Assembly: GCA_947561585.1 (NCBI GenBank)
Contig: CANNZV010002302.1
Span: forward strand, 1 to 64,000
Direction: 5' to 3'
DNA: 64,000 nucleotides
Origin: Caprella mutica
Lineage: Eukaryota; Arthropoda; Malacostraca; Amphipoda; Caprellidae
Shown here piece after piece: positions 1-64,000 of the stretch (position 1 is the first letter of the stretch; each line of letters starts with the position of its first letter). The notes under the pieces were generated by a model. It made no database searches. It was not told where the DNA came from and saw nothing but the letters and a program-made list of their open reading frames with translations. Both the position numbers and the translations under genes were made by a program.

Positions 1-432
1 AGGGATTCAAGACGTGGGACCCACGTGGGACAGAGTGCGGATGTCCCTCGCTATAGAGGGAAGAGGGAAATAAGACGTGGGACCCACGTGGGACAGAGTG
101 AGTATTCAAGACGTGGGACAGAGTGGGAATATCCCCCTCTGCAAGACGTGGGACAGAGTGTGGATGTCCCCCTCTGCAAGACGTGGGACAGAGTGCGGAT
201 GTCCCCCTCTGCAAGACGTGGGACAGAGTGCGGATGTCCCCCTCTGCAAGACGTGGGACAGAGTGCGGATGTCCCCCTCTGCAAGACGTGGGACAGAGTG
301 TGGATGTCCCCCTCTGCAAGACGTGGGACAGAGTGTGGATGTCCCCCTCTGCAAGACGTGGGACAGAGTGCGGATGTCCCCCTCTGCAAGACGTGGGACA
401 GAGTGTGGATGTCCCCCTCTGCAAGGGGGACA
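1..432. repeat. 35-bp minisatellite (GTGGGACAGAGTG unit)
   Basis: About nine tandem copies of a 35-bp unit (core GCAAGACGTGGGACAGAGTG followed by YGGATGTCCCCCTCT) run from about 140 to 430. Degenerate variants precede them at 1-140. The only variable position that recurs is a C/T at one site, so copies are very young or homogenised. The unit length is not a multiple of three and has no stops, so all frames appear open; this is an artefact, not coding. The array may continue beyond the left edge. Confidence 0.95.
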
Positions 433-637
433 TATTTCTCTTTTGGCTTAAACTACTTCGGTTAATTGGGGTATATAAATATATATAAGAAATAAAAAAA
501 GATCATACTAATTATTATTGCAATTTCTAACCATATTGCATAATAGTGTATATGTACATTTGGCTGTATATCATTTATTTTAATATTACATATTGTTATA
601 TACAAATTAAATGGGAAGAAATGGAGAAAGAATTGTA

Positions 638-720
638 GTGGTCATCTCGGGAATCGAACTCAGGACTCTAGAGTGATGTACTAATGAAGCCTGCGTCTCT
701 ACCTCTCAGCCATCCTGGAC
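638..720 (-). other. tRNA-like remnant (possible SINE head)
   Basis: Read on the minus strand there is an A-box-like TGGCTGAGAGG and, about 45 nt later, a B-box-like GAGTTCGATTCCC, the spacing expected of a tRNA or tRNA-derived SINE promoter. I could not fold a convincing acceptor or anticodon stem, so a functional tRNA is unlikely. It may be a tRNA pseudogene or the head of a SINE. Confidence 0.45.
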
Positions 721-1490
721 ATGGTAGAAGTAGTATTAAAATGATCTTTATCCAACTTGATTACTTGCGTGCTTCTTAAAATTATTTTAAATAAATATAA
801 TTTAATATTCTACATTTTGGTATCTTTTATTTTTTAATGTAAATGATAAGAATGTGTATAAAGTTATTTATTAATATTTGTAATCAAAATGTTAATTAAT
901 GTTATTAACTACCTAATTACCTTTAACTGTTAATTAATATTACCTATAGTTACCTTCTGGTGATATCACTACCTTATATCTATCTAGTTACTTACTAGAG
1001 TTTATTTATAACTACCTAGTAACCTACAAGTGATAACCACCAATCTGTACCTACTGGTGGTTATCACTACTTGCCTATTACGTAGTATTTATCAGTACCT
1101 ACTTAGTTACCTACATTACTGTTTGTCAATACCTACCTAATTACCTACTGGTGTTTAACATTGCCTACCTAGTGGCCTACAACTGTATATAAAAACCAAT
1201 ATAGGTCCTAGTTAAATACTAGTATTCATTAATTAATACCTACCTAGTTACCTACAACTGTTTGTCAATGCCTACCTAGTTATCTACTAGTGTTTATCAA
1301 TGCTTATCTAGTTACCTATAACTGTTTGACAATACCTACCTAGATACCTACCAGTACCAATACCTACCTACCTAGTATACCTACTAGGTAGTGTTCATCA
1401 ATCCGTACCTACTTACCTACTACCTAGTATTATTCATCAATGCCTACCTAGATAGTAGATACCTACATCTGTTTATGAATACCTACCTAG
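721..1490. repeat. AT-rich tract with degenerate CCTACCTAG repeats
   Basis: No gene seen. From about 945 the DNA is dominated by variants of TACCTACCTAGTTACCTAC separated by CAATGCCTA or GTTTATCAAT, at a loose period of 55 to 70 bp. It looks like an old, diverged tandem repeat rich in CTAG and CCTA words. Confidence 0.6.
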
Positions 1491-1557
1491 TTATGATACG
1501 TAAATAAAGCTTGAGATAGATATACCTTTTTGGTATAACTTTTTCCCGCGTAAAACA

Positions 1558-2295
1558 GACAAGGGACAGAGAGGGACATCCCGCGTGGGACAGACGTGGG
1601 ACAGAGAGGGATATCCCGCGTGGGACAGAGAGGGACATCCCACGTGGGACAGAGAGGGACATCCCGCGTGGGACAGAGAGGGACATCCCGCGTGGGACAG
1701 ACGTGGGACAGAGAGGGACATCCCGCGTACTTTTTCCCGCGTAAAACAGACGAGGGACAGAGAGGGACATCCCGCGTGGGACAGACGTGGGACAGAGAGG
1801 GACATCCCGCGTGGGACAGAGAGGGACATCCCACGTGGGACAGACGTGGGACAGAGAGGGATATCCCGCGTGGGACAGAGAGGGACATCCCACGTGGGAC
1901 AGACGTGGGACAGAGAGGGACATCCCGCGTGGGACAGAGAGGGATATCCCACGTGGGACAGACGTGGGACAGAGAGGGACATCCCGCGTGGGACATCCTG
2001 CGTGGGACAGAGAGGGACATCCCACGTGGGACAGACGTGGGACAGAGAGGGACATCCCGCGTGGGACAGAGAGGGACATCCCGCGTGGGAAAGACGTGGG
2101 ATGTGAGTGGGATTTAAGACGTGGGACAGACGAGGGACATCCCGCTTGTGTAAGACGTGGGACGTGAGTGGGATTTCAGACGTTGGAAAGACGTGGGAAT
2201 TCAGACGTCTGCAGACGTCTGAAATCCCCTGTCCCTCTCTGTCCCTCGCTAGCGTGGGATGTCCCCCTCTGTCCCACGCGGGACAGAGAGGATAT
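1558..2295. repeat. Composite GGGACA minisatellite
   Basis: Tandem array of a 24-bp module (GGGACAGAGAGGGACATCCC plus CGCG or CACG) interrupted irregularly by an 11-bp module CGTGGGACAGA, with decayed edges to about 2295. Every module is partly self-complementary (GGGAC/GTCCC, CGCGTGGGA/TCCCACGTG). The vocabulary is the same as that of the array at 1-432. The segment TTTTTCCCGCGTAAAACAGAC occurs both just before the array (about 1540) and inside it (about 1731), marking an internal duplication. Confidence 0.93.
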
Positions 2296-3846
2296 GGTTA
2301 GCTGGGAATAAATAGATACCTACTTGGATTTCTATAATTATTGTGTTACATTGAACAAACAGACATTAATTATGCTCTATGAAATATTTTAAATAGTAGA
2401 GTACTAAGTTCCAAGTTATTGGTTGGTTCTACAATTTCGGACACGTCAGAAAAGAAAATATTATAATTATCATTTAACTTCTATTCTAATTGGTATCATG
2501 GATACCGATTGAAAATAAAAGTTAAATACAGTTAATACAACGGGACATGTTGAATTTCTGAACCAATTGCTTCGAATAACCTTGATGCCTGAAATAATCA
2601 CGAAAAACTTGTCTCCGTTTTCTATGTCTACGAACGGTAATCATTTCGAGATATATCTCAAAATAATTACCGCTTTAAATAAAGCTTAGGCCTGAGTGTA
2701 TATATATATATTTTTCGTTTTAAATGCATCCAGATTGGCAGAGTGGTGGCGATCCAGATTCCAGAACAGCATGGCCCAGGTTCGATACCCAGATACATCA
2801 CTTCATTCCCCCCATTTATTTGTATGTATAACAATAATAAAATTGATATGCCCCCAAATGAAAATTGCAATATATGTTACAAAGTAGATGTGGGTAAGAA
2901 ATACAACTCGATATTTTAATTTTCTTCGGAAAATGTATCTTCAATATACAGTAGATATATATTTGACATCGAATTTGCTGTCTATTTCGTTACTAAAACA
3001 CTTTCGTTTCTATGCGTCATTTAGAAAGAGTAATTGATACAGTATAATGGTATCAACAATCCATCGAAACAGTTTCCAAATATCTTCAAATTAGATACGA
3101 TTTTTTGTATCGCATTTGGTGTCTATTCCATTACTAAAACGCTTTCCTTTATATCTCTTTTTTTATTTATTTGAGTGTTGCATCGCTAATCTAAAAATGT
3201 ATCTAAACGATGAAGAGGGATCGATTTGTTTCTTTTTTCTACATCGGAAGTGTAGAGCACGTGGTATCGTTTAGAAATATAGTTGACACGACTATGTTTG
3301 CTGGGGTGTTTAGAAACAGCGATCTCAATAAATTTCTGGTGAGTAACTTATTTCATGTGAAAATATCCACTAGTGTTTAAAGCTTACCATATCCATAACA
3401 AAGGCAGCAACTATCCTTCACAAAATGTTGGTAATGTGGGAAGGTATTGACATGGACATCGTCGTAGCTGCTGAGGAAGGCAATTCGATTCATCATACAA
3501 ACACTAGCTGAACAGTGAGGAACAGTTTTCGAAACTCCACCAATAATCGTAATATTCTCAGAGATTACTTTGTATCACTTGAAGGAAGTGTACCGTGGCA
3601 ATCATTCATCTGACCATGTAGCCGTTATTATACATTGGTCTGTGACTGAGGTGGCAAACTCGCGCCGGCTGAAGCGTGAATATTACATCAATGCGAACTA
3701 CCCGCTTTCAATCTTCCGCAAGCGCAGCAATCTTGATCACGCTTGCTCTAGCCTTCTTTTGGTCTGGCCACCCCTATGGAATTACATGTATTTAATATCC
3801 AGCGCACGCTCGCGCCGTCTTTCTCGCTTTCTGTCTGGCCGCACCC
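2296..3846. other. Non-coding flank, no gene recognised
   Basis: Mostly AT-rich unique sequence. A GC-richer patch at about 3640-3845 contains two imperfect direct repeats ending in TGGTCTGGCCACCCCTA and TCTGGCCGCACCCTTAG. The short reading frames here have no recognisable similarity and no convincing splice context. Confidence 0.5.
2725..2800 (+). other. tRNA-like remnant (possible SINE head)
   Basis: Contains an A-box-like TTGGCAGAGTGGT and a B-box-like GGTTCGATACC about 40 nt downstream. Acceptor-stem ends do not pair well, so I read it as tRNA-derived and not as a working tRNA. It differs in sequence from the remnant at 638-720. Confidence 0.45.
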
Positions 3847-3912
3847 TTAGTTCTCTATAATATTATGTAATAAACTCACTTTTTTCCCCGGAGCCTGGAG
3901 AGGACCTTTAAT
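3847..3912 (-). mobile_element. Terminal fragment of the AAGGTCC inverted-repeat element
   Basis: The reverse complement begins ATTAAAGGTCCTCTCCAGGC and continues into the ATGAGTTTATAACATAATAT block that opens the copies at 22027, 23847 and 63094. Only the first 60 to 65 bp is present; the interior is unrelated. Confidence 0.75.
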
Positions 3913-4889
3913 GTCCATAGACCTTTCAACTCTACTCACCTGTCCACCCATTTTGTTAGAAATAACAGGTGACTAATTACCTCATTATATTTGTTTCCAT
4001 ATATTAGGTTTTTCTACCCATAGATATATTTTGTCTAGATAGATATATTTTTGTTATTATATAGCAAAGCGGCTGGGTCTGAGCGGCAAAAGGTGACGGA
4101 AGGGATAGGTTGGAAGGTTTCTGGTAAGATTAGTGGTTCGAAAGATGAAGTAGGGAAAGAGTCAAAAGAGGAAGAGTTAGGTAAGGTATGGGAAAACAAA
4201 GATAAGGAACTCTGTGAGGGATGTTTAAGTAGGGTAGATACTGGGCAGATGGGATTGGAATGTGGTGGATGTAGCAGATGGTATCATGCCAAATGTGAAA
4301 ATGTTTCTAAGAAAGATTATGAAATGATTTGTAAGGTTGAGCATAAGGTAAATTGGCACTGTGGCAAGTGTGGAGATATTCTGCCTATGGTAATAAAAGA
4401 AAACAAGAGACTCCAAAAGGAACTAAGTGAAGTAAAGCAGGAGATATGTGAAATGAAAGAGAAGTTGCAAGATGTCGAAATGGGTATAAAAGCTAAGGTG
4501 GAAAAGTGTATAGAAGAAATAGAAGATACCAGGAAAGAGCAAGCAAGACTGAAGGAGGAAATGGAAATAGAGGTGAGTCAAAATCTTGGTAAGTTGAGTA
4601 AAAAGATAGAAGAGAGTAGCTGGCAAACTAGGAAGGAGATTGATGGGAAATTAGAAACCAAAGTTAGGGAAATTAAACAGGATAAGAGTGGAAGTGAGGA
4701 TAGTAAGAGGGGTATAGCCAGTCTAAGGGAAGAGTAAGAGATAATTAAGGAAGGGTATAGTAAAGGCCCAGTAGATGCTGGAGGAGATAGCAGAATGGTT
4801 AGAGACATGCAGGAGCAAGTAGAGCAACTAGAGAAGGATAGGAGGAAGAAAAATGTTATGATATTTAATTTGAAAGAATCTGGGAAAAC

Positions 4890-5032
4890 CCAGTCTGCAG
4901 AAACTGGTAAAGCACTAAAGTGTTCGTAGAGATCTCTTATTCTGTTCGTAGCAAAATCAATGTAAATATAGGGATTCATTCAAAATTGTTCGGAGAGAAT
5001 ATCCCAAATATCTCACATATTCTGCAGACTGG
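4890..5032. mobile_element. CCAGTCTG-ended MITE inside LINE ORF1
   Basis: Ends are the 13-bp perfect inverted repeat CCAGTCTGCAGAA. It is flanked by the perfect 8-bp direct repeat GGGAAAAC (4882-4889 and 5033-5040). An 8-bp duplication is typical of hAT (and also P) transposases. The interior is non-coding and near-identical to the copy at 27026-27160. The insertion is younger than the LINE. Confidence 0.95.
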
Positions 5033-5485
5033 GGGAAAACTGACCCAATTGGAAGATATGCAGACGATGAGAGAATGTGCAAGGAATTGTTCGGAAAGTT
5101 GAGTATGGAGGATGTAGGTATAGAAACTGTGGTTAGACTGGGTAAAGCAGCACCTAATAGAGCTAGGCCACTTCTCATTAAATTGAACCAGTTTAGGGAC
5201 ATTAGGATAATAATGCAGGCAAAGAGTAGGTTAAAGCAAGTAGATGGATTTGGTAATGTCTATATTGAAAGGGATTTAACTGTGGTAGAGAGGGAGCAAA
5301 ATAAGAAGTTGAGAAGTGAATTATACGAAAAGCGGGATGAAGGGAAAGGATGGTTCATTATTAGAGGGAGAAAGGTTGTAGAGGTAGAGGGATCAATGGG
5401 AGAGATGTGTAGAAGTGAAGGTAGGTTTGGTCATGCAGGTAGGGGAGTGGGACAGAGGTGGAGAGGTCAGGGAGGTGGACTTAGT

Positions 5486-5562
5486 CAGTCGCAGAGAGGT
5501 GGTCAGTCGCAGAGAGGTGGTCAGTCGCAGAGAGGTGGTCAGTCGCAGAGAGGTGGACCTGG
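5486..5562 (+). repeat. 18-bp tandem repeat coding SQRGGQ
   Basis: Four copies of CAGTCGCAGAGAGGTGGT keep frame within ORF1 and encode repeated Ser-Gln-Arg-Gly-Gly-Gln. RGG-type repeats commonly bind RNA; here that is inference. The copies are nearly identical and could vary in number between element copies. Confidence 0.85.
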
Positions 5563-5693
5563 TCAGTTGCAACAGACTACCAGTGGAGTGGTGGGAGAGA
5601 CCAACCAGCAGAGCAGTGGAGATGTCTCACAGAGGGCTCAGGAGGGTGCTGCTATCAACTGAAGTCTGAAGGCAGCCAGAGGGAAAGAAAACT

Positions 5694-8600
5694 GTGAGTA
5701 ATAAAAATAAAGGTGTGAATGATATGGTGAGTGTGTTTTTGTTGAATGTGCAGGGGCTTACAGTGCATAAATGGAATGAATGGCAAGAGATGGTTGAGAG
5801 GATGAATAGTAAGATAAAGATTTCAATGTTTACTGAAACGCAGCATAAGGTAGAGAGAGTGTTTTTTGGTGAGGATTATAAGTATGAGGTTGGTATGAGG
5901 AATGAGCAAGATAAGAAGGGTGGTGGACTTATGATAGGATCGAGTGATGAAGTTAGTATTGTTAGGGTAGAGAGTGGTAATCCAGATGTTTTGTGTGTAG
6001 ATATTGAAATGAGAAAGAAGAAGATGAGAGTGATACTCACTTACTGGGATGTTAGAGATAATGATAGGAATGAGAGGATAATTGTGTGTATTAGGGGTAT
6101 TGTGGAAGAGTATGAAGGGAAGTTAATGGTTCTGGGTGATATGAATGCACATATAGGTTTTTTAGGTCAGCAAGAATTAAATAGGAATGGAGAGAAGTTA
6201 TTAAATTTGATGGATGAATGTAGACTTGTTATGTTAAATTTGGATGAGGCATGTAGAGGTGAGATTACTAGAGAAGAGGGTATGCATAAGAGTGTGATTG
6301 ATTTTGTTTTGGTGAATGGATTTTTGTATGAGGATTTTGTGAAGATGGATATAGATGAAAGGAAGGAATTATTTGATTTGTCAGATCATTGCATGATTAG
6401 AATTGATTTTAAAATTGGTATGAAGTGTAGTGAAGAGGTGATGCAGAAAAATATAGAGTACTATAGAGTGAAGGATGATATGAAAGAGAGATTTTTGCAA
6501 TGGATGGAAGATAGACTAACAAGAGTGAATGTGGGTGAACAGGACTGTGTGTTTCATGAGGCTGTGACTGAAGTGTGTGAGGAACTGTTGAAGAGAACCA
6601 GAGTGATTAGAGGTAATTTGAATGTGAATGAATGGGAGAGTGTGTGGATGAATGAGGAGATAAGAAGAGAAGTAGGTGTGCGTAAGCAGTTGAACAGAGT
6701 TAGAAGGAATCTACAGGAAGGTGCAGAAAGGAATGAGGCATGGGTAAGGTATAGGGAGCAAAAGAGGAAAGTTGCAGATATGGTGAGAGAGAGTATAAGA
6801 GAGTATGAAAGAAACAAGACGGATGAGATAAGAGGCAATAGAGACTCAGGTAGGAAAATGTGGCACAACATTAGTGTACTGAGAGGAGTGAGAAAGAATG
6901 GTGTTGTGAAAGTTTATGAAAGTGGGAATGAGATGAATGCGGAGGATTTGAAGAATAAGATGTGTAATTTTTGGAAACAAATTTACCAGATGCATGATAA
7001 TGATGTGATAGAGGTATGGAATGACAGGACTAGAGAACAGTATGTGCAGGGTGACTATAGAGATGAAGATAGGGTGAATGTGGTGTATGAGAATGTTTTG
7101 GAGCATGGTAGAGGAGTGTTTAGAGTGGTAGATATTAGAGTGGATGTGCCTCTGAATCTTATAGAGCATTATAGTATGACAAGAGGAAGAGTGGAAGATG
7201 TAATTAGGAGAAGGATGGATGAGGTTGTGGTGAGCAGTGTGGATGTCAGGAAAGCGTTAAAGAGAATGAAAGTTGGAAAGCAACCTGGAATAGATGGTAT
7301 TAAACCAGAAGTGTATAAGTGGATGATAGAGAGTGAAAAATGTATGGATGAAATGTGTAGATAATTTAACAGTGTGTTGGATAGTGGTGTGCCTGTGAAT
7401 GAATGGAGTGTGTCAAAGACTTGTATGATTCCGAAAGTAAATAAACCTAGTGTGAAAGATTTGAGACCAATTGCCTTGTTGAATGTTGAGTATAAGATTT
7501 TTATGAGTGTAATGAAAGAGAAGTTGATTGAGCATGTGAGAGTGAATGGGCTGATGAATGAGTTGCAGATTGGTTTTACGAGTGGGAGAAGGATAGAAGA
7601 TAATTTATTTATGCTGAGTTATGTGATAGAGTCATGTAGGAGGGACAAGAAGGAATTGATTGCTGTGTTTGTGGATTTTGCTAAGGCGTTTGATAGTATT
7701 AGGAGAGGAAGTCTGATTGAATGTATGAAAAGGTGTAAGTGTGATCCCAGAATGATTGATGTATTTGCGAGAGTGTATGAGAATGATAGTACTGAGTTTA
7801 GTGTGAATGGAGAGAAAATGGGAAGAATGAATGTGTGGAATGGTATTAGGCAGGGGTGTACTTGCTCACCCCAGTTATTTATAATGGCAGTGAATGAGAT
7901 AATTAGTGGTTTGCAAAGGAGTGGTTTAGGTTTTAAGAACGAGTGTGTGTATGTGCCAGCTTTGTTCTTTGCGGATGATGGTGTGATTTTTGGGAACAGT
8001 GTGAGAGAGGTTGAAAGAATGATTGATGTGCTTGTAAGTAAGACTGCAGAGATAGGAATGACTGTGAACAAGAGTAAATGTAATGTGCTTGTGTTTAATA
8101 GGAAGATGGATGTTAGAAGTATAAGAGGAATGGATGTAGTGAAGGATGTGAAATATTTAGGAGTGAGAGTGTCAAGTGGGAAGGATGTTTTTAAAGTGCA
8201 CAGGGAGAACGTTATGATGAAAGCTAGAAGGATGAGTAACATGACGTACTCTGTTATACACAAGTCGTGTAACAGAGTACTGATTGGGAAGACGTATTGG
8301 AAGAGTGTAGTAATGCCGAGTTTGTTGTATGGAAGTAGTGTGTTTTGTTGGAATGTGAGTGATATTGAGAGACTGCAAAAATGTGAGAATGCTGTATGGA
8401 GGTGTGTGTTGGGGGCCCCATCATATGCACCTCTGGTAACTCTCCAGGGTGAGGTGGGGTCTTCAAGTATGAGAGCAAGAGATATGAAGGCAAAGTTGAA
8501 TTATGAGAAGCATGTGAGGAATGGTGAGAATGACTTGTTGAAAATGATGTATGAGGATATGTGTGAATGGACCAAGTGTAAATGGTTAGAGACTGTGAAA

Positions 8601-9077
8601 GTGTATAGAGAGAGAGTGGGAGTGCGAGTGAATGAATTGGATGATATGAGTAATGAATGTATAAAGAGAAAGGTGTATGCATGGGAAAGTGATAGGTGGA
8701 ATGAGGAGAGAATGCAAAAAAGTACAATTAGTTTGTATAATGAATGTAAGAGTGAGATCAGAGATGAAGGATTGTATGAGAATGACTGGGGATCTGTTTT
8801 GCTGTATAGATGTAGGAGTAATAGTCTGAGGCTGAAGTGGTGAGAAAGATATGTGAATGGGAATGTTGATTGTGTTGCATGTGACTTTGGAGTGGTAGAG
8901 AGTTTGGAGCACTTTTTGTGTGTGTGTGAATGGTATGAGTGTGTGAGAAGAGAATTTGGAATGAGTGGTGTTAGTGTGAAAGATCAGTTGTTTGGAAGTG
9001 GTTTAGTGTTGGCAAGGAAGTGTAGAAGATACCTGGAGTGTATGTGGAGAAGAAGAAATTTGAGAATGGATGAATGA
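5694..9077 (+). pseudogene. LINE ORF2, APE endonuclease and reverse transcriptase, two stops
   Basis: This protein nicks target DNA and primes reverse transcription from the nick. One reading frame holds the whole protein but is cut by stops at 7362-7364 and 8841-8843. Endonuclease motifs are present: LNVQGL, the Glu in FTETQ, GDMNAHIG, DFVLVN and SDH, at about 5733-6400. Reverse transcriptase motifs follow: LRPIALLNVEYKIF (about 7461), FVDFAKAFDS (about 7668), GIRQGCTCSPQ (about 7840) and the catalytic box FFADD (about 7967), where Phe replaces the usual Tyr. The C-terminus has a C-x2-C...H-x3-C knuckle (about 8875-8935). The frame opens upstream of the first ATG at 5724. Apart from the two stops the frame is intact, suggesting fairly recent death. 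Confidence 0.95.
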
Positions 9078-9160
9078 ATGTGTAAATATTGTATATATTG
9101 TAAATAATGAGTTTTGATTTTTTGATTTTAGAGTCTTTTTAATAAAGATATTTTAATGGA

Positions 9161-9338
9161 AACTTAGTGCTGATATTAAAGCGATACTGGGGGACCAACA
9201 ACCTGTAACCTGTGTCTATTGCCTTTTCATAATTTCATTTTCGATTATTTAACTGTGCCATTTGCAGTTTGCTCTCCATTCTCTGCTTCGATCTTCTCTG
9301 CTGTTCTATTAGCTTGTTATTACACAGTATTTAGCATC
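9161..9338 (+). promoter_or_regulatory. Candidate 5' UTR/promoter of the Rab27 gene
   Basis: A pyrimidine-rich stretch lies between the LINE 3' end and the proposed start codon at 9339. No TATA box or clear initiator was identified. If exon 1 is right, the promoter must lie here or within the LINE 3' end. Confidence 0.35.
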
Positions 9339-12300
9339 ATGAGCTCAAAGAAGAAAGTTATGGTGAGTTGAATTAAGTTGCTAAATGCTAGGTAGCTACT
9401 AGCTAGTGACTAGCAGTCTAGCTACCTACTATTTTATATTTAGTATTTTAAAATAAATAAATTGGCATATTATGCACCTGGTTGCTTCTGCTGTTCTCAG
9501 TGTTCTGCACTGCAGACTGTGACTGGCAGTCAAACAATTCAAATTAGATTATTATTTGAATTGTATTAGGGTCAAGCAGGTAAATGCTAAATGGCAGCCC
9601 ACCCAGTCTGCAGAATATGGAACATTTTTCCAAGTTTATTTGCGTGAGTTTTTGATTGAATTTTTAGAAATTGGAGATCTCTGCGGGAGATCTTGAATTA
9701 ATTCCTATGTTACCATTAATTTAGCTGCGGGAGATATTGAATTAATTCCTATGTTATCATTAATTCAGCTGCGGGAGTTTCTGAATCTGCTGCTGAGAGT
9801 CAGAGAGTAACTCTCTCTCAAATTAAATTCTCTGCGGGAGAAGAGACACATTCTGCAGATTGGCAGCCCACCAGTCTGTAAAAGATGCATGAACTTGCCA
9901 TGAAGTTGTGAAGTTTATCCGGTGACTAGGTATAGAAGCCTTGAAATTAGTCTCCGGAATTATCTGGTGACAATTTCCTAATCAATTGATTCAATTCCTA
10001 TGTTTACATTTAATTAGTTATTAGTGGAGAGAATCCATGTTTCAAAGTATGGACAAGGTTGCCAGTATATTGGCGACTTTTGAGGGGTGAAATAAGTTGA
10101 AAAACATGTAAATAACAAGTAAATCACTCGTAAATAGTCTCAAGAGATGCACATGCATCAGACAATAAGCTTGAGGATATTTTCAAGTGTAAAATCTTCA
10201 CTAGGGTGACTAGGGTCTAGGCCCTAGGGTCTAACCATCTGACTCTAGGAAGTCAAATTTCTTCTTTAAAGTATCTTAAATGTAGTGACCTGAGTCCATT
10301 TTCTGTTTCTCATCAAACTGGTGACTTTCCTGCCACACTTTGAAACATGGGAGAGAATTTTCAGATTTTTGGTAATTTTGGAGAGAAATTTGAAATTCTT
10401 TGCAGACAAATTGCCCCAAAAATTAAATATCTGGAGACTGATTGTGCATGCTTTGCAGACTGGGCGGCCCACAGCCCACTAACTAACCAGTCTGCAGAAT
10501 ATGAAACATTTTTCCAAGACTCTCTCTCTGCCCAGTCCAGAGTGGAATATTAACTCATTTCAGATTGACTAGTAACTCTGTTAGGAATTTAGAATGAACA
10601 AAAATTACTCATTTTAACCCTTAAAAATGCAGAAATCAGTAAATTATTTTATAAATTTCAACTCCGCAGTGAAAACTAATGCAAAATAAGTCATTTATGC
10701 TTCAGAATTAGGCTTGTTGTGATGATAAACATCACTAATGGGAATGCATGAAGTTAGGAGTAACTCTGTTAGAATTTATGTTTTCCAGTCTGGTGCCCAG
10801 TCTGCAGAATATGGAACATTTTTCCAAGACTCTCTGCGGGAGTTTTTAATTGAATATTAGAAATTTGAGATCTCTGCGGGAGATCTTGAATTAATTCCTA
10901 TGTTACCATTAATGATTAATTTAGCTGCGGGAGATTCTGAATCTGCTGCTGAGAGTCGAAGAGTACTAGAGTAGCTCTCTCTCAAATTAAAGTCTCTGCG
11001 GGAGAAGAGACACATTCTGCAGACTGGCTAACTAATTGCGGCCTCTAACCAGAACCAGTTTGTATTTGGTGCACTAAACTCCTGACTTTTTCAAAAATCT
11101 GAGAAATAGCTGCCAACATTTTTCATCAATTTGTCTAGTCCTCCAACATTTTTCCAGTTTCCCCTTCCAAAATTAAACAGTCTGCAGAATGTGTCTCTTC
11201 TCCCGCAGAGATTTTTATTTGACAGGGAGTTACTCTCTGACTCTCAGTAGCAGATTCAAAATCTCCTGCAGCTAAATTAATGCCTAATGGTAACATAGGA
11301 ATTAATCACAAATCTCCCGCAGCTAAATTAATGGTAACATAGGAATTAATTCAAGAACTCCCGCAGAGATCTCCAATTTCTAAAATTAAATCAAAAACTC
11401 CCGCAGAGAGTCTTGGAAAAATGTTCCATATTCTGCAGACTGGAAAATTAATGGTAACTTAGGAATTAATAGCTAAATATCCTCCGATATTGCAGTAATT
11501 TTTTTATTAAAGAAATTGAATATCTCCCGATATATCCTTGGAATTTACCACCAAATACAATCTGGGCCTCTAACAACACCAGACTGTATTTCATGGTAAA
11601 TTCCACTAACTTGTTGCCGTTGGCATAATTTTTTCACTTTAAAAATAATATTCTATCAAAGTCGGTGGATTTTTAGTTATTTATTCCTATGTTACCACTA
11701 ATTTTCAGTGGATAAATTGGGAAAATGTTGGTGGATCACCAAGTAAAATAGTATGTCTCATAAACTCTCCATTTGTCTCTCCAGCTCTCTCCAAAATTCA
11801 ACAAATTCTCTCCAAAATGATCAAGTTTTCATAAATTCTCTCCAAAATAACATTGTAGCATAGGAGAAAAATAGATAAAACTCGCCATTTGCATTTGAAG
11901 AGCTCAAAATAACTGTCACAAACTCGCCATTAAAATGGTAAGTTTGGACATGCTTTATCACTTGGGTGGATCAGCTAAATTAATTATTGGAAATTGTTGG
12001 TGGATTTTTTCAGCTTTTTTAAAAAGTAAGTGGAATCTTATGCACCAAATAGTCTCAGACTGCAGGAACTGGTAAAGTGTTCTCCAAGAAATCCTCTATT
12101 TTGGCTTCTGTTCTCAGTAAAATGCATGTAAATATAGGAGGAAATCAAGGATTGTTCGCACAGAAAATGTTAAAAATATCCCATATTCTGCAGACTGGTA
12201 AACAACAGAAACGTTGTAGCTTCAAAACACACGTTACAAACATAAAGTTATAAATTATAGCATGGACTACGCTTCTTTTGATAGCTAGGCAACATTTTAA

Positions 12301-15300
12301 TATAATTTCAGTTCAGAATGTTTTAGAGACTCTTGAGAGGACCATGTTTCAAAGTGTGGCATGGAAGTCGTCAGTATGGTGAGAAAATGGATCAAGGTCA
12401 CCACATATAAGATATTTTGAAGAAGAAATAGGACATCCTAGTGAAGATTTCACACTTGAAAAAAAATCCTTATGAATCATGTCTGATGCATGTGTATCAC
12501 TTCAGACTATCTATGAGTGATTTACTTGTTATTTACAGGTTTCTAAACTTATTTCACCCCTCAAAATTCGCCAGTATACTGGCAACTTTGTCCATACTTT
12601 GAAACATGGTGAGAGGGCCACAATTAAAAAATATAAGGCCGCAATTTACCTGCGTGACCCTAGTTTGGCAGTTTAAATATTTTGCTCTAGCCTATATGTA
12701 TATCAGTATATGAGCTCAAAATATTAAATTATTGCCATAAGCTTATTTTTTATAAAGACAGAAATTGCCATATCAGCATATCCCAGTCTCAGGCAGTCTG
12801 AATTCCATGGTAAATTCCACCAACTTTTCAGTGGAATTTTTCCTATTTGAAATTAATATTCTAGCAATAAGCAATGTTGGTGGATTTTTAGTTATTTATT
12901 CCTACCTATGTTATATTGTTACCATTAATTTTTGGTGGCTAAATAAGGAAAATGTTAGTAGATACAGGCTGATCAGCCAAATTTTTTTGGTGGATTAACT
13001 GGATTTTATCAGCTTTTTGAACAAGTCAATGGGTTTTTGTGCACCAACAACAGACTGGGTGTGGGACATATCATCTGTCACCTAGATTTTATATTTCAGG
13101 ACAATTAGTTTCCAAAAAATTTCAAATTTGTCTCCAAAATGACCCAAATTTCTTCAAAATGTCCCCAATAAATAATAATTACATGTAAACATAGAAATTA
13201 ATTAGAAAATAGTCACCAAGATCTTGTTTTGATGAATTTTCCTTCAAATATAGTCTCCAAAGATCTTTGGTGACATGGACTTGCAGACTGGGTATAATAC
13301 ATGCCATGTAATAAAGCATGTCCCAACTCTCCATTTTAATGACGAGTTTGTTACAGTTATTTTGAGCACTTCAATTGCAAATAGTGAGAAATATCTAATT
13401 TTCTCGTATGGTACAGCCTACAATGTTATTTTGGAGAGAATTTAGGATAATTTAATCATTTTGAAATGAAATTTGATGATTTTTGGAGAGACAAATGGAG
13501 AGTTTATGAGCCATACTATTTTACTTGGAATACATGTAATTTGACAGAAGGTATAGGAAGAAATTAAGGATTGTTCGCACATAAAATGTTAAAAATGTCC
13601 TATTCTGCAGACCAGTCTGCAAAGCATGCACAGTCAGTCTCCGTATATCTACATTTTGGGGCAATTTCTTTCCAAAGATTTTCAAATTTCACCAAAATGG
13701 CCAAAAATCTAAAATTACTCTCCAATAATTACATGTAAACATAGGAATTAATTAGAAAATTGTCTCCGGATAATTCAGGAGACTAATTTAAAGGCCTCGA
13801 TAGTCGCCGGGTAAAATTCACAACTTAATGCATCTTTTGCAGACTGGTTCCAGAGTAGGTGCTGGAAACTGGCCAGACATGTTGGTGGAATTTTTTCTCC
13901 TTTGAAAATAATATTCTGGCAAAGTCGATGGATTTTTAGCTATTTATTCCTATGTTACCATTAATTTTCAGTGGATAAATTCCAGTCTGAAAAGTAGAGC
14001 AGGATTTGTGGGTTAATCCTGTGCGGCTGCGCCCAAGTCATATTTAATTCCTATGAAGTATAAGCTCATGTTATTTGCTGCACACAAATCTCAATTTCTG
14101 TAAAAAATCCTAGGTCTGACATTCTGAAGACCATTCTAGAAAATACCTCAGGCTAACAGATGAATTTTAGAGGCTTAGTGCTGCAGATTATACAGTTCCC
14201 ATCAATTTATAACTGTATTATAAGGTTTACTAAACTGATAACTCCAACAGAGTAATTAATTCATCAGAACCAGATTGTATTTGGTGGTAAATTCCAATGA
14301 TATGTCAGCAGATATTCAATTTCTCTAATAAAAATATTCCTGCAATGTTGGACGATATTTAGCTAATAATTCCTATATTACCATTAATTTTAAGAGAGGA
14401 AACTGGGAAAATGTTGGAGGACTAGACAAATTGATGAAAAATGCTGGCAGCTATTTCTCAGATTTTTGAAAAAGTCAGAGGAGTTCAGAGGCACCAAATA
14501 CAAACTGGCATCAGAAAAGACCACTTTTTCCAGAGTGGTCTGTGTAGACCTTGTTTTCAGACTGAGATAAATTGGGAAAATGTTGATGGATCAGCCAAAT
14601 TATTAGAAATTTATGGTGAATTTTCAGCTTTTTGAAAAAGTCAGTGGGATTTTGTGCACCAAATACAGACTGGGAAACTTGAACTTTGAAAGACTGGAAG
14701 TCAGCAAAATAAATGAGGGATGCTCATTAGGTCGGCAAAATTAGTTATGGGCTTATGGCACTGTATTCGTCACAATCATCACATTAAAATAAAGCTAAAT
14801 CTAGCTCTCATCAGTTATCACATTAAATAAGTTCGATAATTTATTAATTTGTAATTTATAATGCAATACAGAATATTTTCAGTTAATCTAGCCACCTACC
14901 AATATTTGAATACCATATTTATACCTACCTAATTAGTATTTATCATTAATTATATAGCATCGAGGGCTCGAGGCGGGCGTTCTTACAAGTTACGCATTAG
15001 AAATTTGTGGGCGTCTTTATGCACCCCTATTAACTTGGAAACTAACCAGTCTGCAGACTGCAGAATATGGGAGATCGAACACTTCTGAATTAATCCATAT
15101 ATTTACATTAATTTTGATACAAACAGAATTAGAGATCTCTAGGAACATTTTATCAGTTTCTGCAGACTGCCAGACTGGTGCAGAATGGATCTCTATCATA
15201 TGTTAGTGTTAGACTTTGTAAATTGTCACCAGACAACCAGATTCAGAGCCAGCAGAGTATTCCCAATCTGTGTCCAAAATTTTACAGTTAAAATCTATAA

Positions 15301-18300
15301 CCTTAACCCTTTTACACCGTTTTTTTTTTCTGAGCCCTGTATTTGTTTATTAGATTTTTTTTCTGTTTTGAGGCATTTCTGGGTCTGCAAAAGATGGGTG
15401 AAGTTGTGAAGTTTAGCCGGCGACTGTTGAGGCCTTGAAATTGGCTTCCTGAATTGCTTGGCGACAATTTTTTAATTAATTATTATATTTACAAGTAAAT
15501 ATTGGCCAGTCTAAAAAAAAGATCTCCTCTGACCCAGGATTTTTTTTACAGTAATTGGGATTTGGGCGCAATAAATAACATATGATCCAGAACAGTATTT
15601 TCTCAAGGTTGTGTAGCTATATATGGTTGACAGTGATATTAGAAATTTTTTAATGCACACAGAAATTGGAACAGAATACATACAGCTAATGCTACATTAA
15701 ATTTTTTATTCATCAATAACCATTTGTTTGTTCCAACAGATATCTTCTTCACAACAAGTTCGTCATGACCACGACTACCTGATAAAGTTCCTTGCGCTCG
15801 GAAACTCAGGAGTTGGTAAGACGAGTCTCTTACATCAGTTCACAGAGGGGCACTTCAAATCTCAGTTCATTTCCACTGTTGGCATTGACTTCAAGGAGAA
15901 GAGATTGGTAGGATGTCCAGAAAAACAGATTAATTTAATTAATGACTCTCAGTTATTTAAAGTGTATTCACCGTATTGTTTTCAATTATACTTTTTCTCT
16001 GTTAGTGTATTGTTGCTGTTCAAGAACAGTTTTCTTCCATAAAAGTAGGAATATTGAATATTGAAACTGATTATCTAGCAGAAATTGAAATTTTTTGACT
16101 ATATTTAGCTAGCAATATAGTGTTAGCTAGCTTAATGATGTATAACTGATACCTTCTTGATGGATTATTAACTGGCCCTTATTGTGTGTAGGTACACAGA
16201 TGTCCCATCACTGGCAGAGAGCAAGGCATTCACCTTCAGCTGTGGGACACTGCAGGCCAAGAGAAGTAAGTCTCTATACTTCCTTTGTAATAAATTATCC
16301 TTCAGCTATCACTAAAGCTGATCTGATTTTGTAAGTAAGTACAGCTTAGTAAGGCATGCCTGTTTAATCAAGTATTCAGTTTAGAAGTGATGCTGTTATG
16401 TGTACTATTATGGTGTATATAAATAGATATATATATATATGCTGTTTTAAATGATAGCTTATAGTCTCTTGTATATGATTTCCATTTGATGTCATTGATA
16501 TGCCTTTTGGTTTAATATACTAACTCTTATTTGTTAACTCTAGAGTTGCACCGATACCATATTAGTATCGGTGCCATAATATCAATTACAGTTACTTTAA
16601 AATTGTGGTAACCGATACCAAGTCCGATACCAGTTACTTTTTAAAAGTATAATACTCAAGCCAAAGACACCAAAAATTTTATTTCTAGGTAGGTATCTGT
16701 AGTTAAATGAACCGATAATTTATAAAGTTTTACATATAATGATGTACCTAGGTCTTTACAATATTCATAGGATAGGATTAGGTAGCTACATAGGTATTTA
16801 TAACTAAGATCGTTGCCTGGGTGTTTACAAGTTAACTACCTATACAATGATATATCTTTATTTCATAATAACATAATAATGCATTGGCTAACATCAGAAG
16901 TGCACTCCACAGGTGCATCTTGCTCAGTGTAATACCTATTAGCTAATTTCATTCGTTAGAACATTTGTTATTGCAATTAGGTACAACGTACCTATTGAAG
17001 TAGTACAGTGTACCCATCGATGTAGTACAGTGTACCCATCGATGTAGTAGCTACAGTGTACCCATCGATGTAGTACAGTGTACCTATCTATGTAGTACAG
17101 TGTACCTACCTATCAAAGTGGGTAGCACAGTGTACCTATCGAAGTGGGTAGCACAGTGTACCTATCGAAGTGGGTAGCACAGTGTACCTATCGAGATAGT
17201 ACAGTGTACCTATCGAGATAGTACAGTGTACCTATCGAAGTGGGTAGCACAGTGTACCTATCGAAGTGGGTAGCACAGTAATTCAGGTACGATAGTATTA
17301 TTTAAATAGTAGCTATCTTTATTTCTTCCAATCGTATATTGGATGAACATAGGTATATGCTATTAATGTTCAATTGAAAACCAATACCTATATATATTGA
17401 CTACCTAACTTGAAAAAGTAATTGGTATCGGTAATATTTGAATTATATTTTGGGATCCGATACCAATTACCAGATACTCTTAAAAATACCGATACTTTAT
17501 CCGATACTGAGAGTATCGGTGCATCTCTAGTTAACACTAAGCTATCATTTTATCCTGTAGCTAGTAAAACATATTTTATCAAGATTTAATTTGGTAGCTA
17601 ATAGCTCTGAGCTATAATTGATCTTTGCATTGTTGTCTCTGTTTTATTTAAGAATGAAATCGATTTTTCTTCATGCTATTTACTTATTTTGTTAATTTCT
17701 TCAATATATTATGTGTATATCCAAGTATTTTAACTACAATAACCCTGTACCATATCACTATTTTGTTACTTTAATTTCTTCATTTAATTCCAAGCTAATA
17801 CTCCTCATTTTAAAGCATCGTATTTACTGCATGTTACTCACCGCATGTTCTGCCCAAAGGTTCCGTAGTTTAACAACAGCCTTTTATCGTAACACCATGG
17901 GCTTTATCCTCGTGTTTGACCTCACTTGTGAACAATCTTTCTTGGACATCAGAAGTTGGATTGAGCAACTCAAGGTGAACTTATTTGTTTACTTCAAGGA
18001 TTGGAAGAGTGTTATGTGAAGACTAAGTGTGAACTTCGTGAAGTGTCCCACAACACCTCGTTTCTTAACACTACTTGTATCTTAAATATCTGACAATTAC
18101 GCATTATTTTATATCTGAAACACAATAATATACACAAACACAATAGCTAACACTTCACAAGAACCTAGACTAACACCTGCCCTTACTGCATGAAAGCTCA
18201 ATTTCCATGTGTGATATACTCTTTGATGTTAACTATGTAGTATGTACTATAGCCCTAATTAGTTAAGACAATTTATGTCACCGGATCAGTGATTTAACAA

Positions 18301-21300
18301 TGATATTGACTATTATGTCTATTTCTGTTAAAGGCTTTCATAATAATTATTCAGTTTCAACTAACTACTTCTTTCGTTATATTATACAGGGTGGGGCGTA
18401 AGTTTGGAAGCAAATGAAAGTGCATATTATAATCCAACGAAAAATATATTTAATAATTTACAGTTATGTATTATTACATAAGGGTTTTATGAATTCAAAA
18501 ATCATTAATTTATTCAAAATGTCCCCCCTTGTTTTTAATAACAGCCTCAAATCTCCTCCGAACTCCTCCTACTGCGGCACGCAACTGTTCTTGTGAAATT
18601 TCCTTCCAAGATCTCTGGAGCGAACGCTTTAAATCATCCACACTGCGATGGAATTTACCACAGGCCTTTGATTCAAGAATGGACCATACCGAAAAGTCCA
18701 TAGGATTAACATCTGGGGAGCAGGGAGGCCACATTTCTTTGGACCAAAACCGTGGAAGATGGTCATGGCACCAGTTTTGAGTGACATTTGCAGTATGTGA
18801 AGTCGCGCCGTCTTGCTGAAATGTCCATAGAGTGTCATTACCGAAGTGATCCTTAGCCGACTCCAACATTGGCGTCAAAATATTCTCAATATAACATTTA
18901 GCATTGATTTTGGCGCCTTGTTCCGCAAAAATTAAAGGAGATCTCCAAGTTTCTGAAACGGCGGCCCAGACCAATACTGAAGCAGGTTTCGTGGTTCTGT
19001 GGACAGTTTTTTGGTTGTATGGGATGTCTTTTGCACTTTTACCAATTATTCTGTCATTCTTCCGGTTGTGAGCCATTTCCACTGTGAAAATTTTTTCGTC
19101 AGACCAAACAATTTCACCAGCCGTGCCAGACTTCAATTCTCTCAGAAGTGCTTTGCTTCTCTCCAATCTCTTTTTCTTTACAGCTTCTGACAGAGTCTGT
19201 CTCTTTTGGAGGGTGAAAGAGGACATCTTTAGGTCTTCTTTGACAACTCTTCTAATTGTTCTGGGACTCGCATTAGCTGTTTTGGCTAACAATCGTATTG
19301 ACCTTTTCGGGTTCCTCCTGATCTTCTCTCGGGCACATTTTATCAGTTGTTTGGTGCGTTGTGAGCGTGGTCTACCACTTCTTGGACGATCAGTCAAGTC
19401 TCCTCTCTCATTAAAACGCTTCACACACTTCCAAACAGTCGATCTCGCTATTGAGAGAAGAGAGTCTTTAAAATGATGGAATCTGACTTCCCGGCACTGT
19501 GTAGAGCAATAATGGCTTCTCTTTTGTCTGACATTTTTGAATTGACTAAATTTTTGTAAAAAATAACACTGCCACGTCATAATGTAGTGTCTCTACTATA
19601 GTTCAAACCCTATCACCTACTTAGGAACTTATTTTCAAGAATTATATTAATGTTTGAAAAATTGCTTCCAAACTTACGCCCCACCCTGTACAAGAATACC
19701 ACTCTTGAATTTGTTTGTTTATGTTGGTGTATGTGGTGAATGGAAGAAAAGGGGGGTGTAACTATTGTAATCTGGATCATGGATTTTATTTTAACCAGGT
19801 TTATCATTTTTTTAACACTAACAGTTTTAGAGGATAGCGCTAGTGTTATGCTCATCAAGTACGAGGTCTTAGATTTCTTTTTTCTTCACATTCCTTGGTC
19901 AGTGACAGCATTCACGGAGTAGCTTTTCTGCAACCATGAGCTTCGTCACCGACGGGGATAAGTGACTTTGTTCATGGAGCCTCTTTCCTTTCTGACTGCA
20001 TCTTTCAGTCCCTTGTACTTATTTTTACCTTTGTTGTCAGTATATAGCTACCTATATTAATTTATAATCAATTTTTTCCGTCCCTTTAAGGTAGATTGGG
20101 TATAGTTTATCAATGCTGCATGAAAGGATATTTTTACTCACTTAAAATATTTTCTACTAATAATCAATCTAAAGGTGTTGATTAATCAATTTCCTGATTA
20201 TTTGAAAAAGTTATATGATTGAGTTCTAAATTAGCTACTTTCCATAATTCCCATGCTAGCTATATTGTACCTGTTATTCCTCTTTATCAATTCTGTTGAT
20301 TATTAACATTGGTCATCATACTAAAGGTGAGAAATATTCTTAATATCTAGCTATAAAAAAATTATTTCTGCCAATACCATTAGCATAGTTTATCATAGCT
20401 AATACTTTTAAAGTTTCTCTACAATTTAATATTAAAGTGATTCACATAAATAATAGGAGTACTCTGACTACTTTACTCTTGATGTTGTGGCTGAGTTGTT
20501 TTAACTCATTATTTGCCTGCAGACTCATGCCTACTGCGACAGTCCTGACATAATTCTGTGTGGTAACAAAGTGGACCTGACGGAGGAGAGAGTAATCAGT
20601 GAGAAGAGAGCCAATGATCTCGCCCAGACACTAGGGTGAGTGAGAGTAGAGAGAAAGAACTCACTGAGGTGAGTGAGAGTAGAGAGTGAACTCACTTTTT
20701 TTTAGCTCTTTTAGCTCTAGTTTCTATTAGGGATAGATAGTTCCGAAGTTGAATCACAGAATCAGCAAAATGTTTAAACCTGTTTAATAATGTGAACTAA
20801 CACTGCTACGATAAATAAATATAATTACTAATAAAGGTAGTGAAGGTGAATACCGGTGGTGAGAACTGTGGCTTGTTAAAGACTTAATAAAGGGCAATCC
20901 AAATAATATTTATTACATGTGGATCAATACAAATATTAGTTTTCTGGTCTGTGACAAAAACAAAGACAAATATCAACAAACTGGTTTCAAATGCTAATAA
21001 TGAAGGTTGTGACAATATGCTTTCAAAATTATAGATCTTAAGAATATCATATCTTAAAGGAATGGAATTGTATTGAATAGCTACTGTATACCGCTGGTAG
21101 CTATACACTATTCAATAGTAGAATGGAATAGTATTGAATAGCTACTGTATACCGCTGGTAGCTATACACTATTCAATAGTAGAATGGAATAGTATTGAAT
21201 GGCTACTGTATACCGCTGGTAGCTATACACTATTCAATAGTAGAATGGAATTGTATTGAATAGCTACTGTATACCGCTGGTAGCTATACACTATTCAATA

Positions 21301-22961
21301 GTAGAATGGAATAGTATTGAATGGCTACTGTATACCGCTGGTAGCTATACACTATTCAATAGTAGAATGGATCAATGCTCTTTAATTCTCTCGGTCTATA
21401 ATATTTTGTGGATCTATTATTGTAAAAGCATATTGTCACAACACTAGGTACAGTAATAATAAATCTGTCAAGTGATGATAGCTATATGTACAGGTCAAGC
21501 TAAAACACTTAATCTGTAAGATCAAACAGTGTAAGATATAACATGCAAAGGTACGTTTTGCATGCAGCAATTGTTGTGATATTACTCCCGATTATTTCTG
21601 AGTACTAGTTCAATGCTATTCCTATGGAGCTGTTTTGCAACCAGTGATTATCGCTGGTTAATAGTTCTATGTATTTCTACTGTTGGGAAATGATCGCAAC
21701 AATCGCTGCATGCAAAACGTACATTAAGGAATATCTTCTACTCAAGATCTTGGATTTGAAAGCATTATGATTAGTATTTTACAATAATAATTCGGTTACA
21801 TAAGAAAACAGTAATTATTTAGTCTCGTTTACTTAATGTTGATAAGATTGTTAAGGAATGACAGAGCAGTAACTACAAGCAAAGATGTCTCATTGCTATC
21901 TCTGTTAAAAAGTAGCTAACTGCCTTTTGTCTGTTATCTATGGCCAAAGTAAATACAGAGTAAAATGCCATGAGAAGTTGTGTGCTTACAATGGCCTTTG
22001 CAGTTATAGATTATGAATATATTTTACAGGTCCTCTCCAGGCTTAGGGAAAATGATTTTATAACATAATATTGTAGAACTAAGGTCTAGGATTAACTACA
22101 TAAAATGCAAACCACAAAAAATTTGGTTCAGTATATATTTTTATGTGCTTGTAAAGTATTTAATACTGTGTGCAACAATTGTACGAAACCCTAACCTGAC
22201 GGATGAAGAAAAAGATTGTACACTCTTTGTTTTGAATTCCAATATGAATTTTATAAACAAATAATGCATATTTGGCCTTAGACCCCTTGGTTTGAGATTT
22301 AATTTGTTTCCTGAAGTATAAAAAACATTTCTATTACAATTTTCTGTAATATCATACCTTTACAGGAATATTTAATAGTGAATTGATAATACCTACGGTA
22401 ACCTACCTCTAGGCTCTAGTTGACACTTAGAACAAACGGTGTAGCTACATTATTTTTCTTCAGACTGAAAATGAGCAAGTCTGAAATAAATCGGGTTTTA
22501 TAGAGTTTTGAATTTTGATTATTAAAATCTTTAAAACCATATAATATCAAAAATTTACTATCAAATTTGATGAGGTTTTCAGCAAAATGATAAGAAACAT
22601 TAGCCTCATTAATTAAAATAGCTAATTAAAAAATTACTAGGAGGGGGACCTTGAATAAAAAATGAATACGAAGTTAACTTTAAAACTGTTAATAATAATG
22701 TTGGTTTGTTTATCTTTGTACATAGGGTAATCTGTTAGTGTTTGATGTTCTGTTCTCTAATAAATTAAATTGATGTTGTGCAGAGTACAGTACATCGAGA
22801 CCTCTGCTGCTACTGGCTTCAACGTTACCAACTGTCTGCTGGAGTTGGTGGATGCGGTACTGCTGAGGATGAACAAAGTGGTGGATGAGAACAAGCTGAG
22901 CCTTACTGACAAGAGGCTGGTAGATCAAGGGGAAGAGGAGATAGTCACCTGCATGTGTTGA
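9339..22961 (+). CDS. RAB27: Rab27-type small GTPase (six exons)
   Basis: Rab27 GTPases tether and dock secretory and lysosome-related vesicles through effector proteins. Coding exons: 9339-9362, 15740-15907, 16192-16265, 17860-17974, 20523-20635 and 22784-22961, all with AG/GT borders and matching phases, giving 223 residues (human RAB27A has 221). P-loop GNSGVGKT is at 29-36 (most relatives have GDSGVGKT), switch [12 protein letters not shown] about 52-62, WDTAGQE 82-88 with the catalytic Gln kept, NKVD 142-145, ETSAA 170-174, and a C-terminal CMC suited to double geranylgeranylation. Exon 1 (eight codons, MSSKKKVM, then GTGAGT) is inferred from phase and a good donor, because exon 2 is open at its 5' end without an ATG. 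Introns hold a mariner (intron 4), a hAT-like element (intron 3) and several MITEs. The choice between RAB27 and a close Rab is the main doubt; the LIKFLALG and FREK-like region favours RAB27. Confidence 0.93.
9603..9863. mobile_element. CCAGTCTG MITE with 8-bp TSD
   Basis: Left end CCAGTCTGCAGAATATGG, right end TTCTGCAGATTGG, flanked by perfect CAGCCCAC duplications at 9595-9602 and 9864-9871. The interior has repeated CTGCGGGAG and AGAGAGTAACTCTCTCTC words. A relative lies inverted at 11177-11443. Confidence 0.93.
10035..10350. mobile_element. CCATGTTTCAAAGT MITE with 8-bp TSD
   Basis: Ends CCATGTTTCAAAGTATGG and CCACACTTTGAAACATGG form an inverted repeat. Perfect duplications GAGAGAAT are at 10027-10034 and 10351-10358. 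Same family as 12342-12609 and 26973-27397. Confidence 0.93.
11177..11443. mobile_element. CCAGTCTG MITE, inverted copy, 8-bp TSD
   Basis: Ends ACAGTCTGCAGAA and TTCTGCAGACTGG, flanked by perfect AAAATTAA at 11169-11176 and 11444-11451. The interior matches 9603-9863 in the opposite orientation. Confidence 0.9.
11739..11965. mobile_element. CCAAGTAA MITE with 8-bp TSD, nested
   Basis: Left end CCAAGTAAAATAGTATGTC, right end GGACATGCTTTATCACTTGG, flanked by perfect GTGGATCA at 11731-11738 and 11966-11973. The flanking halves (GTTGGTGGATCA and GTGGATCAGC) belong to a larger CCAGACTGTATTT-type element, so this copy is nested in an older MITE. Confidence 0.93.
12342..12609. mobile_element. CCATGTTTCAAAGT MITE, inverted copy
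   Basis: Ends CCATGTTTCAAAGTGTGG and CCATACTTTGAAACATGG, flanked by TGAGAGGA (12334-12341) and TGAGAGGG (12610-12617), a 7/8 match. Opposite orientation to 10035-10350. Confidence 0.88.
13304..13528. mobile_element. CCAAGTAA MITE with 8-bp TSD
   Basis: Ends CCATGTAATAAAGCATGTCC and CATACTATTTTACTTGG, flanked by perfect AATACATG at 13296-13303 and 13529-13536. Same family as 11739-11965 and 60037-60263. Confidence 0.92.
14270..14508. mobile_element. CCAGATTG MITE with 8-bp TSD
   Basis: Ends CCAGATTGTATTTGGTGG and CACCAAATACAAACTGG, flanked by perfect CATCAGAA at 14262-14269 and 14509-14516. Nearly the same interior as 29772-30006. Confidence 0.93.
16541..17529. mobile_element. hAT-like element in Rab27 intron 3
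   Basis: Ends TAGAGTTGCACCGATAC and GTATCGGTGCATCTCTA are inverted copies with one mismatch. Flanks GTTAACTC (16533-16540) and GTTAACAC (17530-17537) form a 7/8 target duplication. Subterminal CCGATACC/GGTATCGG words repeat on both sides. No transposase frame is seen; the middle is taken up by a tandem array (16990-17282). A fragment of the same family is at 30740-30842. Confidence 0.88.
16990..17282. repeat. CAGTGTACCTATCGA tandem array inside the hAT-like element
   Basis: Roughly twelve copies of two interleaved units: one of about 22 bp (GTAGTACAGTGTACCCATCGAT) shortened to TAGTACAGTGTACCTATCGA, and one of 26 bp carrying GAAGTGGGTAGCACAGTGTA. The alternation of short and long units shows higher-order duplication. 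Confidence 0.9.
18387..19688 (-). mobile_element. mariner-family transposon, 1.3 kb
   Basis: 27-bp perfect terminal inverted repeats (18387-18413 and 19662-19688; outer bases CAGGGTGGGGCGTAAGTTTG) flanked by TA on both sides (18385-18386 and 19689-19690), the mariner target. It lies in Rab27 intron 4, opposite to the gene. Perfect ends and a long open transposase frame suggest a recent insertion. Confidence 0.97.
18510..19534 (-). pseudogene. mariner transposase with one frameshift
   Basis: The cut-and-paste transposase of the enclosing element. From the ATG at 19534 the first 24 or so codons begin [17 protein letters not shown] and run into a TAG. From about 19465 the homologous frame continues, one base out, through a helix-turn-helix ([13 protein letters not shown]), the GRPRS hook and the catalytic domain to TAA at 18510. 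The total of 1025 nt equals 342 codons less one base, so a single-base deletion near 19460-19470 explains it. Catalytic residues are visible in [14 protein letters not shown] and NPMDF. I count 37 residues between the second and third Asp, the DD37D spacing of maT/mori-type elements; that subgroup assignment is tentative. Confidence 0.93.
19830..20032. repeat. Dispersed repeat F (ACGGAGTAGCTTTTCTGCA family)
   Basis: Shares TTCCTTGGTCAGTGAC, ACGGAGTAGCTTTTCTGCA and CTTTCCTTTCTG...CAGTCCCTTGTACTTA with copies at 24955-25245 and 61885-62150 and, in its 3' part, 43640-43725. No terminal repeats or promoter boxes identified, so the class is unknown. Confidence 0.75.
20636..20690 (+). repeat. Two-copy duplication of the Rab27 exon 5 splice donor
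   Basis: GTGAGTGAGAGTAGAGAG begins exactly at the exon 5 donor (20636) and recurs at 20669, 33 bp later, again preceded by AG. Both copies therefore offer an AG|GTGAGT donor. It resembles an early stage of the donor-containing arrays in SHOC2 and EDC3. Confidence 0.85.
21006..21442. mobile_element. GTTGTGACAATA MITE with amplified core
   Basis: Ends GTTGTGACAATATGCTTT and AAAGCATATTGTCACAAC are inverted repeats. The core is five 61-bp copies (starting 21061, 21122, 21183, 21244 and 21305), each containing the inverted repeat TATTGAATAG...CTATTCAATA. The relative at 46715-46878 is only 164 bp and has a single core. Confidence 0.92.
21551..21722. mobile_element. GTACGTTTTGCATGC MITE
   Basis: About 30-bp inverted ends with two mismatches: GTACGTTTTGCATGCAGC at left and GCTGCATGCAAAACGTAC at right. 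A second copy lies in opposite internal orientation at 45938-46104. Non-coding; lies in Rab27 intron 5. Confidence 0.9.
22027..22653. mobile_element. AAGGTCC inverted-repeat element, diverged copy
   Basis: Starts GGTCCTCTCCAGGC and ends GGAGGGGGACCTTGAAT. The interior matches 23847-24437 and 63094-63852 over most of its length (CACTCTTTGTTTTGA, GATAAGAAACATTAG). No long reading frame. Confidence 0.85.
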
Positions 22962-23285
22962 TGACTAACTAGGTGCATTGGGGACTACTTTGCTTCCCTT
23001 GACATTAAATATCTTCTATCCCAGATCTGTAGTTATTTCGGAAAGTGAAGAATTACTGAGATTTATAGTTGCCCCCAAACTTTATTTTAATGGTTAGCAA
23101 TGAGGAGCTTATAATTTAAATAGTCTAAACTAAAGAGTCGGTTGTAATTTTTTCAGTGTTAGATATGCATTCCATGAAACAGCTTTATTATCATTTTTTA
23201 TTCCACTTGAAAAGCTATCTCAAAATATTGATATTTATTAGTATATTATATGATCTTCCTTTCCTTGGTCTTCCAAAGTAAGGAA

Positions 23286-23291
23286 AATAAA
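23286..23291 (+). terminator. Candidate poly(A) signal of the Rab27 gene
   Basis: First AATAAA after the stop codon, about 325 nt into the 3' flank. A second AATAAA at 24768-24773 followed by TGTTTGACTC could define a longer 3' UTR. Confidence 0.4.
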
Positions 23292-23846
23292 TCAAATTTA
23301 ATGAAAGTTCAATTAATATTCAGATTCACTTTAATTATTCAAACCAGTTTTCTGCAGCTATGCTGAAATTGATATTAAGTCTATAGTTTTGTCTCTTATC
23401 AATGGATATGTAAGTTTATTCTTACCACTATGGTCTGAGTCGACACTGTTACCTGTGGTAACTTAGTGGAGTTTGTTTCGGATTATTGAACAGTTTAGCA
23501 CTTAACTTAATCTATATAGTGTCTCTTTAGAATAATGACCTTGTTGTTGTGAGGGATATCTTTTAAACTCCTAAAATTGTAATTTAACACTTGTTACATC
23601 TCAAACTCTTGCATTTGTTCTGAATATTCACTTTAGTTATCATCTCTATTTTCTTCACTCAGTCGAGCTAATCTTCCAGATATCCAATATCTTGAATTTG
23701 CCTCGAGTGTAGCCCTGAGGGCTACACAACAATAGCAAATCAAATTTACCCAGCATTCATATACCATATCTATAACTTCTAAACTTGATGACTGAATTTC
23801 TGAGTTAAAGTGACAGTTTTCACCAGCCTATATCTAGTAACTACCC

Positions 23847-24437
23847 TTAATGGTTCTCTCCAGGCTCCGGGAAAAAAATGAGTTTATAACATAATATAAT
23901 AGAACTAAGGTCTACGATCATTATTCTGCAAACCGCATACAATTCGGTTCAATTTATATTTGTTTTTAAAGTTTTTTAGTACTCTGTGAGCAACAATTGA
24001 CCGAAACACTAATCTGATGCTCAAGAAGAAGATTGTACACTCTTTGTTTTGATTACAAATTTGAATTTTATAAACAAACCATGCGTTTTCGGTCATTATT
24101 TTAGATATTAATTGTTTCCTAAAGTATATAAACGTTTCTATTATAAGTTCATTCAATTTTATACCTTTACACGAATATTAAATGGATTTATTAAACCTAA
24201 TACCTAGTTGACAATCAAAACAAATGGTGTACATTCTTTTTCTTCAGGCTGAAAATTTCTTAAATTAGTAAGTCGGAAGTAGAATAGTTTTTGTAAAGTT
24301 TTGATTATAAAAATCTTTAAAAGCATATAAAATTAAAAATATGCTACCAAATTTGATGCGGTTTGCAGTAAAATGATAAGAAACATTAGCCTCGTTGAAT
24401 AAAGCAATAAAAATATGTGCTTGGAGGGGTCATTTAA
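23847..24437. mobile_element. AAGGTCC inverted-repeat element
   Basis: Begins GGTTCTCTCCAGGCTCCGGG and ends GCTTGGAGGGGTCATTTAAA; closely similar to 63094-63852 without the insertion that copy carries. It lies in the possible long 3' UTR of Rab27. Confidence 0.88.
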
Positions 24438-24954
24438 AACTTAACTAAATTCCTGATTAATGTCTAATAAACTGATGTAGCTTTAATTATATCTATAGTT
24501 TCAAGTTAATATTATATGGTTTCTTTGATATTTTGTTTGTGATCTGAAATGTTTATTTCTGCCAAAATACTAGTGCTTCGTTTTCTTATGTTAATTTCTT
24601 TATTCTATAGTTTTTAAAATATGAACTTGATAATTAGATTTATTAAACATCTTTCTCATAGCCATTTTATTGATTCTAGTCATTAAAAATTGATCTGTTA
24701 GAATTATAATTTAGTTATCTATGAATTATTGTTTTGTATGTTTTTTATTTAAGTTGTGTTTGTTGAAAATAAAATCTTGACCCAAGTATGTTTGACTCTT
24801 ATTATTTAATCACTCTTGTGAACTTGTGCATTGAAAAATAAGTGGGTTTATTGTAATTTGCATATGTTCTTCACTAGGCGCAAAACTGTATCAAATTTCC
24901 TCTTTTTTGAGGGGGAAATTACCATTTTTCAGCGCTAGTTGCAATTTTATAGGA

Positions 24955-25245
24955 TAGCGCTATGGTTATGCTCTTCAACTAAGAGGTCTTAGATTTGGTG
25001 TTAGGTAGGCTCGTGGGCTTCATTTACTATCACCTCTTCATTTTCCTCTTCCATCCGTGACTACAGCCACTGATGCTTGTGTCCTTTTTTTGTCACATTC
25101 CTTGGTCAGTGACTGTATTTACGGAGTAGCTTTTCTGCATTCATGAGCTTGTCACTGACTAGTGGTAGGTCACAGGTGACTTTGTTCATGTAGCCACTTT
25201 CCTTTCTGGCTGCTTCTTCCAGTCCCTTGTACTTAATTTTATTTA
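24955..25245. repeat. Dispersed repeat F, longest copy
   Basis: Contains the family words TTCCTTGGTCAGTGACTG, ACGGAGTAGCTTTTCTGCA and CCAGTCCCTTGTACTTA. It opens with AGGATAGCGCTATGGTTATGC, as the copy at 19830 does (GAGGATAGCGCTAGTGTTATGC), which defines its left side. Confidence 0.78.
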
Positions 25246-26972
25246 TAACCTTTGATTCTGAAACAGACCTATAACCTTACTAAATTAAGTAATGAAAAGA
25301 TTTCCAATTTTTGAACTATATTATCTTAATTTAACCCAAGTATAGGCTTAGAAAGTTGCTGATTGTATGAATGATAGATGTCCACAGTAAAGCAATGAAT
25401 ATATAGTCATACATTTAATGAATATTGATAATTAGATTCAATTAAATACAGTTTAACTGTAAAAAAATATTGCACTTTGAGCAATAAAAGTTTTAATGAG
25501 GTACCTATTTGGGCTATTGGAAATGTTGTCCCTTCTGTATTTTATCCATTACCTATATAGTTAATGGAAATCTTCTAAATTTATCTTGACGCTCCTTAAT
25601 TAATTTCATTAAATGAAAAGGATTCGTTTTCTGTGGTCCAATTGCCCCAATAAAGTTTTGTTGGTTCAAATCATACCATGTTCTGTTACTGTGAGCTTAT
25701 GCATGTATAATGTTTTTATCAAATAAAAATATAGTGAATTTTATCTGTTTTCCTTCTCAACTTCCATCTAATGACAACAAAATTACTAATACCTCCATTA
25801 TTATGTAAAATTGTATTATCAAAAGAGGTTTGTTAGTTCATTATGTTTAAAATAAAAGCAATTTCCGTAATTACATATCTTAATTAGAATAATTTATTGG
25901 AAAAATGAATGTATTGCGCAATGGACTGCGCAACTAGAAAGATAAATATCAGTTTATTTAAATTTGTTATTTATCTATATATCATTTGACAATTTATTTT
26001 GTGTATGCATTGAGCTCGAATTTTGTTATTTTGTACAGTATGTTATCTAATTACCTTCATTGGTTTCTTTTATGAATAAAAATATATACCTGTTGGTTAT
26101 TTATTTAGTTTTGATGTTTCGGCTTTTCATCGCATTAGAGGCAGACAGACATGGTGAAGGCCTATTAACTGAAGGCCTATTAATTGAAGGCCTATTAACT
26201 GAAGGCCTATTAATTTGAAGTTTCATTTAGTAAACCATTAACAGGTTTTAGAAATTTTAGACCTCTAATTGGTCTGCAAAGACCTCAATAAGATGCAATT
26301 AGAAATGATAGCCTGAGGTGAGTGAGGAAACTGTTGTGGTATTTATATTACCTAACTATTATTAAATGCACGAGTCCATGACTTTATGTTGTTATCAAAT
26401 GCACATAGAGACATAGTTAGTAATAGGTATAGTATAAATAAACTAGTTCCAACTAGGTAATGAAAACTTATAAGTTAGGTAGGCATTTGGGCGGGCCATA
26501 ATTTGATAACAAATTAGGTATGCTAGGTAGGTATTACAAAAAGTCAAAGAGAATGATAGATTTCAGTGCAGTGAGAAAATTAGCTGTGAAAGGGATTATT
26601 TTTTTTTGTAGCTAGTCTATCTAAATATATGCTAAACTAGATAGTAGATACCTAGTACTTAGTAGGTAGGTTAATAGGCTTCTTAACTGATAACTCCTTA
26701 TCCTTAAGTTAGTCTCAACTTCTCAAGTTAGTCTTTATGTTGCAGAGTATATGTCAGTTAAAGCCAATTAATTGGCTTAGATTTCAAAAGGTCAACACTC
26801 AGATATGTCTAATTGGCTTTAAATTTTGAATTAATTCTTATGTTCCCATGTTAATTTTGGCTTGAAATCATCAAAATTTGAGCCAAATTGGCTTGGCTCA
26901 GAATTTTAGTGAAATTTTGGCTCAAAAATTGGCTTACAATTTTCCAGCCTCTGAAACATAAGACCTAACTTG
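25246..26972. other. Intergenic, no gene recognised
   Basis: AT-rich unique sequence between the Rab27 3' flank and the MITE nest. It includes a 17-bp tandem GAAGGCCTATTAAYTGA, about four copies, at 26157-26210, and repeated AATTGGCTTAG...TTTTGG words at 26760-26945 that recur near 28565-28650. Confidence 0.55.
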
Positions 26973-27397
26973 CCATGTTTTAAAGTGTGGACAAATTCGC
27001 CAGTATACTCAATACTGGCGAGTGGCCAGTCTGCAGAAACTGGTTTAGTGTTCGTAGATATCTCTTAATCTGTTCGTAGCAAAATTAATGTAAATATAGG
27101 AATTAATTCAAAATTGTTCGGAGAGAATATCCCAAATATCTCACATATTCTGCAGACTGGGCGAGTGGCGACTTTAGAGGGGTGAATTAAGTTCAGAAAC
27201 CTGGAAATAACTAGTAAATCACTCATAGATAGTCTGAAGTGATACACATGCATCAGACATGATTCATAAGGATTTTTTTTCAAGTGTGAAATCTTCACTA
27301 GGATGTCCTATTTCTTCTTCAAAGTATCTTAAATGTGGCGACCTTGATCCATTTTCTCGCCAAACTGGCGAATTTCCTGCCACACTTTGAAACATGG
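26973..27397. mobile_element. CCATGTTT MITE, host of a nested MITE
   Basis: Ends CCATGTTTTAAAGTGTGG and CCACACTTTGAAACATGG, flanked by CTAACTTG (26965-26972) and CTAACTTC (27398-27405), a 7/8 match. It carries a CCAGTCTG MITE at 27026-27160. Confidence 0.9.
27026..27160. mobile_element. CCAGTCTG MITE nested in CCATGTTT MITE
   Basis: Perfect 8-bp duplication GCGAGTGG at 27018-27025 and 27161-27168. Ends CCAGTCTGCAGAA and its complement. Near-identical in sequence to the copy that broke LINE ORF1 (4890-5032). Confidence 0.95.
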
Positions 27398-27738
27398 CTA
27401 ACTTCAAACTTGTTAAGTTTCATGGATATTGGATAGCTAGTTAGGTTCACGCAGGTAAATTGCTGCTCTTTAGCCTAATCTTTAAATGCGGCCCTCTCCA
27501 AGACTCCAGAGTCTCTGACTCTCTAAAACATTCTGAACCAAATTTAGGTACATTAAAATGTTTCATTGTTTCATACCTACCTAAATAACGATAACCCAGT
27601 CTGCAGAAAGCCAGAAACTGGTAGAGTTTTGTAGCAAAATTAATGTAAATATAGGAATTAATTCCAAATTGTTCAGAGAGAATATCCCAAATATCTCCCA
27701 TATTCTGCAGACTGGAAAATATTGAATTAACCACAGTG

Positions 27739-28117
27739 CCAAGTAAAATAGTATGACCAATAAACTCTCCATTTGTCTCTCCAGCTCTCTCCAAAAATTA
27801 CCAAATTTCTCTCCAAAATGATCCAATTATCATAAATTCTCTCCAAAATAACATTGTAGCATACCAGACTGCAGGAACTGGTACACTGTTCTCCAAGAAA
27901 TCTTCAATTTTGGCTTCTGTTTTCAGTAAAATACATGTAAATATAGGAGGAAATTAAGGATTGTTTGCACAGAAAATGTTAAAAATGTCTCATGTTCTGC
28001 AGACTGGGTAGCATAGGAGAAAATTAGATAATTCTCACCATTTGCAATTGAAGGATCAAAATAACAGTCACAAACTCGCCATTAAAATGGCGAGTTTGGA
28101 CATGCTTTATTACCTGG
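27739..28117. mobile_element. CCAAGTAA MITE, host of a nested MITE
   Basis: Begins CCAAGTAAAATAGTATG and ends GGACATGCTTTATTACCTGG. CACAGTG recurs on both sides (27732-27738 and about 28120-28126). It is split by the CCAGACTG element at 27864-28007. Confidence 0.85.
27864..28007. mobile_element. CCAGACTG MITE nested in CCAAGTAA MITE
   Basis: Begins CCAGACTGCAGGAACTGG and ends TTCTGCAGACTGG; perfect 8-bp duplication GTAGCATA at 27856-27863 and 28008-28015. The interior matches 12053-12204. Confidence 0.94.
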
Positions 28118-28176
28118 CGCACAGTGCTCACGGTGACCCACTGGCACCATCCCACCATCCAGACTGAGCCAGTGTG

Positions 28177-28415
28177 CCAGTCTGTATTTGGTTCATAAAA
28201 TTCCACTGACTTTTTCAAAAAGCTAAAGAAAATCCACCATAAATTTCCAGTAATTTGGCTAATCCACCAACATTTTGCTCATTTTTCCACTGAAAATTAA
28301 TGATAACATAGGAATAAATAGCTAGAAATCCACCGACTTTGCCAGAATATAACTTTCAAAGGGAAAAATTTTTCCACTAACAAGTCGGTGGAATTTACCA
28401 CGAAATACAGTCTGG
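28177..28415. mobile_element. CCAGTCTGTATTTGG MITE
   Basis: Ends CCAGTCTGTATTTGG and CGAAATACAGTCTGG with perfect CCAGTGTG duplications at 28169-28176 and 28416-28423. Shares interior words TTCCACTGACTTTTTCAAAA and CCACCAACATTTT with 28931-29163. Confidence 0.93.
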
Positions 28416-28930
28416 CCAGTGTGTATCTCGTGGTAAATTTTTACCCCCTGAGAAAATATATTTCGGGCAAAGTTGATAGATTTTTTAGCCATTTATTCAG
28501 TAAATTTGTGCTCTAGGTCCCACACTGATTTTCAATATTTTGACACTTTTTACCATGTTACAGAGTATGTCAGTTAAAGCCAATTACCTAATTGGTTTAG
28601 ATTTCAAAAGGTCAAAACTCAGATATATCTAAATCTAATTGGCTTAAAATTTTGAATTAATTCCCATGTTCCCATCCTTGTTTCCCAGAGCAATACATGT
28701 ATTTCATGGTAAATTCCACGGACTTGTTGGTGGAATAAACAAGTTATTTGAACTAACAGAGCGCTATTCCCACCCCCCTTTCCCTCTCTCCCCAGGGGCA
28801 TAGCGTCACACAGGCACACTCTTGAGTTCTGGTTTTTTTACAATCATTTATAAGGTTATTAGATACCTATTTATGAAATAAAAAAAAAATGATACAATGT
28901 TGAGATTTTTCCATGGTCGGCCCCCTTAAG

Positions 28931-29163
28931 CCAGTCTGTATTTGGTGCACAAAATTCCACTGACTTTTTGAAAAAGCTGAAAAAATCCACCATAAATTTC
29001 CAGTAATTTGGCTGATCCACCAACATTTTACCCTTTTTTCCACCAAAAATTAATGGTAACATAGGAATAAATAGATAAAAATCAAACAACTTTGCCAGAA
29101 TATTATTTTCAATGGAAAAAAATTCCACCGACTAGAATTTACTTGCCATGAAATACAGACTGG
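28931..29163. mobile_element. CCAGTCTGTATTTGG MITE, second copy
   Basis: Ends CCAGTCTGTATTTGG and GAAATACAGACTGG; flanks CCCTTAAG and ACCTTTAG match at 6 of 8 bases, so this copy is older or the edge has drifted. A partial third copy in the other orientation lies at about 29547-29710. Confidence 0.85.
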
Positions 29164-29771
29164 ACCTTTAGCGTCCACCATCCGTTGAATTGCATCATAA
29201 AGTATAAACACGATATATAGAGTTAAAACTATACCCCGGTCAATATTGGAAAAGGAAATGTTGAGGAATATTTTTACGTGTTCAAAAATGTTCTACTCTT
29301 GTTGATTGTTTTAATAAGAAGCTCATTAACATAAATCCCATAATCACTAGTAATCGTAATTTGAATTTCAATAATCAGCAGCATCAATTTGTATAATCTT
29401 CACACTCTACACCAATGATCTTCAAATTTACTTTTCGTCACCATAGGGGAATACTGCTCAAAAATAACTTTCAATCATTAAGAAACTGATAAATGAATCA
29501 TGATAAAGCACATTTCAAAGTATGGACAAAGTCACCAGTATATTGGCCAGACTGTATTTCATGGTAAATTCCACCGACATGTTGATGGAATTTTTCCCCT
29601 TTGATAATAATATTCCGGCAAAGTTGGTGGATTTTTAGCTATTCATTCCTATGTTACAATTAATTTTTTGGTGAATAAATGGACAAAATGCTGGTAGATC
29701 AGCACAAGAATGTACTTGCATTAAAATAGCGAGTTTGTACATGCTTCATTACCTGACATTACACATACGGT

Positions 29772-30006
29772 CCAGATTGAATTAGGTGGTAAATTCCAAT
29801 GATATGTCGGCAGATATTCAATTTATCTAATAAAAAATTCCTGCAATTTCGGAGGATATTTAGCTATTAATTCCTATATTACCATTAATTTTAAGAGGGA
29901 AAACTGGAAAAATGTTGGAGGACTAGACAAATTGATAGAAATTGTTGGCAGATATTTCTCAGATTTTTGAAAAAGTCAGGAGTTCAGTGCACCAAATACA
30001 AACTGG
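29772..30006. mobile_element. CCAGATTG MITE
   Basis: Ends CCAGATTGAATTAGGTGG and CACCAAATACAAACTGG; flanks CATACGGT (29764-29771) and CATACGGA (30007-30014) match 7 of 8. Same subfamily as 14270-14508. Confidence 0.9.
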
Positions 30007-30548
30007 CATACGGATGATACGGTGACATACCCTTATATCACAGAATGACACAGATAAATAAAACCAAGTTTCAATTCAGAGTGTGGAGTTGCCTCAGTAG
30101 TGGACAATAGTATCAGATAGCTGGAGTGAGATTCTCCAAGAAAATAAATTGCTAATATCTCGCTACCATCTGAGTGGGGGTATAAAATGTAAACTGTTTA
30201 TAATGAGTAAATTAATGAAAAATAATTGGACATGTAAAGCTAATATAATGATGTTTTTAGATCTAAAAGCTCTACCATTGAGCTAATTTTTTTCATTAAA
30301 AAAATATCTTAAATTTGGTGACTTGGATAATTGGCAAGTTGGAGACCATTTCATCTTCTCGCTACATCAACAATTTTCCTCTCGTGCAGTGTGCTTTGAA
30401 ACAGAGAAATCAAACTTAAAATAGAAATTCAGAATTAAAAGTTAACATATCAAAGGTAATCACTGGAGCATAAAATAGCTGTTTTTTCTCCTTATTCTGA
30501 CAGGGTTATCTTTTGTTTCAGGGTGAATGTAGATCTGCTGAGCAGATA

Positions 30549-33500
30549 ATGATGCGTAAAGTAGCCAAGGTTACTAAGAGAACAGCAGAGAATATCAACA
30601 CGAGTCCAACCACCAGCGGCAACGGTGCTGAAACAACCAGCAAAGAGGTATCAGTGTCTTTCAAATAATGTTTTCTTCAGAAATTAATTCATTGGTTCTA
30701 ATTCAACAAATGTTAATAAAAAAGATACACAGAATATGGTAAGCTGATACGATGATACCAGTACCAATTACTTTAAGAATTCTGGTTACTGATACCAATA
30801 CTTTCAGATACTCTATCTGATACCGAGAGTATTGGTGCATCTCTTGTTAATAATAATAAAGTCAAGATTTTAATTAGATTATATATGTCATGTAAAGTGC
30901 ATATTATATTTAGGCATTTGGAAAAAAGTGTTAAAATTCATGGTCTAGCGAATACATTCTTAATAGCTATCTACAAAACCAGAAAAATTTTAATTCACAA
31001 ATCTGTGTTTAACAAGTTCCCTGCGAAGTGACCCACCCGTCGGTCACATCTTTTTTTTTTAGAATAGATGATTTGAGCTTTTTCTCTTCAACTAATATTT
31101 CTTTTAAAGGTGTGTATTTATATCCTAAAGAAGGATATATTGTACATAAAATATGAAAAAGTCTACTAATAAATATTAATATTTTTCTGTCCAAATTGAA
31201 CTGAAATTATGACAGTTAAAGCTGTCGCTGGAAATGTGTTAATGAAATCTTTACATTTTCATAGGTTGTTTGTAGCTGCCTACTTTCATTATCCACTACG
31301 ACTCAATGAGTTGTATTGTTACTTACTAATTGAATTTTTCCCTCTAATGAATTTTTTTCCATTACCTAACTGTACTCTCTGTGCATGCTGCCTCAGCTTT
31401 ACGGCACAGCTCACAACTTTGGCCGCACAGCCACTGACGGTGTGGACACGTGTAATTTTTCTCCAAGTGAAGCCAACATCCCTGAGATGGTGTTCTCTGA
31501 CGACTTGTCTTCCCTCAGTCTCAACAATGATGACAATGAGGGCTCACCTTCGGCTGTGAATCTGGTGGCACCCCCACTCACTCCCCCCTCTAACATGGGG
31601 GTGCTGCCCCATAAGCACATCAAGGTCAGCTGCCAACCTTAGCGTGGCAATGGCTTCAATGAAGTCTAACTTATGGCATAGGGTAAGGTACGCAATATCG
31701 GTCAGTTCCCCATCTTCTGTCGTTGCTATAAGGAAAATAAATATAATTGTTAAATTGTTCTTTCCTATATGATAGTAGATGCAAAACTGACCGGTTATTC
31801 GTAACTTACCCCATCAGTGAGAGGATGACTTCTTTATGGATAATTTTAATAGAAATATTCAAAATGTTTGCCTCTTCACAAAGAGTTGTTCCTGGTGTTG
31901 TTACCTTAATTAGACTTAGTAGCTAGTACTTATTAGAAGTAGCTACCTACTTGCTCAACATTATTTGCTGTATCTTGAGTAAATTATTAATTTGTTTTTG
32001 TAACTCCTTTCTTAAATATTTTTTATGATTTTCAGAAAATAGCTATACTTTTCTTTTGCAATATTTTTTTTTGTAATTTGTATTTTATTTTTCAATTTCA
32101 TTACTGTAGAAGCAGGTGAAATTAAGTGGCACAATTAAAAATACGAAATTTGTTCAGCTGGTACTGAAATATATTCTATAATTACTGCCTGCTGTATTTC
32201 AGAATATTTTCTCTCAGTTAACTATTTCTTCTCCAGTTTTTCAACAGAGTTTGTCTTTATAAGGGTACTTAGCTTTTGAGTTTTCAAACTTATTGAAAAG
32301 TGGTTATATGAACATCTAATTTTCAAAATTCAGTACCTAATTACCTAATTTACTCTGGCAACTTTTGTATCTGAATAAATAACTTATTTTTAAAGAAACC
32401 TAACTGTTTATTTTAATTATTTCTATCTTTTTATCCTTTGATTGCATGTAGCTACAGAAAGCAGCTTTCAGATATTGTTTATATCTATATTTAACATTTA
32501 TTTCCCATATTATGAGTTACACTCATCATGTCTTGCCTCCATATATTAATTTCTTTCAAATTTTCAGGTAATTGTTTACTGTTCCTTGTAGCTATTTATT
32601 TTCTGTTTCTCTATCCCTTTTCTTTATTTATATCATCTATTTTATTATTTCAGAATATATTTATTATTTTATTTTTTTGATTTGGTAGCTAATTTAATCA
32701 TATCATAATGCAATTTTTACTATACAGATATTTATTTATTTTTTAATGTTAAAGTATCAAACAGAATAAAAAAATAACTTCATTGTTGAAATAGTAACTA
32801 GCTATTTATGTAATATCAATTATGTGAAATTCTAAAATCTACTTTCTATCCTAGGAGAAAAAGTCCTCGAGTATTGGAACAATATCTTTATCGGGAGATC
32901 CTCGAGCCAACATGCAGCGCGTCACTTTTGACCACAAGCAGAAAAAATCGGGAGGAGGTCGCCGTAAACAGAAACCTCTTCCCAAACCTAATGTAGACGT
33001 CTCCAAGGAATTCAGCAAGTGAGTAGTTACATACTTTGGTGTGATGTAGAGATAGAAATTTTAGTATTGCTATCGTATTCTAAATTACTGAAGAAACTAT
33101 TGTATGTCAGAAAACTTTTAACTTCATATAGAACTTTATGGTTTGAGAAACAGGTCTCCTATTTGTTGCATCTCTTCATTCTACAAAATGTTTGGCATTG
33201 TGTTAACATAACAGAGAAAGATTCAGTCCTTTGCAACTAACTAAAACATTCCAACTTTCTTTTCAGATGTCGGGAGGAGGGTTCTCGTATCCTGGACCTC
33301 AACCAGTCTAACATCAGTCAACTCCCTTCCTCTGTACACTCTCTTTCTCACCTCTCGGAACTCTACCTCTATGGGTGAGGGAAGAAAGTTGTTGTGTGCT
33401 ACTGAGTATTGTTATCAGTATCCATGATACCTGCAGGTATCATGGATACTGATAACAATAACAGTTAAATGAGTGTCTAGTTATAATAACAATGAATAAT

Positions 33501-36500
33501 TTCAAGTAGCTATCTATCTACCAATAGCTAATAATTAATGAGATAGCTACAAATGTTTGAAAAGTTATAACCGTCAAATTAACTACTTGATAGTTTTAGT
33601 GTAACAGCTTTCAAATTCTAAAAAGATATTTGTACTAGAAGTCATGAATATCAAAGAAATTAGTCTCCATATGTATCTATATACAGTCATACAGATAATA
33701 TTCCATTAGGATTACTTTTTTTGTGAACATCATTAATAAATATTTATTTACAGTTGCTAAATAAAATTTATTGCAATATGTAAATAATATCAAAAAAATG
33801 AGATGACAAATTAGTCTACCTCGTCCATATAGGGTTAGACCTTCAGTGATTATGAATGTGAAATAATAAAAATTGCTAGATGATGTAGATCTTATGTTGC
33901 ATCTAATTTTTTATGAAGAAATTTTAATAGTCGAAGGTGAAGAAAGTTTTTATTTGCAAAAGTATCTATCACATGTTGAGTTGGTTAGCTACCTGTTAGG
34001 TCTCATATTTATCTCGCACTAAGTAGAGTTCTACAAGTTGTGTTTGATGTTGTTGTTGGTTGCATCTATTTTCAACTACATTTAAATTGAATTATTTATT
34101 TTTGCTTATTTTGAGATACTAATGGACTTGATTGGTTGAAAGTTTGACATTCATTTATTTCAAAAAAGGTTTCCTAATGCTAGAAACTAATGTGGGTATG
34201 GAGTGAGAAATTTATAGAAGTTAAAACTTCATTGAGTCTTTTTATTTTTCTCTATAGCATCTGGCTATCTAATAGTAGAGGACAGTTGTAGCTACCATAA
34301 AAAAGCAGTTGATTCAAAATGTAGTTATATAATTTTCACCACAATTAATTATTCTTAGAATTTACACTTTATCATCATCTGAGTTATTACATTTGCTTTG
34401 TCATCTGCTCTTTTTATTGTCTATTATTATAGTATTTTAGATTTACTTTAAGCCATCAATTTGTATTTCCCCACTAAAATATCTCACCAACACCTCTAAC
34501 CTTTCTTCATTTCCCCAGCAACAAACTGGTGACTCTGCCGCCTGAAATAGGCAATCTGGTTAACCTGAACATTCTGAACCTGTCTGAGAACTCCATCACT
34601 TCCCTACCTGACACAATGGATAACCTGCAGCAGTTGAAGCTCCTTGACTTGAGGCACAACAAACTCAATGAAATACCCGCAGAGGTGTACAACATCCGGT
34701 CACTCACCAACCTGTACATGCGCTTCAACAGACTCAGAACTGTGGATGACAGGTGTGGTTTATTTGGATATATATGGTTGAAAAGGACAATGCGGGTAGT
34801 CACCCTAACTGACACTATTAAATAATATTTTTAGAAGAGAAACTCCCTATTTATTTTAATATTAAATATTCTAAATTACGTTTTCAATTATTCAGGGTAC
34901 GCAATCTGACATCACTGACGTGTCTGTCGCTGAGGGAGAATAAAATCAAGGAACTGCCCCCAGGGATAGGACAGCTGGTGAACCTCCTCACCCTGGACAT
35001 GGCTAACAATCACCTGCAGCACATTCCCAATGAGATAGGACAGTGTGTGAACCTACAGACAGTGCATCTGCAGCACAATGAACTGGTGGCACTGCCTGCA
35101 TCCATTGGCAACCTGACAGCTCTATCTACCCTCGGTGTGAGGTGAGTGATGGTGGTGTGAGACACTGGATAGAGTGATAGTATCTCGTATTCATATGTTG
35201 ATCAAGAGGACAAGTAGCTACACTAATTAAGACACTGTTGACAATATGAGACGAGTAGCTATTCCAATTTCACTGTCAAACACTGTTGGCAATATAGGAC
35301 AAGTAGTTAATTGTAAATTAGTCAAATTATTATAAACTTTAGACATCGCATTTGAACTATATTCTATTTTCTGAATTTTTTAATCATCAGTGATTATTTT
35401 TCTAACTATTTCGAGTTAAATAAGCTAATCAACATATCCAGCTAGCAAGTAATTACTCACTGTAAAGCACATTTTGCTCGATATGGAATACCAGAAACTG
35501 TCATATCTGGTCAAGGAACATAGTTCACGTCTGCTGAATTCAAAGAATTTGCATGAAAATGGGAATTTAACCACAAAATGTCACCATATCATCATCAATC
35601 TAATGGAAAAGCAGAAACTTCTGTTAAAACTGCCAAAAGAATCTTGCAAAGATGTTTTGACTCTAGTGATGATTTTCATTTGGTGTTATTGGTTTGGAGA
35701 AATACCCCAACTGAAGGATATTCTACTTCTACAACAGAAAAATTAATGAATAGGAAAACTAAATCTTTGTTACCAATAAAAAAAATTTACAATTAAAAGA
35801 TTATAACAAAACCCAAAAAGAAATGAAAATACAAAAAGACAAACAGAAAATGTACATATTACAACAAGAACGCTAAGGATTTGATACCATTAGAAGTCGG
35901 ACAAGTAGTAAGAATTGAACCAGTTATTTTAGGTGATAAAATAATATGGAAGAAAGGTAAATGTAGCTATTGAAAGATTAGGAATAAGACAGTACAAAAT
36001 CTTACTAGAAAATGGACGACGCTACATAAGGAACAGAAAACAATTGGTATTAACAACTGAAAAATGGACAAATGAAATGACAACAAGAAGCAAAAATAAA
36101 AATATTGAAGGAACAAATAACGAAAGGAGAAATTCTAATATTTATGATAAAACCATAGTTCTCAACCGAAACGGACATGAATCTACAACTCCGGCCAATA
36201 ATTCTTCAACTTTCGTTCAACCTAAACGGAGTACACGGTTACAAACAGGAACTATGCAATCTAAGAACTATAAAGAACTAGATTATGTGCACTCGGTAGA
36301 GCGCATACCTTCGCCTCCGCTTTGACCCGTTCTCTCCCAAAATTTAAGAAACTGCTTTCTGGATAATAACTAATCGTCCCACCAAGTTTCATGCAATTTG
36401 GTTCAGTACTTTTTTGGTTTATTGAATTATAAATGACCTTGACCTTTCACTGGATCGCTCCCAAAATTCTACCATATGGTTCCTGGACATTGTCCAATCG

Positions 36501-39500
36501 TCCCATCAAATTTCAGACAATTTGGTTGAATACTTTTGAGTTATTGAGTTATAAATGGCCTTGACCTTGCTCTTTGACCTTTGACCCGATCGTTCCCAAA
36601 ATGTAACAAAATGGTTCCTGCATATTGACCAATCGTCCCACCAAGTTTCATGCAATATGGTTCAATACTTTTTGAGTTATAAATGACAATGACCTTGACC
36701 TTTGACCGGGTCGCTCCCAAAATTCTAGCATCAGGTCACTGGACATGGACCAATCGTTTCACCATATTTCAAGCAATTTTGTTAAACTCTTTTTCAGTTA
36801 AGCGAATAACAAGATGATAAATAAATATATCCCGATGAAAATATGACCTTCCCGCATTCTGCGAAGTTAATAAATGTATTTATTATTTTAGTTATTAGTA
36901 TTGCTCAGACTAGAAAGAAGGAGATGTAACGAAATTAGTATTATTATTTGGAATTATAGGTTGAGTATCTTGTATACGGCTTTGTTTTGAAGGAATGATT
37001 TCGTTAGGATTATTATATTGTTTTGGAAATCGACTATTAATCAACCTACAATAATTATTACGAGCTTTTTACAAATACTTTTTTCTCTCTCTCTCCCTAG
37101 GTACAATCAGCTGACAGAAATCCCCTCGAGTCTGAGCAAGTGTACCCTCCTCACCAAGTTTGATGTAGAGGGCAATCAGATCAGTTCCTTACCAGAGGGA
37201 CTCCTCTCCTCCCTATCTGGTCTGGACACACTGACTCTGAGTCGCAACCTCTTCGCCTCCTACCCCGTGGGGGGCCCTTCCCAGTTCACAAACGTGCAGA
37301 GTATCGTGTTGGAGCACAACAGGGTGGACAAGATACCCTATGGCATTTTCTCTCGGGCAAAGTACCTCACCAAACTCAACATGAAGGACAATGCACTCAC
37401 TTCTTTGCCTCTTGGTAATAACACTATCTAGGGTCACACAGTACACTTAGTTAGCCCCTCAGTACTCGGAAAGTGGGTGTTAGCATTGGTTAAGATATCT
37501 AACAGGTCGTATTTGTTCAGGATCTTGTTACCACCCACTTTCAGAGTACTGGGTGTGTCTGGTAATTGAGTGGTAACTCTTAACTAGTGATAGTAATTAT
37601 CTACGGAAATTGTATGAATATATTTCTATTTTAACAATAACTACCTAGTTAATTTTCCTCACAATCAAGTTTAACTTCTAAACTTTATCAATGAATATAG
37701 CTATTAATATTTATAATCATTTCTCAGACATTGGCGACTGGACTAACATGGTGGAGTTGAACCTGAGTACTAACCAACTGACGAAGGTACCTGACGACAT
37801 CTCTAACCTCATCAATCTGGAGGTACTGACCCTCTCCAACAACCTCCTCAAGGTGAGTACTGCTAGGGGAAACCATTGGGTACTGCTAGGGGAACTAGCA
37901 ACCATTGGGTGCTGTTAGGGGAACTAGCAACCATTGGGTGCTGCTAGGGGAACTAACAACCATTGGGTGTTGCTAGGGGAACTAGCAACTATTGGGTGCT
38001 GTTAGGGGAACTAGCAACCATTGGGTGCTGCTAGGGGAACTAACAACCATTGGGTGTTGCTAGGGGAACTAGCAACCATTGGGTGCTGCTAGGGGAACTA
38101 GCAACCATTGGGTGCTGCTAGGGGAACTAGCAACCATTGGGTGCTGCTAGGGGAACTAGCAACTATTGGGTGCTGTTAGGGGAACTAGCAACTATTGGGT
38201 GCTGTTAGGGGAACTAGCAACCATTGGGTGCTGCTAGGGGAACTAGCAACCATTGGGTACTGCTAGGGGAAACTATTGGGTACTGCTAGGGTCACCACAG
38301 CAACTATAAAGTATTCTAAATGTTTTATTTTAGCCAACATATTTAGTCATTATATTAATTGTCAATTCATATTATTTTTACTCTCCCCCAGAAAATCCCG
38401 AGCAGCATAGGAAACCTGCGCAAACTGGTGACTTTAGAGCTGGAGGAGAACAGACTGGAGGGACTGCCTCCAGAGATAGGGTTCCTGAAAGAGTTAGACA
38501 CCCTCACTGTACAGAGCAACCAGCTCAGTGCCCTGCCCCGTGCTATAGGGTGAGTAACAGCTCTGTGCTATAGGGTGAGTAACAGCTCTGTGCTATAGGA
38601 TGAGTAACAGCTCTGTGCTATAGGGCGAGTAACAGCTCTGTGCTATAGGGCGAGTAACAGCTCTGTGCTATAGGGCAAGTAACAGCTCTGTGCTATAGGG
38701 CGAGTAACAGCTCTGTGCTATAGGGCGAGTAACAGCTCTGTGCTATAGGGCAAGTAACAGCTCTGTGCTATAGGGCGAGTAACAGCTCTGTGCTATAGGG
38801 CGAGTAACAGCTCTGTGCTATAGGGCGAGTAACAGCTCTGTGCTATAGGGCGAGTAACAGCTCTGTGCTATAGGGCGAGTAACAGCTCTGTGCTATAGGG
38901 CGAGTAACAGCTCTGTGCTATAGGGCGAGTAACAGCTCTGTGCTATAGGGCGAGTAACAGCTCTGTGCTATAGGGCGAGTAACAGCTCTGTGCTATAGGG
39001 CGAGTAACAGCTCTGTGCTATAGGATGAGTAACAGCTCTGTGCTATAGGATGAGTAACAGCTCTGTGCTATAGGATGAGTAACAGCTCTGTGCTATAGGA
39101 TGAGTAACTGCTCTGCCTCGTGCTGTAGAGTTTGTTAGTCACAAAAAGACTAGCTACCAACAGAGATTGGAACTCAACGTTGAAGGCTCTCGGTCTAAAT
39201 TAACTTGAAAATATGAACATTTCGTAGAGTATCTATAAATATTCTCTATCTTAGACTACAAAATTATAGAAATACTATTTTCCAGCACATTATTTCATGT
39301 CATTAGATCTCTTTTCGATTAGCTATATAATCATAATAGCTACAGTAAACTCTTAGTCTTATCCATAATAAATCTGAGATTTTTATTTGATATAGAATTA
39401 TTTCATGGTAATAAGAATAATTTGATATGTAGCTATATATGTCTTGCAATAATTCCTGAGGTCAGGGAATATTTTCAAGATTACCAATGGAAAAGTAGTG

Positions 39501-41213
39501 ACTGAGATTTGCTACATGTTTTGTTGATAGAGAGAGAATTTCAAGTTTTATTTAGATATTCTCAGTAATAATAACTAACTAATAATTCAAGTCAATGAGT
39601 GTTCTACCACCTTTTATAATGTAAACCTAATATGGAAGACGAAGGGTGATTTTTTTTCTGTTTGTCAGACGTGTCGTTGAAAGTCATTCCATAGACAGAA
39701 TTTTCGTTTTAGGGATATTAACGCATTCTAATATATGTGTATCGGGGAACAAGTTGTCCTTGGCCCAAAGCCATTAAACTATCATGAAGTGCGCAGTTGC
39801 TACAAAAAACTAGCGGATGCAACAAACTACATAGCTAACGGCCATTTATGTTGAATGTGCTAATATCCCCTTTACGAAAATTCGTCGACGTAATGTCTTC
39901 GCAACTTTTTTCATCATGTTCATTGCAAGTTCCTCCCCCCAGTCACTTGAAGAAGCTGAAGACTCTGAGTGTTGCCGAGAACAACCTGGGTTACCTGCCT
40001 GAGGAGATAGGAACGCTAGAGAGTCTGGAGAACCTGTACATCAACGACAACCCCATGCTGCACAACCTGCCCTTCGAACTGGCACTCTGCACCTGTCTGC
40101 TCATCATGTCCATCGAGAACTGTCCTCTTAGCCAGATACCGCAGGAGATTGTCACAGGGGGACCTTCTCTCGTCATACAGGTTAGTGGTGCAGAAAAAGA
40201 GAGGAAATGTTTAGCGTTATAGTTTGTGTCTTATTTTTCAATTCACTGTTTTTATAAACTTATTGTTTTAGGATTAAACATGTGTGAACATGCTTTGTCA
40301 TGTCTGAACATGCTCTGACATGTGTGAACATACTCTGACATGTGTGAACATGCTTTGTCATGTCTGAACATGCTCTGACATGTGTGAACATGCTCTGACA
40401 TGTGTGAACATGCTCTGACATGTGTGAACATGCTCTGACATGTGTGAACATGCTCTGACATGTGTGAACATGCTCTGACATGTGTGAACATGCTCTGACA
40501 TGTGTGAACATGCTCTGACATGTGTGAACATGCTCTGACATGTGTGAACATGCTCTGACATGTGTGAACATGCTCTGACATGTGTGAACATGCTCTGACA
40601 TGTGTGAACATGCTCTGACATGTGTGAACATGCTCTGACATGTGTGAACATGCTCTGACATGTGTGAACGTGCTCTGACATGTGTGAACGTGCTCTGACA
40701 TGTGTGAACGTGCTCTGACATGTGTGAACATGCTCTGACATGTGTGAACGTGCTCTGACATGTGTGAACATGCTCTGGCATGTGTGAACATGCTCTGACA
40801 TGTGTGAACGTGCTCTGACATGTGTGAACATGCTCTGACATGTGTGAACGTGCTCTGACATGTGTGAACGTGCTCTGACATGTGTGAACGTGCTCTGACA
40901 TGTGTGAACGTGCTCTGACATGTGTGAACATGCTCTGACATGTGTGAACATGCTCTGACATGTGTGAACGTGCTCTGACATGTGTGAACGTGCTCTGACA
41001 TGTGTGAACATGCTCTGACATGTGTGAACGTGCTCTGACATGTGTGAACATACTCTGACATGTGTGAACCAGATCCCTTTTCTCTGGTTCCTACTCTATT
41101 TCCAAGTAGCTAACTAGTTACAACTCTAGACTTCAAAAGACTGTTTTAAATAGCTAATGTTTATTATTTTGTTTCAGTACCTCAAGCTGCAAGGACCCTA
41201 CCGATCAATGTAA
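30549..41213 (+). CDS. SHOC2: SHOC2, leucine-rich-repeat Ras/MAPK scaffold (11 exons)
   Basis: SHOC2 forms the SHOC2-MRAS-PP1C phosphatase that removes the inhibitory phosphate from RAF kinases. Coding exons: 30549-30647, 31397-31624, 32855-33018, 33267-33374, 34519-34752, 34896-35141, 37101-37414, 37728-37852, 38392-38549, 39943-40180 and 41178-41213; all borders are AG/GT and phases agree, giving 649 residues. The family is usually near 580; the excess is an N-terminal low-complexity part (exons 1-2, residues 1-109). Residues 131-134 read RVTF, a canonical RVxF docking motif for PP1C. LRRs run from about residue 164 to 620, with family landmarks [28 protein letters not shown] and the closing [10 protein letters not shown]. 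The ATG at 30549 is the first in exon 1, but the frame is open to the exon edge, so an upstream start is possible. No breaks seen. Confidence 0.97.
30740..30842. mobile_element. Fragment of the TAGAGTTGCACCGATAC hAT-like family
   Basis: SHOC2 intron 1 contains GATACCGAGAGTATTGGTGC and preceding CAATTACTTT/GATACC words that match the right half of the element at 16541-17529. The left end is missing. Confidence 0.75.
33407..33460. other. 54-bp perfect palindrome in SHOC2 intron 4
   Basis: Every base from 33407 to 33460 pairs with its mirror across the centre between 33433 and 33434 (centre CTGCAG, outer TATTGTTATC/GATAACAATA). There is no loop. It begins 32 nt after the exon 4 end and could extrude as a cruciform or fold as a hairpin in the pre-mRNA near the donor. 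Confidence 0.97.
35458..36325 (+). pseudogene. Ty3/gypsy-type integrase remnant in SHOC2 intron 6
   Basis: Translation in shifting frames gives [21 protein letters not shown], then [12 protein letters not shown] and [10 protein letters not shown], the core-domain landmarks of a retrotransposon integrase, followed by a C-terminal part with VGQVVRIEP and [12 protein letters not shown]. The core contains in-frame stops, and the usual Asp before QG in the second catalytic motif is Gly. Only the 3' end of the pol region remains, with no LTR recognised, so it is a dead fragment. Confidence 0.85.
36326..36830. repeat. Degenerate ~120-bp tandem repeat (TGACCTTGACC units)
   Basis: Four diverged copies of a unit built from GCTCCCAAAATTCTA, CCAATCGTCCCACCAAGTTTC, GCAATTTGGTTCAATACTTT and TGACCTTGACCTTTGACC. 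It directly follows the integrase remnant and ends near ATGACCTTCCCGCATTCTGC. It may be the untranslated end of the same or another retroelement. Confidence 0.8.
37455..37556. other. Inverted repeat in SHOC2 intron 7
   Basis: CTCAGTACTCGGAAAGTGGGTG near 37457 and CACCCACTTTCAGAGTACTGG near 37531-37551 form imperfect arms of about 21 bp around a 50-nt spacer. Probably a small hairpin element; ends and duplication not resolved. Confidence 0.6.
37857..38300. repeat. 29-bp array at the start of SHOC2 intron 8
   Basis: About 15 copies of CCATTGGGTGCTGCTAGGGG plus AACTAGCAA, starting four bases after the exon 8 end at 37852. Copies differ mainly at CTGCTA/CTGTTA, ACCATT/ACTATT and AGCAA/ACAA. It fills most of the 539-bp intron. 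Confidence 0.96.
38540..39115. repeat. 25-bp array spanning the SHOC2 exon 9 donor
   Basis: About 23 copies of GTGCTATAGG|GYGAGTAACAGCTCT. The first ten bases are the end of exon 9; the bar marks the true splice site after 38549. Only the true donor and the next copy read GTGAGT. Most others read GCGAGT or GCAAGT, and a few ATGAGT. Reading past the true donor meets TGA immediately. Confidence 0.96.
40279..41069. repeat. 20-bp array in SHOC2 intron 10
   Basis: About 39 copies of TGTGTGAACATGCTCTGACA with scattered A/G change at one site (AACATG or AACGTG), starting about 98 nt into the intron. Each unit contains TGTCA/TGACA and CATG words. The lack of stops in three minus-strand frames produces long false reading frames. 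Confidence 0.97.
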
Positions 41214-41454
41214 ACACTCTGGGGTTCCACCATACCAAGTCTCAAAGATTTATCCTTTAGTTTGTGTATTTAAGTTGTGTAAACATTTATAAGTGACTCG
41301 AAAACTTTATTTTAAATCAGTGCTGTATTCTTTTTATGTGCCTGTGTTTTATGTGACGTCATACGTCAGTTTGTGACTTATTGGGACACATTTTAATGCT
41401 CAGTGACACTTTATTTATTGTGACTTTTATTGTGAAAAATGTGGTGGAGACAAC

Positions 41455-42037
41455 AAATCGTGGTGGAGACTTCAAACAACCAATTGTGGTGGAGACTTCG
41501 AACAACCAATTGTGGTGGAGACTTCAAACAACCAATTGTGGTGGAGACTTCAAACAACCAATTGTGGTGGAGACTTCAAACAACCAATTGTGGTGGAGAC
41601 TTCAAACAACCAATTGTGGTGGAGACTTCAAACAACCAATTGTGGTGGAGACTTCAAACAACCAATTGTGGTGGAGACTTCAAACAACCAATTGTGGTGG
41701 AGACTTCAAACAACCAATTGTGGTGGAGACTTCAAACAACCAATTGTGGTGGAGACTTCAAACAACCAATTGTGGTGGAGACTTCAAACAACCAATTGTG
41801 GTGGAGACTTCAAACAACCAATTGTGGTGGAGACTTCAAACAACCAATTGTGGTGGAGACTTCAAACAACCAATTGTGGTGGAGACTTCAAACAACCAAT
41901 TGTGGTGCAGACTTCAAACAACCAATTGTGGTGGAGACTTCAAACAACCAATTGTGGTGGAGACTTCAAACAACCAATTGTGATGGAGACTTCAAACAAC
42001 CAATTGTGGTGGAGACTTCAAACAACCAATTGTGGTT
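41455..42037. repeat. 26-bp array downstream of SHOC2
   Basis: About 22 copies of GGTGGAGACTTCAAACAACC plus AATTGT, starting about 240 nt after the stop codon. It may be transcribed as part of the 3' UTR; no AATAAA lies between the stop and the array. Open in all three plus frames, but this is an artefact of the unit. Confidence 0.96.
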
Positions 42038-42202
42038 TGTGATTTTACTGGTGAATTCTTCACATTCAACCACAATGGTTGAGCTACTCTACCATTGTGG
42101 TGTGTGGTTGATTTACTCTGTAAATTTGACTGAGTGTAAATTAACCTTCTGAAGATCGCTGCTAAAGTGGATTTCTAATTTGAAAAAATGTTTGTGTGAA
42201 TT

Positions 42203-42391
42203 AGAGTAAAGTACCAATTACCAGATGTGAATTGAATACCTGATATAAATTCCAATGGATTATTATTTTAAAAAATATTGCACAAAATACATTCATTATG
42301 AAATGATTAGCTGTATTTTAATGTTAATAATAACCCATTTAAATTTGCATCGGGTATTTAATTCACATCAGGTAATTGGCACTTTACCCTA
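42203..42391. mobile_element. GTAAAGTACCAATTACC MITE
   Basis: Arms of about 40 bp: GAGTAAAGTACCAATTACC at left and GGTAATTGGCACTTTACCC at right, continuing inward with GTGAATTGAATACC/GGTATTTAATTCAC. TA flanks on both sides could be the target. A diverged relative may start at about 45198 (GGTAAAGTGGCATTTACAGG) and end near 45935. Confidence 0.82.
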
Positions 42392-45300
42392 TACATCATT
42401 ATTTCTCCCAAAGAAAATCTATTGGAATGTTAGTGTTATTTGTTGCCAATGTTGATGTTTGCAAATTAATTATTGTGGCTGTATAATTCGGTGAATAATT
42501 TTGAGATTTTTCAGAGGTTGAATTGTCTATTTTAAATACATTTTAAGATGTTTTTAAAGCTAAAGAGTTGTATACAAAGAGAAAGGCTTCTCTCTCATCA
42601 AAATTACCTCTTATCAATTTTATCCAAATAGAGAAAATATTTACTAGTACATTAAAGCAAATAATTGAAAGTGATTGTTGTCTAATATTTAAAACATTCC
42701 TTTGGTGATATTTGTACTAAAACATTCTTAATTGGTGAGCAAAATATTAGTTCTCTATCGCATCTTCTCATTTTATATTAAAATTCAAAGAAAAAGACTC
42801 CAATTCAAGTTAATGGTATTTTCAAGACTTTAGATAGCTACCTAATGCAGTCTCTAATTAGTGGCTAACATATACTCCACTGAACTGTTGTAATTTGGAT
42901 TATTTTGCATTTATCCTGTTCAAGAAAGATCAGATGTAATAATATGTTCTCTGTGAAGAGTGCAGTAGCTCTTTTGCTTCCACGAGCACTACTTCCCCAA
43001 TATGTTTCTTTCAAAATTTTCTAGGTAAGCTATTCTCACTTGGTTTAACATTCTAGACTTTTTACTTGTCCTAAAATTTGTTATGCAGAATTTAATTCAT
43101 TGAATGAAGAAGTTTGATAAATTGTGCCATTCCTGCTACAACCTGGAATGCAAGAGTAGGAACTGTGGATTACTGGATTTATTTTAATTTGTTAGATTTA
43201 CTCCCTGTAGTTTGTGTTGGTGTTACTGTAGCGTGAGGTGTATCTACCGTATCTTGGCTACCACATGCTGCCTGAGGTCTGCTGTATCTTGGCTACCACA
43301 TGCTGTCTGAGGCCTGCTGTATCTTGGCTACCACAGTAGCTATAGCTTCTACAAAATGTAACTCCTACTTGGTTTTCTTAGTCAGTCTGAAATAATTAAC
43401 ATCTGTTGAGGTTACTTCAAAATGTAGTCGCCCTTCCAAGATGACACAATCTTTTGGCTACAGTTCAAGAAGCAGCGGTACACCTCAAGCCATAGTAACC
43501 CCTCTCTTCTCCATAAAATTGTCTATCCCCAACGAGGGATATTTTATTAATAATGAATGAGTGACAGTCATCACTTTATCTTTGTTTGAATGTGAAATGA
43601 ATGGAAACTATTAACCATTTAACTGGTAATTTCAATGAAAGTTTCATTTTAGTAAGTGGTTGGTGACTCGGTTCAATGAGCCACTTTCCTTTCTAACTGC
43701 TTTTTACAGTCCCTTTTATTTCTTTTTGTGAATTTTGTTCCGTATCAGACTGAATTTGAATTAAGGTTTTACGCATCTGATACCCTATCCAATTTAAAGC
43801 TGACTAGTTTATTATCTTTACCCACATTATTTGTTTGTGTGAATGGATCTGATTTGAAGGTAAGGATGTTAGTGCTAGAGTATCTTCCTTTGCGTTTCAT
43901 TCCAGCATCGGTTGGGACTTACCAACTCACTTTGACTCTCCTCTCTGTACCCTCACGGAGAGGTGTGAAGAACTTCAGAGGGCATGACCCTTGACTTGGT
44001 CAGAGGAAGCACTCACACCGTTAGTGCTCAGTGTCTTGCCATCCCCCAAATTAGGGCTCAGGGACACTTTCTCTCAGGAAAACTATTCTGATATTTATTC
44101 TACTAGTTATATTTGAAATTTTGTAATTAAATTTACCTAAACTCTATGATGAATTTGATGTTTTTATTCGAAAGATCACTAATGTTTTCTATTATTTTGA
44201 CAGTATATTCTATATTTGTTTTTCATTAGGCAATTGAGTGCAATAGTTATTTTCCTCAGACACTTAAAATGTTTTCCTGTGTAAGTCGTCCCTCGCCCTT
44301 AGCAAGATACTGCAGCTGCTGCTGATTATTGGGGAACCAACATTGTGCTTAGTGTTCCGCAATGAACAGCCTAACGGGCATGCCTCCTCTGGTCAAAAGG
44401 CAACGCATGGGGTCACTTTGACCACCTTAAAGGCAACTATTGGTGTTATCTTGACCTCCATACAACATTTGAATGAAAAGACCGCTTTGCAGTAGTTCAC
44501 AATGTTTTAGAAGTCTGTCAAGGGTCCTAAGATGTATTGATGTATATCCCTTAGGTGCCATTTCGCGATGCTTGTCACTCACGAGTCGATGATTGGTCAC
44601 GCGATTGTCGTAGTATTCGTATCCAGTATACACAATCAGTATGTATCAAGGATACTTTAAATTTATTCCGAAATGTGCTGTGTGAGACGTAGCATCCGAG
44701 TGGCAATTTAGTTACCCCTTCAATGGTTAGATCTGTAGAGTATATTCTACATCAACTGAAGAAATAGGCTGAACTGTTGATGTCCTCTCATGGTTTCTAT
44801 GTTTATTTCTATTAATACTAATCCTTCATGAATCAAATCTTTAATGTAGCTGCCGTCTTCATAGTGATATAGTTTTCGAAATTGTCGATGTTACAAATAC
44901 GTCCTAGTCAATCTTAACCATTAACCGTTTTCGCTCTCTCTAAAGTTATGTGCCGTTAGTTTATCAGTGAACCTCTAAGTTTCTAACCCAACTCTTGAGA
45001 TTAGCGTTAGTCCCATTTTATTCTCTTGGTAAAGCTATCCAAATTGGTAGGGTTTTTCCGTGTACATTCATGAGTGACTATCAAGCAAAGTGTATTCATT
45101 GCGATGTAACTTCAGATGTTAACTGTACTTGCTATAAATATAACACTAGGTAAATATTATACAACTTTTCTTATCCTTAACTTTCAGGTTTGAGAGTAGG
45201 GTAAAGTGGCATTTACAGGATGAGAATTAAATACTGTGCCCGAATTTTTTTTTTCAGTTTAAAATTATAGTCGACAGCGCATAATATTTTTGAGATACTG

Positions 45301-45937
45301 TCACTAGCGCATAAGTTAACTGTTCTGTGATTGGTCAGCACGGAGGAGGTAATTAACGCTCCGCCCCTCTCCTGGTGTCTCTTCTTCCTTGCAAATAGTT
45401 ATAACTTTAATTAAATTTTTCAAATAAGAACTTTGAAACCCTCTACTGTCCACTTTATGGTTGTTTTTTGACTTGGCAGGGGTGCGGTACGCCCATGATA
45501 CTATTGGTCAATCGCCATAGCCAATCAATTAGCTTGTAACCTTAACATTTTTTTAACCAACTGGTCACCACATTACTGACAATATTTACTAATTGTATCA
45601 ATCAATATATTCAACGTATGAATGGGGTACTGATGAAAATATTGATGCGATCAAAAGTGCTCAGAAATTTCATCAATATGCGCAGTGCAAAACTTTTTTG
45701 TCCCTCATTTCAGTACAACACCACTGTTCCTTAGGGAGTCTGAGCAACTACTGATGGATAGATATTGTCAATAAAAAATACCGTCAATTCATACTGATCG
45801 TGTGAACGATGCTTTACAATTTCTAACCTGAAAGGTACAACTATGAAAATTTTAATTGGTTTTTAAAAATCTTATGAATATCAATTATTTTCTATTAATG
45901 ATCATTGAAATTCTCATCTGATAACTGATGCCTTGAG

Positions 45938-46104
45938 GTACGTTTTGCATGCAGCGATTGTTACGATAGTCTCCCAGCAATACATTGAACAGTTCTCAGT
46001 GGTGATGACTCGTTGCAAAACCGTCTCCTAAGAATAACCTTGAACTGGTGCTTAGAAATAATCGCTGAGCGATTATCGCAACAGTCGTTACATGCAAGAC
46101 ATAC
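45938..46104. mobile_element. GTACGTTTTGCATGC MITE, second copy
   Basis: Left GTACGTTTTGCATGCAGCG, right CGTTACATGCAAGACATAC. Internal sequence (GTTGCAAAACCGTCTCCTAA) matches the reverse complement of 21551-21722. Confidence 0.88.
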
Positions 46105-46714
46105 CTTTACCATACTTTCCAAGTTAAAAACAAACTAACTATTTCACAAAATAGAATTTACTTGAAATTTTGGACAGACAATTATTATTAAAATGCTCAA
46201 AAGAAGTAACAGAGTACAGACAAAGTGGAGATCATTTCAAGTTATTACCTGAAGCATAATGGAGACGCTGACAACTATGAGCAGATTAGGATTTTGTACG
46301 CATGGCAACGTTTCCCTAGCTAGTATTGAAAGATTCTGTGCTGAAGTAATTAATAGCAAATTAAAATATTTCTAGAGACTATCACCAGCAAACCGAGTAC
46401 ATTAATTAAAAAGAAAACCATATTAAACTAAGTAATAGATAAATTAATTGTAAGGAAATATTTATTGCTTAGAAAGAGTTTCGCTCACAAAGGATTGGTT
46501 AAAATAGTTTTAGAACTATCAATTAAATATAAATAAATTTATAAATTAATGAACACATGACCATAATTAAAAATTAACAAATTATGAAAAATCAGGATAG
46601 GTTCAAAGTTAAATTTTACCAAGAACACATTAGTGTAATTAAAAATAATTAAATGCAGTCAATATTAGTGGCTACATTACATACCATCTGAATAACATAA
46701 AACACATCATTAGG

Positions 46715-46878
46715 GTTGTGACAATATGCTTGAAAATCATAGACCCGGAAAATATTATAGACGGAGAGAATTAAAGAGTATTGAATCGTTCTGCGGTAGC
46801 TATAAAGTATTCGATACCCTTTCATTTCGTCTGTGATATTCTTAAGATCAATGATTTTAAAAAGCGTATTGTCACAAC
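46715..46878. mobile_element. GTTGTGACAATA MITE, single-core copy
   Basis: Ends GTTGTGACAATATGCTT and GCGTATTGTCACAAC; single core TATTGAATCG...GTATTCGATA. Compare 21006-21442, where the core is amplified, and a decayed copy at about 57080-57215. Confidence 0.88.
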
Positions 46879-48314
46879 TCCACGCATTACTTTAACATTA
46901 TACATTAGAACTAAAAGTAGAGTTTCATATGCAATGATACACAGCAAGGTGTTATTGTTGACATATTTGATATGCTACTTATTGTCCTATGGCTAACCTT
47001 TGAAGTTAGGAAATTTCAAGGAGGAAATTCTCGGCATTCAATATTTTTTTACGATTCTAGTTTACGAATAGTAAGATGACTATTCATCATCAGGAAAAGA
47101 AGTGGGGAACATTTGGACCGAATAATTTATTCAACTGTTGGTCACACATTACATTCTAGGTTGACTCCCACTTGTTCCTGATGATGAACAGACCTATTTC
47201 TATCAGTGCGCTATAAAATAGAGTAACATCTTTTCAATGAGAGTGAGGAAGCACACACACTTAACATCAAAAAAGTGGCATTAGTTTTATCACAAATGTA
47301 CGACACTACACAATAGAGTTAAAGAAAAGACTTGAAATAGTCTGGGGACAGTTGCAGTAGTCGCAAAGTGGGTAAAACAAAGGTCATGGACCAGTCTGTC
47401 TTTTAGAAGACCTTTTATTGTGTCCTTTACCCACTTTTCGAACACGGTAACAATCCCCCAGTAATTTCCAGGAGTATTCATGGTATACCTATTTAGAATT
47501 CTACACACAGATGAGATCAGAAAAAATAGGAATCGACGGAGAAAAATCAACTTTCCGAGAAATGAATATATTTTTAGACAGGAAAACTATTCGGAAATTG
47601 AAGACTGACAACAGTGCAAATAATTGTAATTAATAGATAATTCGAATTAACATTTGTCAATTGACTTATTCAGTCATTTGAACTATAATGACGACCTTCT
47701 GCCGAACGATGAAGAATTAAAACCTTATTTCTAAAATTAAATTAGCTGACGATCCAACAAGCTTAGAAATAATATTAACGAAATTAAATCCATGTACTTT
47801 TAGAAAGTTATTCTAAACAGCAATCTGTTTTTAAATAGAAGATAATATTAAAGTATTAGAAAATGCTTTAAGAATAGAAATGAACAGGAAAGTTTAGAAA
47901 AATAGTACATTCAGTATCGAAGACACAGAAATAAGAATTGGACTTAAAAGTTAATTGTTCAGAATAATTAAAGGAACAAATTTACTTCAGAAACAAATAA
48001 AGAAGCGACTAAAAGTTATATTTTGTTAGTAATTAATTCAGCTAAGTGAAAAACAGAAACAATATAATTAGATTATAGTGAATGTAATAAATAATTAAAT
48101 AGAAGCTTAAAACAGAAAATCTGGAACAATTCGGCTTCAACTATTTTTTCCAAGATTAGTAAATCTTGAATTGTGACAGGAACATAAGTAAAGCCTAGGA
48201 GTCGGTGTTCTACGTGATAAAACACGTGTTCTACGTGAAAAAATTACCTAATAATATAGCCTCCAAAGTTTTAGATCATTATAACGCTTACAAGATACCT
48301 TAGAGTTTGCTTTG

Positions 48315-51300
48315 CTATTGAGTAGGGCTCTGAATTCTCAAAGGTACCATGAACTTGTTCTTGAAAGGAGACTTGTAGTCGATACCCAACTCAAAAAAGA
48401 CGGTGGAGGGAATTGCTAATTTCACTAGATGAGGCAGACCTGAAAATAACACAAAAGTGTGAAATAAATTCACCATGGATATATTCATCGTCGAGACATC
48501 AAGATATCCATTATTGTGCATTGATAATATATTTCTGAACTTTGTAATGATTTATTACTGAAGTCCTAAAAGTGAGAAGTGATGACAACAAGAGATTTCA
48601 GAGGTGAAGACACTGACCTTGTTCGACGGAGTAGTTAAGAGGTAGTACAGGTACAACGAGTGCTCTGGCAGGTACAAAGTACTTAGGTTTGTAGCGCATA
48701 ATGTCAGGGGGGTTGAGGGCCACCACGGGGCAGATCTGATCTTTGGCAAATTGTGTCATCTGAAGCACCCAGTGTTCATCTTGACAAGCTAAAACAAATG
48801 AACAAATATAGAGATGTGAAAAGAGAAACTGATAGTGGAAACAAAATATTCTAAAGTGGAACGATTTCACAAGTGTTTTATTAAGTAGAGAGATGTTGTA
48901 ACAAGTGGAGAGATGTTCCAACAAGTAGAGAGATGTTCTAACAAGTAGAGAGATGTTCTAACAAGTAGAGAGATGTTCTAGCAAGTAGAGAGATGTTCTA
49001 ACAAGTAGAGAGATGTTCTAGCAAGTAGAGAGATGTTCTAGCAAGTAGAGAGATGTTCTAACAAGTAGAGAGATGTTCTAGCAAGTAGAGAGATGTTCTA
49101 GCAAGTAGAGAGATGTTCTAACAAGTAGAGAGATGTTCTAACAAGTAGAGAGATGTTCTAACAAGTAGAGAGATGTTCTAGCAAGTAGAGAGATGTTCTA
49201 ACAAGTAGAGAGATGTTCTAGCAAGTAGAGAGATGTTCTAACAAGTAGAGAGATGTTCTAGCAAGTAGAGAGATGTTCTAACAAGTAGAGAGATGTTCTA
49301 ACAAGTAGAGAGATGTTCTAGCAAGTAGAGAGATGTTCTAACAAGTAGAGAGATGTTCTAGCAAGTAGAGAGATGTTCTAACAAGTAGAGAGATGTTCTA
49401 GCAAGTAGAGAGATGTTCTAACAAGTAGAGAGATGTTCTAGCAAGTAGAGAGATGTTCTAACAAGTAGAGAGATGTTCTAGCAAGTAGAGAGATGTTCTA
49501 ACAAGTAGAGAGATGTTCTAGCAAGTAGAGAGATGTTCTAACAAGTAGAGAGATGTTCTAACAAGTAGAGAGATGTTCTAACAAGTAGAGAGATGATCTA
49601 ACAAGTAGAGAGATGATCTAACAAGTAGAGAGATGAGTGTTCTAACCAGTTCACAAGTGTTCTAACCAGTTCACAAGTGTTCTAACCAGTTCACAAGTGT
49701 TCTAACCAGTTCACAAGTGTTCTAACCTGTTCACAAGTGTTCTAACCAGTTCACAAGTGTTCTAACCAGTTCACAAGTGTTCTAACCAGTTCATACGTGT
49801 TTTTAACAATAGGTTAAACAAGTCATAACAATATGTGTAACCAGGTAGCTAGCCGTAAGGAAATGTGACCCTATGACGTTAGGATCACTCACTTGCGTTG
49901 TCAGTGTGGTCCAGTCTAGCGTCAATGAGGATATCAAAGTACTTGTCGCTGTCCAACTGGTACGGTTTGTTGAGTACCTTTCCCCCACACAGCATGTAGA
50001 GGCCCATCTCCTCAGTGAAGCAAGGGTCTCCCCAGTACACCGTAGGGGCCAGCACTGTAACAGATATCTCCTGTGTTGAGAGCTGGCGGGCCGTGTTCAG
50101 CCCCAGGGCCCCTTGCTCGTGGTTGCCACAGAGGATCACCACTTCAGGAGTTTGGTGACTGTTCTTGTCTTCAAATCTGAAAGAGAATTAGCAGTCAGAC
50201 CAAGCAAGTTCAAACAAAATATTTCAGTTAAAAATGCAATGGTTCTAACTTTCGGTGCTTCAGTTCACAATTGTAATTTAAAGAAATTAGTACAACGATT
50301 ACAACCAAACTAATTAAAAGATAACTAGCTGTGGTTAATATGTGATACAAGGGTGCACTTTGGTTTCCCACCTGATGATGCCTCCAAGGAGTTTATTACC
50401 CACCTGATGATGCCTCCAAGGAGTTTATTACCCACCTAATGATGCCTCCAAGCAGTTTATTACCCACCTGATGATGCCTCCAAGGAGTTTATTACCCACC
50501 TGATGATGCCTCCAAGGAGTTTATTTCCCACCTAATGATGCCTCCAAGGAGTTTATTACCCACCTAATGATGCCTCCAAGCAGTTTATTACCCACCTGAT
50601 GATGCCTCCAAGGAGTTTATTACCCACCTAATGATGCCTCCAAGCAGTTTATTACCCACCTAATGATGCCTCCAAGCAGTTTATTACCCACCTGATGATG
50701 CCTCCAAGGAGTTTATTACCCACCTGATGATGCCTCCAAGGAGTTTATTACCCACCTGATGATGCCTCCAAGGAGTTTATTTCCCACCTAATGATGCCTC
50801 CAAGGAGTTTATTTCCCACCTAATGATGCCTCCAAGCAGTTTATTACCCACCTGATGATGCCTCCAAGGAGTTGCATTACGAGTTCTGTGGTAGAGCGAC
50901 CAGTCACTTCTATTTGTCGTGATTTGCTGTAGCCACTGTTAGCGACATGGTCCATCATCACACTGTGGAACTCTGGAGTCACACTCGGCACCTCAAAATT
51001 GAAATCTGAAAATAAATGGTTAGGATTGCAGTTAAAATTCAATGAAAACAGTTAAGAGTTCGATTATGTTCTTTTACACTAGCTAGCTACTTTTTTAACC
51101 TAACATAATTTAGAGACAACGTGATAGAATATATATATAAATAAGCTCCTATCTTTTGAAAGATGGTTCTAAACCAAAAAATAAAGCAGAAAATATATGC
51201 AACTCAATAAAATGGGTAACTATACCATTTCTATGATTTGTTAATTTTTTTAACAGTTTTCGCTATCACCTCTCAGATTACACTTCAATCTATGTTTTAA

Positions 51301-54300
51301 ATTTTTTCAGTTATATCTGACGTCGGTTGCTTATAATTACGAGTATGGTTGAGAAAAGGCCTAAGCAACAAAGCTTGAAAATGAAGTTTCTCATGGAAAA
51401 GTTATCCTTGTGACTGAAATAAACTCTGGGTATTTTAATTGTTTTATCAGTATTTTATGCAAAGACAGGTAACAAACATCAGTTATATCTCGGTAAACCT
51501 CCAAAAAAATTAATTACAAACTTTGGATGCTTTTCCTGAACAAAATGTGGCTTAGAAAGTTAGCCCCTTCAGCTGTCATGTCTGTAGTTACCTGTGGTGT
51601 TCACTTTATCAGCTATCATGTCTGTAGTTACCTGTGGTGTTCACTTTATCAGCTATCATGTCTGTAGTTACCTGTGGTGTACACTTTATCAGCTGTAATG
51701 TCTGTAGTTACCTGTGGTGTACACTTTATCAGCTGTCATGTCTGTAGTTACCTGTGGTGTTCACTTTATCAGCTATCATGTCTGTAGTTACCTGTGGTGT
51801 ACACTTTATCAGCTGTCATGTCTGTAGTTACCTGTGGTGTTCACTTTATCAGCTATCATGTCTGTAGTTACCTGTGGTGTACACTTTATCAGCTGTCATG
51901 TCTGTAGTTACCTGTGGTGTACACTTTATCAGCTGTCATGTCTGTAGTTACCTGTGGTGTACACTTTATCAGCTGTCATGTCTGTAGTTACCTGTGGTGT
52001 TCACTTTATCAGCTATCATGTCTGTAGTTACCTGTGGTGTACACTTTATCAGCTGTCATGTCTGTAGTTACCTGTGGTGTTCACTTTATCAGCTATCATG
52101 TCTGTAGTTACCTGTGGTGTACACTTTATCAGCTGTCATGTCTGTAGTTACCTGTGGTGTACACTTTATCAGCTGTCATGTCTGTAGTTACCTGTGGTGT
52201 ACACTTTATCAGCTGTCATGTCTGTAGTTACCTGTGGTGTACACTTTATCAGCTGTCATGTCTGTAGTTACCTGTGGTGTACACTTTATCAGCTGTCATG
52301 TCTGTAGTTACCTGTGGTGTTCACTTTATCAGCTGTCATGTCTGTAGTTACCTGTGGTGTACACTTTATCAGCTATCATGTCTGTAGTTACCTGTGGTGT
52401 ACACTTTATCAGCTGTCATGTCTGTAGTTACCTGTGGTGTACACTTTATCAGCTGTCATGTCTGTAGTTACCTGTGGTGTACACTTTATCAGCTATCATG
52501 TCTGTAGTTACCTGTGGTGTACACTTTATCAGCTATCATGTCTGTAGTTACCTGTGGTGTACACTTTATCAGCTATCATGTCTGTAGTTACCTGTGGTGT
52601 ACACTTTATCAGCTATCATGTCTGTAGTTACCTGTGGTGTACACTTTATCAGCTATCATGTCTGTAGTTACCTGTGGTGTACACTTTATCAGCTGTCATG
52701 TCTGTAGTTACCTGTGGTGTACACTTTATCAGCTGTCATGTCTGTAGTTACCTGTGGTGTACACTTTATCAGCTATCATGTCTGTAGTTACCTGTGGTGT
52801 ACACTTTATCAGCTGTCATGTCTGTAGTTACCTGTGGTGTGCACTTTATCAGCTGTCATGTCTGTAGTTACCTGTGGTGTACACTTTATCAGCTGTCATG
52901 TCTGTAGTTACCTGTGGTGTACACTTTATCAGCTGTCATGTCTGTAGTTACCTGTGGTGTACACTTTATCAGCTGTCATGTCTGTAGTTACCTGTGGTGT
53001 ACACTTTATCAGCTGTCATGTCTGTAGTTACCTGTGGTGTACACTTTATCAGCTGTCATGTCTGTAGTTACCTGTGGTGTACACTTTATCAGCTGTCATG
53101 TCTGTAGTTACCTGTGGTGTACACTTTATCAGCTGTCATGTCTGTAGTTACCTGTGGTGTTCACTTTATCAGCTGTCATGTCTGTAGTTACCTGTGGTGT
53201 ACACTTTATCAGCTATCATGTCTGTAGTTACCTGTGGTGTACACTTTATCAGCTGTCATGTCTGTAGTTACCTGTGGTGTACACTTTATCAGCTGTCATG
53301 TCTGTAGTTACCTGTGGTGTACACTTTATCAGCTATCATGTCTGTAGTTACCTGTGGTGTACACTTTATCAGCTATCATGTCTGTAGTTACCTGTGGTGT
53401 ACACTTTATCAGCTATCATGTCTGTAGTTACCTGTGGTGTACACTTTATCAGCTATCATGTCTGTAGTTACCTGTGGTGTACACTTTATCAGCTATCATG
53501 TCTGTAGTTACCTGTGGTGTACACTTTATCAGCTGTCATGTCTGTAGTTACCTGTGGTGTACACTTTATCAGCTATCATGTCTGTAGTTACCTGTGGTGT
53601 ACACTTTATCAGCTATCATGTCTGTAGTTACCTGTGGTGTACATTTTATCAGCTATCATGTCTGTAGTTACCTGTGGTGTACACTTTATCAGCTGTCATG
53701 TCTGTAGTTACCTGTGGTGTTCACTTTATCAGCTATCATGTCTGTAGTTACCTGTGGTGTACACTTTATCAGCTGTCATGTCTGTAGTTACCTGTGGTGT
53801 ACACTTTATCAGCTGTCATGTCTGTAGTTACCTGTGGTGTACACTTTATCAGCTGTCATGTCTGTAGTTACCTGTGGTGTACACTTTATCAGCTGTCATG
53901 TCTGTAGTTACCTGTGGTGTACACTTTATCAGCTGTCATGTCTGTAGTTACCTGTGGTGTACACTTTATCAGCTGTCATGTCTGTAGTTACCTGTGGTGT
54001 ACACTTTATCAGCTGTCATGTCTGTAGTTACCTGTGGTGTACACTTTATCAGCTATCATGTCTGTAGTTACCTGTGGTGTACACTTTATCAGCTGTCATG
54101 TCTGTAGTTACCTGTGGTGTGCACTTTATCAGCTGTCATGTCTGTAGTTACCTGTGGTGTACACTTTATCAGCTGTCATGTCTGTAGTTACCTGTGGTGT
54201 ACACTTTGTCAGCTGTCATGTCTGTAGTTACCTGTGGTGTACACTTTATCAGCTGTCATGTCTGTAGTTACCTGTGGTGTACACTTTATCAGCTATCATG

Positions 54301-57300
54301 TCTGTAGTTACCTGTGGTGTACACTTTATCAGCTATCATGTCTGTAGTTACCTGTGGTGTACACTTTATCAGCTATCATGTCTTTTGCTAGTTTTATTCC
54401 CCTGTCTGCCTTAACAGGTACAGTGTCCTGTGGAATTACATTCTCATCACAGCGATACTTAGGCTCTGGCTTGTGACTCTGAAATGCAAAGATGAAAATT
54501 ATTAATCTATAATGTAGCTATGTTCGATTAAAATTAGTACTAATTATGAGGAGGTGATAATAGTAGCTAAATATTTTAAATAAATCATGATATACCGAAG
54601 AACACTATTTATAACTGATGAACACTGACTGTACAGTGTGTTTTTTTTCTTTTGCAAGACTTTGAGCCCCTACTAAGAATATTTGAAATAAGAATTTAGA
54701 GGAAACAAATATATTTTCTTGAAGATAAGGCTTGGTACTTACATTTCATGTAATACAAACTTATTTGAAACTCATTGAAAACACTTCTAAAGGCTCTCTA
54801 CAAAATGTGTTGAAAATGGTCACCAGAATCCTGTAGTTAAAGTCTTGCGCGCTTCAAGACGCTCTTCGTCACTCTCTTAATTACTGCTGCGTCATAATTT
54901 GCAGATGAGAGTCCATATGATATTGTCGAATGAAACAATAGAAATGACAAAAAAATAATGATATTTGTTGATATTGTGGACGGAAAATTCTATTGTCCAA
55001 GCATTCATCGATGACGACGGCCCTTGTGACTCTGTTAATGGTTCCTATAACATGGCTTTGCTGAGAGACAAAGTGTGGCAAACTTTTTTGAGCTACTGCA
55101 ACATGACGCAAACTCAGGTGGATGCAAGATGGTGATCCATCTGATTGTACAAGAGTGGCTAAGCAGTTCTTGAAGAAAAATTCCAAGGACGAGTTACCAG
55201 AAGACACTGAGATCTTCTGGCCAGCACTTAGTAAGAACTCAATCCTCTGGATTTCCATTTCTGGGCTACAACACAAAATATTTTGTATTCGGAAAAACTT
55301 CAATCCATTCATGATTTCATGATATGATAGAATTTAGTGTGTGAAGCTGTTTGGTGCAAATTATTACGCAGTAACAATTGAGAAGGTGACGAAGACTCGA
55401 AGAGCGTCTTGAAGCATGCAAGACTTTGACTACAGGATTCCGGCAGCCATTTCAAACACCTTCTGTAGATAGCCTTTAGAAGTATTTTGACCGAGTTTCA
55501 AGTCAGTTTGTATTACATAAATTGTAAGTACCAAGCCTTATCTTCAAGAAAATATATTTGTTTCCTCTAAATTCTTATTCCAAATATTCCTAGTAGGGGC
55601 TCAAAGTCTTGCAAAAGAAAAAGAAAAAACACTGTACAGGGTGTTTCAGCATTACGAGACCTGTAGGAAACTCGAATAACTACAAAAGTTTTAATCCTAT
55701 GAAAAAACAAATGCACCATTGAAAAAGAGAAGAAAAAATAGATTTAATTAGATAAGATAGTCTTTCTTGAATATTATTCCTTTCAGATGTTCTCCATCTA
55801 GTACTCTTAAAGGGGCAGTACAGTCATTTTTTGTTTTAACAATTTTAATGTCAAATGATTGCTCATAAAAATAAGGTATATCATGTGAAATTGAAATGTT
55901 CAATAAAATCTAATAATGGAAATATATCATTTTATATATAATTAATTTCTTAGAAAATGCTAATGGTAGATGGCGCTACAATCAGTGGCGCCATCTTGTA
56001 AACAATCCAATTGAGATAAGTTTCTAGATTCTAGATCAAGTGAAGAGATGGCTTTATTTTTAAAACTATGCCTTCTTGTCTACGAATTCACATAATCTTT
56101 TCACCATTTTGACGCAAACAAAGCTTGATTACTGCATAAATAAATTAATATGAAAAGAACAAACATACTCACGTACATACTAATGAGTGAAAATGCTTCC
56201 GCTAGGTGTCGCTAATTTTATTATATACTTTTTATATGAACATTTTAAAAATAAACGAGCATTCAAATATTACATAATTAAATATTCTGAATAGATTTAA
56301 AACCAATTTGGCGATTCTTTGATTTTGACTTTACTATCCTTTTAAACACACGTCAAGATTGTCCATGACAATTTTAAAGAATCAGTTAAATTGATTTCCA
56401 GTTTCGGTGATGTTAATGGCCTGCTGGATCGCCTGATCTTTACCCCCTTGACTTCTTTTTGTGGGGATATTTAGAAAATAATGGGTACCGAAACAATCCA
56501 AGAACATCACACGATGTTAAAGAGAACATAACTCAAGCAATTAGTGCAATCACACCTCAAACATTTGCCAATGTGATGCAGAACATGGTCATGAGAGAAG
56601 ATGAATGTTTAAGACTATATGTAGATGATCTGAAAGGAATAATCTTCAAAAAAGACTAATCTAATTAAATCCATTTTTTCTTCTCTTTTCAATGGTGCTT
56701 TTATTTTTTTCTCAGGAATAAAAATTTTGGAGTTATTTGAGTTTCTTTCAGGCCTCGTAACGCTTAAACACCCTGTAGCTATATACAAATGTAGTCAATC
56801 ACACTCTAGACCAATACTGATATTTTGGGCAAGATTATATACTAAATAGGTTTAGTTAAGAACCTTATTGCATTCACAGAATGAATTTCTTTGAAATCAA
56901 GTTTGAACAAGAAAAAGTTAAATAATGATTAGAGTTTACTGAATTTGAATATCATTAGTGTAATCTTTCACCTTAATTTCAGAGTCCAGAGCTTCACTGT
57001 TAGGATAACGACGATTGATTTCTTCAGCCACTGCCTGATGAAACGAGGATGGGAAGTATTAAATATTTTGTAGGTAGGGTTGTAACAATAAAGATCTCAA
57101 GAAAATCAAGACAAAATGAAATGGTATCGAATACTATATACATATTGTAGCTATGGTGTTGAATTCTTTCCTGTTTATATTTGAAGGATCTATGATATAA
57201 AGAAAAAAGTTTTACAACCCTTCTTATAACTTATAGGTAAGTAATTTCAGGTGCACATTACGATTGACCAGCTTGAGTATATTGATTATAATTCATAACA

Positions 57301-59479
57301 AACAAGTGGAGCCCCTGGGTTATACAACCACGGAAAGCTACAATATTGGTATATTTTACTTGAAACTATTCCTAGTAGCTACCTACCAATATCTAGATCA
57401 CTAAAAGTTAATTTTTGAAGAAAATAATTCAATTTCTAAAATCTGCCCAGACAATATGAAGATATAACTATGTTTTTCCATTTCAAAATAAAATCTAGTA
57501 CATCTGTGAAGTACTGATGAAGTTATAGGTAAATAGTTAACCAAGAACAGGAAAATTAGCAATAACAGCCAAGGATTATTAGCTTATTGCTTTGGTCCTC
57601 TTAATCTCCCTCTCTTACCTTCTTATCAAACAGTTTATTGCTCTCTTCAAAGTCAAAGTCAACATCTATGTGACTCTCCAGGCAGTCTTCCCCAAAGGTG
57701 TTCACATTGTGTCGGTGTATTTTCTTTGAAGTACTATTGTTCTTTTGTCTAAAAAGAGGGGCAAATTATGTCTACTCTCATTAACCGAAATAGTACCTAA
57801 AAAGTGGCTTACTTTTGCTTTCATTTCAATTGAAGTAGCTACCTAGAAACAAATTTAAAATATGGAGTGAAGGCAACGAAGTGCCTATGGAATATTAGTT
57901 ATACCTAAACAAAATGACTATTAAAAAACAGCAGAAGATAAAGCTATTTGCTAGATAAATAAATACATATACTAGAATGAAAATATAAATGTCAATCTTA
58001 ATACACAAGATAATTAATAGATTGAAAAGGAGTATCTTCTAAATTAAACATTCAATGAAACGACAGCTTATACCTAATTACAAACCTATAGCCATGAACA
58101 GGTGAACTGTAGGGGACATATGGCTGCTTTGTATTTCTGAAAACAGAAAATGAGAGTTATTGGGACAGAAAATGAGAGTTATTGGGACAGAAAATGAGAG
58201 TTATTGGGACAGAAAATGAGAGTTATTGGGGCAGAAAATGAGAGTTATTGGGGCAGAAAATGAGAGTTATTGGGGCAGAAAATGAGAGTTATTGGGGCAG
58301 AAAATGAGTTATTGGGGCAGAAAACGAGAGTTATTGGTTTTTTAATTCTTACCACCAGACTTTTGACTCATAAGAAAAAAAGATATACATTTTTCTTATA
58401 ACTATGATTAAAAAATCTCAGGAAAAAGCTGGTGGAAAGACTTGTACAACCCTGCGTGTGAACTGCCCTTTAGATATTGATTTCAAAATATGGAGAAGGA
58501 ATTAGTCTAGAAACGTACCTACTTCTACTCTTGATGTCAAAATGAAGTGGTAATTCAAATGATTTGTAGCCATTCAAAATTTTATAATTTGAGGGTGAAG
58601 AAAGAAATTGATCTTAGGATATAGGACAGCATAAAGCCACAAACATTTGAACTAATCAATAGATAATTAGGAATATAACTAATGGAACTAATATCTAGAA
58701 AAGAAATGATAAGATCCCCATCGATAGAACTCACTGTGATATAGTATCTAAAGTTGATGCCCTTTGATCTTTCTGTTTATTTGCATTCCTCCCTCTCCTT
58801 CTCCTCTCTGATGTAACAGGCTTAACAGGCGCTTCATTTCCTGCTTTGCTGGTGTCTTTAGTATCTTTAGTACTCTCATTTACGGCAGGATTATCCGTCT
58901 TGTATACTTTCCCGGGCAATTCTTCCACTTTCTTGGGAGCGCATTGAAGAATTTCAATATTTTCTATTTTGGAGGCACTGAAAATTGCAATAGGAAACAT
59001 AAATTAACAAAGATACCTATTTATTATCATAAATATAGTAAATTCAAATAAAGAGATGAGAAATTGTATCAGTAACAGAGCAGGAAGTTAACATTCTTAT
59101 CATAACTGATAAATTATATAATCATTTATCATTTATTTAATTTATTAATTACAGCAGTTTTCCATTCACCACAGATAGCATCAGGATAGAGCCCAGAAAA
59201 CAACTAAAGATTACAATATAATTAAAGCAAGAGGATCTATTTTGGATAAATGGAAAGCTGTACAAAATTTTCAATGATAAAGAGAATCAAAATGAAAGCA
59301 GCTCACCTGATACTCATGTCCTTTAATTTAGTTGGTCTTCCATCATGTATTATCTCATTGAGGATAAGTTTTTGAGTGCCGGTCTCAATTCCAGTGACTG
59401 TGCCTTGCAGAAAACCCATCCCATCCTTCATCTCAATGGATATCCGTGATCCAATGAACTTCTCTTTTTCTGCTGCCAT
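48315..59479 (-). CDS. EDC3: EDC3, enhancer of mRNA decapping (10 exons)
   Basis: EDC3 is a P-body scaffold that binds DCP2 and DDX6 and stimulates decapping. Coding exons in gene order: 59307-59479, 58735-58977, 58086-58136, 57619-57748, 56972-57034, 54352-54478, 50852-51005, 49893-50176, 48618-48788 and 48315-48439. All have AG/GT borders and matching phases, giving 506 residues (human EDC3 has 508). Residues 1-60 form the N-terminal LSm domain (FIGSRISIEMKDGMGFLQG). A Lys/Arg-rich linker RRRRGRN lies in exon 2. The FDF motif (DVDFDFEES) is at 184-192 in exon 4. Residues from about 265 to the end form the YjeF_N domain, with MQLLGG, VVILCGNHEQGALGLNTARQL and the C-terminal DYKSPFKNKFMVPL. 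Introns 6, 7 and 8 carry large tandem arrays, and intron 5 carries nested transposons. No coding damage was found. Confidence 0.97.
48883..49635. repeat. 20-bp array in EDC3 intron 8
   Basis: About 37 copies of ACAAGTAGAGAGATGTTCTA. The first base alternates A/G (ACAAG, GCAAG) over long stretches in a partly regular pattern, which implies that 40-bp or longer blocks were duplicated after the single unit. It ends about 90 nt upstream of the exon 9 acceptor as the gene is read. Confidence 0.97.
49636..49803. repeat. Second 20-bp array in EDC3 intron 8
   Basis: About eight copies of GTGTTCTAACCAGTTCACAA directly joined to the previous array. Both share the word GTTCTAAC and the 20-bp period, so one may derive from the other. 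Confidence 0.95.
50367..50872. repeat. 32-bp array spanning the EDC3 exon 7 donor
   Basis: About 15 to 16 copies. Read on the gene strand, each unit is CTSCTTGGAGGCATCATYAG (20 nt of the exon 7 end, coding LLGGIIR) followed by GTGGGTAATAAA or GTGGGAAATAAA (12 nt of intron). The true donor is after 50852. Every copy keeps AG|GTGGG. Confidence 0.96.
51571..54383. repeat. 40-bp array spanning the EDC3 exon 6 donor (~70 copies)
   Basis: 2.8 kb of a 40-bp unit. On the gene strand each unit is 32 nt of exon 6 end (AGACATGATAGCTGATAAAG then TGTACACCACAG) plus 8 nt of intron (GTAACTAC). The true donor follows 54352. All copies I can read keep CAG|GTAACT; variation is confined to ATAGCT/ACAGCT and TGTACACC/TGAACACC. 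Continuing past the true donor reaches an in-frame TGA inside the first unit. Confidence 0.97.
54634..55634. mobile_element. Tc1/mariner-type element A, long inverted ends
   Basis: Arms of about 260 bp (54634-54895 and about 55360-55634) are inverted copies, with outer ends CAGTGTGTTTTTT and AAAAAACACTG. TA lies at 54632-54633 and 55635-55636. Between the arms is a decayed transposase. It lies in EDC3 intron 5. Confidence 0.9.
54985..55325 (+). pseudogene. Transposase remnant of element A
   Basis: Plus-strand pieces in two frames: FIDDDGPCDSVNGSYN (about 55003-55050), similar to the stretch before the second catalytic motif of Tc1/mariner-type transposases, then MQDGDPSDCTRVAKQFLKKN (55122 on), the usual QDG...PH-like motif, then FWPAL. 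At least one frameshift separates them; N-terminal and C-terminal parts are missing. Confidence 0.75.
55807..56346. mobile_element. Element C, MITE nested in element B
   Basis: Left TTAAAGGGGCAGTACAGTCA and right TTGACTTTACTATCCTTTTAAA are inverted repeats. The middle has a perfect 9-bp hairpin AGATGGCGC...GCGCCATCT at about 55973. TTAA occurs at both edges and may be the target. Confidence 0.82.
56425..56659 (+). pseudogene. C-terminal transposase fragment of element B
   Basis: From about 56434 one frame reads PLDFFLWGYLENNGYRN followed by a helical tail with AISAITPQTFANVMQNM, ending at TAA 56657-56659. PLDFFLWGYL is the region of the third catalytic Asp in a widespread Tc1/mariner-like transposase. 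The rest of the enzyme is gone. Confidence 0.85.
57080..57215. mobile_element. Decayed GTTGTAACAATA MITE
   Basis: Left GGGTTGTAACAATAAAGATC and right AGTTTTACAACCC are inverted; the core has TATCGAATAC. Distant relative of 21006-21442 and 46715-46878. Confidence 0.6.
58137..58335. repeat. 22-bp array abutting the EDC3 exon 3 acceptor
   Basis: Eight to nine copies of GAGAGTTATTGGGACAGAAAAT. On the gene strand each unit reads TAACTCTCATTTTCTGTCCC plus AA, a possible branch-point word (TAAC) followed by a pyrimidine tract. The last unit runs straight into TTTTCAG at the exon 3 border (58136). Confidence 0.9.
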
Positions 59480-60036
59480 GATTGTGTAACTTACGAATAT
59501 AAATTAATAGGTATAAAAATAGAAATTATTCTGAAATAATAATTGCATTGAAAATTATCTATATATATAGCTACATAATTAGTCGCTTCTCAGTTCTGGA
59601 GAATCAAGTTTAACTAATATTAATATACCTATTGAAATTCACTCAAACTGACAAACAATTTCTTTTTACTATATAGATATATAATATATTATATAATATA
59701 ATAATTCCAAGTAATAAAGCATGTCCAAACTCGCCATTTTAATGGCAAGTTTGTGACAGATATTTTGAGCTCTTCAATTGCAAATGGCGAGTTTTATCTA
59801 TTTTTCTCCTATGCTACAATGTTATTTTGGGGAGAATTTATGAAAATTTGATCATTTTGGAGAGAATTTGTTGAATTTAGAAGAGAGCTGGAGAGACATA
59901 TGGCGAGTTTATGAGACATACTATTTTACTTGGTATAATATAAGCTTTTAAAATTAAAACTAGATACTAATCATTGCTAATTTGCGCTGAAAACATAAAA
60001 TTGTGAAGGTATAGCGTATAACTTAGACCATAGAGC
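59480..60036. other. EDC3 upstream region with a CCAAGTAA MITE
   Basis: Contains the likely EDC3 5' UTR and promoter directly after 59479, without a clear TATA box. At about 59708-59937 there is a CCAAGTAATAAAGCATGTCC...CTATTTTACTTGG element whose AT-rich flanks give no clean duplication. It is in opposite orientation to the next copy. Confidence 0.65.
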
Positions 60037-60263
60037 CCAAGTAAAATAGTATGTCTTATAAACTCGCCATTAGTCTCTCAAGCTCTCTCCAAAATTCAAC
60101 AAATTCTCTCCAAAATGATCAAATTTTCATAAATTCTCTCCAAAATAACATTGTAGCATAGGAGAAAAATAGATAAAACTCGCCATTTGCATTTGAAGGG
60201 CTCAAAATAACTGTCACAAACTCGCTATTAAAATGGCGAGTTTGGACATGCTTTATTACTTGG
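60037..60263. mobile_element. CCAAGTAA MITE with 8-bp TSD
   Basis: Ends CCAAGTAAAATAGTATGTC and GGACATGCTTTATTACTTGG, flanked by perfect CATAGAGC at 60029-60036 and 60264-60271. With the copy at 59708-59937 it forms a large inverted repeat of about 230-bp arms. Confidence 0.94.
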
Positions 60264-60630
60264 CATAGAGCTACTGTATACAATACTTTCAGACTGTCTG
60301 TACAGTTCAGTAACAGTTGTAGCCAGTCTGCTGAATTCCAGTCTGAATAGAAAGTCTCTTCAGACCCAGGATTTTTTACAGAAATTGGGATTTGGCCAGA
60401 TTTGGGCGCAGCAAATAACATGGGAACATAGGAATTAAATAGGACTTGGGCGCAGGATTAATCCACAAATCCTGCTGTACTTTTCAGACTGGGGCCTGAA
60501 TTCAGAATTTGAGACATTTTCAACATTTTCTGTGCGAAAATTTGAAAATCTTTGGAGACAATTAGACAAATCACTCTAAAAATTAAATATCTGGAGACTG
60601 ATTGTGCATGCTTTGCAGACTGGGTACAGA
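60264..60630. repeat. CCAGTCTG-type MITE fragments
   Basis: 60335-60490 runs from CCAGTCTGAATAG to TTTTCAGACTGG and resembles 13981-14131 (ATTTGGGCGCAG, AATCCTGC words). 60491-60628 ends CATGCTTTGCAGACTGG and matches 10355-10465. No clean target duplication. Confidence 0.75.
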
Positions 60631-63093
60631 TATGGTGGAACTTTCAAACTCCCGCAATGCAGTGGAAACCTAGTTTTTGACTCCCGCACGCAACGTGTTA
60701 AAGTTGAATGCAAATACATAATTTTAATTTTCATTCTTCATTCTTGTAGTTAGGTAGCTGTGTTTCGATGTTGTGAACTTGTGAAGTTTATACCTAGGTA
60801 CATAACGTACATTAATACATACGGTAACATACCTATATAATAATAATAGAACATTCCTGATTCCTATTTATTAATTAATTTCATATATTGTCATCAGACA
60901 ATGTATGAATATCATATGTAACTATATTAATATTTCCATTTTCAAAGAGATTAGAGAAGAAAATCAGCTCACAAGTCACAGCTGCTGAGCTGCATGATTG
61001 CATCTATGATCATTGCATGTCATGATGTCACTGTCAGCCTAATTTACACAATCTGAGTTTGAGTGCCAAAAATTACATTAGGTTAATAAATTGAGAGTTC
61101 CTAAAGAGTCTAAAATTTCAACAAGTTAACTTAGAAATTGACTTAAAGATTTCCGTTTACCCAAAATTGGTTTACAGTCAGATTCTAAAACATGGAAACT
61201 GAACAATAATATCAATGGTGGGGTTCCTTCAAAATCTAACATTTGTTGATAAGGGGTTTAATGCAAACAACTTATTTAATTATGTAATATGATATAATTA
61301 CTGATATAGTCTATCGTATAGTTTCAACGTACAAAATAAAACAAGGTGACTTACCCTTGGATTTCCCATATTTTTTTACGTTGAAAAACACTAAGTTTGA
61401 TTTGTTTTTGTTATGTACCTACTAACTGTCAATACTTTTTATATTTGAGTGAAATAGCCTTGGTGAAGCTATTTTATGTATACATCATTGCCATTACAAT
61501 ATTTTTCAAATGATAAGGTTGATTTTATTTAATCCTATAAATATATATATTCATTTATTAGAAAACTAGATGCAGGGACGATTATAGATACCTAGACACT
61601 ATGCATAAATCAGTGACCGGAAGTTCGTTTCGTTACTGCCAGATTTTCGTTCTCGGATGAACGATTTTTTCTTGAAATGGGTTACAGATAAACTATTTAT
61701 ACCAATCCCATTCATTAAAGCTGTTATAATTGCTACTTTTACTTCAAATTATAAGGTTTAACATACATTGTATTCTTTTGTAAAGTATCTTGTTATATAT
61801 TGATTATAATTAGAGGTATTAAGATGAACAATCTTTACTTGATTTCTTTGATTAGAAAGAAAGGTTCATAGAGCATTAATTGACCTCTACATTTTCCTTC
61901 TTCCATTCGTGAGTGCAGCAACCGTTGTTTTTTGTCCCTTTTTGTCACACTTCATGGCAGTGACTGATTTCACGGAGTAGCTTTTCTGCATCCATCTGCC
62001 TTGTCCGGTACTGGTTGTAGGCACAGTTCATAGAACACTAGAATAGTATTCCAGAATACCAGAATAGTATTCTATGAACTGTGGTTATAGCTTTGTAGGA
62101 GACTTTGTTTCCTTTCTGATTGTTTCTTCCATTCCTTGTACTTAATTTCTTTTTGACGTATGCGATATGGCCTTTGGTTCCGAAGTAGACGTTAAACCCC
62201 TACCCTCTAGCATTGCCAGTATGAACAATAGATGTATACTAATGATTATATTAAAACTATATTATATTATAAATCAGAAGTAAGCCCATTTTAATATTGT
62301 GAAAAAAAACACAATGTAAAAATCTTTTGTTTTTGATACCTCCGAAAATGTTTTTAACGTTTTAGGGTCAAATCCAACAACCAGATGTTAACAAGTTACC
62401 CATTGAAAATAATATAATGAAAATATCATTTTCGATCTTAATAAGAAAAGACTATATAATTTAACATTGTAACTTCCTGTTCTAATAATTATAAACTACT
62501 TTCAAATATGATTTCTGGTCATTATTTTCCACTAATTGGTTCAGCATAGGGTAAGAAAAATTAATACATATTCAAATATATATTATAAAGTATGTGATTG
62601 GTATAAATTGTTGTCTGAAACCCATTTCAAATTAAAAAAAATCGTTCGTTTTAGTAACGAAACGTCCAGGTACGATACATGCACCGTTAAAATCACACAA
62701 GAATCTGCTTTTAAATCTTGCATTAATCGCCGTTAATTCAAGGGTGATTATTAGTGTACTCCTTGTGTGAATCTGCTTAAATTCATGCATGAATCGCTGT
62801 TAATATTGAGAGAGTATGTGAATTGTTCTTGTATGAATCTCCCAGGAATCAGCTTAAAATCGTACTTGAATCGCTGTTTATTTAGGGACTGTTACAGTCG
62901 GTTATGTATGTGCGTCTTCGATGAATCGACGATCATCCTGCTTTATGATATACGATAAAACTTGAATAAATCAGACACTTCTCCGAATATTTATTTATGA
63001 TTCTTCGTCGATACATCGATTCGCATTTATTTACTCTTTCAAATATCGGCTATAAATTGGACCTAAAAATCAACTGAGTGAGCAATTAAAAAT
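60631..63093. other. Intergenic, no gene recognised
   Basis: AT-rich sequence with a copy of dispersed repeat F at about 61885-62150. That copy is interrupted by a hairpin with perfect 14-bp arms, CACAGTTCATAGAA (62022-62035) and TTCTATGAACTGTG (62070-62083), containing two AGAATAGTATTC words. Near 62640-62900 there are loosely repeated GAATCGCTGTTAAT and GAATCTGCTTAAA words. Confidence 0.55.
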
Positions 63094-63852
63094 ATTAAAG
63101 GTCCTCTCCAGGCTCCGGGAAAAAATGAGTTTATAACATAATATTATAGAACTAAGGTCTACGATCATTATTCTGCAAACTGCATACAATTCGGTTCAGT
63201 ATATATTATATACAATATATTTTAAACTTGGATCTGGATATAGATCCTAATTTATTGCTTGATTTGATTTTTTGTTTGTAACAAAAATACTTATGTAAAC
63301 ACTGTTCATTTCTGTATATTATTATTCAATAAAGGTTTATTTATTTATTTATTTATTTATAATTTGTTTTTAAATTTTTTTAAAACTCTGTGAGCAACAA
63401 TTGAGCGAATCACTAATCTGATGCTCAAGAAGTAGATTGTACACTCTTTGTTTTGATTAAAAATTTGAATTTTATAAACAAACTATGCATTTTCGGATTT
63501 TATTTAAATTATTTAAAGTATTAATTGTTTCTTAAAGTATATAAACGTTTCTATTATAAGTTCATACTATTTTATACCTTTACACGAATATTAAATGGAT
63601 TTATTAAACCTAATACCTAGTTGATAATCAAAACAAATGGTGTACATTCTTTTTCTTCAGGCTGAAAATTTCTTAAATTAGTAAGTCGGAAGTAAAATAG
63701 GTTTTTGTAGAGTTTTAATTATAAAAATCTTTAAAAGCATATAAAATTAAAAATATGCTACCAAATTCGATGCGGTTTGCAGCAAAATGATAAGAAACAT
63801 TAGTCTCGTTGAATAAAGCGATAAAAATATTTGCTTGGAGGGGACCTTTAAT
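63094..63852. mobile_element. AAGGTCC inverted-repeat element, most complete copy
   Basis: Ends ATTAAAGGTCCTCTCCAGGC and GCTTGGAGGGGACCTTTAAT are inverted repeats of about 20 bp. Compared with 23847-24437 it carries about 150 extra bp (63205-63360) that end in AATAAAGG and (TTTA)n, which looks like a short retroelement inserted later. Confidence 0.9.
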
Positions 63853-64000
63853 GGTTATTTGCTACTCAGTTTCTGTTTACGACCTTATGCATTATTGGTA
63901 CAGGTGAATTATAATTCCATGTAATTTACCTGTTATCTTGATATTCATAAACAGCAAGATATCAGCTACATATAGAGAAAAGTGTATATAACAGGATTAT

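Follow-up and report, generated by a model that had tools for sequence, protein, structure and literature searches.

A 40-bp minisatellite carrying seventy donor sites at an exon–intron boundary of EDC3 in an amphipod crustacean

Minisatellite-like repeats that straddle exon–intron boundaries are known from amphioxus as 'mirages', the original report being, as cited, that of Canestro 2002. In the excerpts drawn on here, they are present in Adh3 and in the globin genes BflGb6 and BflGb9, involve duplication of both 5′ and 3′ boundaries, have AG/GT in many of their units (of 10–72 and 150–160 bp) and are unstable in length, with regular splicing undisturbed (PMC3087553). PGBD5 is added, and TnC cited, in the part considered of a further account (PMC3902484), and concerted evolution with sparing of the edge units features in the excerpts from both (PMC3087553, PMC3902484). 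Repeats in human segmental duplications also occur at exon–intron boundaries, the variable ones averaging 30 bp × 4 in the portion of that source used (PMC2812944). Tandem duplication of AG/GT-bearing sequence has, in addition, been invoked in the creation or change of introns (Rogers 1989, Zhuo 2007, Gao and Lynch 2009, all as cited in the excerpt of PMC3087553).

The array dealt with here is in the EDC3 gene of Caprella mutica, within a 64-kb stretch of DNA free of Ns that was analysed as a whole ('the window'). By anatomy it is a mirage-type minisatellite: its repeat spans an exon–intron boundary with the donor in register, the units carry AG/GT signals, and 40 bp is within the 10–72 bp range of the mirages as excerpted. 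Unlike those, its host is an amphipod crustacean and not a lancelet, and it has 70 units compared with the 3 or 6 given for BflGb6 haplotypes. With introns attributed, in the excerpted account, to AG/GT tandem duplication it shares a duplicated AG|GT at an exon boundary that has been taken into an intron, the difference being that the EDC3 intron was pre-existing and has been lengthened. No report of such arrays in amphipods was found in the limited collection of literature searched, and, as far as the literature consulted goes, exon-boundary minisatellites, previously described in lancelets and in human duplications, now include a crustacean example. The preferred interpretation, with a probability of roughly 0.7, is that the EDC3 array is a young, near-neutral minisatellite across the boundary, whose extra donors are ignored. 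Coordinates are collected in the table.

Table. Arrays and associated gene features in the window (positions are those of the window)
Feature	Position	Strand	Details
EDC3 40-bp minisatellite, 70.4 copies	51569..54383	-	TRF, 98% matches, no indels
EDC3 exon in which the array starts (exon 6 of the initial annotation)	54352..54478	-	54352-54383 is array unit 1
First donor, GTAACT	54346..54351	-	sole donor yielding the homologous frame
Intron after the array exon, 3346 bp	51006..54351	-	array accounts for 2783 bp of its length
Following EDC3 exon	50852..51005	-	LLGGIIR end
Second donor-spanning EDC3 array (next intron, i7), 32 bp	50367..50873	-	16 donors, all AGGTGGG
Two adjoining 20-bp arrays in EDC3 intron 8	48883..49801	-	start 91 nt in, off splice sites
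22-bp array making up the pyrimidine tract directly upstream of an EDC3 acceptor	58144..58337	-	consensus unit (minus strand) without AG
SHOC2 donor-spanning array, 25 bp x 23	38540..39115	+	GT in units 1-2 only, then 16 GC, 5 AT
SHOC2 29-bp donor-abutting array	37871..38291	+	starts 18 nt into the intron
RAB27-like gene, 33-bp donor-spanning duplication, two copies	20635..20696	+	both copies GTGAGT

Joined by hand, the minus-strand exons match the YjeF_N domain as well as human EDC3 (3d3j, E value 1.4e-33), and are identical to Hyalella azteca EDC3 at 125 of 286 positions, with a match also exon by exon. Exons 1–4, the array exon and four exons after it were located; the search for the gene's exons did not find exon 5. 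An initial annotation of the window had proposed about 70 tandem copies of an exon end plus its donor on this strand of EDC3, and the copy number (70.4 by TRF, in one assembly), the unit anatomy, the gene and the strand are all borne out, as is the assignment of the array exon to EDC3; its number, 6, remains that annotation's own count. On the minus strand each unit consists of 32 nt of exon end followed by 8 nt of intron start. The 5′ edge of the array is 32 nt within the exon, leaving 95 nt of unique sequence upstream in that exon, and the 70 donors, whose first G's run from 54351 to 51591, are spaced exactly 40 nt apart throughout. CAG|GTAACT, said to be kept in every visible copy, is indeed intact in 70/70 units.

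The consequences for the reading frame are sharply asymmetric. The junction formed with donor 1, VYTT|D, aligns with VYST-D of Hyalella and EFCT-D of human EDC3, and this donor is thus by homology the ancestral one. That only the first donor keeps the frame, with a stop in the first extra unit, had also been claimed and holds, an in-frame TGA starting 20 nt beyond donor 1. Translation of the products of donors 2–5 gives stops in each, including that of donor 4, although its length is in frame; donors 6 to 70 likewise give stops, since each product includes the first TGA. Seventy donors of identical sequence, with near-identical flanks and only one compatible with the protein, constitute a natural experiment on 5′ splice site choice.

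As to origin, a tandem duplication of a short stretch across the exon end and its donor would have provided the seed, and unequal exchange or slippage may then have enlarged it. Splicing would be at donor 1, adjoining the unique part of the exon; its use in vivo is suggested by frame and homology. The later 69 donors would lie within the intron and be removed with it, and array growth would be close to neutral for that reason. Splicing at a later donor would leave a premature stop in the transcript and make it a likely target for nonsense-mediated decay, so purifying selection would be expected to keep the first donor. The other donors would be dispensable and subject to drift or homogenization, with loss of GT in some arrays.

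Variation among the 70 units is sparse. Only 5 of the 40 positions vary (-26, -24, -17, -13 and -10), three of them as singletons, and none of the 9 nt before GT does, so that the initial remark that positions neighbouring the donor vary is misleading. Two of the variants, those at -24 and -10, are common, and either would alter a residue if converted into the exon (ATA to ACA, and TAC to AAC or CAC). Units 22–36 are the same as units 43–57, i.e. a block of 15 units has been duplicated, and none of 2000 shuffles of unit order reached this length. The low variation together with the block duplication makes this a young array in which blocks have been duplicated, which favours the second of the two alternatives initially offered for the constancy of the donor, namely youth of the array and not selection. 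The internal duplication is also consistent with length instability, as far as one assembly can reveal it. It is pertinent as well to whether the copy number is an artefact of assembly, the real number being much lower. Dependence of the number on a single assembly counts towards that, but ordered unit variants, the duplicated 15-unit block among them, are unlike simple stutter, and other arrays of varied unit types are present on the same contig; the artefact is very improbable.

A functional multi-donor element would be marked by donor bases kept beyond the rest of the unit. With only 5 of 40 positions variable, chance alone can be expected to leave the donor unchanged: five positions placed at random would all fall outside it with a probability of 0.26 for 9 nt and 0.42 for the 6 intron bases, values from a test of little power given how few variants the array has. 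Constancy of the EDC3 donor accordingly carries little information for or against selection. Selection on the donor bases, raised in the initial annotation, was nevertheless set aside, there being no signal in this comparison and most units of two sister arrays, in SHOC2 and in a CCT gene, being without GT. The description of the donors as strong is also overstated: their predicted pairing with U1 is -8.5 kcal/mol, whereas the consensus reaches -13.7, and of 3000 GTs sampled from the window 3.2% are predicted to pair with U1 equally well or better.

These figures bear on a different proposal, in which the multiplicity of donors would draw in U1 or set up competition with donor 1, and array length would tune the amount of unproductive EDC3 mRNA or a delay in splicing. 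The initial annotation had suggested similar roles, as a U1 sink, a splicing timer or a switch for unproductive splicing, and the analysis brought no evidence for these. The 70 intact donors with their uniform, moderate predicted pairing, the stop that follows use of any later donor, and the large share of the intron that the array occupies are all in keeping with such regulation. Its standing is reduced by a donor invariance that is within chance, by the GT loss in the SHOC2 and CCT arrays, and by the predicted unpaired fraction of the first eight donors, which is similar (0.42–0.62) and gives no mark of a switch; regulation of this type is unlikely. Masking of the later donors by RNA structure was a separate candidate and was rejected on the same similarity across the first eight.

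Comparison with other arrays is informative on what becomes of surplus donors. GT is present in every unit followed in the EDC3 intron 6 array (70/70), in that of EDC3 intron 7 (16/16) and in one on contig C856 (36/36; the first exon there is without protein-match support), a constancy that selection would also predict. In the SHOC2 donor-spanning array it is confined to the first two units, and in a CCT gene on contig C1962 the first of 50 units followed has GT and the other 49 have GA. Predicted U1 pairing of the first donor, and the mean of the later ones, is -8.5 and -8.5 kcal/mol for EDC3 intron 6, -12.6 and -11.3 for EDC3 intron 7, -11.2 and -7.4 for SHOC2, -10.0 and -6.7 for the CCT gene, and -10.0 and -7.2 for C856; in all five arrays followed from the first donor, that donor is thus predicted to pair with U1 at least as well as the mean of those after it. 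For the duplication in the RAB27-like gene the second copy has -11.6 versus -10.9 for the first, in a row that is one base out of register. This two-copy duplication is possibly the first step of an array, and the arrays of the window may represent stages of one process that leads from a two-copy start to seventy units and in which decoys are either kept or decay. At the other end of introns, the lack of AG in the consensus unit of the array before an EDC3 acceptor is as expected if AG upstream of the true acceptor is harmful, in this one instance. Two further elements in these genes are a 26-bp array of 22.6 copies (41450-42036), directly downstream of the SHOC2 stop codon and probably in the 3′ UTR, and an intronic, uninterrupted transposase-like frame of 360 aa in the RAB27-like gene (18510-19592, minus strand; DDE_3, HTH), which we take to be of the Tc1/mariner type.

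Whether arrays tend to start at donors was considered for the 11 TRF arrays or duplications within three genes of the window, the two adjoining 20-bp arrays being merged. Gene models were made by hand, numbers are small and the interval of -40 to +35 around the donor was picked after seeing the data; within those bounds, the upstream edge of 5/11 arrays is in the interval, against 0.63 expected at random (P 0.0003) and 0.85 with exon-sparing placement (P 0.00065). Leaving out the EDC3 40-bp array gives 4/10, with respective expectations of 0.59 and 0.70 (P 0.0019 and 0.0039). The corresponding number for acceptors is 1/11, with 0.58 expected (P 0.45). The RAB27 donor coordinate used was one base off, too small a displacement to alter the result, and an earlier run on 7 arrays in two genes had 4/7 at donors. 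Several GTGGGACA-rich arrays, of 35 and 59 bp, are also found at the start of the window (107-2163).

An excess at donors with none at acceptors would be anticipated if donors, or the first intron bases, were hot spots at which minisatellites of this lineage arise, e.g. through transcription-linked breaks; donor-edge arrays would then reflect a mutational tendency of the whole genome and be more than accidents that are tolerated. The same edges could, however, result from selection against arrays elsewhere. Word counts over the assembly (903 Mb in 7200 contigs, the window being on contig C2302) at first sight go the same way, triples of CAGGTRAGT in tandem spacing numbering 3253 compared with 160 for the reversed word (~20-fold). 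A shorter donor word gave 19213 versus 8026 reversed (2.4-fold), and the single word 15168 versus 7331. But triples of the scrambled word CAGTGRAGT number 2471, with 1132 for its reverse, and those of GATGRCAGT 949, with 1711 for its reverse. With scrambles giving such values, word counts evidently depend on a few large satellites, and genome-wide donor enrichment was dropped as a candidate. Triples of an acceptor word were fewer than their reverse (3753 versus 6982). Counting separate places instead, merged and copied by hand from the matches listed, gives 9 for the donor word (contig numbers up to 46), 13 and 9 for the scrambles (up to 58 and up to 357) and 26 for the acceptor word TTTTYCAG (up to 63), several of the last being single matches. 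Expressed as arrays per 50 contig numbers among the matches listed, this is 9.8 for the donor word, 11.2 and 1.3 for the scrambles and 20.6 for the acceptor word, again not what a donor hot spot would lead one to expect. The genome is rich in minisatellites, a genome-wide preference for donors is not established, and the hot spot is a doubtful explanation of the edges seen in the three genes.

The pattern is also not everywhere. Eleven regions around PF00118 matches (L039–L049) contain 10 arrays of at least 2.5 copies, in 6 of the 11 regions; five (L041 and L043–L046) of the nine CCT/HSP60 regions, L039–L047, have no array of at least 2.5 copies. Three of the 10 arrays were set against splice sites, and by eye the one on C1962 starts at the donor, that on C1814 starts within the first HSP60 intron, ~30 nt from its beginning, and that on C856 has donor-like units. 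A wider proposition is that in this amphipod lineage minisatellites arise preferentially at 5′ splice sites, where a 'first donor wins' rule would make them harmless, with introns lengthening from their 5′ ends by copied exon ends and the exon end itself joining the concerted evolution of the array; it is put forward as a tentative and rather improbable generalization.

Several other features of the DNA came to light. Full-length, uninterrupted GroEL-type chaperonin frames (e.g. on C1, C7181 and C3100) suggest the presence of bacterial genomes in the assembly. A plasmid search with 801 bases gave no match, and none was expected. Positions 4039-8843 of the window are non-LTR retrotransposon-like; spread over several frames, they match reverse transcriptase (PF00078) and, weakly and under the cut-off, PHD. 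The skew of G over C on the plus strand is very strong there, reaching 0.43–0.69 in 2-kb bins between 4001 and 10000. Further along the window's contig there is a 17-bp array of ~183 copies and ~3.1 kb (L050 9540-9997 together with L051 1-2660). The mitochondrial contig, C5068 (L057, L058), has sensible frames with code 5. Among the named sequences in the best 120 of 7999 hits, its COX1 is 94% identical to that of the whale louse Cyamus ovalis, followed by Grandidierella (85–86%) and Hyalella (81–82%), so that the host is most likely an amphipod close to the Cyamidae. Amphioxus was rejected as host on this COX1 result, and a sponge, considered because of the bacterial contigs, on COX1 and the mitochondrial code. 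At 31,582 bp the contig runs about twice around a circle of ~15.4 kb, and its ND5 is on the strand opposite to ND4.
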